Source: Deltaproteobacteria bacterium (lineage in GTDB: Bacteria > Desulfobacterota > Syntrophia > Syntrophales > Smithellaceae). From it: DNA of 39,905 nt. The position numbers and the translations under genes were made by a program. Numbering within the stretch: the stretch's first letter is position 1; every line of letters begins with the position of its first letter. A model generated the notes under the pieces. The model was not told the origin of the DNA and ran no database searches. It saw only the letters and a program-made list of their open reading frames with translations. The stretch spans positions 1-39,905 of the forward strand of contig JAAYDW010000043.1 in assembly GCA_012729055.1 (NCBI GenBank), given 5' to 3'. Below are positions 1-39,905 of this stretch, piece after piece.

Positions 1-64
1 AGATTTCACGTCAACAGTATACCGCATTAAAAAGAACTACAAACACTGAGCAAAGTTTATACCA

Positions 65-138
65 GCCGTCGGGACGGCGCCGGGCTGCGGCAGGGAGAAA
101 AGCGGTTTCCCGGTTGCTTTACGGGCATTCCCCTGCCG
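65..138. repeat. inverted-repeat / foldable segment
   Basis: CGGCAGGG at 88-95 is the exact reverse complement of CCCTGCCG at 131-138. This 8-bp stem encloses about 35 bases that contain a smaller CCCG/CGGG pairing. A GCCG/CGGC hairpin lies just to the left (65-78). I compared it by eye with the cobalamin, TPP and c-di-GMP riboswitch consensus boxes and found no match. It may be a structured leader of a leftward transcript, or simply GC-rich palindromic sequence. Confidence 0.35.
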
Positions 139-290
139 AATGCATTTCATAGCCAAACGAATCCGCAGGCTTAAAGCCCCGGGATTCACAGCGCTGCAAA
201 AGGCGCAATGACGGGAAAATTTTTCCCCGCCCGGCCGAAACGTTTTCGACCATGAGTCAGTTCGACGCCGGGACGCCTTTTTTGTTTAAG

Positions 291-355
291 ATGTACACAA
301 TGATGTATCATTAGTATACGTCCCGTGACACGTCCGGTGTTTAACATGTACACAT
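291..355. promoter_or_regulatory. possible operator repeats
   Basis: Two exact copies of ATGTACACA start at 291 and 346, 55 bases apart. The inverted repeat AATGAT-GT-ATCATT (299-312) overlaps the end of the first copy. This local AT-rich patch differs from its GC-rich surroundings and could bind a regulator. No promoter with good spacing could be assigned to it, so the call is tentative. Confidence 0.25.
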
Positions 356-454
356 TGCCGTCTTCCGGAGGCGGTTTCGGAAAAGGCCGGCTACCCCGCC
401 GGAAGGGGCGGTGTGGCGCCGTCCGGGTCTTGCGCCGGAGGGATAGCAGCCCTT

Positions 455-853
455 TTATCTTTCACTCAGTTCCAGCAAGATACCGCCGGTTGCTTTGGGA
501 TGAACGAAGGCGATTTTCGCGCCGCCCGCGCCGTAGCGGGGCTTTTCATCGATGAGCCGGACGCCTTTGGCTTTCAGTTCGGCAAGCGCCGCCTCCAGAT
601 TGTCCACCCGCAGCGCCAGGTGCTGGATGCCTTCGCCGTTTTTCTCAATATATTTGGCAATCGGTCCGTCGGGAGAGGTGGATTCCAGAAGTTCGATTTC
701 CGAATCCCCCACGGGGAAAAAGGAAACCCGGACTTTTTGTTCGGCCACTTCCTCCACGCCCGCCTGGGGGATGCCCAGCATCTCATAAAGCTTGGCGCTG
801 TCCGCCAGATTCTTCACCGCAATGCCGATGTGATCCACTTTCAGAATGTTCAT
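455..853 (-). CDS. mce: methylmalonyl-CoA epimerase
   Basis: This 132-residue VOC/glyoxalase-fold protein would interconvert (R)- and (S)-methylmalonyl-CoA in the cytoplasm, in the propionate/succinate branch. It shows the paired VOC modules: [10 protein letters not shown] near the N-terminus (metal-ligand His8), IQHLALRV in the second half (second His) and a C-terminal LLELSER carrying the metal-binding Glu. The start at 853 is chosen because AAGGAG lies 6 bases upstream; the longer frame to 919 has no such site and adds 22 non-conserved residues. It lies downstream of meaB on the same strand, 181 bases away. The methylmalonyl-CoA mutase subunits are not in the window. Confidence 0.92.
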
Positions 854-1034
854 GATGATCTCCTTCGTTATTTTATATCCCGCATCTTGTGGTTTGCAGG
901 GAAGGGTCTTGCCGCCCACATGGGTGGTCGCGGCCGTTCCCTGCTTCTTTGCTCGTCGTTGAATGCTCCGCTATCCTGACCGCTGGGAGCGGATTTTTCC
1001 TCCAGCCTGACAGCCTGCGGTCTATCGGCCTTTC

Positions 1035-2021
1035 CTAAAACTTCCGCCCCTTCAGACACTCGAGGACTTTCGCGGCGGCGGTGGTGGGGGTGATAACGCC
1101 CTGCTCCACGTCGGCAAGCGCATGGGCCAGGACCTCAGCCGCCGGGCTTTCGTAAAACCATTCCTGCACGCCTTCGCGCACGAGAAATTTCAGCCATTCA
1201 CGGGCCTGTTCTTTGCGCTTGGCCTGCAACTCGCCGCTTTCGGTCAGCTTGTCGCGGTGGTCGAGAATGATTTTTAAAATGTTTTCGAGCCCCGCCATCG
1301 TGAGCGAACTGCACGTCACGACCGGCGGCGTCCAGTTGGCGTAAGGCGGGGACAAAAGGTGAAACGCCGTTTCATACTGACGGCGCGCCATTTTGGCGCG
1401 GTCGATGTTGTCGCCGTCCGCCTTGTTGACGGCCACGGCGTCGGCCAGCTCCAGGACGCCCTTTTTTATGCCCTGCAGTTCATCGCCGCCGCCGGCGATC
1501 ATGAGCACGAGAAAGAAATCGACCATCGACGCGACGGTGACTTCCGACTGGCCCACGCCGACGGTTTCGACCATGACCGCGTCGAAGCCCGCCGCTTCGC
1601 ACACCAGCATGGTTTCCCGGGTTTTGCGGGCGACGCCGCCGAGGGTCTTTCCGGACGGCGAGGGGCGGATGAACGCCAGCTCGTTGACGGCCAGTTTTTC
1701 CATGCGGGTCTTGTCGGCCAGAATGCTGCCGCCCGTCTTGGGTGAGCTGGGATCCACGGCGAGCACCGCCACTCGGTAGCCTTTCTGCGTAAGCAGCGTG
1801 CCGAAGCTTTCAATGAAGGTGCTTTTGCCCGCGCCCGGCAGGCCTGTGATGCCCAGGCTGAGCGCTTTGCCGGTGTAGGGCATGAGCAGGTCGAGCAGAT
1901 GCCGCGAAAATTCCTGATCCGCGGGAAGCGCGCTTTCGATGAGGGTGATGGTTTTGGCCAGCATCCGCCGGTCCCGGTTCAGCACGCCCTGCAGGTAGGG
2001 GTCGAGATTTCTTTTTTCCAT
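1035..2021 (-). CDS. meaB: methylmalonyl-CoA mutase-associated GTPase MeaB (ArgK family)
   Basis: This 328-residue G3E-family P-loop GTPase is a chaperone that gates B12 loading and protects methylmalonyl-CoA mutase. Visible motifs are Walker A GLPGAGKST (residues 60-68), a Mg-binding VDPSSP motif, ETVGVGQSE (switch/G3 region) and NKAD (G4). Length and domain order match MeaB/human MMAA. The start at 2021 (MEKRNL) gives the usual short N-terminal helical arm. Its pairing with mce supports a propionyl-CoA/methylmalonyl-CoA function. It is separated from merR upstream by a strong hairpin, so it is probably transcribed from its own promoter. Confidence 0.93.
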   Translation of the reverse strand: MEKRNLDPYLQGVLNRDRRMLAKTITLIESALPADQEFSRHLLDLLMPYTGKALSLGITGLPGAGKSTFIESFGTLLTQKGYRVAVLAVDPSSPKTGGSILADKTRMEKLAVNELAFIRPSPSGKTLGGVARKTRETMLVCEAAGFDAVMVETVGVGQSEVTVASMVDFFLVLMIAGGGDELQGIKKGVLELADAVAVNKADGDNIDRAKMARRQYETAFHLLSPPYANWTPPVVTCSSLTMAGLENILKIILDHRDKLTESGELQAKRKEQAREWLKFLVREGVQEWFYESPAAEVLAHALADVEQGVITPTTAAAKVLECLKGRKF

Positions 2022-2218
2022 GGTCGCTTCACTTTCAAATTCGCGCCGCCTGACGGCCGATTATTCTTTTGCGCGGCAAAAAAACACGACCGGCTGCGGC
2101 GGAATTTTGTCTTGTCCGCCGGGAGGGCGTCGCTCGGGTCGGTCTCGGTTGGCGGGGATTATACCGGAAGGCGCCGGGGCAGGCAATTCAAATTTCAGGC
2201 GCAAAGCTTCAGAGAAAG

Positions 2219-2260
2219 GCCGCCAGGTTTGTGCCGGAGGGCTCCGGAAAACCTGGCGGC
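2219..2260 (-). terminator. hairpin terminator after the merR gene
   Basis: A 12-bp perfect stem (GCCGCCAGGTTT at 2219-2230, AAACCTGGCGGC at 2249-2260) encloses a smaller CCGGA/TCCGG pairing. It starts 4 bases past the merR stop codon on the minus strand. The following minus-strand sequence CTTTCTCT is only moderately T-rich. Position and stem strength make it the likely end of the ligase-ligase-merR unit. Confidence 0.7.
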
Positions 2261-2264
2261 TTGA

Positions 2265-2645
2265 CTACTTTTCAATTTTGGCGCGGACGCGTTCCTGGTA
2301 CTCGATGATTTCGTGGCGCAGGATGTCCAGATCGGCAATGCGCTCATCGAGCCTTTTGATGTGATTGCCCAGAAGCTCCAGAAGCCGCTTGAGAACCTTT
2401 TCGCTGGACTTGTCGTAGGTCCACATGGCTTCGAGCTCCTGCATTTCGGACAGCGTCATGCCCATCATCTTCAGGCGCTTGATCAGCTTCAGCCGGCGGA
2501 AATCCGCATCCGTGTAGATTCGTCGGCCCCCTTCCACGCGCTTGATGGAATTGAGCAGGCCGATTTCCTCGTAGTAGCGGATGGTCCGCTGGCTCATGTC
2601 CAGCTGTTTCGACAGTTCACCAATGGAGGTGAATTCTTCACTCAT
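2265..2645 (-). CDS. MerR-family transcriptional regulator
   Basis: This 126-residue regulator has an N-terminal winged helix-turn-helix with the MerR signature IGELSKQLDMSQRTIRYYEE (about residues 7-26), then GGRRIYTDADFRRLKLIKRLK. A C-terminal coiled coil (KVLKRLLELLGNHIKRLDERIADLD) would dimerise. There is no Cys-rich metal-binding loop, which argues against a metal sensor. MerR proteins of this kind regulate acyl-CoA metabolism in other bacteria (LiuR is the named example). The start at 2645 is preceded by GGAAG and follows the upstream ligase gene by 46 bases, so it is probably the last gene of that operon and may regulate it. The start at 2675 is possible but less likely. Confidence 0.85.
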   Translation of the reverse strand: MSEEFTSIGELSKQLDMSQRTIRYYEEIGLLNSIKRVEGGRRIYTDADFRRLKLIKRLKMMGMTLSEMQELEAMWTYDKSSEKVLKRLLELLGNHIKRLDERIADLDILRHEIIEYQERVRAKIEK

Positions 2646-2691
2646 GTTGCACTTCCGACTGTTTTGACCACCCAAACGCGCCCGCGGGCGC

Positions 2692-4245
2692 CTAGGCCGC
2701 CTTGTATAGCTGCTTCAGTTCGCGCTTCAGAATTTTACCCGACGGATTCTTGGGCAGCCGGTCGGTGATTATCACTTTTTTGGGGCATTTGAAAGCCGCA
2801 AGTTTTTCGCGGCAGTGGCCGATGAGCTCTTTTTCATCGACGGACGCGCCTTTCTTCGGCACGATCACCGCTGCGACGATTTCGATCCACTTGGGATCGG
2901 GCAGGCCGATCACCGCCGCTTCCTCGATGCCCGGATACGTGTAGAGCACTTCCTCGACTTCGCGGGACGCCACGTTTTCGCCGCCGGACTTGATCATGTC
3001 TTTTTTGCGGTCCACCACGTAGAGGTAGCCGTCCTCGTCGAAGCGGCCCAGGTCGCCGGAGTGGAACCAGCCGAACTCGAAGGCCTCGGCGGTTTTTTCC
3101 GGATCATCGAGATATCCCGTCATCACGTGTCCTGACCGGTGGACGATTTCGCCTACGGTTCCGACGGGAACGAACTTTCCATCATCGTCCATGAGGCGGG
3201 TTTCCACGTTTAGCACCGGTTTGCCGGCGGAGCCGGGTTTGAGCAGCTGATCTTCCGGCTTCAGGATGGTCGCCACCGGGCCCATTTCGGTCTGGCCGTA
3301 GTAGTTCCAGAGCTTCAGGCCGCGGAAGGTCACGGCCAGCTGCTTGATGATTTCCACCGGCATGATGCTCGCGCCGTAAGCCGCTTTCTTCAGGCTCTGA
3401 TGGTTGTAGTGCTTGAATTCCGGATGATTCAGAATGCCGATCCAGACCGTGGGCGGCGCGAACATGTGCGTGATCTGGTATTTCTCGATGAGCCGGATCA
3501 TTTCCACGGGGTCCGCCTTGTGCATGATGACGTTGGTGGCTCCAACGTACAGGTAGGGCATGAGGAAGCAGTGGAGCTGGGCGCAGTGAAACAGCGGCAG
3601 GGCATGGAGGCTCACGTCGTCGGTTTCGTACTGACCGTCGAAGATGCAGCTGAAATACTGGGACATGAGCGCCCGATGCGACAGCATTGCGCCTTTGGGC
3701 TTGGATTCCGTGCCGCTGGTGTAGGGGATCTGCACGATGTCTTCGGGGCTCACTTCCACCTGGGGTTCGTCGTAGGGCATCGTTTCGATTTCGGCGGGCA
3801 GATCGAAAAACCCCTCGGGCGTCGGCCCGTCGCCCAGCGGAATGAAACCCCATTTTTCCACCGTTTGAAATTTGTCGTGGTCTTTGGCAATAATCGGGTA
3901 AAGGATGTCTTCCACGATGAAGATGCGGGCGCCGGAATGGTTGATCACATAGGCGATTTCGTCTGCGTTCAGCATATAGTTGACCGGGACCTGGATGGCG
4001 CCGATTTTGGCGAGCCCGATCATGCTGATCGGATACAGGTGCGAGTTGTAGGCGTAAATCGCCACCCGGTCGCCCTTCTGGACGCCGTAGCGGGTCATCA
4101 AATTGGCAAACCGCCGCGACTGCCGTTCGAGATCGTAAAACGAAAGTTTCAAATCGCGGAAAATGATGGCCGTCTTGTCGCCGTACTTGGTTGCGGCCCG
4201 GCGGGCCATGTCGCCGATCGTATCGCGGTAGCAGATGTTGCTCAT
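2692..4245 (-). CDS. class I adenylate-forming acyl-CoA ligase (ligase B)
   Basis: This 517-residue AMP-dependent synthetase would activate a carboxylic acid to its acyl-CoA through an acyl-AMP. Motifs in order: IPYTSGTESKPKGAMLSH (A3, P-loop), YYGQTEMG (A5), GWFHSGDLG (A7), YVVDRKKDMIKSGGENV (A8, hinge), and PSGKILKREL with the catalytic A10 Lys. A long N-terminal domain and no transmembrane segment point to a soluble fatty- or aryl-acyl-CoA ligase; the substrate cannot be read from sequence. The start at 4245 has AGAGGA 6 bases upstream. It is second in the unit ligase A - ligase B - merR, with a 91-base gap to ligase A. The A3 motif reads TSGTESKPKG rather than TSGTTGxPKG, a mild deviation. 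Confidence 0.9.
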   Translation of the reverse strand: MSNICYRDTIGDMARRAATKYGDKTAIIFRDLKLSFYDLERQSRRFANLMTRYGVQKGDRVAIYAYNSHLYPISMIGLAKIGAIQVPVNYMLNADEIAYVINHSGARIFIVEDILYPIIAKDHDKFQTVEKWGFIPLGDGPTPEGFFDLPAEIETMPYDEPQVEVSPEDIVQIPYTSGTESKPKGAMLSHRALMSQYFSCIFDGQYETDDVSLHALPLFHCAQLHCFLMPYLYVGATNVIMHKADPVEMIRLIEKYQITHMFAPPTVWIGILNHPEFKHYNHQSLKKAAYGASIMPVEIIKQLAVTFRGLKLWNYYGQTEMGPVATILKPEDQLLKPGSAGKPVLNVETRLMDDDGKFVPVGTVGEIVHRSGHVMTGYLDDPEKTAEAFEFGWFHSGDLGRFDEDGYLYVVDRKKDMIKSGGENVASREVEEVLYTYPGIEEAAVIGLPDPKWIEIVAAVIVPKKGASVDEKELIGHCREKLAAFKCPKKVIITDRLPKNPSGKILKRELKQLYKAA

Positions 4246-4336
4246 GGAGGTCCTCTCTTTGTTTATTGGGATCAGGGTTCAAAAGGCTGGGCTGTCCGGG
4301 CTTTAAGGATGGGAGCGAAGCGCCCCACAAACAAAC

Positions 4337-5983
4337 CTAACAGCCTTCTTTATATTTCTTCTCGAACATTTCCTTGAGTTTGTATTTTTGAATCTTGCCG
4401 CTGGCCGTCATGGGATAGCCGTCGACAAATTCCCAGTACTTCGGAATTTTGTGGCGGGCGATCTTGCCCTTGCAGAAGGCGATGAACTCTTCGGCGTCGG
4501 CCGTGACGCCGTCTTTAAGCTCTATAGCCGCGAGTACCTGTTCGCCGTATTTCTTGTCGGCGATGCCCACCACCTGGACGTTGGCGACTTTCGGATGGGT
4601 GAAGAGAAATTCCTCCAGTTCACGGGGATAAATATTTTCGCCGCCCCGGATGATCATGTCCTTGATCCGGCCCGTCACCTTGAAATAGCCGTTGGTATCC
4701 ACTTTGCCCAGGTCGCCCGTATGCAGCCAGCCGTCGCGGTCGACGGCGGCGGCGGTGGCCTCCGGCATTTTGTAGTAGCCTTTCATGACGCAGGCGCTGC
4801 GCGTGACGATTTCGCCCTGTGTGTCCGGGGGCAGGTCGGCGCCGGTTTCGGGATCGATGATCTTCCCTTCGATGTCCGCGAGCAGCCGGCCGACCGTCGC
4901 GACGCGCAGTTCCACCGGATCGTCGCGGCGGGTCATGGTCATCACCGGCGCGGATTCCGTCTGGCCGAACGCGATGACGATTTCGGGGCAGTGCATTTTC
5001 GTGCGGACCTGATTCATGGCCTCGATGGGGCAGGGCGCTCCGGCCATGATGCCGGTGCGCAGGGACGTCATGTCATAGCGCGCGAACTCGGGATGGTTGA
5101 GCATGGAGATAAACATGGTCGGCACGCCGTTTACGGCCGTGCATTTTTCGCGGGCGATCGCCTCCAGCGACTGTTTGGCGTCGAAAAACTCCAGCAGCAC
5201 CATGGTCGAGCCGTGGTACAGGCAGTTGAGCGTGCTCATGACGCAGCCGAAGCAGTGAAAGACGGGAACCTGGATCAAGAGCCGGTCCTTGTCGGTCATG
5301 CCCATGACATCCCCGACCATGCGGGCGTTGTTGACGATGTTGACGTGCGTAAGCATCACGCCCTTGGGAAATCCCGTGGTGCCGGAGGTGTACTGCATGT
5401 TGATCACGTCGTCGGGGGAAAGCGACGCCATCCGGCAGTCGAGGTCGGCGTCGGAAACCGACCGGCCTCTTTCGATCATTTCCGCAAAATGAAACATGCC
5501 GGGCGTCTCGGTGCGCGATCCGATATAGACGACGTTTTTAAGCAACGGCAGGTTTGCGGACGCCAACTGCCCGGCCGGGTGCGTATCCAGTTCGGGGAGG
5601 ACGCGGCGCGCCGTGTCGTAAAAGCTGGTGTCGCGGTAGGCGTCGATCAGGAACAGCGTGGTGGAGTCCGACTGTTTGAGAATGTATTGGAGCTCATGGG
5701 ACTGGTAGTTGGTGTTGATGGTGACGAGCACGCCGCCGATCATGCCCAGGGCGGCCTGCAGATAAACCCATTCGGGAATGTTGGTCGTCCAGACGGAGAC
5801 GTGATCGCCCTTCTGCACGCCCAGCGCCATCAGGCCCTTGGCCGTCCGGCGGCACCGTTCGTGCAATTCGCGGTAGGTTAGACGGATCTGAAACTGGGGA
5901 GCAATGAGCGCCGGGTGTTCGGGAAAACGTTCGGCTGTTTCGCAAACAACATTTCCGATGGTCTTGTGGACAAACTCTGACAT
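4337..5983 (-). CDS. class I adenylate-forming acyl-CoA ligase (ligase A)
   Basis: This 548-residue AMP-binding enzyme has the canonical motifs MQYTSGTTGFPKGVMLTH (A3), AFGQTES (A5), GWLHTGDLG (A7), VTGRIKDMIIRGGENIYP (A8) and TASGKIQKYKL (A10 Lys). It resembles medium- or long-chain and cyclic-acid CoA ligases; the substrate is not determinable. The start at 5983 (MSEFVHKT) is preferred over the frame's first ATG at 6091 because GAGGTG lies 8 bases upstream and conservation begins there; the 36 extra residues look like translated leader. It is the first gene of the ligase A - ligase B - merR unit. A near-consensus promoter lies about 125 bases upstream. Confidence 0.9.
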   Translation of the reverse strand: MSEFVHKTIGNVVCETAERFPEHPALIAPQFQIRLTYRELHERCRRTAKGLMALGVQKGDHVSVWTTNIPEWVYLQAALGMIGGVLVTINTNYQSHELQYILKQSDSTTLFLIDAYRDTSFYDTARRVLPELDTHPAGQLASANLPLLKNVVYIGSRTETPGMFHFAEMIERGRSVSDADLDCRMASLSPDDVINMQYTSGTTGFPKGVMLTHVNIVNNARMVGDVMGMTDKDRLLIQVPVFHCFGCVMSTLNCLYHGSTMVLLEFFDAKQSLEAIAREKCTAVNGVPTMFISMLNHPEFARYDMTSLRTGIMAGAPCPIEAMNQVRTKMHCPEIVIAFGQTESAPVMTMTRRDDPVELRVATVGRLLADIEGKIIDPETGADLPPDTQGEIVTRSACVMKGYYKMPEATAAAVDRDGWLHTGDLGKVDTNGYFKVTGRIKDMIIRGGENIYPRELEEFLFTHPKVANVQVVGIADKKYGEQVLAAIELKDGVTADAEEFIAFCKGKIARHKIPKYWEFVDGYPMTASGKIQKYKLKEMFEKKYKEGC

Positions 5984-6109
5984 AGGAGCACCTCGCCATA
6001 AATTGTATCTTATGCACCGGATCCGCCGTCCTTTGCAAAACCCCGCGCGGCGCGGTGTATAATTCCCAATCAAGTGCTGCAATGAAACCACTTAACGTAA
6101 ACTGGGCGG

Positions 6110-6137
6110 AGTATAGCCGATTATCGAAATTTGTCAA
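6110..6137 (-). promoter_or_regulatory. sigma70-type promoter for the ligase/merR unit
   Basis: Read on the minus strand: TTGACA (reverse complement of 6132-6137), a 16-base spacer, then TATACT (reverse complement of 6110-6115). Both boxes are at or one base from consensus. Transcription would start near 6103, leaving a leader of about 120 bases before the ligase A start at 5983. The spacer is normal or short, unlike the 19-20 bp spacer usual for MerR-activated promoters. Confidence 0.7.
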
Positions 6138-6258
6138 TAAATATCTTGTCGAAGAAATAAGATGGACGAAAAAGTCTCTGCGGCCGAAAAGAGAAACCCG
6201 CGCTTTCCCGGCGTCTGTTTGGGGAAAAATTTTTTAAGGGACGTTCTGCTGTGGCCGG

Positions 6259-7632
6259 TCAGTTCTTGTCTTTTTCGGCAAGAAAGATCTGTTCAAGGCG
6301 TTTAAAGTCGATCTTGCCGGTGGCGCTCCGGCCGATGGAGGCAACGATCCTGATCCGGCGGGGCATGGCGTAGGGCTCCATCTTTTCCAGAATCAGCTTG
6401 CGCAGCTGCAGTTCGGTCAGTTCGCAGGCGACCAGCGCGGCGATGACGCTTTCGCGTCCTTTTTCGGCCGGCAGCGCGATGACGACGGCGTCGCGGACGG
6501 TGGGGAGCGTCAAAATCTTGTTTTGAACCTCGAGAAGGTCCACGCGCTTGCCGGCGACCTTGACGATGCCGTCGGCGCGCCCCAAAAGCAGGAAGCGTCC
6601 GTTTTTATCCGGCTGCACTTCGTCGCCCGTCACGCAAAAGCCTTCCTCGTCTCTTTCCATTTCCTGTGAAACGAAATCGGAGCGCACGGCCAGGCGTTTG
6701 CCGGAGAGCTTCCAGGACACGATGTCGGCGGGTTTCCAGCTTTCCGTGTTTTCGCTGATGCTGCGCGAGGCGACGCCGCCCGTTTCGGTTGAGCCGTAAA
6801 TTTCGTTGATGCCCAGACCGGTTTTTTTTAGAAAATGGGTGGCGTCGGAGCGGTTCAGGACGCCCGAGGAGGAAAAGGCGATCTTGAGCGAGGGAGCGGT
6901 AAGGTTGTCCACTTTCAGGGACCGGTAGTGAATCGGAACGCTGACCAGAACGGTGGCCTTGTGCCGGTTGATGGTGGAAATGATTTCCTGCGGGAAGGTG
7001 TAAATTTCCGGCAGGACCCGCGCCTGGGCCAGAAACGGTGTGAGCACGGAGAAAAGCAGACCGTAAATATGATAAGGCGGCACGGTGGCGAGAAAAATAT
7101 CCCGGGTCGAGAGTTCGAATTTATCGCGCAGGTACAGGGCTTCCGAAAGCAGATTGCGCGGCGATTTGGACCAGACCCGCGGTTTTCCCGTGGAGCCTCC
7201 GGTAAAGAGCTTCAAAAAAGGTTCGTCGGGATCGCGCATGCGTTCGGGATTCAGATCGGCGGGATTTCCCGGCAGCGGTGTGAGAATCTCCACACCGGGC
7301 ATATCTTCCGGATGATCGGTGATGGCTGCGTCGAAACCGACGGCTTCATACATTTCCGCAAGCGCGTGGGCGGAAAAGGAATAGGGCAGAATCAGTTTGC
7401 CGGCGCCCGCCAGAGACGCCAGGACAGAGGCGGCGATCACGGCCTTGTTTTCGGTGCACAGGCAGACGGATTTTTCCGCTGCGCGCCTGGCCAAAAGCTT
7501 TTTCAGACCGGCGGCCAGCTCGTATATTTCACCGTACGTGTTCCCCGAATAGGTGAACTCCTTCGCGCATAGCGTTTTCGACGGCGACAGGATCTTCTTA
7601 TAGGCGCTGCTAAACTGGTTTTTCGCTTCCAT
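6259..7632 (-). CDS. AMP-ligase of aryl-polyene type (starter-unit activating)
   Basis: At 457 residues this AMP-binding protein is shorter than ligases A and B and clearly different. Motifs: KLFTGGSTGKPRVWSKS (A3), EIYGSTETGGVA (A5), CVTGDEV (A7 region), LLGRADGIVKVAGKRVDL (A8) and ATGKIDFKRL (A10 Lys). Compact ligases of this kind in APE clusters (ApeH-like) activate the aryl starter acid or load it on ACP; that role here is inference from context. It is divergent from the dehydratase and ketoreductase genes, sharing a 170-base regulatory region that holds an inverted repeat (7649-7676). The start at 7632 has GGAGG about 16 bases upstream, which is a little far. Confidence 0.82.
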   Translation of the reverse strand: MEAKNQFSSAYKKILSPSKTLCAKEFTYSGNTYGEIYELAAGLKKLLARRAAEKSVCLCTENKAVIAASVLASLAGAGKLILPYSFSAHALAEMYEAVGFDAAITDHPEDMPGVEILTPLPGNPADLNPERMRDPDEPFLKLFTGGSTGKPRVWSKSPRNLLSEALYLRDKFELSTRDIFLATVPPYHIYGLLFSVLTPFLAQARVLPEIYTFPQEIISTINRHKATVLVSVPIHYRSLKVDNLTAPSLKIAFSSSGVLNRSDATHFLKKTGLGINEIYGSTETGGVASRSISENTESWKPADIVSWKLSGKRLAVRSDFVSQEMERDEEGFCVTGDEVQPDKNGRFLLLGRADGIVKVAGKRVDLLEVQNKILTLPTVRDAVVIALPAEKGRESVIAALVACELTELQLRKLILEKMEPYAMPRRIRIVASIGRSATGKIDFKRLEQIFLAEKDKN

Positions 7633-7648
7633 GCCCCGCGGGCTGCCC

Positions 7649-7676
7649 TCCGATAAATTTTTCGTTACCTATCGGA
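7649..7676. promoter_or_regulatory. candidate operator between the divergent cluster arms
   Basis: TCCGATA (7649-7655) and TATCGGA (7670-7676) are exact reverse complements with 14 bases between them. This gives a two-turn dyad in the intergenic region shared by the AMP-ligase (leftward) and the dehydratase operon (rightward). The centre-to-centre spacing of 21 bases suits a dimeric regulator. No cognate regulator gene is adjacent. Confidence 0.45.
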
Positions 7677-7752
7677 AAAAAGGAAAAAAAGCAATGCGGG
7701 TTTTTGCCGGTTTCGTCAGTCCGGAGAACCCGCTCCGACCGAATGTTTTTTG

Positions 7753-7781
7753 TTGACTTCTGCGGGGATTTCCCTTTAATT
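7753..7781 (+). promoter_or_regulatory. promoter-like sequence for the rightward cluster
   Basis: TTGACT (7753-7758), a 17-base spacer and TTAATT (7776-7781) lie just upstream of the dehydratase start at 7803. Transcription from here would begin near 7788, giving a leader of about 15 bases that begins at the AAAAAAGGA ribosome-binding site. Confidence 0.45.
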
Positions 7782-7802
7782 CGAGAAAAAAGGATTTACG
7801 CC

Positions 7803-8225
7803 ATGGTTGACATTGAATCGCTGATTCCGCATCGCAAACCGATCAGAATTATTTCCGAAGTACTCGAATTGCAGGACAACGCCGGCAGCGCCGCCGCCGT
7901 GGTCGATGAGCGCTGGCCGCTTTGCGACGGCCGGGGCGTCCGGTCGCTGGTCCTCATTGAAGCCGTCGCGCAGACGGCGGCCGTGGTGGCCGGCAATAAA
8001 CGCCGGAAAGAAGGCAAGGGAGGAACGAAGGGGTGGCTGGTCGGCATCAAATCCGCCGACTTCAAAAAGGACGTTATTCCTCTGGGCACGCGGATCACGG
8101 TTTTTACCCGCAGTTTGTACGCCATGGAACATTACGCCGTCATTGAGGGCATTGTGAAAACCGGGGACGAAGTCCTGCTGTCGGCCGTTCTTCAGGCCAT
8201 GGAACTGTCGCCGGATGCGTCGTAA
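7803..8225 (+). CDS. FabA/FabZ-like 3-hydroxyacyl-ACP dehydratase
   Basis: This 140-residue hot-dog-fold protein would dehydrate the 3-hydroxyacyl-ACP intermediate to the 2-enoyl form, creating the polyene double bonds. The N-terminus LIPHRKPIRIISEVLE matches the family opening LLPHRxPxxxxDxVxE, and VLIEAVAQTAA corresponds to the helix carrying the catalytic acid (EAxAQ). The classical GHFP His loop is not evident, as in the divergent dehydratases of APE clusters (ApeP-like). The start at 7803 has AAAGGA 8 bases upstream; a start at 7743 is possible. It is the first gene of the rightward cluster arm, 24 bases before fabG. Confidence 0.82.
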   Translation: MVDIESLIPHRKPIRIISEVLELQDNAGSAAAVVDERWPLCDGRGVRSLVLIEAVAQTAAVVAGNKRRKEGKGGTKGWLVGIKSADFKKDVIPLGTRITVFTRSLYAMEHYAVIEGIVKTGDEVLLSAVLQAMELSPDAS

Positions 8226-8249
8226 ATCAAACAAAGGAGACCGGAGGCA

Positions 8250-8984
8250 ATGGAGGAAAAAAAGGTAGCCATCGTGACGGGGGCCAGTCGCGGGATCGGA
8301 CGCGCGACGGCCGTGGAACTGGCCCGGGCGGGTTTTTATGTCGTGGTGAATTACAACGCGAGCGAAGCGGCGGCCGCCGAAACGCTGGCGCAGGTGGAAG
8401 CCGCCGGTTCGGCGGGCGAAGTCCGGAAATTCGACGTCGCCGACGCTGCGGCGGTGAAAGAGGCGCTGGCGGCGGTGGTTGCTGAGCATAAGCGCATCGA
8501 CGTGCTGGTGAACAACGCGGGGGTGACCGCCGACGGGCTGTTCATGATGATGGGCGACGAGGAGTGGCATAAAGTCATCAACACGACGCTCAACGGATTT
8601 TTCAACGTCACCAAACCCGTTTTGCGCGAAATGATCCGGAAAAAACGCGGCGCGATCGTTTCCGTTTCCTCTGTTTCGGCCGTGATGCCCAACCGCGGGC
8701 AGGCCAATTACGCGGCGGCCAAGGCCGGCGTCAACGCCGCGTCAAGCTCGCTGGCCAAGGAAGTGGCCCGTTTCGGCATCCGGGTCAACGTGGTGGCGCC
8801 CGGTCCGGTGGACACGGACATGTTGAGCGCCATGCCGATGGACGAGAGCATGATCAAGGCCGCCATTCCGATGGCGCGCGTGGGAAAACCCGAAGAGATT
8901 GCCCGCGTCATCCGCTTTCTGTGCTCCGACGACGCATCCTTTATTACGGGACAGGTCATTACCGTCAACGGCGGGATGTTTTGA
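8250..8984 (+). CDS. 3-oxoacyl-ACP reductase (FabG family, SDR)
   Basis: This 244-residue classical SDR would reduce the beta-keto group on ACP with NADPH. It shows TGASRGIG (nucleotide binding, residues 11-18), NNAGVTADGLF, a catalytic Ser in the SVSSVSA segment, YAAAK (catalytic Tyr and Lys), and the family C-terminus GQVITVNGGMF. Length matches FabG. A purine-rich AGGAGACCGGAGG precedes the start. The LolA-like gene starts 2 bases after its stop, so the two are surely co-transcribed. In an APE-type cluster this is the ketoreductase (ApeQ-like). Confidence 0.92.
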   Translation: MEEKKVAIVTGASRGIGRATAVELARAGFYVVVNYNASEAAAAETLAQVEAAGSAGEVRKFDVADAAAVKEALAAVVAEHKRIDVLVNNAGVTADGLFMMMGDEEWHKVINTTLNGFFNVTKPVLREMIRKKRGAIVSVSSVSAVMPNRGQANYAAAKAGVNAASSSLAKEVARFGIRVNVVAPGPVDTDMLSAMPMDESMIKAAIPMARVGKPEEIARVIRFLCSDDASFITGQVITVNGGMF

Positions 8985-8986
8985 GT

Positions 8987-9613
8987 ATGACGCAGGCCGG
9001 AATCAAAAAAGCGGCGCTTTTACTGCTGGTGTTGTTTGCGGTCCTGCCGGGGGGCGCCCGGGCGGACGATTTCGACCGGCTGCGCAAGGAAGCGGCGCGC
9101 ATAACGACCATTTCCGCGGACTTTGTCCAGAAAAAGACGATGAAGATTCTTTCCAAGCCGCTCGTGTCGGAAGGAAAGTTCTATTACACCGCTCCCTCTT
9201 CTCTCCGCTGGGAGTACACCCGGCCGCTGCGGAGCGTCGTCATTTCGGAGGGGGGGATAACCCGGCGGTATATTGCGTCCGGCGGGAAGATGATCGAAGA
9301 TAAGAGCGGCGGCGTGCAGGCGATGAAGATCGTGCTCGACGAGGTCGCCGGTTGGGTGAGCGGCCGGTTCGACGCCAATCCTTCCTTTGCCGCTGCGCTC
9401 ACGGAAGGGCCGGAAGCGCGAATCACGCTCACGCCCACGGACAAGAACATGGCCGGCATGATCGAACGCATCGAGATTACCGTGTCGCGCCGGGACGCGG
9501 CGATTAAAACCGTGCGGATCGTGGAGAGCCGGACAGCGGAAACCCTGATCGATTTTCAGCGCGTCGTGATCAATAAAGACATCCATCCTTCCGTCTTTCG
9601 GGAAGTTCAATGA
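8987..9613 (+). CDS. LolA-like outer-membrane lipoprotein carrier
   Basis: This 208-residue periplasmic protein has a signal peptide (KKAALLLLVLFAVLPGGARA, cleavage after ARA) and the LolA-like beta core: TTISADFVQKKTMKIL, SEGKFYYTAPSSLRWEY and RIEITVSRRDAAIKTVRIVE. LolA proteins shuttle lipidated cargo through the periplasm. Dedicated LolA paralogues sit in APE clusters and are thought to help place the product in the outer membrane; that role here is inferred. The start at 8987 is chosen because an upstream in-frame start would overlap fabG and delay the signal peptide. It overlaps the next gene by 4 bases. Confidence 0.85.
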   Translation: MTQAGIKKAALLLLVLFAVLPGGARADDFDRLRKEAARITTISADFVQKKTMKILSKPLVSEGKFYYTAPSSLRWEYTRPLRSVVISEGGITRRYIASGGKMIEDKSGGVQAMKIVLDEVAGWVSGRFDANPSFAAALTEGPEARITLTPTDKNMAGMIERIEITVSRRDAAIKTVRIVESRTAETLIDFQRVVINKDIHPSVFREVQ

Positions 9614-10251
9614 AAAAAAGTTTCGTCCTCGTCTGCGCCTGCTTCATCGTGTCGTGCGCGGCTCTGCCCGCGCTTCGGCCGCTGGACCGACCGCCGGCCT
9701 GCCCGTCCCCTTTCTTGACGGAAAAAACCCGCCTCATCCATGCCATTGAAGCCGGGGCCGGAGGCAAGACGAGGGCCGTCCTGATCGGGATTACACTGGC
9801 GGATCCCGCGGCGCGGACGCTTTCAGCGGCCGTTCTGACGCCGGAAGGCATGGCGCTTCTGGAAGCGTCTTTCGGCCCGTCCGGCGCGACTATCGGCCGG
9901 GCCCTGTCCCCTTTTGATTCGGGAGAACTGGCCCGCCGCATGATGGAGGATATGGCGCTCATCTTTTTCGCGCCCGCGGGAGAACCGGTTTTGCGGGGCG
10001 TTTCGGCCGCTGGAGAAACCGTCTGCCGCTGGCGAGCCCGGCCGGAAGGCTGGGTGGATGTCTTCCAGGGCCGCGACGGACGAATCGGTATCCGGCGCTA
10101 TTCGGAATCCGGCCGCCTGGAGCGGACGGTCACGCTGGCGGCGGATGCGCAAAGCTCTTATGCCGCCATCGAACTTCACGCCTCGGAGCGCGTCGATTAT
10201 TCGCTGACAATGACGCTCATCGAATCCGAAGCGGCGGCGTCCGGACGATAA
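9610..10251 (+). CDS. DUF3261-like lipoprotein of aryl-polyene clusters
   Basis: This 213-residue protein has a type II signal peptide: Lys-rich start, hydrophobic LVCACFIV, lipobox IVSC with Cys16, and Ala at +2, which favours the outer membrane. The body has no recognisable catalytic motif. It is rich in beta-like segments, with a Gly/Trp segment CRWRARPEGWVDVFQGRDG. A DUF3261 lipoprotein next to LolA is a hallmark of APE loci; I assign it mainly from size, lipobox and position rather than strong motif identity. It overlaps the LolA gene by 4 bases and is 15 bases from the oxidoreductase gene. Confidence 0.65.
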   Translation: MKKSFVLVCACFIVSCAALPALRPLDRPPACPSPFLTEKTRLIHAIEAGAGGKTRAVLIGITLADPAARTLSAAVLTPEGMALLEASFGPSGATIGRALSPFDSGELARRMMEDMALIFFAPAGEPVLRGVSAAGETVCRWRARPEGWVDVFQGRDGRIGIRRYSESGRLERTVTLAADAQSSYAAIELHASERVDYSLTMTLIESEAAASGR

Positions 10252-10266
10252 GACGGGAGAATACCC

Positions 10267-11745
10267 ATGAGAAATCCGATTGAAGGGAAAAATGTCGTCA
10301 TCATCGGCGCGGGGGCCGGCGGCCTTTCCGCGGGCATTCTCCTTTCTCTTTTCGATTACCGGGTCACCCTCGTGGAAAAGAATTCCGTGGCGGGCGGCCT
10401 GATGCGCTCGTATCAGAGAAGCGGCATCGACTGTCCCGTGGGCGTGCACTATGTCGGCGCGCTGGGGCCCGACGAGCCGCTGGGCAGAATGTTCCGTGTG
10501 TTGGGCCTGACCGTAGACGACCTGTTTTACCGCATCGGCGGCGACGGTGTGATTGACCGCTATCTCTTTGACGATTTCGTCTTCGATCTGCCGGTGAATC
10601 TTGACGCGTATGAAGATAATTTGCGAAGCGCCTGCCCGACCGACGCCCGCGCCCTGGATATTCTGATGAAGAATCTGCGCGATATCGCCGCCGGCATGCT
10701 CAAGCCGTCCTTTTTCCTCAATACGGGCGACCCGTTTCAGAACATGGAGTCCTTTCGCCCGATGGGGGAACTGCTCGACGAACTTCACGCGTCCGACCGC
10801 CTGCGCGCCATCCTGGCCGTGCCCTGCCAGCTCATCGGCGTCGAGCTTAACGATTGTCCGGTGATTTTTCATTCCATGGTGCTGGCCGGCTACCTGTTTT
10901 CCTCCTGGCGGCTGAAGGACGGCGGCTCCCGGATGGCGGATGTTTTTACGAAACGATTTACCGATCTGGGCGGCGAACTTCTCACCGGCTGCCCGGTGCG
11001 GAAAATTCAAGTTGCCGGACGAAAAGTTACGGGCGTTTTGCTTGCTGACGGCCGGACGCTTCCGGCTGACGGCGTGGTGGCGGCGATCCATCCGAAAGCT
11101 CTCCTGGAGCTGCTCGACGAAGACGTCCTTCGCGCGTCGGTGCGCGAAAGGATTTTGACGCTTGCGGAAACCGAAGGCGTAATCGCCGTGCAGGCCGGCG
11201 TCGATGCGCGGGCGCACGCGGCCATGGACCACAATCTTTACCGCCTGTACTGCGACGCGCACGGCGTCATCAAAGACGGCATTTTCTGCCAGATCCGGCC
11301 GGGCGGCGGTGCGGCCGGCGCCAATCTGCTGTCCATCATCTCCCGGTCGTTGTACCGGGACTGGCTTCCCTGGGAAAATACGCGCACGGGCTGTCGGGGC
11401 GACGCCTATCGGGAAAAGAAACAGGCCATCGCCTCGGAACTTCTCGAAAAAGCCTCCGGAATCTTCGGGCCGTTTAAGGACTTGCGGCTTCTCGATGTGT
11501 TTACGCCGCTCACCCTGCGGGATTACGTGAACTGTCCCGAAGGATCCTGCTACGGCGTTCTCAGATCCTCCCGCCAGCTTTTGAAAGTTGCCTCGCTCAA
11601 CAACCTTCCGCTGGCCGGCCTTTGCCTGGCCGGACAAAACGCTCTGGCGCCCGGCGTTCTGGGAGCGGTGCTGGGATCGTTCGCCGCGGCCCGGCAGATT
11701 GCAGGCGAAAAACGATTTCTCGCAGAAGTTGTCCGGCAACTCTAG
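10267..11745 (+). CDS. CrtI/RetSat-like FAD-dependent oxidoreductase
   Basis: This 492-residue flavoprotein belongs to the phytoene desaturase / all-trans-retinol 13,14-reductase superfamily. The FAD-binding Rossmann motif VIIGAGAGGLSAGILL is at residues 11-26, followed by the conserved acidic-Gly turn VEKNSVAGGLMRSY. Near the C-terminus PLAGLCLAGQNALAPGVLGAVLGS is the second flavin-contacting motif. Such enzymes act on conjugated polyenes (desaturation, isomerisation or saturation), so this is a plausible tailoring enzyme; related genes are known in flexirubin loci. GGGAGA lies about 6 bases upstream of the start. A 658-codon antisense frame across this gene is an artefact of GC-rich third positions. 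Confidence 0.85.
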   Translation: MRNPIEGKNVVIIGAGAGGLSAGILLSLFDYRVTLVEKNSVAGGLMRSYQRSGIDCPVGVHYVGALGPDEPLGRMFRVLGLTVDDLFYRIGGDGVIDRYLFDDFVFDLPVNLDAYEDNLRSACPTDARALDILMKNLRDIAAGMLKPSFFLNTGDPFQNMESFRPMGELLDELHASDRLRAILAVPCQLIGVELNDCPVIFHSMVLAGYLFSSWRLKDGGSRMADVFTKRFTDLGGELLTGCPVRKIQVAGRKVTGVLLADGRTLPADGVVAAIHPKALLELLDEDVLRASVRERILTLAETEGVIAVQAGVDARAHAAMDHNLYRLYCDAHGVIKDGIFCQIRPGGGAAGANLLSIISRSLYRDWLPWENTRTGCRGDAYREKKQAIASELLEKASGIFGPFKDLRLLDVFTPLTLRDYVNCPEGSCYGVLRSSRQLLKVASLNNLPLAGLCLAGQNALAPGVLGAVLGSFAAARQIAGEKRFLAEVVRQL

Positions 11746-11877
11746 TGCTGGACGGCCCCGCCGATTTATGCTACCTTGCGGCGCGTTTTTAATCATCAAG
11801 ACAAAAACGGGGCAACCGGTTGAAAAGCAATCGGTATCGCCCGCAAAGAGCAGGGTGTAAGGAGCAAGTCGGGTTTC

Positions 11878-12150
11878 ATGACAAGACAGGAGATTGAAGC
11901 GGAAGTCCGCCGGATTTTTCTAAGCGAGTTTGAAGTTGAAAACCCCGAACCGGATGTCAATTTGCGCGAAGCCTATGGTTTTGACAGCATCGACGCCATT
12001 GAACTCCTGCTCGGCATCGAAAAGTTTCTGGGCTCGGAGCTGACGCAGGAAGAAAAAAAGCAGGCCATCGAGATCCGGACGCTCACTCAGATCATCGACT
12101 ATATCGAAGAACTCGCCCGGAAACGGGGCGTCGTCGCGGAAAGACCATAA
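11878..12150 (+). CDS. acyl carrier protein
   Basis: This 90-residue acidic helical protein carries the growing acyl chain on phosphopantetheine at Ser37 in YGFDSIDAIELL, a variant of the canonical DSLxxVE motif. The preceding EPDVNL and following IEKFLGSEL segments match ACP helices. It lies 132 bases after the FAD oxidoreductase gene and 3 bases before a ketosynthase gene. AAGGAG sits 13 bases upstream of the ATG, a rather long spacing. It is the only ACP I can find in the window, whereas classical APE loci usually have two. Confidence 0.9.
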   Translation: MTRQEIEAEVRRIFLSEFEVENPEPDVNLREAYGFDSIDAIELLLGIEKFLGSELTQEEKKQAIEIRTLTQIIDYIEELARKRGVVAERP

Positions 12151-12153
12151 GCC

Positions 12154-13392
12154 ATGGAACGCAGAGTCGTCATAACCGCCTGTTCGGCCATATCCCCCAT
12201 CGGCTACGGCCGCAAGGCCATCGTGGAGAGCCTGCTTAACGGCGTCTCCGGTGTCGCGACGCTTCGCGAAGACGAACTGATCAGCCGCTTCATCCATTCC
12301 CGGGTGTACGGCACGGTCGGCTATCCGATGACATACGATTTCAGCCGACAGCACCGCAAGACAATGGGACCGGTCGCTTATTACGCCTGCCAGGTGGCCA
12401 AGGACGCGCTGGAGCAGGCCGGGCTGCCGCAGGAGTTCGTGACGGGCGGCCGGCTGGGCATCGCTTTCGGATCGATTCACGGCTCGCCCACCGTGCAGCG
12501 CGATATTTACCGGGTTTTTTTTGAAGCGAAGGACAAAGCGGCTTATCAGACGATCGGCGCGGTGGATTACCTGAAGTCCATGGTCCACACCACGGCCGTC
12601 AATATTTCCAAGATGTTCGGCATCACCGGCCGCATCATTTCCTCCGGCACGGCCTGCACCACCGCCAGCCAGTCCATCGGTTTCGGCTATGAGGCCGTCA
12701 AGTACGGCCTGCAGGACGCCATGCTTTGCGGCGGCGCGGATGAATACGACACCATCACGGTTGCGGTTTTCGACAACCTGCTCGCCTGTTCCACCTCGTT
12801 CAACGACCGGCCTTCCCAGACACCCCGGCCGTTCGACCGCGCGCGCGACGGTCTGGTGGTCGCCGAAGGCGCGGGCGCCGTCATGCTCGAGGAATACGAG
12901 TTTGCGAAAAAACGCGGCGCGACCATTCTGGCGGAGGTCATCGGTTTTGCCTGCAACTCCAACGGCGGCGATTTGATTCTCCCCAATCTCGAGGGCATCA
13001 CCCAGACGCTGAAACTCGGCCTGGAAAACGCGAAAATTTCCGCCGACGAAGTCGACCTGGTAAGCGCGCACGCTACCGCCACCAAGATGGGAGACATCAT
13101 CGAAGCGCAGGCCACGGGAGAGGTTTTCGGCGCCGAACCGTATGTGGTGGCGCTCAAGAGCTACATGGGGCATACCATGGCGGCGTGCGGCGCCATCGAG
13201 ACCATTTTAATGATTTACATGATGCAGGAAGGGTTTGTTGCGCCGACGCTCAACCTGGAAGAGGTCGATGAACGCTGCGCCATGATCAAACACGTTCAGC
13301 AGGTGATCGAACATCCGGTGCGGACCGCGGCCATTCAGAATTTTGCCTTTGGCGGCGTCAATACCAGCCTGCTTATCCGAAAGTTGACCTGA
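12154..13392 (+). CDS. beta-ketoacyl-ACP synthase (active ketosynthase 1)
   Basis: This 412-residue thiolase-fold KAS has the full Cys-His-His triad: Cys168 in SGTACTTAS, His306 in SAHATAT (a variant of NAHGTxT) and His340 in LKSYMGHTMAACG with Lys335. It would condense malonyl-ACP with the acyl chain. The two His motifs deviate from FabF consensus, so it is a specialised rather than housekeeping KAS. It starts 3 bases after the ACP stop and ends 7 bases before the acyltransferase gene, forming a tight ACP-KS-acyltransferase unit. Confidence 0.9.
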   Translation: MERRVVITACSAISPIGYGRKAIVESLLNGVSGVATLREDELISRFIHSRVYGTVGYPMTYDFSRQHRKTMGPVAYYACQVAKDALEQAGLPQEFVTGGRLGIAFGSIHGSPTVQRDIYRVFFEAKDKAAYQTIGAVDYLKSMVHTTAVNISKMFGITGRIISSGTACTTASQSIGFGYEAVKYGLQDAMLCGGADEYDTITVAVFDNLLACSTSFNDRPSQTPRPFDRARDGLVVAEGAGAVMLEEYEFAKKRGATILAEVIGFACNSNGGDLILPNLEGITQTLKLGLENAKISADEVDLVSAHATATKMGDIIEAQATGEVFGAEPYVVALKSYMGHTMAACGAIETILMIYMMQEGFVAPTLNLEEVDERCAMIKHVQQVIEHPVRTAAIQNFAFGGVNTSLLIRKLT

Positions 13393-13399
13393 CCGCGCC

Positions 13400-14173
13400 A
13401 TGGCTGTTTCCCGATTTTTAGAGCGTGTCGGCGATTTCGTTCTTACCGTGCTTTTGTGGGCGTATTTTCTTTTCGGCTACCTGTTTATTCTCCTTTTTTT
13501 GTTTGTTCCCACCCGGCTGCGGCTGAAAGACAGCGCCGCCGCGCTGCAGAAAATGAATTTCGTTCACCTGAAAATTTTTTTCGCCTGGCTTCGCCTGCTT
13601 GCGCCCCGCGCCCTGTTTGCAATCGATGAAAACGTGCGCAATCTCCGCTCGTCCATCATTATCTGCAATCACGTGTCCTATCTGGATCCGATCCTGCTGG
13701 TTTCGCTTTTCGAACGCCAGACGACCATCGTCAAAAATACTTTCTTCCGCGTGCCGATTTTCGGCTGGTTTCTGAAAAAGGCGGGGTACGTGCCGTCCTC
13801 CCCGTCCTCGGAAATCTTCGATCCCGCCATGACCGCCAACCTGGAAAACATCAAAAGCCATCTGGCCCGGGGCGGCAACCTGTTCGTGTTCCCCGAAGGC
13901 ACGCGCAGCCGCGGCCGCCTGTTGCCGTTCAACAAGGGCGTTTTCAGCATTGCGCGCTACTGCCGGACCGGCGTGAAACTGGTTTTCCTCGAAAACACCG
14001 ACGCGCTTTTTCCTCCCGGGTCTTTTTCCTTCCGGATGGGCGCCCGAACGACTGTTTCAGCCCAACTGCTCGGGACGCTGGAGCCGGATTACACGGCCCC
14101 GGACTTTTCTCTTGCCGCCGCGGCCGAAGAGGCCCGCCGGATTTTTGCGCGGAAGATCGCCGCGGCCAAATAG
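13400..14173 (+). CDS. PlsC-like 1-acyl-glycerol-3-phosphate O-acyltransferase family protein
   Basis: This 257-residue membrane-associated acyltransferase has an N-terminal hydrophobic segment (FVLTVLLWAYFLFGYLFILL, residues 13-32). The catalytic HX4D motif NHVSYLD has His91 and Asp96, and VFPEGTRSRG is the glycerol-phosphate-binding motif. The family moves acyl groups from ACP or CoA onto a lipid acceptor. In this cluster it may attach the aryl-polyene acyl chain to a glycerolipid or other hydroxyl acceptor (inference). It is the last gene before an antiparallel sensor kinase gene; only 61 bases separate the two stop codons, and I see no strong terminator between them. Confidence 0.87.
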   Translation: MAVSRFLERVGDFVLTVLLWAYFLFGYLFILLFLFVPTRLRLKDSAAALQKMNFVHLKIFFAWLRLLAPRALFAIDENVRNLRSSIIICNHVSYLDPILLVSLFERQTTIVKNTFFRVPIFGWFLKKAGYVPSSPSSEIFDPAMTANLENIKSHLARGGNLFVFPEGTRSRGRLLPFNKGVFSIARYCRTGVKLVFLENTDALFPPGSFSFRMGARTTVSAQLLGTLEPDYTAPDFSLAAAAEEARRIFARKIAAAK

Positions 14174-14215
14174 GCTGTTAGGTTGTAGACTGTTAGGGGC
14201 TGTCAGGCTAAAAGT
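14173..14215. repeat. short CTGTTAGG-type repeats in the convergent gap
   Basis: The gap between the convergent acyltransferase and kinase genes holds imperfect repeats GGCTGTTAGG, ACTGTTAGG and GGCTGTCAGG. The 12-mer GGCTGTTAGGTT (14173-14184) occurs in reverse orientation at 4334-4345, at the stop of ligase A. No stable hairpin is evident. The repeats may be a dispersed short intergenic element of this genome. Confidence 0.35.
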
Positions 14216-14234
14216 CCACAGACCGTCCTTATCC

Positions 14235-17200
14235 TCAGTCCGACAGCGCTTCCCTGATCTTTTTTGCCAGGTCGTACAGGCGGTAGGGCTTTTGCAGAAA
14301 GAAGCGGACGCCTTTGTCCATGATAGCCTGGGCTTTGCCGTTCTGACTGTAGCCGCTCGACAGGATGACGCGCACGGCGGGATTGACGGCCTTGAGACGG
14401 TCGAAGGTGGCGCTGCCGCTCAATCCCGGCATGATCATGTCGAGGATCACCAGGTCGATTGCAGCGTGCTTTTCCGTGTAGAGGGCGACGGCTTCCTGTC
14501 CGCTGCCGGCCGTGAGGATCCGGTAGCCGATTTCTTCCAGCAGCCTGCCCGTGACCTCCGTAATGACTTTCTCGTCGTCCACCAGCAAAATGGTTTCCTC
14601 GCCGCCCGGCGGTTCGGCTTCAGAAGTTTCCTCTTCCTCCAGTTTGCTGAAGGAGGCCGGCAGATAGATGTTGAAGGTCGATCCCTTTCCTTTCTCGCTG
14701 TAAACCGAAATCATGCCGGAATGGCCCTTGATGATTCCGTATGCGGACGCCAGTCCCAGGCCGCTGCCCCGCCCCATTCCCTTGGTGGTAAAGAAGGGAT
14801 CGAAAATCCGCTGCCGGGTCGTTTCATCCATGCCGACACCCGTGTCCGTGACCGCTATCCTGGCATAGCGGCCGGTTTTTACATTGGAGATTTTTGCCTG
14901 CGCGTCGTCGAGAACCACATTTTCCGTTTCCAGGTAAAGGGAACCGCCGCCCGGCATGGCCTGCCAGGCGTTGACGAACATGTTGAGCAGCACCTGCTCG
15001 ATTTGTCCCCGGTCCACGTCCGCCGTCCAGAGGTCCGGCCTGTATTTTTCAAAAATCCGGATTTCCTTGCGCGTCCGGCTGAAAAGCTTGATCGTCTTGG
15101 CGACGAGATCGTTGAGGTTGGTGGAAACGACGGCGTTGCGGCCGGCGCGGGCAAATCCCAGAAGCTGCCGGGTCAGGTTGGCGCCGCTTTGCACCAGCGT
15201 CTGCACGGCTGAAAGCTGCTCATGGGACGCCTCGGAGGCCCGGGTTTCCAGCAGCATGAGGGAGGTGTATCCCTGAATGCCCATGAGCAGGTTGTTGAAA
15301 TCGTGGGCGATGCCGCCGGCCAGCGTTCCGATGGCCTCCATCTTCTGGGCCTGGTAGAGCTGTTCGGTCAGTTTTTTTCGTTCGTGCTCCATCTTGAACC
15401 TTTCTGTCACATCCCGGGAAATGCCGCGGAAGCCGACCGGCTTGCCCCGGGCGTCGCGGATGAGGGAGACGGACAGCTCCAGGTGGGCAAGAGAGCCGTC
15501 CTTGCGGATGATTTCATAATCCAGGATCCGGCCGGGTTTGCCGTCCTGGTAAATCCTGCGGAAAGCCTTCTCGATTTTTTCGGCCATGTCGGGTCTGGCG
15601 TATCTGTCGTTGCTGATGCCGATCAGCTCTTCGCGGGTGTACCCGGCCCAGCCGACGGATTTATTGAAAAAGGTGATCCGGCCTTGCAGATCCGTTTCAA
15701 AATAATCGTCGTCGATGCTTTCGATGATGGTCCGGTAGCGTTCTTCGCTTTGCCGCAGGGCTTCCTCAGCCCGCTTGCGTTCGGTGATGTCCAGGACGAA
15801 AGACAGCGTAGCCGGTTCTCCCCGGTAGGTGATGGCGACGGCGTTGATGTTGATGGTGATGACGGAGCCGTCCGGTTTGAGAACGCGCATGTCGTAGCTC
15901 GACGGCGCCCACTCCCCTTTTTTCCTGGCTTCGTAATACCGCTCTACCATGTCGCGGTCGTCGGGATGCGTGTAGCTGCCCAGCGGCAGGCCGAGAATGC
16001 CCGTCTCTTCGCGTCCGATGGTGCGCAGCAACCGTTGGTTGGCGTAAACGTATTTCCCGTTTTGAATAATGGTGATGCCGTCGTTCGATTTTTCGAGCGC
16101 GGTGCGGTAGAACTCCTCGCTCTCACGCAGCGCCTGCTCCGCTTTCTTTTTTTCGGTGATATCCTGAATGAAACTGAGCACCGCCCGCCGGCCCTGAAAG
16201 ACGATGTCCACCGCCGTGATGCCGATCAGGGCGACGGAGCCGTCCGGTTTGAGAATGCGGGCGTCGTAAACGGATGCCGGTTTCCCGCTTTTCCTTCTTT
16301 CCCGGTAATGTCTGGTTCCAAGTCCGACATCGTCGGGATGCATGTAAAGATCCAGCGGTTTGCCCGTGAGATTTTCGCCCGGACGGCCGAGGGTGTTCAT
16401 CAGTTTCTGATTGATGTAAAGGTAACGGCCATCAGCGACATCGGTGATCGTGATGCCGTCGCTCGTCGATTCAAGCGCGGTGCGGTAGAGTTCCTCGCTT
16501 TCGCGCAGCGCCTGTTGTGCGTCCCTTTCTTTGGTGATGTCCTTGATGAAGGTGAGAATGGCCGGCTTCCCCCGGTAGACGATGTCCACGGAGGAGGATT
16601 GCAGGTAGATCACGGAACCGTCCGCTTTCGGCACGCGCGTAATATGGATATCCTGCGCCGGGGCGGATTGCGGATGCCTGTTGAGAAAAGCCTTCAGCCC
16701 CGCCTGGGCGTCCGGTCCCGCCAGGATGCCCAGCGGCCGGTCGATGATGGCGTCGCGGTCCACGCCCATTGTGTCCAGAAATTTCCGGCTTACGTAAACG
16801 TACTTCCCGTCCTGAATGATGGTGACGCCGTCGCTGGTGGACTCGATCGCCTTGCGGTAGAGCTCCTCGCTTTCCCGCAGGCGTTCCTCCTGCACGCGGC
16901 GCTTCGTGATGTCCAGAACCATGGTTCGGCTCATGACAAAGCGGCCGCCGGCGTCGGTGATGGCCGTGGTGTTGACGAGGACGGAAAACGTGGTTTGGTC
17001 TTTGCGCATCATTTCATATTCGACGTCGCGCGCCAGGCCTTCCTCTTTCAGGCGGGCGAAGGTTTCGGTAAAGAGCAGCCGGCTGTCGGGTACAAGAATT
17101 AGCTCGTAGGAAATTCCCAGCAGTTCTTCGCGGGTATACCCCAGCCAGGAAAGCAGCCGGTCGTTGATACGGACGATATGAGCGCTTGCGTCGAAGGAGA

Positions 17201-18245
17201 GATATCCGCAGGGGGCGTTATGATAAAGATCGGAGATTTCCCGGGCGGAGTCGAGAAGATCGTCTTCGATTTTTCTTCTTTTCTGAGCTTCAACGGCGGC
17301 GCTGCGCAGACGTGCGGCGGCATAGACGGTCAGGGTAAAGAAAACGATCACCATCAGCGCGAGGACGAGAAGCTGTGTGCGGATGTTTTTTGCCCAGGGC
17401 AGCATCAGACGCTCCGTCGACATCACCGCCACGGACCAGTATCCGTTTCCGACGCGCAGGGGCGCGTAAACGGCGTGGACCCGCTGCGGTTTCGTTTCCC
17501 TGTCGGAGAGGTGCGCATCGTTTAAGGTCGCCTCTCCTTCTTTGCCGTCAATCATGCCCTTGACCATGCCTTCGGCTTCGCGTTCGTTTTGAAAGTAGGC
17601 AAGCGCCGGGTGACCCGAATGAGCAGGATTGATGCAGTGAATAATTTTACCCCGGGAGTTGATCAAAAGGGCGAAGCGGTCGCCGGGAAGGTAGAGGTTG
17701 TCCAGGTAATCCTTGGCCAGATCGGTAAAGGCGATTAAAAAACCGACCGTGCCGTCAAAGGTTTTGCCGCGAAAAACCGGCACATGAACAGCCACACTGG
17801 GAAATCCCTGAACTGCCTTGAAAGAATCGCTCACCACCGGTTTTTTCGTTTGCAACGCTTCCCGGATATGCGGCTGGCCGGAGATATCCGTTCCAATGAC
17901 GCCGGGAACGGACGGAAAGGTGTAGACGATTTTTCCGCGCGGGCTGATGCGGCTCACGCTCTGAACGTATTTTCCGGACCCCTGCAGCGTTGCCCGGAGG
18001 AGGGCTTTCCCGTCTTCTTCCATCCGGATGACACGGTTGCTCAGGGACAGGGCCTTTAAAACGGCCAGATTTTGGTCCAGGACGGACCCGATGCCCTTGG
18101 CCGCCAGGCGGGCGTAAATTTTCTGCCGCTCGTTCATTTCCCGCGCGGCGCCGCGCCGGGCCTGAAAAAAGATGGAGACGATCAGCGCGATACAGACCAG
18201 GATGCTGATGACGACAAAGATGATTTGCTTCTTGTAGGATACCAT
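14235..18245 (-). CDS. hybrid sensor histidine kinase with Cache and five PAS domains
   Basis: This 1336-residue membrane sensor has an N-terminal TM helix (about 9-28), an extracytoplasmic Cache-like domain (about 35-285) and a second TM (about 290-312). Five PAS domains follow (about 330-450, 460-580, 585-705, 710-825, 830-955). Next come HisKA with GGIAHDFNNLL (phospho-acceptor His981), an HATPase region (GVGMDE, GRGSGLGLASAYGII) and a C-terminal receiver with LVILDMIMPG (Asp1269). It would pass a signal to its own receiver, but no partner regulator with an output domain is nearby. It lies antiparallel inside the biosynthetic cluster, splitting it. GGGAG is 4 bases upstream of the chosen start. 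PAS domains 2-4 look like recent tandem duplications. Confidence 0.92.
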   Translation of the reverse strand: MVSYKKQIIFVVISILVCIALIVSIFFQARRGAAREMNERQKIYARLAAKGIGSVLDQNLAVLKALSLSNRVIRMEEDGKALLRATLQGSGKYVQSVSRISPRGKIVYTFPSVPGVIGTDISGQPHIREALQTKKPVVSDSFKAVQGFPSVAVHVPVFRGKTFDGTVGFLIAFTDLAKDYLDNLYLPGDRFALLINSRGKIIHCINPAHSGHPALAYFQNEREAEGMVKGMIDGKEGEATLNDAHLSDRETKPQRVHAVYAPLRVGNGYWSVAVMSTERLMLPWAKNIRTQLLVLALMVIVFFTLTVYAAARLRSAAVEAQKRRKIEDDLLDSAREISDLYHNAPCGYLSFDASAHIVRINDRLLSWLGYTREELLGISYELILVPDSRLLFTETFARLKEEGLARDVEYEMMRKDQTTFSVLVNTTAITDAGGRFVMSRTMVLDITKRRVQEERLRESEELYRKAIESTSDGVTIIQDGKYVYVSRKFLDTMGVDRDAIIDRPLGILAGPDAQAGLKAFLNRHPQSAPAQDIHITRVPKADGSVIYLQSSSVDIVYRGKPAILTFIKDITKERDAQQALRESEELYRTALESTSDGITITDVADGRYLYINQKLMNTLGRPGENLTGKPLDLYMHPDDVGLGTRHYRERRKSGKPASVYDARILKPDGSVALIGITAVDIVFQGRRAVLSFIQDITEKKKAEQALRESEEFYRTALEKSNDGITIIQNGKYVYANQRLLRTIGREETGILGLPLGSYTHPDDRDMVERYYEARKKGEWAPSSYDMRVLKPDGSVITININAVAITYRGEPATLSFVLDITERKRAEEALRQSEERYRTIIESIDDDYFETDLQGRITFFNKSVGWAGYTREELIGISNDRYARPDMAEKIEKAFRRIYQDGKPGRILDYEIIRKDGSLAHLELSVSLIRDARGKPVGFRGISRDVTERFKMEHERKKLTEQLYQAQKMEAIGTLAGGIAHDFNNLLMGIQGYTSLMLLETRASEASHEQLSAVQTLVQSGANLTRQLLGFARAGRNAVVSTNLNDLVAKTIKLFSRTRKEIRIFEKYRPDLWTADVDRGQIEQVLLNMFVNAWQAMPGGGSLYLETENVVLDDAQAKISNVKTGRYARIAVTDTGVGMDETTRQRIFDPFFTTKGMGRGSGLGLASAYGIIKGHSGMISVYSEKGKGSTFNIYLPASFSKLEEEETSEAEPPGGEETILLVDDEKVITEVTGRLLEEIGYRILTAGSGQEAVALYTEKHAAIDLVILDMIMPGLSGSATFDRLKAVNPAVRVILSSGYSQNGKAQAIMDKGVRFFLQKPYRLYDLAKKIREALSD
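16110..16880 (-). repeat. tandem PAS-coding repeats
   Basis: Near-identical segments of the form GA(G/A)(C/T)TCCTCGCT recur at about 16110, 16488 and 16860. The periods are 378 and 372 bases, matching one PAS module each. The surrounding motifs ESEELYR, STSDGxTI and KYVYxxxKxL are shared at protein level by PAS 2, 3 and 4. This indicates internal duplication. Confidence 0.6.
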
Positions 18246-18300
18246 CGACTCCCCGCCTTCAGAACCGGTTTCATGCGTGCGTTCGCGCTTTGGACAATGT

Positions 18301-18335
18301 TTGACCAGTATAAGAAGGAAGAACGGTCAAGTCAA
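18301..18335 (-). promoter_or_regulatory. promoter and overlapping dyad upstream of the hybrid kinase
   Basis: On the minus strand TTGACT (reverse complement of 18330-18335), a 17-base spacer and TATACT (reverse complement of 18307-18312) form a near-consensus sigma70 promoter about 60 bases upstream of the kinase start. The inverted repeat TTGACC (18301-18306) / GGTCAA (18325-18330) straddles the -10 box and touches the -35 box, so a bound protein would occlude the promoter. Confidence 0.6.
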
Positions 18336-18427
18336 CCGATTATTGACTGCGCGGCGACCGTGCCGGACGGGCGGCAAAACCACCGGACGCGGCGAAGCGC
18401 CCGCCGGGGCATTTCTTGAATATTTAT

Positions 18428-18456
18428 TTGACTTTTTGCCTTGCCCATTTTAAGTT
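18428..18456 (+). promoter_or_regulatory. weak promoter-like sequence for the second cluster arm
   Basis: TTGACT (18428-18433), a 17-base spacer and TAAGTT (18451-18456) lie 42 bases upstream of the GTG start of ketosynthase 2. The -10 match is poor. A promoter is expected here because the antiparallel kinase gene separates this arm from the first. Confidence 0.35.
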
Positions 18457-18497
18457 TCGGCCGGTCGGGAACCGATCGGGAAAGAAAGAGGCGGACA

Positions 18498-19754
18498 GTG
18501 AACGCGAAAAAAAGAAAACGCATTGCTATTACGGGGATGGGAACGAAAAACGCCATCGGCGCCGACGTTCCCGAATTTGCCGCCGGCTTAAAGCAGGGCC
18601 GCTGCGGAATTGCGGAAATCGACCTGTTTGACACGAGCGCCTTCCGCACGCACAAGGGCGGCCAGGTCAAAAACTTCAACCCCCGCCTGGCGATTCCCGG
18701 GACGTTTTCCTTGAAGCGAATGTCGCGCGCCGATCAGCTGTCGTTTGCCGCGACGCTGGAGGCGCTCACCGACGCCGGATTTGATCCCCTGCCGGACAAT
18801 GTCACGGAAGAGACGGGGGTGGCCATCGGCGGCGGCTCCGGCGGTCTTTTCGAGGCGGAAAATTTTTACGCGGACCTTTTGAAAAAAGGAATGGCGCAGG
18901 CGAAGTTTTCCCGCCTGGCGACCATTTACTGTGCGTCATCGGCTGACCGGATTGCTTCCGCGCTCGGACTGGGGGGACCGAAAACCACATTTATGACGGC
19001 CTGCTCCGCGGGCGCAACCGCGCTCGGCTACGCCCGGGACCTCATTTCCGGCGGTCAGGCCCGCATCATGCTGGCCGGCGGCGTGGAGCCGATGTGCCGG
19101 ATTACCTATGCCGCGTTTAACGCCCTGAAATCGGTGGACGAAGACGTCTGCCGTCCTTTCGACCGGACCCGCGCAGGGCTTTCGCTGGGCGAAGCGGCGG
19201 CCATTCTGGTTCTCGAACCGCTCGAGGCTGCGCAGGCCCGCGGGGCGAAAATTTACGGAGAGCTTCTGGGATACGGCGTCACCTGCGATTCGTTTCACAT
19301 GACCGCGCCGGATGAAAAGGCTTCCGGCGCCGTGCGCTCCATGCGGGCGGCGCTTGCCGACGCGGGGCTTAGCCCGGCGGACGTGGACTATATCAATGCC
19401 CACGGAACCGCCACGCCGGTCAACGATGTGATGGAAACGCGGGCGATCCGGGAAGTCTTCGGGAAGCGGTCCTACGACATTCCCGTCAGCTCTACCAAAT
19501 CCATGCACGCCCACACGCTGGGCGCGGCGGGCGCGCTTGAGGGAATCGCCAGCCTGCTCGCCCTCTCCGGAGGATTTATTCCGCCGACCGTCAACTTTCG
19601 CGAACGGGATCCCGAATGCGATTTGGATTACGTGACCGAAGGGGCGCGCCGGGCCGATTTGCGCGTAGTTCTTTCCAATTCCTTTGCGTTTGGCGGCAAC
19701 AATACAACCGTGATATTCGGCCGGTACGATGGACAGGGGGCGGCCCATGCCTGA
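18498..19754 (+). CDS. beta-ketoacyl-ACP synthase II-like (active ketosynthase 2)
   Basis: This 418-residue FabF-type KAS has a full triad: Cys169 in MTACSAGA, His302 in NAHGTATPVND and His339 in STKSMHAHTLGAAG with Lys334. The third motif reads MHAH instead of the usual MTGH. I chose GTG at 18498 because a GAGG-type site lies just upstream and the KAS strand RIAITGMG then starts at residue 8; an ATG at 18441 would add 19 Arg-rich residues overlapping the presumed promoter. It overlaps the next gene by 8 bases, the typical arrangement of a KS and its chain-length-factor partner. Confidence 0.88.
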   Translation: MNAKKRKRIAITGMGTKNAIGADVPEFAAGLKQGRCGIAEIDLFDTSAFRTHKGGQVKNFNPRLAIPGTFSLKRMSRADQLSFAATLEALTDAGFDPLPDNVTEETGVAIGGGSGGLFEAENFYADLLKKGMAQAKFSRLATIYCASSADRIASALGLGGPKTTFMTACSAGATALGYARDLISGGQARIMLAGGVEPMCRITYAAFNALKSVDEDVCRPFDRTRAGLSLGEAAAILVLEPLEAAQARGAKIYGELLGYGVTCDSFHMTAPDEKASGAVRSMRAALADAGLSPADVDYINAHGTATPVNDVMETRAIREVFGKRSYDIPVSSTKSMHAHTLGAAGALEGIASLLALSGGFIPPTVNFRERDPECDLDYVTEGARRADLRVVLSNSFAFGGNNTTVIFGRYDGQGAAHA

Positions 19755-20994
19755 GAGACGCGCTTTACCGGACGCCAGGCGCGTCGTGGTGACCGGCCTG
19801 GGAATGGCTACGCCGCTGGGCGTGGGGAAAGACGTTTTTGCCGGGCGGCTTTTTGCCGGCGCAAGCGGAATCGGGCCCGTGCAGGCGTTCGACACGCAAG
19901 CGGCCGCGTCGCGGCTGGGCGCGGAAGTGCGCGATTTTTCCCCGCGCGATTTCATCTCCGTCAAAAATTTGCGGCGCATGGACCGGACGTCGCTTTTGAC
20001 GACGGCGTCGGCCCGCTTGGCGCTTGAAGACGCGAATATCACCGTGACGGAGGAAAACCGCGACCGCGTCGGCATTCTGCTGGGAACGGCTTTCGGCGCG
20101 ACTGACGTCACGGTTTCGGTTGCCGGCGCGCTTCTCGCGGAGGGTCCGGCGTCCGTCAATCCGATTCTGGTGCCCAACACGGTCATGAATGCGCCGGCGG
20201 GCCATGCGTCCATCGAACTGGGATTCCGCGGCGTCAATACGACTGTCACGCATTTCGGCGTTTCGGCGGAAAACGCCATTGCCTACGCCGTTTCGGAAAT
20301 CCGCCGCGGCGCGGCGGATGTGATGCTGGCCGGCGGCGCGGACATTTTGTCGAAGTTCTACTACGAGGCGCTTTCGAAATTCCGCGGCCTGTCTCCGGAC
20401 AACGGAGGCGAAGAAGGCGCCCGTCCGTTCGATGCCGGCCGCAACGGTTACGTGGCCGGCGAGGGCTGCGGCATCCTCTGCCTGGAGTCGCTGGCGCACG
20501 CTCGCGGGCGCGGCGCGGCGATTGCCTGTGAAGTGACCGGCGCGGGTCTGGGGTCGTCCCGGGCCACGCCTTCGGGATGGCCGACCGGCACGGAAGGCAT
20601 CCGGCGGACTTTCCGGCGGGCGCTGGCCGATGCGGCCATCGACCCTTCCGAGGTGTCGGCGGTTTCAGCCGCGGCCAACGGCGGGCGGATGCTGGACGCG
20701 GTGGAGGCGCGCGCCTACGAAGAAATTTTTACCGCCGACGCTGCGCCCTGGATCACATCCGTCAAGGGGGCTCTCGGAGAGAGCTTTTCAGGCGGCGGCA
20801 TTCGGGCTTGCGCTCTGGCGCTATCTGTGGAAAAAGGATGTCTGCCTCCGACGGTCGGTCTGACAAGGCCGATAACCGGCCTTCCCCTGGTTTGGGGCGA
20901 GAAGCGGGAAACCGGGATCAGGCATGCGGTGCAGGCCGGCATTTCCTTCGGCGGAACCTATGCGTACCTGGTGTTCAGCCGTTATGAAAGTTAA
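19747..20994 (+). CDS. chain-length-factor-like ketosynthase lacking catalytic residues
   Basis: This 415-residue KAS-fold protein has all three catalytic positions changed. The Cys position is Gly171 in THFGVSAEN, the first His is Ala309 in VSAAANGG, and the second His is Glu345 in VKGALGES, while Lys340 is kept. Such dead KAS subunits pair with an active KS and set chain length, as in type II polyketide and APE KS-CLF heterodimers. The start at 19747 has AGGGGGC upstream and overlaps ketosynthase 2 by 8 bases, supporting translational coupling and a 1:1 complex. The partner could instead be ketosynthase 1. An upstream ATG at 19729 is in frame but lacks a ribosome-binding site. Confidence 0.85.
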   Translation: MPERRALPDARRVVVTGLGMATPLGVGKDVFAGRLFAGASGIGPVQAFDTQAAASRLGAEVRDFSPRDFISVKNLRRMDRTSLLTTASARLALEDANITVTEENRDRVGILLGTAFGATDVTVSVAGALLAEGPASVNPILVPNTVMNAPAGHASIELGFRGVNTTVTHFGVSAENAIAYAVSEIRRGAADVMLAGGADILSKFYYEALSKFRGLSPDNGGEEGARPFDAGRNGYVAGEGCGILCLESLAHARGRGAAIACEVTGAGLGSSRATPSGWPTGTEGIRRTFRRALADAAIDPSEVSAVSAAANGGRMLDAVEARAYEEIFTADAAPWITSVKGALGESFSGGGIRACALALSVEKGCLPPTVGLTRPITGLPLVWGEKRETGIRHAVQAGISFGGTYAYLVFSRYES

Positions 20995-21006
20995 AGAGGA
21001 CCTGTT

Positions 21007-22530
21007 TTGAATATTGGTGAATGGATCAGCAAAAGAGCGATCATCGCTCCTGATCAACCGTTTCTGACGGATAAAAATAAAGCTTACAGCAATGTCCAGT
21101 TCGACCGGCGGGTCAACAAAACCGCAGAGGCCCTGGCGAAGCTGGGCGTCGTCAAAGGCATGCGCCTGGCGCTCCTGATGTCGAATTCGAGCGAGTTTCT
21201 GGAAATATTTTTTGCCTGCGCCAAGACGGGCGTCATCATGGTGCCGCTCAACACCCGCCTGGCGGTTCCGGAGCTTCTCTATATCCTCCGCGACAGCGCG
21301 CCGGAAATCCTCCTCTACTCTTCCGACTTTGCGGCCAAGGCGCAGAGCCTCCGGGACGCGGGCGCCACAGTAAAGCGCTTATACTGCCTGGCCGAGGCCG
21401 ACGGCGGGGCCGATCCGTATTTTGCCGACTGTGTGGAAGCCGCCGCCGCGTCCGAGCCGGCGGCCGGAGCGGGCGTCGCGCTTACCGATCCGCTTTTCAT
21501 CATGTACACCTCCGGCACCACGGGCGATCCCAAAGGCGCAGTGCTTTCCCATCAGAACATCCTGTTCGGGGCGATTCATTCGCTTTTGGGCTACGGCGTC
21601 GACCGCACGTATAAATCGCTGGTCGTCGCGCCGCTGTTTCACATCGGCGCGCTCGCCGCGTCCGTGACGCCGATTGTTTACGCGGGCGGCAGCATAGTCG
21701 TCAGCAGCTTTTACAACGCTTCCGAAACGCTCAAGACCATCTGCCGGGAAAAAATCAACTACATGTTCGCCGTGCCCGTGATGTACCAGATGATGGCGGA
21801 CGCGCCGGAGTGGCAAGACGCGGATTTGTCGCACGTGCACTTTTTCATTTCCGGCGGCGCGCCGATTCCGCTGCCGGTTATCCGGAAATACCAGGAGGAA
21901 AAAGGCGTAGGCTTTGTCCAGGGCTACGCGCTCACCGAAACGGGGCGCCTGACCTCGCTCGATCTTCGGGACTCCATCCGCAAGGCCGGCTCGGTCGGCC
22001 AGGAAGTGTTTCACGTCAACCTGCGCATCGTCAACGATGCCGGCTGTGACGTCGATCCCGGCGACCCGGGCGAAATCCGTGTGCAGGGCCCCAACGTGTT
22101 TTCCGGCTACTGGAACAAGCCGGCCGCGACGCAAAACGCTTTCCGGGACGGATGGTTCTGCACGGGCGACATGGGGAGGCGCGACGAGGAAGGCTTTCTT
22201 TACATTGTGGGCCGCAAGGTGGAAATGATCATTTCGTCGGGAGAAAATATCTATCCCGCGGAAGTCGAGCGGGCGCTCCAGTCGCTCCCCGAAATCAGCG
22301 AAGCGGCCGTGGTGGGCCTTCCCGACGCCAAGCGGGGCGAGGTGGTGGGCGCGTTTGTTGCGCTGAAAAAAGACATGTCCCTTTCGGAGGCGGAGATTCT
22401 CGCCGCGCTTTCGGGGAAAATCGCCCACTTCAAAGTGCCCCGGCGGATCATTTTTGTCGAGGATTTTCCCCGCAACTCCGGCGGCAAGATTTTAAAGCGC
22501 ATTCTGAAAAAGTGCGTGGAGGACCAGTAG
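21007..22530 (+). CDS. acyl-CoA ligase (AMP-forming), cluster copy 2
   Basis: This 507-residue adenylate-forming ligase has motifs IMYTSGTTGDPKGAVLSHQN (A3), YALTETGR (A5), GWFCTGDMG (A7), IVGRKVEMIISSGENIYPAE (A8) and NSGGKILKRIL (A10 Lys). It appears to start at a TTG (21007) with AGAGGA about 7 bases upstream; no in-frame ATG lies nearby with a better site. It follows the CLF gene by 12 bases and precedes the acyl-CoA dehydrogenase start by 1 base. Ligase and dehydrogenase therefore probably act in sequence on one CoA thioester, for example an aryl-propenoate or fatty acid; that is inference. Confidence 0.88.
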   Translation: MNIGEWISKRAIIAPDQPFLTDKNKAYSNVQFDRRVNKTAEALAKLGVVKGMRLALLMSNSSEFLEIFFACAKTGVIMVPLNTRLAVPELLYILRDSAPEILLYSSDFAAKAQSLRDAGATVKRLYCLAEADGGADPYFADCVEAAAASEPAAGAGVALTDPLFIMYTSGTTGDPKGAVLSHQNILFGAIHSLLGYGVDRTYKSLVVAPLFHIGALAASVTPIVYAGGSIVVSSFYNASETLKTICREKINYMFAVPVMYQMMADAPEWQDADLSHVHFFISGGAPIPLPVIRKYQEEKGVGFVQGYALTETGRLTSLDLRDSIRKAGSVGQEVFHVNLRIVNDAGCDVDPGDPGEIRVQGPNVFSGYWNKPAATQNAFRDGWFCTGDMGRRDEEGFLYIVGRKVEMIISSGENIYPAEVERALQSLPEISEAAVVGLPDAKRGEVVGAFVALKKDMSLSEAEILAALSGKIAHFKVPRRIIFVEDFPRNSGGKILKRILKKCVEDQ

Positions 22531-22531
22531 C

Positions 22532-23674
22532 ATGGATTTGATTCCCTATACCGAAGAACACCGCATTTTCCGGGAGTCTTTCCGCCGGTTTCTGGAAAAG
22601 GAAATTATTCCCCACGTGGACGCGTGGGAAGAAGACGGCATTGTGCCGCGCTGGGCCTGGAAGAAGCTCGGCGAGGGCGGCTATTTGTGCCTGTCGGTGC
22701 CGCCCGAGTTCGGCGGGCAGGGAGCGGATTTCCTGTATTCCGCCGTCATGATTGAAGAGATGGCCAAGGCCAATTTTTACGGGCTTTCCGCCCGCCTGCA
22801 CGGCGATGTCGTCGTGCCTTACCTGGTGCAGCTCGCATCCGTTGAACAGAAGAAAAAATATCTGCCGGGCTGCGTGAACGGCGATATCCTGACGGCGATC
22901 GCCATGAGCGAGCCGCAGGCGGGCAGCGATCTGGCCGGCATCCGGACCACGGCCGTGGAAGACGGCGATGCATTTGTGTTAAACGGTCAGAAGACCTTCA
23001 TCTCCAATGGGATCAACTGCGATCTGGTGATCGTGGCGGCCAAGGATCCCCGGGAGCCCAATCCGCACGCCGCCGTGGATCTGTTTTTAGTGGAAGCCGG
23101 TACGCCCGGCTTCGAGAAGGGCCGGAAACTCGACAAAATCGGCTGGCGCAGCCAGGATACGGCGGAGCTTTTCTTTGCCGACTGCCGGATACCGAAGGAA
23201 AACCGCTTGGGGCCGAAAGGCTCCGGCTTCAGGAATCTGATGAAAAACCTCCAGCAGGAGCGTCTTGTCTGCACGCTCGGCGCGCAGACGGCGGCGGAGT
23301 TCATGCTCGGAGAAACGATCCGCTACTGCAAGGAAAGGCAGGTTTTCGGCAAGCCGCTTACGGGATTTCAAAACACCCAGTTTGCGCTTGCGGAAATGGC
23401 GGCCGAGGTAAAAATCGGCCGGACATTTGTGGATTCCCTGATCGTGGAGCACTGGCGGAAAAATTCGGTCGTGATCGACGTTTCCATGGCGAAGTTCTGG
23501 GTGACGGAAATGGCCTGGCGCACGGCCGACCGCTGTCTGCAACTGTTCGGCGGCTACGGCTACTGCGAGGAGTATCCGATCGCCCGCGCCTGGCGTGACA
23601 TCCGGATTACGCGGATCCTCGCCGGCTCGAACGAGATCATGAAAACGATCATCGCCAAAGCGCTTACCAAATAA
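22532..23674 (+). CDS. acyl-CoA dehydrogenase
   Basis: This 380-residue FAD enzyme oxidises an acyl-CoA to the 2-enoyl-CoA. Family signatures are AMSEPQAGSDLAGIRTTA (flavin contact), KERQVFGKPLTGFQNTQF and QLFGGYGYCEEYPIARAWRD. The position of the MCAD-type catalytic Glu is Ala364 (ILAGSNEIM). A Glu is present at 243 (QQERLVC) where isovaleryl-CoA dehydrogenase places its base, so the enzyme should be active with the alternative base position. It starts 1 base after the ligase stop. An acyl-CoA dehydrogenase is not part of the standard APE gene set, so its role in this cluster is open. Confidence 0.88.
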   Translation: MDLIPYTEEHRIFRESFRRFLEKEIIPHVDAWEEDGIVPRWAWKKLGEGGYLCLSVPPEFGGQGADFLYSAVMIEEMAKANFYGLSARLHGDVVVPYLVQLASVEQKKKYLPGCVNGDILTAIAMSEPQAGSDLAGIRTTAVEDGDAFVLNGQKTFISNGINCDLVIVAAKDPREPNPHAAVDLFLVEAGTPGFEKGRKLDKIGWRSQDTAELFFADCRIPKENRLGPKGSGFRNLMKNLQQERLVCTLGAQTAAEFMLGETIRYCKERQVFGKPLTGFQNTQFALAEMAAEVKIGRTFVDSLIVEHWRKNSVVIDVSMAKFWVTEMAWRTADRCLQLFGGYGYCEEYPIARAWRDIRITRILAGSNEIMKTIIAKALTK

Positions 23675-23694
23675 AAAAATAAAAAAGGGATGCC

Positions 23695-24924
23695 ATGAAA
23701 TTTTTACTGATTTATCCGAAATGGGAAAAGCTGGATCGCCAGACGAGATTTATCCTGCCGCCGCACGGACCGGTCGTGATGGCCGCGGCCCTGCCTCCCG
23801 ACGTGGAGGTGACCTTCATCGATGAAAACGTCGAGCCGGTGGATCTTAACGCCCGGGCCGATTTTGTCGGCGTGTCCATGATGCTCACCGCTCAGGTGAA
23901 GCGCGGCTGGGAAATTGCCGACGCATTTCGCGCCCGGGGCATCAAGGTCATCTGCGGCGGCATCGCCGTGATGCTGCACGCCGAGGAATGTGAGCAGCAC
24001 GCCGATGCGGTGTTTCTGGGCGAAGCCGAAGGCCGGATGGAGCAGGTATTTGACGATTTCAAGGCCGGCCGGCTTAAGAAAGTCTACAACTACATGCAGA
24101 ACTTTCCGCCGATCGAAAGCGTGGGAACGGCCCGCCGCAGCATCCTCAAGCGCGATCTGTACAACTACCGCGGCGTGCAGATGGTCGATCTGGTGCACGC
24201 TTCCCGCGGCTGCCGCTTCAACTGCTATCCCTGCGCGGTGCGTTTTCTGGGCGGCCGGAGTTTCCGCCCCCGCCCCTACGACCGGGTCGTTGCGGAAATG
24301 GCGGCGATCGACAACAACCGCCTGTTCATCGTGGACAATTCGCTTGCGCAGGACCGCGACTGGGAAATCGGCCTTTTCAAGGAAATGATCCCGCTCAAGA
24401 AAAAGTGGTGCTGCCATCCGATCGAAGACGACGATGAGGTCCTGGATCTCGCGGCGCAGGCCGGCGCCTGGTTCGTCTACCAGACGATTTTCGACTCTTC
24501 CGACTACATCCGCGACCGGATCAAACGCTACCACGACCACGGCATCGCCGTGGAAGGCAGCATCCTTCTGGGGCTCGACTACCACACGGAGGACTACATC
24601 AAGCGGTGGATGGACTTCCTCCTGGAAATCGAACTGGACATGGCGGAATTCACGATTCTTACGCCGTTTGTGCACACGCGCACGTTTGACGACCTGCACA
24701 AGGAAGGGCGGATCTCCTCTTACGACTGGAACGACTACACCTGCGGCAAGGTCGTTTTTCAGCCCAAAATGATGACGCCGGAAAAGCTGCAGGAAATGTA
24801 CTATTACTGCTGGGACCGGTTTTACGAAGAAGAGCCGGCCAATTACAAAATGTTCAAGATGCTGAAAAAGGTCATGGACAAGGAAAAAGCGGACGGCACG
24901 TACAAGCCGCGCGTTCGCGCCTGA
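23695..24924 (+). CDS. B12-binding-type radical SAM protein
   Basis: This 409-residue protein has an N-terminal Rossmann-like cobalamin-binding-type domain (about 1-130, with FVGVSMMLTAQVKRGWEIADAFR and VICGGIAVMLH) and a radical SAM core. The [4Fe-4S]-binding CX3CX2C motif is at Cys173, Cys177 and Cys180 (RGCRFNCYPC). No DxHxxG B12 motif is visible, which is normal for class B radical SAM methylases and relatives. The family includes methyltransferases and cyclases acting on unactivated carbons (BchE, HpnP), so C-methylation or ring formation on the polyene or its head group is possible; this is inference. AAGGGATG precedes the start. It sits between the acyl-CoA dehydrogenase and ammonia-lyase genes in the same direction. 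Confidence 0.88.
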   Translation: MKFLLIYPKWEKLDRQTRFILPPHGPVVMAAALPPDVEVTFIDENVEPVDLNARADFVGVSMMLTAQVKRGWEIADAFRARGIKVICGGIAVMLHAEECEQHADAVFLGEAEGRMEQVFDDFKAGRLKKVYNYMQNFPPIESVGTARRSILKRDLYNYRGVQMVDLVHASRGCRFNCYPCAVRFLGGRSFRPRPYDRVVAEMAAIDNNRLFIVDNSLAQDRDWEIGLFKEMIPLKKKWCCHPIEDDDEVLDLAAQAGAWFVYQTIFDSSDYIRDRIKRYHDHGIAVEGSILLGLDYHTEDYIKRWMDFLLEIELDMAEFTILTPFVHTRTFDDLHKEGRISSYDWNDYTCGKVVFQPKMMTPEKLQEMYYYCWDRFYEEEPANYKMFKMLKKVMDKEKADGTYKPRVRA

Positions 24925-24959
24925 ACAGGATGTTCCTGGGAAAGGAGAACAGCTAAGCC

Positions 24960-26513
24960 ATGAAAAAAGTCGGCAGAAAGGCCGCCCTCGTCATCGACGG
25001 CGGCCCTGTCAGTTTTGAGGAAATGATCGCCGTCGCCAAAGACGGCCTCGCCGTCGCGATCAGCCGTTCGCGCGCTTTTCAGCGGCGGATGGCGGCGACC
25101 GAGCGTGCGCTTTCGACATCTCTGAAGAAGGGCGTCGCGGTTTACGGCGTGAACACGGGCTACGGAAAATCATGCGGAAACCGGATCAGCCTGGCGACGG
25201 CCATGAAAAACGGCCCCAATATTCTGAAATTTCACGGGTGCGGCACCGGAGAACCCATCGGCATTGAAGAAACGCGCGCCGCGATGCTTACGCGCATTCT
25301 CTGCCTGGCGCGCGGCTATTCCGGCGTTTCAATCGCTCTCCTGGAGCAGATGGCCGCGTTTTTGAACGCGGGCATTACGCCCGTCGTACCGTGCGAAGGC
25401 TCGGTGGGCGCCTCCGGCGATCTGACGCCGATGTCGTATATCGGGGCGGCGCTCGCCGGCGAGAGGGACGTGTTTTACGAAGGCGACGTGATGCCGTCTG
25501 CGAAGGCGCTCAAGAAAGCCGGATTGAAGCCCCATGTCTATCGGCCCAAGGAGCCCCTGTCGATGGTGAACGGCACGACGACCATGACGGGAATCGCCGC
25601 GATCTCCGTCGAGCGGGCCCGGCGCATTCTGGATGCCGCGATTTACGCCACCGCGTTTTCGGTGCACGCCATGAAAGGCAACGCCCACCATTATCATCCG
25701 GTGATTTCCGAAGCCAAGCCTTTTCCCGGCCAGGCGTCCGTCGCCCGGAAGATCGCCCATCTGCTTTTGTCGAATGTGTCCGCGCGGCAGCTTGAGGACG
25801 ACGCGCTGGAAACCCTGCAGGATCCCTATTCGCTGCGCTGCGCGCCGCAGGTGCTGGGCGTGCTCGACGACGCGCTTTCCTGGATCAAAACGTGGGTGGA
25901 AATCGAGGCCAATTCGTCCAACGACAATCCCATCTTTGATCCCGCAACAGGGCAGGTGCTGATGGGCGGAAATTTCTACGGCGGCCACATCGCCTTTGCC
26001 ATGGACGGCCTCAAGGCGGCGCTCGCGTCCGTCGCGGACATGTGCGACCGCCAGGTCATGCTGCTCGTCAATCCGGACGTCAACCGGGGGCTGCCGGGCG
26101 ACCTGGTGCGCGTCAACGGCGGTTCCGAGGGCCTCTGCCACGGCTTCAAGGCCATGTCGCTGGCGTCGTCGGCGCTGGCGGCCGAGGCGCTCAAGGATAC
26201 GATGCCCGCCGCTTCTTTTTCGCGGTCGACGGAATCGCACAACCAGGACAAGGTCAGCATGGGCACCATCGCGGCTCGCGACGCAGAGCGCGTCTGCACG
26301 CTTGCGGAACGGGTGGCGGCCATTCATCTGCTGACCGCGGCGCAGGCCTGCGACATCCGCGCCAACATCAAGGCCCGTCCGCTTCTGGCCCGGGCGCTCG
26401 GCGACATCCGCCAGGTGAGCGATCCGGTGATTGAAGACCGGCCGCTGGACGAGGATATTGAACGGATGTGCGTGGTCATCCGCTACACGGATTTCTTTCG
26501 GGGGCAATCATGA
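24960..26513 (+). CDS. MIO-type aromatic amino acid ammonia-lyase (HAL/PAL/TAL family)
   Basis: This 517-residue homotetramer-type lyase deaminates an aromatic amino acid to the arylacrylate. It has catalytic Tyr62 (VYGVNTGYG), the MIO-forming triad Ala151-Ser152-Gly153 in GSVGASGDLTPM, SMVNGTTTM, QDPYSLRCAPQVLG and NSSNDNPIF. In my alignment the selectivity pair (His-Leu in tyrosine, Phe-Leu in phenylalanine and Ser-His in histidine ammonia-lyase) is Phe91-His92, so the substrate is uncertain. In APE and flexirubin loci this family supplies the coumarate-type starter. AAAGGAG is 12 bases upstream. It overlaps the thioesterase gene by 4 bases. Confidence 0.92.
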   Translation: MKKVGRKAALVIDGGPVSFEEMIAVAKDGLAVAISRSRAFQRRMAATERALSTSLKKGVAVYGVNTGYGKSCGNRISLATAMKNGPNILKFHGCGTGEPIGIEETRAAMLTRILCLARGYSGVSIALLEQMAAFLNAGITPVVPCEGSVGASGDLTPMSYIGAALAGERDVFYEGDVMPSAKALKKAGLKPHVYRPKEPLSMVNGTTTMTGIAAISVERARRILDAAIYATAFSVHAMKGNAHHYHPVISEAKPFPGQASVARKIAHLLLSNVSARQLEDDALETLQDPYSLRCAPQVLGVLDDALSWIKTWVEIEANSSNDNPIFDPATGQVLMGGNFYGGHIAFAMDGLKAALASVADMCDRQVMLLVNPDVNRGLPGDLVRVNGGSEGLCHGFKAMSLASSALAAEALKDTMPAASFSRSTESHNQDKVSMGTIAARDAERVCTLAERVAAIHLLTAAQACDIRANIKARPLLARALGDIRQVSDPVIEDRPLDEDIERMCVVIRYTDFFRGQS

Positions 26514-26926
26514 CCGGCGGCAAAAAAAGCTTCGAAGTTCGGATCAATGTGCCGTTTTTCGACCTGGATCCCATGCAGATCGTCTGGCACGGCAATTACC
26601 TCAACTACTTTGAAATCGCGCGCGCGGCGCTTTTCGAGCACCACGGCGTCGATCTCTATTCGTATTACGAGCGGGAAAAAATCATTTTCCCCATCATCCG
26701 GACGGCGACGAAGCATATTTTTCCGCTCAAGCACCGCGACGACATCATCGTCAAGGCCACGCTGGTGGACGCCCATATCAAGCTGGTGGTGGATTTCGAA
26801 ATCCGCCGCGTTGACGACGGCAGCGTTTGCGCGCGGGGCCGCACCGAGCAGGTCGCCGTGAAAACGCCGGAAATGGAAACCCTGTTTTCGCTGCCGGAGG
26901 ATATTCGCCGCCTGTTGGGGGACTGA
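26510..26926 (+). CDS. 4HBT-family acyl-CoA/ACP thioesterase
   Basis: This 138-residue hot-dog thioesterase has the active-site signature PFFDLDPMQIVWHGNYLNYFE near the N-terminus, with Asp20 at the position of the catalytic acid of 4-hydroxybenzoyl-CoA thioesterase. It would release or edit acyl-ACP or acyl-CoA (ApeK-like role in APE loci). The ATG at 26510 overlaps the lyase stop (ATGA), which favours it over the upstream in-frame start at 26468. It ends 2 bases before the DAK2-DegV gene. Confidence 0.88.
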   Translation: MTGGKKSFEVRINVPFFDLDPMQIVWHGNYLNYFEIARAALFEHHGVDLYSYYEREKIIFPIIRTATKHIFPLKHRDDIIVKATLVDAHIKLVVDFEIRRVDDGSVCARGRTEQVAVKTPEMETLFSLPEDIRRLLGD

Positions 26927-26928
26927 TC

Positions 26929-28635
26929 ATGGACGATCTTTTGCAGAAAGCTTTTGTCGCCGGCGGAGAGCGGGTGGCCGCCTGGGCGGACCTGCTCGAT
27001 GCCATCAACGTTTATCCCGTGGCCGACGGCGACACGGGCCGGAACCTGGCCGTCAGCCTTTCGCCTCTCCGTTTGGCCGGCGAAAGCGCCGACCGGCTGG
27101 TCCGCCGGCTGCTCGTCGCCGCGCGGGGCAACTCCGGCAACATCGCCTCGCAGTTTTTCTCGGCGTTTTACACGCTGGCCGCCCCGTCCGAGCTGGCCCC
27201 GGCCGTCCGGGAAGCCAACGCGCGGGCCTGGAAGGCGGTAAGCAGGCCCAAACCCGGCACGATGCTCTCCGTGTTCGACGCGCTCGAAGAAACGCTCGGC
27301 CGGCAGGAATTCGGCGGCGACGAAGAAGACGCCGGGCGGATCATCGCCCATCTGGGCGAAGCCGTCCGGGAAACGAAGGAGTTGCTGCCGAAACTCAGCC
27401 AGGCGGGCGTGGTGGACGCGGGCGCCCTGGGCATGTATATTTTTTTTGAAGGATTCTTCTACACGCTGGCCGGCCGGAGCGATTCCTACCGGCCGGTGAC
27501 GGACGTCTTCGCCGGCAGTCTGAAAATTTCGTCTTCCTTCCGCGAAACGGCGGAGAGCGGATACTGCGTCGATTTTGTGGTAAAGGCCGACGCGCCGTCG
27601 GAGGACCTGGCGAAAGTCGCGGGCGCTGAGGAAAGCGCCGTCATTCTTCGCGACGGCGATCTGTACAAAATCCATCTCCACACGGACGACCGGGAAAAGG
27701 TCCGTTCGCAAATGGGCGCCCTGGGCTCCGTCATGACCTGGGAAGACGACAACCTTGCCCTGCAGATCCGGGATTTCATGAACGCGCCTGCGGAGTCAAA
27801 CCTGCACCTGATGACGGACGCCGCCGGATCGGTTACCCGCGACGACGCCCGGAAGTACGGCTTCACGCTCCTGGCGAGCTATCTTAATGTGGGCGATCAA
27901 TCCCTGCCGGAGACGTATTTTCATCCCGCCGAGCTTTACCGCGCCATGAACGATGGAGTCAAGGTGTCCACGTCGCAGGCCTCCGTGTTTGAAAGACATC
28001 AGTTCTACGCAAGTGTGCTGGCCCGGTTTGAAAAAGTGCTGTACCTGTGCGTCGGCTCCGTCTTTACCGGCAACTACGCCGTGGCGATGGAATGGAAAAG
28101 AGAGCATGATCCGGAAAACCGCCTGACGGCGCTCGACACGGGCGCGGCGTCCGGCCGGCTGGGCGTGATCACGCTTGCGACGCAGCGTCATCTGCTGCAA
28201 ACCCGCGACATGGACAAGACGATCGCCTTTGCCCGGGAAGCGGTCGCGCGCTGCGAGGAGTACGTCTTTCTCGAGAAACTGCAATACCTGGCCGCAGGCG
28301 GCAGGCTCTCCAAGACCAGCGCTTTTTTCGGCGACATGCTGAAAATGAAGCCGGTCATTTCCCCGCAGCCGGAAGGCGCCAAAAAGATGGGCGTGGTGCG
28401 CAACCGCAAAGAGCAGATCAGCATGGCGCAGGACAAACTGGCCGCGGCGCTCGGCCGGGATGATTCGGCGCTCATCATGCTGGAATATTCCGACAACAGC
28501 GACATGGTCGCCGAATTGCGGGAGACGATCGGCCGGCTGTATCCGCAGGCGGACATTATCCTCCAGCCCCTGTCTCTCACGTCCGGCGCGCACATGGGGC
28601 CCGGAACGTGGGGCGTGGCTTTTTTAAAACTGTGA
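26929..28635 (+). CDS. DAK2-DegV fusion protein (FakA/FakB-like fatty acid kinase)
   Basis: This 568-residue protein has an N-terminal DAK2 nucleotide-binding domain: NVYPVADGDTGRNL with metal-binding Asp33 and Asp35, and AARGNSGNIASQFF. A middle FakA-type domain follows (CVDFVVKADAPSEDL to KIHLHTDD). From about residue 290 there is a DegV/EDD fatty-acid-binding domain (LHLMTDAAGSVTRDDA, VSTSQASVFERHQFY, GSVFTGNYAVA). In Gram-positives FakA (kinase) and FakB (DegV carrier) are separate and make acyl-phosphate; here both functions seem joined. A role in activating or recycling the cluster's acyl chain is inference. The start at 26929, 2 bases after the thioesterase stop, is chosen over an upstream frame that overlaps it. 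Confidence 0.85.
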   Translation: MDDLLQKAFVAGGERVAAWADLLDAINVYPVADGDTGRNLAVSLSPLRLAGESADRLVRRLLVAARGNSGNIASQFFSAFYTLAAPSELAPAVREANARAWKAVSRPKPGTMLSVFDALEETLGRQEFGGDEEDAGRIIAHLGEAVRETKELLPKLSQAGVVDAGALGMYIFFEGFFYTLAGRSDSYRPVTDVFAGSLKISSSFRETAESGYCVDFVVKADAPSEDLAKVAGAEESAVILRDGDLYKIHLHTDDREKVRSQMGALGSVMTWEDDNLALQIRDFMNAPAESNLHLMTDAAGSVTRDDARKYGFTLLASYLNVGDQSLPETYFHPAELYRAMNDGVKVSTSQASVFERHQFYASVLARFEKVLYLCVGSVFTGNYAVAMEWKREHDPENRLTALDTGAASGRLGVITLATQRHLLQTRDMDKTIAFAREAVARCEEYVFLEKLQYLAAGGRLSKTSAFFGDMLKMKPVISPQPEGAKKMGVVRNRKEQISMAQDKLAAALGRDDSALIMLEYSDNSDMVAELRETIGRLYPQADIILQPLSLTSGAHMGPGTWGVAFLKL

Positions 28636-28658
28636 CGTTAAAGGAAGGTCTCCGACGG

Positions 28659-29441
28659 ATGACGACGCAAGACGGACAACAACGGATGATGAACGGACGG
28701 CAGACGGCGGATGACAATCCGCGGGCGCCGGAAAACCTCGGCCGCTTTGCCTTCATCATTCCCGCCTACAACCATGCCGCGACGGTCGCGCAGGTGGCCA
28801 GAAAAGCCCGGGATATGGGATTTCCCGTTTTTGTCGTCGACGACGGATCGACGGACGACACGCCGCAGCGTCTCGCGGAAATCAGGGACATCCAGGTGCT
28901 CAGCCACGAAAAGAACGAAGGCAAGGGCGCGGCGATCCTGACCGGATTCATGGCCGCCTCGCACGTGGCCGATTACGCGATCACCGTCGACGCGGACGGA
29001 CAGCACGATCCCGAAGACGCCTTGCGTCTGATCAACGTCATCCCGCTCAAAAAACGGCCGGTGGTGGTCGGAGCGCGCGAAGGCATGGACGCCGTCCGGG
29101 GGGCGCACATTCCCTGGACCAGCCGGTTCGGCCGCAAGTTTTCCAATTTCTGGGTTCGCCTCTCCGGAGGTCCGGCCGTTTCGGATTCGCAAAGCGGCAT
29201 GAGAATCTATCCGCTGCCGGAAGCCCTGAGCCTGCCCGTACGGGCGCGGCGCTTCCAGTTCGAAGTGGAGATTCTGGTGCAGGCGCGAAGAAAAGCCATT
29301 CCGGTTTTCGAAGCGCCGATCAGCGTACTGTACAGTCCCGACGGGACCCGCATCTCTCATTTCCGCCCGTTCGTGGACTTCCTGCGCAACGCCAAAACGT
29401 TTACGCGCCTGATCTTTGACCGGATTTTTCACCGGTATTGA
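28659..29441 (+). CDS. family 2 glycosyltransferase
   Basis: This 260-residue GT-A fold enzyme resembles polyprenyl-phosphate sugar transferases. It shows FIIPAYNHAATV, VVDDGSTDDTPQ (about 59-70), NEGKGAAILTGF and the metal/nucleotide motif VDADGQHDPED. There is no C-terminal TM domain, so it would be cytoplasmic or peripheral. In APE loci glycosyltransferase-like proteins act late; here it could glycosylate the lipid or acceptor (inference). The ATG at 28659 has AAGGAAGG 10 bases upstream; ATG at 28686 is an alternative and conservation begins only around residue 29. It starts 23 bases after the fusion gene. Confidence 0.87.
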   Translation: MTTQDGQQRMMNGRQTADDNPRAPENLGRFAFIIPAYNHAATVAQVARKARDMGFPVFVVDDGSTDDTPQRLAEIRDIQVLSHEKNEGKGAAILTGFMAASHVADYAITVDADGQHDPEDALRLINVIPLKKRPVVVGAREGMDAVRGAHIPWTSRFGRKFSNFWVRLSGGPAVSDSQSGMRIYPLPEALSLPVRARRFQFEVEILVQARRKAIPVFEAPISVLYSPDGTRISHFRPFVDFLRNAKTFTRLIFDRIFHRY

Positions 29442-29524
29442 AATCGGGAGCGGACGCCCCGAACGGGCGCCCGCGCGGGTCCGCCCGGAGACGGGACGTC
29501 GGGAAAGACGCGGCCGGTTTTCCC

Positions 29525-29561
29525 TTGCCAGTCGCGGGGAAATGTGGTTAATTTCCCCGCG
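29525..29561 (+). promoter_or_regulatory. hairpin with promoter-like boxes before the exporter gene
   Basis: An 11-bp perfect stem, CGCGGGGAAAT (29533-29543) and ATTTCCCCGCG (29551-29561), with a 7-base loop lies 35 bases upstream of the exporter start. The sequence also has TTGCCA (29525-29530), a 17-base spacer and TTAATT (29548-29553). No T-run follows, so it is a weak terminator on the plus strand. It may be an RNA structure, an operator or an internal promoter. Confidence 0.4.
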
Positions 29562-29596
29562 ATACGCAAAATAAACCTGACCGTCCAAAGGTTTCC

Positions 29597-32500
29597 ATGC
29601 CGCCTCGCCGATACCCCATAAAATGGTCGATCGTTCTTGTCACCGCCCTTGTCGTGGGGGTGTTGTTCTTCTGGGAAACCCGCCATTTAAACATTGAAAC
29701 CGACATTCTGGAATCCATGCCGCGCCATGATCCGATCCTGGCTTCCGCCCGGCGGGTGATCGGTCATCTGCCCGTTTCGGACAAGGTTTTCGTCGATCTC
29801 GAACAAGCTTCCGAAAATCCCGACAAGCTGGCGCGGGCGGCCCGGCTCGTTGAAGAGACGTTAAATGAAAGCGGTTTGTTTGCGCGTGTCGGCATCGCCG
29901 ACGAAGCGGGCGCGTTTCCGGAGCTTTTGGCGCATGTCCGCGAACGTCTGCCGTCGCTCTTTTCCGCGGACGATCTCGAACGCAAAATCGCGCCGCTTCT
30001 GGCGCCGGACAAGATCCGGGAGACGATGGCGCAAAACCGGCGGAGCCTGGAAGATCTGCAGGGCATCGGCCGGGCGGACATGATCGCCGGGGATCCGCTG
30101 GGATTTTCCTTTGTGATCCTGGAGCAAATGTCCGCGCTCCTGCCGACCGGTTCCGCCCGGTTTCATTCCGGCCAACTGCTCTCCGCCGACGGCCGCCACG
30201 CGCTTATCATCGCCCGCCTGGCCGGTTCGGGAACGGATACGACCCGGGCGGCGAAAATCGCCCAGACGCTGGACGACGCCGGGCGGATGCTCGCGGCGCA
30301 TCCGGAGTTGAACGACCGCTACGTTCTCACGCCGGTGGGCGGCTATCGTGCGGCGCTGGACAATGAAACCGTCGCCAAACGCGACACGCGGCTGGCGGTT
30401 TTGCTTACGACGCTGGGCATTGCGCTGTTGCTGATTCTGGCCTTTCCCCGCCCGCTCATCGGCCTGGCGGCGCTCCTGCCGTCCATGGTCGGAGCGATTG
30501 CGGCGCTGTTTGTCTGCTCTTTTCTTTTTCAGTCAATGTCGCTTCTGGCGGTCGGCTTCGGCGGGGCGATTCTGGCCTTTACGGTCGATCTGGGACTTAC
30601 CTATCTTTTGTTTCTGGATCAGCCCCGGACCACGGGCGGCCGGGAGGCGGCGCGGGAAGTGTGGTCGGCGGAGTTCACGGCGGCCCTGACCACGATGGGC
30701 GCCTTTTTGCTGCTTCTGGTGAGCGATTTTGAAATCCTTGCCCAAATCGGCGTATTTGCCGCGCTGGGCATCGGCTTTGCCTTCACTTTCGTCCATATCG
30801 TCTTTCCCCGGATTTTTCCGGCCCTGCCGCCGGCCCGGCGCGAATCCAACCGCCGGCTGGCGCGCGCCATCCGGAAAATCGCCGCGCCGGCCGGGTGGAA
30901 GCCGGCCGCCGCGCTGGTTTTCGGCCTCGTCATGCTGTTTTTCGCCAAACCGGTTTTCAACGTGGACCTGCAGGCCATGAATTCCGTAAGCCCCGAGACG
31001 ATTGCCGCCGAAAACAAACTGCAAGGGGTTTGGGGCAATCTTTCCGGCCGGTGCTATGTCCTTGTGGAAGCGCCGACGCTCGCGGCGCTGCAAAAGAAGA
31101 ACGAGCGGCTGGAGGTGTTCCTCGCGGGCGACGCCACGAGCGGCAAACTCGCCCCCGTTTTTTTGCCGACCCGAATCTTTCCGTCGCGGGACGCGGCCGC
31201 CGGCCATTTTGCCGCCTGGAGCGCGTTCTGGACGCCCGAACGCGCCGCAGCGCTCCGGCGCGATTTCGGAAACGCGGCGCGAGAAAACGGTTTTGCGCCG
31301 GATGCCTTCGAGCCTTTCTGGCGGATGTTCTCCGCGGACGCGCCGGTCGCCGTCGCGATTCCGCCTCGGTATTTTGATCTGCTGGGCATTGCTCCTGCGG
31401 CCCAGGGCTTTGCGCAGCTCAGTCTGCTTACGGCCGGAAAAAACTACAACGCCCGGGAATTCTTCTCCCGTCTCACCGGCGCGGAGCTGGGCAGCTTCTT
31501 TGACGCGGATCTTTTCAATCGCCGACTGGGGGAATTCCTGAAAGAAATTTTTATCGAAATCGCCTTTATCGTCAGCATCGGCCTGATGGTCGTGATCTTC
31601 TTCTTTTTTCTGGACTGGCGCCTGTCGCTTGCTATTCTGGCGCCCGTGGCTTTTGCGCTTGTCTCCACGCTGGGGACCCTCAAACTGCTCGGCCGTCCCC
31701 TGGACATTCCCGGCATCATGCTGTGGGTCGTGATTCTGGGCATGGGCGTGGACTACGCGATTTACTACGTCTGCACCTATCAGCGCCATCCGGATGAACA
31801 ATCGCCGGCGCTGAACACGGTGAAGCTGTCCATCTTTCTTTCCGCCGCGACCACGTTCATCGGCTTCGGCGTTCTGGCGCTGGCCCGTCATTCCCTGCTT
31901 CAAAGCATCGGCCTGGTGTCGCTTTTGGGCGTCGGCTACTCGCTTTTAGGCGTCTATTTCATTTTGCCTTTCCTGATGAAAAAAATCTTTGCGCCGTTTA
32001 CCTTTCCCGCGGGCGCGCTCCAGGCGGGATCGCGCGAGCATGCCCGCCGCGTCCTTTTGCGTTACCGGCTGCTGCCCGGTTATCCGCGGGTGTTTGCCCG
32101 CTTTAAGATGAAGATGGACCCCATGTTTGCCGAACTCAACCGTTATGTGCAAAATCCCCGCCGGATCATCGACATCGGCTGCGGCTACGGCGTGCCGGCC
32201 GTGTGGCTTCTGGAACTGCACCCGGAGGCGAGCGTTCTGGGCCTCGAGCCGGATGAGGAAAGGGCGCACATCGCCCGCCGCGTCCTCGGGGCGCGGGGAG
32301 CCGTGCAGACGGGACTGGCGCCGGACCTGCCCGAGGGGGAAAGTCCGGCCGATCATGTCCTGATGATCGACATGCTGCATTACCTGGACGATGAGGCCCT
32401 GCGACTGGTTTGCCGGCGGATTTACGAGAGGCTTGCGCCGGAAGGCGTCCTGGTGATCCGCGCGACCGTGCCGTCGGAAAGCACCTTCCCCTGGAAAAGA

Positions 32501-32671
32501 TGGGTGGAAGAGGCGCGCCTCAAAATCACCCGGACGCCGCGGCGTTTCCGCCGGGAAGAGACGATTGCCGGATTTCTGGCCGCCGCCGGATTTGACGCAA
32601 GCGTGCATTCCTCGCCGGTTTCCGGCGTGGAAGAAAAATGGTTTGTCGGAAGGAAACCGCAGCCGCGCTGA
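29597..32671 (+). CDS. MMPL/RND-type exporter fused to a SAM-dependent methyltransferase
   Basis: This 1024-residue protein joins two parts. Residues 1 to about 795 form an MMPL/RND permease: TM1 at 10-28, a large periplasmic loop, a TM bundle around 265-405, TM7 near 437, a second loop, and TMs around 650-795 with GMGVDYAIYY, the RND proton-relay-type motif. Residues about 850-1024 form a class I methyltransferase with motif I IDIGCGYGVPAVW (856 on) and acidic LGLEPDEE. Exporters of this family move the aryl polyene to the outer membrane, and APE loci also contain a separate methyltransferase; here they are one polypeptide with no stop or frameshift between. AAAGG precedes the start by 6 bases. 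Confidence 0.9.
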   Translation: MPPRRYPIKWSIVLVTALVVGVLFFWETRHLNIETDILESMPRHDPILASARRVIGHLPVSDKVFVDLEQASENPDKLARAARLVEETLNESGLFARVGIADEAGAFPELLAHVRERLPSLFSADDLERKIAPLLAPDKIRETMAQNRRSLEDLQGIGRADMIAGDPLGFSFVILEQMSALLPTGSARFHSGQLLSADGRHALIIARLAGSGTDTTRAAKIAQTLDDAGRMLAAHPELNDRYVLTPVGGYRAALDNETVAKRDTRLAVLLTTLGIALLLILAFPRPLIGLAALLPSMVGAIAALFVCSFLFQSMSLLAVGFGGAILAFTVDLGLTYLLFLDQPRTTGGREAAREVWSAEFTAALTTMGAFLLLLVSDFEILAQIGVFAALGIGFAFTFVHIVFPRIFPALPPARRESNRRLARAIRKIAAPAGWKPAAALVFGLVMLFFAKPVFNVDLQAMNSVSPETIAAENKLQGVWGNLSGRCYVLVEAPTLAALQKKNERLEVFLAGDATSGKLAPVFLPTRIFPSRDAAAGHFAAWSAFWTPERAAALRRDFGNAARENGFAPDAFEPFWRMFSADAPVAVAIPPRYFDLLGIAPAAQGFAQLSLLTAGKNYNAREFFSRLTGAELGSFFDADLFNRRLGEFLKEIFIEIAFIVSIGLMVVIFFFFLDWRLSLAILAPVAFALVSTLGTLKLLGRPLDIPGIMLWVVILGMGVDYAIYYVCTYQRHPDEQSPALNTVKLSIFLSAATTFIGFGVLALARHSLLQSIGLVSLLGVGYSLLGVYFILPFLMKKIFAPFTFPAGALQAGSREHARRVLLRYRLLPGYPRVFARFKMKMDPMFAELNRYVQNPRRIIDIGCGYGVPAVWLLELHPEASVLGLEPDEERAHIARRVLGARGAVQTGLAPDLPEGESPADHVLMIDMLHYLDDEALRLVCRRIYERLAPEGVLVIRATVPSESTFPWKRWVEEARLKITRTPRRFRREETIAGFLAAAGFDASVHSSPVSGVEEKWFVGRKPQPR

Positions 32672-32906
32672 GAAAGCATGCCGCCGGCCGCTTCTTTATT
32701 ATTTTAAAATCTGCAAACGGATGATCAAATCCTCCGTCAGGAGCGTCTGTTTTGCTTGTGTGATGGAGCTGCCCGGCAGGTAAGACCATGCGCACGACGC
32801 CTGACGGAAATCGGCTGAGGAAACCGGATAATCTCCTTGACCTCGCCGCGGAATGTTGGCACGATTGCGACGAAAAAAAATCGTTTCAGTGAGGAGATGT
32901 GGAAAA

Positions 32907-33611
32907 ATGACCAAGATACACTATGCCGTCGAAGATCAGATCGCCGTCATCACCCTGGATGACGGGAAGATGAACGTCATGAACTGGGACTTCTTCAAGG
33001 AGTTCAACGAGGCTCTGGACCGCGCCCTGGCCGACCGGGTGGATGTGCTGATTTTCACAGGCCGGCCCGGCATCTTTTCGGCCGGCCTCGATTTGAAGCT
33101 TTTGCCGACGCTGTCGCTGGAGGAGCAGATCCGCTTTCAAAAACTGTTCGCCACAACGATGCTGCGTCTTTACATGTTTCCCCGTCCCGCGATCGCGGCG
33201 TACGCGGGGCATTCCATCGCGGGCGGCGCCATCCTCTCCTATGCCTGCGACTGTTTCATGATCGGCGACGGACCGTATAAAATACAAATCAACGAAGTCG
33301 CCAACAAGATGGTGATCCCCACCTGGATTTCGCTGATCTGCCGGTCCTCCATCCCGCCGCAGCACTGGAAGGAAGCCCTGCTGCACTCGCGGGCTTATTC
33401 GCCCCGCGAAGCGTTTGAACGGGGCATTGTCGATCGGCTGATTGCTCCCGGCGAGGATGTGCTGGAAGCGGCCAGGACCCTGGCCCGCGATTTGTTCAAG
33501 CTCGACGGGCAGGCTTACGCCTACACCAAAAAATACATGCGGCGCGAAGAAGCGGCTCATGCTTTCGACGTCTTCGAAAAAGAGCTCGTCGAATGGCTGC
33601 TCAAGGAATAG
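32907..33611 (+). CDS. enoyl-CoA hydratase/isomerase (crotonase) family protein
   Basis: This 234-residue crotonase-fold protein acts on acyl-CoA thioesters. The oxyanion-hole segments are FSAGLDLK (residues 57-64) and HSIAGGAIL (102-110). Of the two catalytic Glu of hydratases, only the second is present (Glu130 in IQINEVANKM); the first position is Ile109. One-Glu members include enoyl-CoA isomerases and some lyases, so hydration is less likely. The start at 32907 has GAGGAG about 10 bases upstream; a longer frame begins at 32853. It follows the exporter gene by 235 bases and ends before a strong hairpin, so it may be an independent gene rather than part of the cluster. Confidence 0.87.
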   Translation: MTKIHYAVEDQIAVITLDDGKMNVMNWDFFKEFNEALDRALADRVDVLIFTGRPGIFSAGLDLKLLPTLSLEEQIRFQKLFATTMLRLYMFPRPAIAAYAGHSIAGGAILSYACDCFMIGDGPYKIQINEVANKMVIPTWISLICRSSIPPQHWKEALLHSRAYSPREAFERGIVDRLIAPGEDVLEAARTLARDLFKLDGQAYAYTKKYMRREEAAHAFDVFEKELVEWLLKE

Positions 33612-33648
33612 CCGGTCTGTTCCGTCCATGCTTTTAAAGCTGATCTTT

Positions 33649-33690
33649 GCCGGGGGAAGAAAACGTGAACGCGGCGTTTCTTCCCCCGGC
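33649..33690 (+). terminator. rho-independent-type terminator after the crotonase gene
   Basis: A 14-bp perfect stem (GCCGGGGGAAGAAA at 33649-33662, TTTCTTCCCCCGGC at 33677-33690) lies 37 bases after the crotonase stop. A pyrimidine-rich CTGCGTTCTTCATTTCTTT follows. The stem is very stable and marks the likely end of transcription. Confidence 0.75.
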
Positions 33691-33736
33691 CTGCGTTCTT
33701 CATTTCTTTGCCGGTTTCCATCCGCCGCATTTTCCC

Positions 33737-33764
33737 TTGCATTGTCGGAATAAAGTAGTATTAT
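33737..33764 (+). promoter_or_regulatory. promoter-like sequence upstream of the lipoprotein gene
   Basis: TTGCAT (33737-33742), a 16-base spacer and TATTAT (33759-33764) lie after the terminator in an AT-richer patch. Use of this site would give a leader of about 335 bases before the lipoprotein start at 34107, which is long, so a closer unseen promoter is possible. Confidence 0.4.
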
Positions 33765-34106
33765 TGCGGGTAATTAAACGCTCAAAACATACTCAAAAAA
33801 GGTTTATTTCACATTGCTCGAATTGCGGCAGTCCCGAGGCGGTCGACAAAAATCCTCTGCACTGAAGTCTGCAAATACGCTTTGGACGGCAAAGATGGCG
33901 GGAGAGCTTCTTCATAGGCGGTTGGGGATTCAATTGCGTATGGCTTCCGAGCGTCGGTTGCCGGGGCAATTGGAATGGACTTCTCAGCATCCGGTCTTGC
34001 GTACGTATCAGCAGAAGTCCCGGACGATCTTAAAAGCTCTCAGCATCTTGGGCCGGACGTTATTAGCCACCCTCGTTTATCCTTCAAGAAAAGGAGAGAA
34101 TGAGCG

Positions 34107-35300
34107 ATGAAGAAGCAGCCGCACATTTCCCTGATTTTGATTGCTGTGATTTTGGCTGTCCTGTTCTCCGGTTGTGCCGCCGCGCCGGTCCAACCGGATC
34201 GGACGAAAACCCTGTCGCCGGACGAAAAAAGGATTCTCGTTCAATGGGCGCTCAAAGAATTGAGCACAGCCAACCAGCCCTATTGCTGGCGGCGCTCCTA
34301 CGGTCGTGGCGTGGGGGCGCCGGTCAGCGCCTGTCCCGAGGGGCAAGAAAAGGACGCGGGGCTTTGCTATCGCACCTGCGCTGACATTGGGAAAGATGGC
34401 TGGAAAGGCGTCGGCCCGGTGTGCTGGCAGCGCTGCCCTGAAGGCTTCCGTGATGATGGCGCTTATTGCTTCAAACCAAAAGCTTACGGCCGCGGCGTGG
34501 GATTTCCGTGGAAGGTTGGAGATAAGGCTTTCAGTTTGAAAAATGCCAGAAAGCGCTGTGAAAAAAAACACGGAGAGGGCCAATGCGAGAAGTCGGGCGC
34601 CATTTATTACCCCAAATGCAAGCCCGGATATCGAGCCGTCGGCTGCTGCGTTTGCAGTCCAAAATGCCCTGCAGGCATGACGGATATCGGCATTTCGTGC
34701 CAGAAACATTCCAAGGGGCGCGGCGTGGGCAAACCCATGATATGCAAAAAGGGGCAGGCCTATGACGCGGGTCTGTGCTACGCACCCTGCAAAGACCATT
34801 ACCACGGTGTCGGCCCGGTGTGCTGGCAGGATTGCCCGGATACGCAACCCGTCAATTGTGGCGCCGGATGTGCAACGCACAAGAATCAATGCGCCGAAAA
34901 AACGGTTCAGCAAGTACTGGCTCCGCTTGAAGTCGCGGCGAATGTGGCGATGGCCGTAACCACGGGCGGCGCCGGTAATGCCGCCGTCTCTGCGGCAAAA
35001 GCCTCTGCAAAAGCAGCAGTGAAAACGGCGGAAAAAACGGCGGCAACGGCTCTCGTCAAGAATTCGGTCAAGACGATGGCTCGTGAAATGGTTCCCGGAA
35101 TTCGCGCCAAACTGGGCAAGAAACTGCTTAAAAAGTATTCAGAAGATATCGCGGAGCAGATTTACTGGAATGTCGCGGAATATCTTGCCGTGGCCGCGGT
35201 TGCGGATGATTTTGACACCAGGGATTTTCTGCTGGCGTTCGATCCGACGGGCATCGCCGATGTAACGGAAGCCTTTGACAAACCCAAGTGCAGTTTTTAA
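34107..35300 (+). CDS. Cys-rich repeat lipoprotein of unknown function
   Basis: This 397-residue protein has a lipoprotein signal peptide (SLILIAVILAVLFSGC, lipidated Cys23, Ala at +2, so probably outer membrane). Residues about 58-260 form Cys-rich modules: GRGVG at 66, 128 and 204, DAGLCY twice, and GVGPVCWQxCP at 101 and 234. Residues about 270-330 are Ala/Lys-rich and helical. The C-terminus FDPTGIADVTEAFDKPKC ends in a conserved-looking motif. The modules look like small disulfide-stabilised domains, suited to a periplasmic or surface location. I do not recognise a function. AAGGAG is 10 bases upstream of the ATG. Codon use is less GC-rich than in the biosynthetic cluster, suggesting different origin. 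Confidence 0.85.
   Translation: MKKQPHISLILIAVILAVLFSGCAAAPVQPDRTKTLSPDEKRILVQWALKELSTANQPYCWRRSYGRGVGAPVSACPEGQEKDAGLCYRTCADIGKDGWKGVGPVCWQRCPEGFRDDGAYCFKPKAYGRGVGFPWKVGDKAFSLKNARKRCEKKHGEGQCEKSGAIYYPKCKPGYRAVGCCVCSPKCPAGMTDIGISCQKHSKGRGVGKPMICKKGQAYDAGLCYAPCKDHYHGVGPVCWQDCPDTQPVNCGAGCATHKNQCAEKTVQQVLAPLEVAANVAMAVTTGGAGNAAVSAAKASAKAAVKTAEKTAATALVKNSVKTMAREMVPGIRAKLGKKLLKKYSEDIAEQIYWNVAEYLAVAAVADDFDTRDFLLAFDPTGIADVTEAFDKPKCSF
34411..34829 (+). repeat. internal direct repeat in the Cys-rich lipoprotein gene
   Basis: The 20-mer TCGGCCCGGTGTGCTGGCAG occurs exactly at 34411-34430 and 34810-34829, encoding the two GVGPVCWQ modules. Identity at DNA level indicates recent module duplication or gene conversion. 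Confidence 0.8.
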
Positions 35301-35682
35301 TTGGAGCCGTCGCCCGCGCCTGATGAATCGAGTGCCTGTGGTAAGATTTTTCCTGCCTTGCGATTAAACGAAGGTAAACTCGCAATGAAACGGAATTCGT
35401 TTCTCAGTTGACCGTATGTTGATCGGGACGGGCTTTTCATCATGCTCAGCCACAGCCACGGAATCGACCACTCTGTTGCAGGAATGTCTTGACATCTTCC
35501 CCGGCCTTTTTTTATACTCCTTTACGTTTCCAGCGTTTTCTTAACACTACCAGAGTCACCGTTGCATTGCGTCACCCCGCGCCCCCTGCGGGCGCAACCT
35601 GTTGGAGGCGGTCCACAAGGCGCAAAGCGCCGGCCGACTGCGTTTGTGAATAATCCATATCACTGCAAAGGAGACATGAGCC
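35301..35682. other. gene-free interval with promoter and structured leader
   Basis: No gene is seen in these 382 bases. The interval holds a near-consensus promoter (35489-35518). Its transcript would have a leader of about 155 bases with two small GC hairpins: GCGCCC/GGGCGC at 35579-35595 and GGCGC-AAA-GCGCC near 35620. The upstream part has only short unrecognised frames. Confidence 0.5.
35489..35518 (+). promoter_or_regulatory. sigma70-type promoter of the large modular protein gene
   Basis: TTGACA (35489-35494), an 18-base spacer and TATACT (35513-35518) form one of the best promoter matches in the window. Transcription would start near 35525 and lead into the gene starting at 35683. 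Confidence 0.7.
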
Positions 35683-38600
35683 GTGACTGCATTATCCATT
35701 GATCAACTCGTTAAACTGCAATACGCCGACAAGACTCCTTCCGAACTGCTTCGCTCCGCCCCGACCTCGCTCATCGGCATCGACGACCGCATCGCGTCTG
35801 TTTTGAGCGGCCTGGCGATTAAAACGGTCTTCGACCTGTCGCAAAGCCGCATCTTCCGCGCCGCCGAACAGATCGCCCAAACGCTCAGCGAGGAGACATC
35901 CATTTTCAAACTGTTCGGCCGGGTGGCCACCGAAATGGTAAATGACGACTTCCTGGACATGACGCCCCGGCAGCTGGCCTCCCAAAGCATCCTGGTGCTT
36001 GAAGGCATCGGCCCCCGGAACTTTCAGGCGGTGCGCAGCGCCATACAGCTGGACACCGTGCGCGACCTGTCGCTTTGGCCGCCTTACCTGGCCGCCAAAG
36101 CCATCTACCAGCACGCGTTTAACATCGACAATGCCCGACTGGAGGATCCGGAGGCGCCCGGCGAGCTGCTGCCGGTCGCCCGCAGTTACTGGACGGAGCG
36201 GCGCTTCATCAAAAAGCTCTTCATCGAGGAGGTCGCTGCGAACCGGACCAACCGGCCTTTGAACCAGCCCATCGACGTCCTGGCGGCGCTCGAAGGGTCT
36301 TACTTCACGCAGCCGTTGCTGGGCGCCATGCTGACATTTGAGCAGACCTGGACGCCGCACGGCCTGTCTCTGGGCAGCCTCGTTCATTCGCTTGCGCTCG
36401 CGCCCGCTGAAAGCACGCGGATCGCTCTCGTTGACTGGCAGCGGCAGGAAGCGGCGCGCCTTTCGGAATCCACCGATCAGCAGGAACGGCTGTCGAATTT
36501 GCTGAGCCAGGAAAGCGCCATCTCGGAAATTGCCAACGGAGTGATCAGCGAAGTCCAGGAGGGGAAATCCGAGACGGTTACAAACTCCTCCAGCGCGTCA
36601 GGCGGAAGCAGCAGCGGTCTGCTCGGTTCCCTTTTCGGCGGAACCTCCTCAGGAAACGCCTCGACCACGTCGAAGACCTTGTCTGTGGCTTCGTCTTCGG
36701 GAAAGCGCGATGTTGCTTTGTCCACGAGTCAGGATATCCGCCAGAGCACGCAGCAGCAGGCCGCTTCCGTGCGGTCGCGCCGGGCCACCGCTGTCAAGGA
36801 GGTCGAGCAGTCGGAAAAAGAGGAAATCCGCACACGCATTGTTACGAATTACAACCACTCGCACGCGCTGTCGATTCATTACTATGAAGTGCTTCAGATC
36901 TATAAGATGATGCTCCGGCACACGCGGACCGACCGGTTGGTCTTTGTGCCGATGCAGCCCCTCAATCTCAAAGACCGCAGCGTCCTGCGGCGCTTCAGGC
37001 ATGTCCTCAAGGCTGCCGCGCGAAACGACGCGGAGCTTGATCTGATTGCGCACTATACCGGGGAAGTCCGGCTGGAAAATCTCGCGCCGCAGGTCGGGGT
37101 GAAGCCCCGCTACATCTACGTCAACGATGATGCGGTGGTGGAAGCCATCGAAGTGAGCGGCTCAAGTATGAACCGCCGGTGGGAGGTTTCGCAACTTCAG
37201 CTTAAACTCCAAAACGACCAGACCCTCCAGCTTGCCGATTTCCGGCAGGTTCAGACATCCACCTTCCGTTTTGAACCGTCTCGCCTTCTTACCGTCAGAG
37301 ACATTGCCCGCATCGGCGTGAAATACAAGCATTTGCTTGAAGATGAAGACCGGATGTATGCCCAGACAGCCCTGCTTGTGAAGTCCGGAAACTCTCCTGC
37401 GACCCTGCGGCTCTCCCATCACCTGCCGACGACGCGCTCGGGGGAGACAAATTCGTTTCAGGAAAAATGGCTGGTCGGCGTCGATCCGGGTTTCTACTCA
37501 GGCGATTTTATCAACGTCCTGGATGAAGATAAGGACTACTTCAGCCGGGTTATCTGGAACAGTCTTGATGAAAGCCAGATCGCGCGTCTTTTGCAGCCTT
37601 ACACGTTCAAGAACCGGCCGCTTTTGGGGTCGGTGGACTTCCCGCCGCTGGGTGTTTACGGAAACTGCCTGGTTTTCATCTATCGCCACGAAGACGATCC
37701 GGAATGGCGCACCTGGAAGAAAACGCACATCAGCGACCTGGCTGAGGAAGAGGATTTTATATCCGTGCCCACCGGTGGTCTGTTTGCGGAATCGGTGCTG
37801 GGTCGGTACAACGCCTCCGAAAAAATCGACCTCACCCGGTTCTGGAACTGGCAGGATTCACCCATTCCCTTCGGCGCGCCGGACATCGCGCCTGTATCCG
37901 CCGGTTCGCGTTATGCCCCCGACGGCCTGACGACCGGAAATCTCGAACCGTCCGCAATACAACTGATGCAGCCCAATCCTCTGCCGGCGCCGCAAGGCAT
38001 GAGCGCGCTCCAGGGGGCGCTTACCACTTCCGAGATCTTCCGCAACATGAGCGGGCTCGTTGAAGGCATTGCCGCCAACACGGCCGGCATGCAGGTGAGC
38101 GGCCAGGCGGCGGTGCAGCAGGCCTCCCTGGCGTCTGAAAATTTCAAGACGGCGGTAAATGCCGTCGGCGACATCGTGAAAACGGCCATCGGTCTTCCCC
38201 CGACCGGATCGGAAGGAGGAAAATCAAGTACGCAGCTGGGCGGTGAAATCAATCTGGCCAAAACGATCGATGCGATGAAATCCGGTGCGGCGGGCGGGAG
38301 CGCGGGCAGCGCGGGTGTGACAGGCGGCGGCGCGAGTGAGAAGTCCGCCCTGCAGTCTGTGCTGGAAAGCAGCCTCAGTCCGGCCAGGGCCGCCATCGAT
38401 GCGATTACGAAATCCCCTGTCTGGAGCGGTCAGTCGGCGCTTCCTTCTTCAACAGAATCCGGCAGCGCGACCGATGCGAACGACGAGGGGGCGGAACCGT
38501 CCGGCGATGCCGATGTCGAAGACAACCGGGACGATGAATCATCTCTCACAATTAGATTTGCAATTGTTGGGGAGGATGGGCTTAATATTCGAGAGAAGGC

Positions 38601-39663
38601 GGATTCGAAAAGCGAGATTCTCGGAAAACTCCGACAAGGCGCTATCGTCGAAGTGTTGGGATCTGAAAACAATCGTGTTCAGATTTGTACGGATGAAGGA
38701 ATTACCGGTTATACACTCGCTTCTTCCACTGTGCAAACGTTGGATCCGGTTTGCCTGGGAATGGTCGACCGGCACAGCAATGTGGGAATCCTGATTGCCG
38801 CTTTCAATAGCGGTGCGGTCTCGAACAGAGCTTTTAACGAAATTCATTATCATGTTTCGGGGGATCCGCATCTGACCATGGGTTTCGGGCACTTTGCCGA
38901 GGGGACGCTCGATAATTTTTTCAAAAATATGCTCCCGGATGTGAGAAATGAAATCGTAGACAGCATCTGGCAGCACTTTGAAGGTAATCCAAAGGCGCTG
39001 AAGCAGTTTACAGATGAGTTCAGCCTTGCGGCTTCCGACGAGGCGCCGGCCAAACAGACGCTGAACGATTTTCTGGGCGTTAACTCAACTCTTTCCGCTT
39101 GGGCTCATAAGAAAATCGCAGCGGATCCAGAGAAAAACAAGAATATATTTAATAAATCCGGACACTGGTTTTATGATTCGATGAAGAAGGCGCTTCTTAT
39201 ACCGTCTGTCCGGGAATACCAAATCTCATTTTGGCAAGGCCAGACTCCCCTCGCTGACGGACAAAGTAATGCCCAAAAGCTGGGATTGGAAAAAATATAT
39301 GGCGCAGTTGCCGCTTTGACGTCGGCGCGGAGCACTGGAATTGATGGCGGCTATCAAGCCATTCTTGGTAAAGGGTCCCTCTCATTTGCCGGATATACAT
39401 TCAAGACTTCTGCCTGTCCGGAGAAGTATAAACCGGAAAACATCACCCTTGACGAAACAATTCTTAATCAGGATTGGCAAGCCCTTTTAATCTGGATGCA
39501 CTATAACAGCACCAGAAAGGACATCCGGGAGAGACAGAAAGCCATCTGGTACCGCTGGTTTGAACCGTCATGGGGAACTTTGCCGGAACACAACAAAATG
39601 CCTGGAAAGCACACGGGTGTCGCCATGGAACGCACAGCGGACGGCAGCATCGCCTTTTCTTAG
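35683..39663 (+). CDS. large modular protein with SH3b-like and lysozyme-like C-terminal domains
   Basis: This 1326-residue protein starts at GTG (AAGGAG 10 bases upstream) and has no signal peptide or TM. Residues 1-150 contain two helix-hairpin-helix-like segments (LIGIDDRIASVLSGL, LEGIGPRNFQAVRSA). The middle has a Ser/Gly-rich linker (about 300-345) and conserved-looking NYNHSHALSIHYYEVLQ and TRFWNWQDSPIPFGAP. Residues 790-940 are Ala/Ser/Gly-rich. About 949-1018 is a bacterial SH3 domain (DGLNIREKADSKSEILGKL). About 1026-1326 contains FNEIHYH, then LTMGFGHF, resembling the Glu and GxGH elements of lysozyme/chitosanase-like hydrolases. This suggests a cell-wall-targeting effector or structural protein, but I cannot name it. 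The C-terminal third is clearly AT-richer than the body. Confidence 0.75.
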   Translation: MTALSIDQLVKLQYADKTPSELLRSAPTSLIGIDDRIASVLSGLAIKTVFDLSQSRIFRAAEQIAQTLSEETSIFKLFGRVATEMVNDDFLDMTPRQLASQSILVLEGIGPRNFQAVRSAIQLDTVRDLSLWPPYLAAKAIYQHAFNIDNARLEDPEAPGELLPVARSYWTERRFIKKLFIEEVAANRTNRPLNQPIDVLAALEGSYFTQPLLGAMLTFEQTWTPHGLSLGSLVHSLALAPAESTRIALVDWQRQEAARLSESTDQQERLSNLLSQESAISEIANGVISEVQEGKSETVTNSSSASGGSSSGLLGSLFGGTSSGNASTTSKTLSVASSSGKRDVALSTSQDIRQSTQQQAASVRSRRATAVKEVEQSEKEEIRTRIVTNYNHSHALSIHYYEVLQIYKMMLRHTRTDRLVFVPMQPLNLKDRSVLRRFRHVLKAAARNDAELDLIAHYTGEVRLENLAPQVGVKPRYIYVNDDAVVEAIEVSGSSMNRRWEVSQLQLKLQNDQTLQLADFRQVQTSTFRFEPSRLLTVRDIARIGVKYKHLLEDEDRMYAQTALLVKSGNSPATLRLSHHLPTTRSGETNSFQEKWLVGVDPGFYSGDFINVLDEDKDYFSRVIWNSLDESQIARLLQPYTFKNRPLLGSVDFPPLGVYGNCLVFIYRHEDDPEWRTWKKTHISDLAEEEDFISVPTGGLFAESVLGRYNASEKIDLTRFWNWQDSPIPFGAPDIAPVSAGSRYAPDGLTTGNLEPSAIQLMQPNPLPAPQGMSALQGALTTSEIFRNMSGLVEGIAANTAGMQVSGQAAVQQASLASENFKTAVNAVGDIVKTAIGLPPTGSEGGKSSTQLGGEINLAKTIDAMKSGAAGGSAGSAGVTGGGASEKSALQSVLESSLSPARAAIDAITKSPVWSGQSALPSSTESGSATDANDEGAEPSGDADVEDNRDDESSLTIRFAIVGEDGLNIREKADSKSEILGKLRQGAIVEVLGSENNRVQICTDEGITGYTLASSTVQTLDPVCLGMVDRHSNVGILIAAFNSGAVSNRAFNEIHYHVSGDPHLTMGFGHFAEGTLDNFFKNMLPDVRNEIVDSIWQHFEGNPKALKQFTDEFSLAASDEAPAKQTLNDFLGVNSTLSAWAHKKIAADPEKNKNIFNKSGHWFYDSMKKALLIPSVREYQISFWQGQTPLADGQSNAQKLGLEKIYGAVAALTSARSTGIDGGYQAILGKGSLSFAGYTFKTSACPEKYKPENITLDETILNQDWQALLIWMHYNSTRKDIRERQKAIWYRWFEPSWGTLPEHNKMPGKHTGVAMERTADGSIAFS

Positions 39664-39695
39664 GAAAGCGCTGCATTGTGTCGTCGTGGGAGAGG

Positions 39696-39717
39696 GGACT
39701 CCGGATGTTTGGAGTCC
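39696..39717 (+). terminator. possible terminator after the large modular gene
   Basis: GGACTCC (39696-39702) and GGAGTCC (39711-39717) form a 7-bp stem with an 8-base loop, 33 bases past the stop codon. ATCCTTCCTTT follows. Moderate strength. Confidence 0.45.
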
Positions 39718-39755
39718 ATCCTTCCTTTAACGAAAGGTGTGCAGGGATGACTTAA

Positions 39756-39792
39756 GCGGGAAGCCGGGGCCTATGCGGTTTCGGCTTCCCGC
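39756..39792 (-). terminator. hairpin overlapping the end of the right-edge gene
   Basis: GCGGGAAGCC (39756-39765) and GGCTTCCCGC (39783-39792) form a 10-bp perfect stem that spans the stop codon of the leftward gene at the window edge. No T-run follows on either strand, so termination is uncertain, but position suits a convergent-gene boundary. Confidence 0.4.
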
Positions 39793-39905
39793 AGCAGTCC
39801 GTCCAGCTGAGCGTCTTTTTCCTGCCAGAGCTCCTGGACCCACTTCTGGAAATTCGACTGGAAGGTTTTGTCTCCTTCATAATCTCCGCCCAGAAGATGC
39901 TCGGG
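39771..39905 (-). CDS. 3' end of an unidentified protein, cut by the window edge
   Basis: The last 44 codons of a leftward gene are visible, ending in TAG at 39771-39773. The C-terminus contains FQSNFQKWVQELWQEKDAQLDGLL, an amphipathic, Trp-rich tail. A W-x-x-x-L-W-x-E-K-D pattern reminds me of PlsC-type acyltransferase C-termini, but this is only an impression from 44 residues. The frame is open to the edge with codon use like its neighbours, so a real gene is likely. It is convergent with the large modular gene. Confidence 0.55.
   Translation of the reverse strand, partial: PEHLLGGDYEGDKTFQSNFQKWVQELWQEKDAQLDGLLREAETA

Follow-up and report, generated by a model that had tools for sequence, protein, structure and literature searches.

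The window, by which we mean the whole stretch of DNA analyzed (39,905 nucleotides), comes from a Smithella-like Syntrophales bacterium. Positions 18441-32671 hold ten genes that run in one direction (+), among them the genes for an acyl-CoA dehydrogenase and a cobalamin-domain radical SAM protein (Table 1). The original prediction described these two genes as adjacent, co-directional, and flanked by a ligase gene and an ammonia-lyase gene. This is the arrangement we observed: both open reading frames (380 and 409 aa) are intact, begin and end exactly where they had been placed, and lie 20 bp apart; the AMP-ligase gene ends 1 bp upstream of the dehydrogenase gene, and the aromatic amino acid lyase gene starts 35 bp downstream of the radical SAM gene.

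Table 1. Genes of the polyene-type cluster, with the evidence for each assignment
Feature	Coordinates	Strand	Basis and remarks
ApeH-like acyl-ACP ligase	6259..7632	-	BLAST E 3.7e-35
ApeP-like hot-dog dehydratase	7704..8225	+	22% identity, E 1.1e-07; no Pfam match
ApeQ-like ketoreductase	8250..8984	+	BLAST E 1.6e-67
LolA-like carrier (ApeL)	8921..9613	+	BLAST E 2.5e-05
Putative lipoprotein, counterpart of ApeN (DUF3261)	9610..10251	+	position only; no Pfam or ApeN match
CrtI/CrtD-like FAD oxidoreductase	10267..11745	+	Pfam and NCBIfam matches
Acyl carrier protein (ApeE/F)	11878..12150	+	BLAST E 7.4e-08
ApeR-like beta-ketoacyl synthase	12154..13392	+	NCBIfam, E. coli BLAST
ApeD-like lysophospholipid acyltransferase	13400..14173	+	E. 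coli BLAST
Beta-ketoacyl synthase, active Cys, ApeO-like	18441..19754	+	profile, BLAST, active site
Chain-length-factor-like KS	19729..20994	+	active-site Cys and His of HGTAT lost
AMP-forming acid-CoA ligase	21007..22530	+	profile matches; usually together with the dehydrogenase
Acyl-CoA dehydrogenase, long-chain-ACAD type	22532..23674	+	domain matches, Glu243 alignment; accessory
Cobalamin-domain radical SAM protein, 409 aa, CxxxCxxC at Cys173/177/180	23695..24924	+	domain matches, alignment, predicted fold
Aromatic amino acid ammonia-lyase, Ala-Ser-Gly triad	24960..26513	+	family domain, alignment
ApeK-like 4HBT thioesterase	26510..26926	+	ORF opens 26468; ATG at 26510 preferred
FakA-type (Dak2) and DegV/FakB-type fusion	26929..28635	+	ORF opens 26827; ATG at 26929 preferred
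ApeJ-like glycosyltransferase 2	28608..29441	+	E. coli BLAST
ApeM-like MMPL exporter with C-terminal methyltransferase domain	29597..32671	+	BLAST E 2.4e-07

An enoyl-CoA hydratase gene at 32853 and an ORF at 34107 were considered as cluster members and rejected, because tblastn at E 1e-8 detected neither of them in the loci of relatives. The ORF at 35683 lies outside the 10-kb flanks of those loci, and its absence there carries no meaning.

Judged by homology, the window holds most of an aryl-polyene (APE) gene set. By BLAST, its proteins match ApeH, P, Q, L, M, O, R, D, K, and J and the carrier proteins of the apeA-R cluster of E. coli CFT073, and like that cluster it has a KS-type chain-length factor (CLF), here without the active Cys, next to a KS. 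The KS encoded at 18441 has ApeR as its best E. coli match and ApeO as its second; we call it ApeO-like because it is paired with the CLF. Also present are a ketoreductase (KR), a dehydratase (DH), an ACP, and a dedicated acyl-ACP ligase (matches to ApeQ, ApeP, ApeE/F, and ApeH), as well as export genes, recognized by sequence for ApeL and ApeM and by position only for ApeN. These homologies and the KS/CLF pair support the earlier description of a polyene assembly line. When 25 window proteins were compared, none matched ApeG (COG4648), ApeN, ApeC, or ApeB (a methyltransferase) below E 0.01; the methyltransferase domain of the window sits in the MMPL protein. Beyond the E. coli set, the window adds the radical SAM, ammonia-lyase, ligase, dehydrogenase, CrtI-like, and FakA/DegV proteins. 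The CrtI-like oxidoreductase that had been proposed at 10267 is a real gene, with CrtD as its best NCBIfam model (83.6 bits; cut-off 549.7). No radical SAM gene is among the annotated genes of the E. coli cluster.

The radical SAM protein has the architecture of class B cobalamin-dependent radical SAM enzymes, with an N-terminal B12-binding domain (PF02310, 34.1 bits; gathering score 32.1) followed by the CxxxCxxC motif. The three cysteines fall at exactly the predicted positions and are invariant in 46 sequences. For the window sequence alone, the Radical_SAM Pfam match scored 24.2 bits, under the gathering score of 29.5; both Pfam families were matched at E <= 0.01 in all 46 homologues scanned. 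No NCBIfam model reached its cut-off: TIGR04072 (rSAM_ladder_B12) scored 48.5 bits (cut-off 360), HpnJ 42.5 (577.6), BchE 34.5 (481.35), HpnR 33.7 (650), and AprD4 23.5 (500). No HpnP model was among the profile matches. Weak matches to DUF4070, which we take to be the C-terminal domain of HpnP, appeared in 6 of the 46 homologues. The family forms a single clade of its own (support 100/100), with TIGR04072 outside it. Since no cut-off of known function was reached, the protein was not assigned to a known, unrelated family.

How regularly does this gene accompany APE genes? At least one APE-core gene was found in 78 of 80 homologue loci and at least three in 70; the scan for relatives retained 80 of 258 confirmed ones, all with at least 69% identity. 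Hence, the co-occurrence with the APE core that the original prediction called for is present in relatives. Phylum-wide, with core genes counted from 25 bits upward using purpose-built profiles, 39 of 40 loci had at least one such gene and 34 had at least three. These loci represent 40 of the 45 carriers outside the window's family, f1 (G103, G222, G283, G370, and G415 were left out). A KS was counted in 38 of them, some by weak matches (L166, L167, and L173, at 26-50 bits), and a LolA, lipoprotein, or MMPL homologue in only 26. One locus (L153) has a radical SAM homologue and no core gene in 13.6 kb. Around looser paralogues of the radical SAM protein, a KS or ApeH homologue occurred in only two of eight regions.

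Among 59 relatives, the radical SAM gene was present in all 37 genomes with a CLF (at least 57% identity), and no CLF was found in the 18 genomes that lack the radical SAM gene. Four relatives (G002, G019, G053, and G058) have the radical SAM gene and no CLF at that threshold; G019 retains a 66-residue CLF fragment at 62%. The presence lists were compiled by hand, with radical SAM fragments in G017, G028, and G058 scored as present, and the genomes counted are related to each other, so Fisher p-values overstate their independence. Of twelve cluster proteins whose conservation was measured, the radical SAM protein ranked first. At loci with less than 76% identity, the identity thresholds for such groupings having been chosen after a first look at the relatives' loci, its median identity was 71.6% (40 loci), compared with 63.8% for the ammonia-lyase (13 loci), 59.5% for KR (33), 40.3% for LolA (34), and 38.0% for DH (26). 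Carriers are anaerobic Desulfobacterota together with single SAR324 and Spirochaetes MAGs. The literature matches listed (titles and abstract openings) contain no description of this radical SAM protein in APE clusters. In bacteria of anaerobic soils and sediments, a B12-type radical SAM enzyme thus belongs regularly to gene sets resembling those for the yellow APE pigments.

The ammonia-lyase has the family domain and the Ala-Ser-Gly triad, as in Phe/Tyr/His ammonia-lyases. Its selectivity pair (positions 89-90 of Rhodobacter TAL) is Phe-His, from which its substrate is probably phenylalanine rather than tyrosine. Of 15 carrier genomes searched, chosen by hand and mostly for loci with no ammonia-lyase nearby, 9 gave no ammonia-lyase match. 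Hence, the radical SAM step does not appear to depend on the ammonia-lyase.

The dehydrogenase carries three acyl-CoA dehydrogenase domains (Pfam E 1e-40 to 1e-24) and resembles long-chain acyl-CoA dehydrogenases (2pg0; human LCAD) over its whole length. Its Glu243 lines up with the PQERL glutamate of human LCAD, presumably the catalytic base. It reached no NCBIfam equivalog (best, AcrC, 290.6 of 640), and unlike long-chain acyl-CoA dehydrogenases, it sits in a biosynthetic operon. Perhaps the dehydrogenase and the radical SAM protein, whose genes are such close neighbors, form a dedicated two-enzyme step? Their distribution makes this very improbable. With 4 kb upstream covered, the dehydrogenase was found in 12 of 26 near loci (missing from 14), in 11 of those 12 together with the ligase, and in none of 29 distant loci; nor was it found in any of the 40 phylum loci, and the radical SAM gene persists throughout. 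We therefore rejected the two proteins as a fixed functional pair, and the idea of the dehydrogenase as a conserved partner falls with it. By this distribution, the dehydrogenase is evidently accessory.

The original prediction also likened the locus to ladderane-type lipid loci, and one alternative role for the radical SAM protein is to form rings in the polyene or to desaturate it in concert with TIGR04072. TIGR04072 shares the B12-binding and radical SAM architecture of the window protein and is a genomic partner of its family: a strong match (E 1e-95) occurs in 45 of 52 Desulfobacterota genomes with the radical SAM gene (over the cut-off in 41) versus 53 of 343 without it (over the cut-off in 42). 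In these phylum searches, no more than four candidates per genome were scored, and absences may be false. The two genes are directly adjacent in 21 carriers, with distances taken from the best match per genome only, as gaps between matched stretches. The gene mix is likewise similar to that of published candidates. Rattray 2009 (PMC2649909) describes ladderane-candidate loci in Kuenenia and similar loci in Desulfotalea, Geobacter, and Pelobacter; these share KS paralogues, a phytoene-desaturase-like gene, and radical SAM genes with the window, whereas the window lacks TIGR04072 and has a single radical SAM gene. Kuenenia and Desulfotalea were compared by published description, and we claim no orthology to any numbered Kuenenia gene. 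Against this role, the window protein is not a TIGR04072 member, seven carriers (genome completeness 89 to 99%) have no TIGR04072 match at 1e-95, and the same paper reports finding no ladderanes in Desulfotalea psychrophila. In a fuller search of two of these seven carriers, G351 and G405, the best TIGR04072 matches were 158 and 102 bits. Moreover, in the window genome the best match lies outside the window, on contig C97, in a locus with twin short radical SAM-like, polysaccharide-deacetylase, and KS genes that resembles the published anammox candidates. The ladderane comparison is thus partly right: it applies to the genome and its relatives and not to the window locus itself. We consider a ladderane-type role for the window protein rather unlikely.

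Also unlikely, if slightly less so, is a role as a radical dehydratase or deoxygenase in the manner of AprD4, a radical SAM 1,2-diol dehydratase. Here a substrate radical beside a hydroxyl would lose water; the substrate could be an acyl chain bearing a hydroxyl group or a glycerol-type anchor, and the cobalamin domain could be vestigial. The AlphaFold2 model of the protein (pLDDT 86.5) points in this direction, with AprD4 (PDB 6fd2) as its nearest solved fold (VIA-align Z 29.6, rmsd 2.9 over 372 residues, 20% identity over aligned residues; next best 22.5), as does a profile match to AprD4 (E 1.9e-11, mainly residues 142-366). However, a common fold does not show function, and compact size alone may favor AprD4 over larger methylases. 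BchE and HpnP do not figure in the structural comparison, which therefore says nothing against either. The AprD4 NCBIfam score is far from its cut-off, and the window protein differs from AprD4 in keeping a B12-binding domain match, as do all 46 homologues. Less probable again is an oxidation or rearrangement of the BchE or HpnJ kind, in which the enzyme would stand in for an oxygenase and act on the head group. The hosts are anaerobic, the ammonia-lyase probably yields an unhydroxylated head group, and there are weak C-terminal matches to HpnJ and BchE; yet both scores are far under the cut-offs, and separate BchE-like proteins in sister clusters suit such a role better.

We consider it reasonably probable that the radical SAM protein serves APE-type lipid assembly in anaerobic Desulfobacterota as a core tailoring enzyme of the B12/radical-SAM kind. 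Its substrate would be the (aryl)polyene or an acyl intermediate of it, with the 5'-deoxyadenosyl radical generated from SAM at the Cys173/177/180 cluster and cobalamin held in the N-terminal domain. The dehydrogenase and ligase would be an optional module of the Smithella group rather than a fixed partner of the radical enzyme, and this module probably adjusts a CoA-bound starter derived from the ammonia-lyase product; for example, the dehydrogenase may reduce or desaturate a cinnamoyl- or arylalkanoyl-CoA. According to PMC9902471, ladderane-type clusters have already been reported in Desulfobacterota MAGs, and radical SAM proteins are frequent tailoring enzymes. The APE-type and ladderane-type loci could even be two halves of one anaerobic lipid system, in which the window enzyme prepares an (aryl)polyenyl chain that TIGR04072 and the twin short radical SAM proteins remodel into a ring-bearing outer-membrane lipid new for Desulfobacterota; we give this proposal only a small chance. 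A radical enzyme fixed in APE-type clusters and genetically tied to TIGR04072 offers a way, through Desulfobacterota, to separate the candidate ladderane genes that serve ordinary polyene synthesis from those with a special task.

As for the outcome of the core tailoring step, C-methylation of the head group or chain is our first guess, with a chance somewhat short of even. It is no more than that because the nearest fold, AprD4, carries the title of a dehydratase rather than a methylase. A radical step that transfers no methyl group, whether dehydration, oxidation, or ring closure, comes close to methylation in likelihood. Methylation, cyclization, and desaturation of the chain, the outcomes originally listed, all remain candidates, but that list was too short, and radical dehydration is added because of the fold predicted to be nearest AprD4. 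It also counts against our reading that the MMPL protein already brings a conventional methyltransferase domain.

The original prediction placed an acyl-CoA dehydrogenase gene and a B12-type radical SAM gene side by side and in the same direction at 22532-24924, between a ligase and an ammonia-lyase. Both open reading frames (ORFs) proved intact and exactly so positioned; they are separated by 20 bp, with the ligase gene 1 bp upstream and the ammonia-lyase gene 35 bp downstream. The ten genes of the surrounding run overlap or are separated by no more than 155 bp (two gene starts were set by choice). The cysteines proposed for the radical SAM protein, Cys173/177/180, are indeed present and are invariant in 46 homologues.

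Features of the window and of related loci
Feature	Position	Strand	Observation
Sensor-kinase-like ORF, 1336 aa	14235-18245	opposite	mid-cluster, judged from sequence only; homologues also in loci L012 and L020 of other genomes
Run of ten genes	18441-32671
KS	18441		better match to ApeR than to ApeO
Second KS	19729
Dehydrogenase, 380 aa	22532-23674	+	all three acyl-CoA dehydrogenase domains
Radical SAM protein, 409 aa	23695-24924	+
Dak2 (FakA)/DegV (FakB) fusion	26827-28635		single protein within an APE-type operon
MMPL-type exporter	29597-32671		fused at C-terminus to methyltransferase domain; union unusual
ORF, 397 aa	34107-35300		downstream of cluster; no Pfam match
ORF, 1326 aa	35683-39663		downstream of cluster; SH3 the sole Pfam domain
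Ladderane-type locus L192	C97 27500-47000; locus coordinates 9631-19406		second locus, same genome as window
Double-KS protein, ~720 aa	L080:4878-7058		KS and second KS-like domain (Pfam), upstream of DH-KR-LolA operon

In the window sequence, the B12-binding domain scored above the Pfam gathering score and the radical SAM match somewhat below it; all 46 homologues matched both the B12-binding and Radical_SAM families at E 0.01 or better. The NCBIfam scores of the protein (cut-offs in parentheses) were 48.7 bits for TIGR04013 (251), 48.5 for the ladderane-locus family TIGR04072 (360), 42.5 for HpnJ (577.6), 34.5 for BchE (481.35), 33.7 for HpnR (650) and 23.5 for AprD4 (500). Since every score lies below its cut-off, the protein reaches no modelled family, and hence none of known unrelated function. 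In a tree of 35 proteins, in which long branches were flagged, 17 sampled homologues formed a single clade (support 100/100), separate from TIGR04072 members, BchE-like neighbors and looser paralogues. The nearest homologues come from Smithella and Smithellaceae MAGs (identity up to 94%); the genome of the window, in which it forms contig C15, measures 3.36 Mb.

Does the gene keep company with the aryl polyene (APE) core? A scan of genome contigs gave 258 confirmed related stretches, and we took the best 80, mostly from deltaproteobacterial/Desulfobacterota MAGs, with one SAR324 and one Spirochaetes (by title; a few name no group). The expected co-occurrence was found: at least one APE-core gene was present in 78 of these best 80 loci and at least three in 70. 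The remaining two are contigs of less than 4 kb, which still carry the ligase with either the dehydrogenase or the ammonia-lyase. At loci below 76% identity, the genes mostly run DH, KR, LolA, lipoprotein, radical SAM; where these had 4 kb upstream (n=29), KR was present in 27 and LolA in 26. Among twelve cluster proteins measured at such loci, the radical SAM protein was the most conserved (median identity 71.6%, versus 59.5% for KR, 40.3% for LolA and 38.0% for DH).

In a phylum sample, the gene was present in 52 of 395 genomes. The 40 neighborhoods fetched contained a core gene in 39 cases and at least three in 34; a KS occurred in 38, though in some the match was weak, and homologues of Lol or MMPL proteins in 26. 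For looser paralogues (family-profile 230-287 bits), 2 of 8 regions fetched had a KS or ApeH homologue. Across 59 relatives, all 37 genomes with the chain-length factor had the radical SAM gene, and none of the 18 without the gene had the factor; four carriers (genomes with a homologue of the radical SAM protein) lacked the factor, one of them showing a fragment. These data document the architecture, clade, conservation and gene company of the radical SAM protein. Within open-licence literature, no title or abstract start among the matches listed described such a protein in APE-type clusters; we regard the cluster as one of APE type, from an anaerobe, that counts an unmodelled radical SAM family among its core members. 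At least two radical SAM-profile ORFs of at least 330 aa occurred in 32 of the 40 phylum loci. Further B12-radical SAM proteins, BchE- or HpnJ-like, lie in the sister clusters L174, L144, L183 and L076 and in the locus of ladderane type in L193; their best scores, 151-194 bits, are below the cut-offs.

The other neighbors are less constant. The best solved relative of the dehydrogenase is 2pg0 (458 bits), followed by human LCAD, and its Glu243 lines up with the PQERL-motif glutamate of LCAD, which we take to be the catalytic base. At near loci (at least 76% identity and 4 kb upstream, n=26), 12 had the dehydrogenase, 14 the ligase, 11 both and 11 neither; the dehydrogenase was absent from all 29 distant loci with 4 kb upstream and all 40 phylum loci. 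We conclude that dehydrogenase and ligase are an optional module. The ammonia-lyase retains its Ala-Ser-Gly triad and has Phe-His at the pair matching positions 89-90 of the Rhodobacter enzyme, a pair from which its substrate is probably phenylalanine; the Rhodobacter chain aligned has Phe at 89 and is presumably the H89F mutant. Of 15 carrier genomes chosen for an ammonia-lyase search, nine gave no match, four gave matches that were all distant (31-46% identity, partly fragments) and two gave close matches (64-65%). The ammonia-lyase is no fixed companion of the radical SAM protein.

What might the radical SAM protein do? Its AlphaFold2 model (mean pLDDT 86.5) is nearest among solved folds to AprD4 (VIA-align Z 29.6, rmsd 2.9, 372 residues), followed by MgmA (22.5, 3.6, 335), OxsB (21.5, 4.1, 373), CysS (21.0, 4.1, 374) and TsrM (20.9, 4.0, 377). 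AprD4 was also the top match of the family profile against PDB sequences (E 1.9e-11). AprD4 is a radical SAM diol dehydratase and, to our knowledge, lacks cobalamin; the AprD4-like predicted fold does not in itself establish the reaction. The protein would cleave SAM in a cobalamin-bound state, acting on either the polyene or the corresponding acyl intermediate. As its reaction we tentatively rank C-methylation highest, since methylation is the main association of cobalamin radical SAM enzymes in an excerpt of PMC13142503. The same excerpt names exceptions, including ring-forming and rearranging enzymes, and these, with the AprD4-like fold, put a non-methylating step close behind C-methylation.

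The original prediction also likened the locus to ladderane-type loci. At E 1e-95 or better, TIGR04072 was matched in 98 of the 395 genomes (83 over the cut-off): 45 of 52 carriers versus 53 of 343 others (Fisher p 1.8e-24, relatedness ignored), or 41 versus 42 over the cut-off. The two matches are neighbors in 21 carriers, with 47 to 302 bp between them; in 15 more the distance is 1.3 to 21 kb, and in nine they are on different contigs. The association is not strict, because seven carriers had no match at 1e-95 (five are at least 96% complete) and 53 non-carriers had one. The likeness held as a real TIGR04072 link in carriers, but this genome's own ladderane-type locus is separate from that of the window and lies on contig C97, where the TIGR04072 protein scores 387.6 bits. 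The neighborhood of that protein comprises two KS, a polysaccharide-deacetylase gene, a thioesterase, a PlsY-type acyltransferase, a dehydratase-like protein, a hot-dog-like ORF (judged by eye) and a pair of short ORFs (369 and 331 aa) resembling radical SAM proteins. The radical SAM match of the 369-aa ORF was weak (28.0 bits, under the gathering score); for the 331-aa ORF the match scored was that of its counterpart in L193, weak as well (32.0 bits). Rattray and co-workers (excerpt of PMC2649909) describe Kuenenia clusters with KS paralogues, SAM radical and phytoene-desaturase-like enzymes and a polysaccharide-deacetylase-like protein, and comparable clusters in Desulfotalea, Geobacter and Pelobacter; that excerpt reports no ladderanes found in Desulfotalea.

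We compared 25 window proteins by BLAST with the E. coli CFT073 ape cluster (protein roles in Table 1 of PMC8253772). ApeH, P, Q, L, R, D, O, K, J, M and the carrier proteins each had a match in the window, those of ApeP, ApeL and ApeM being weak (E 1e-7 to 2e-5); among the 25, ApeG, ApeN, ApeC and ApeB had no meaningful match. The second KS has lost both its active cysteine and its HGTAT histidine and is chain-length-factor-like by sequence. The MMPL protein of the window does, however, end in a methyltransferase domain, possibly joining predicted export and head-group modification in one protein. Beyond the E. coli set the window has a CrtI-like oxidoreductase, the ligase, dehydrogenase, radical SAM protein and ammonia-lyase, and the FakA/DegV fusion, which suggests that the polyene acid may become an acyl phosphate ahead of transfer to lipid. 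In locus L074, a PlsY-type gene lies ~6 kb from a Dak2/DegV-type fusion. The double-KS protein of L080 is probably a fused KS/chain-length factor; Pfam was run on L080 only, and ORFs of similar size occur in L060, L071 and L081.
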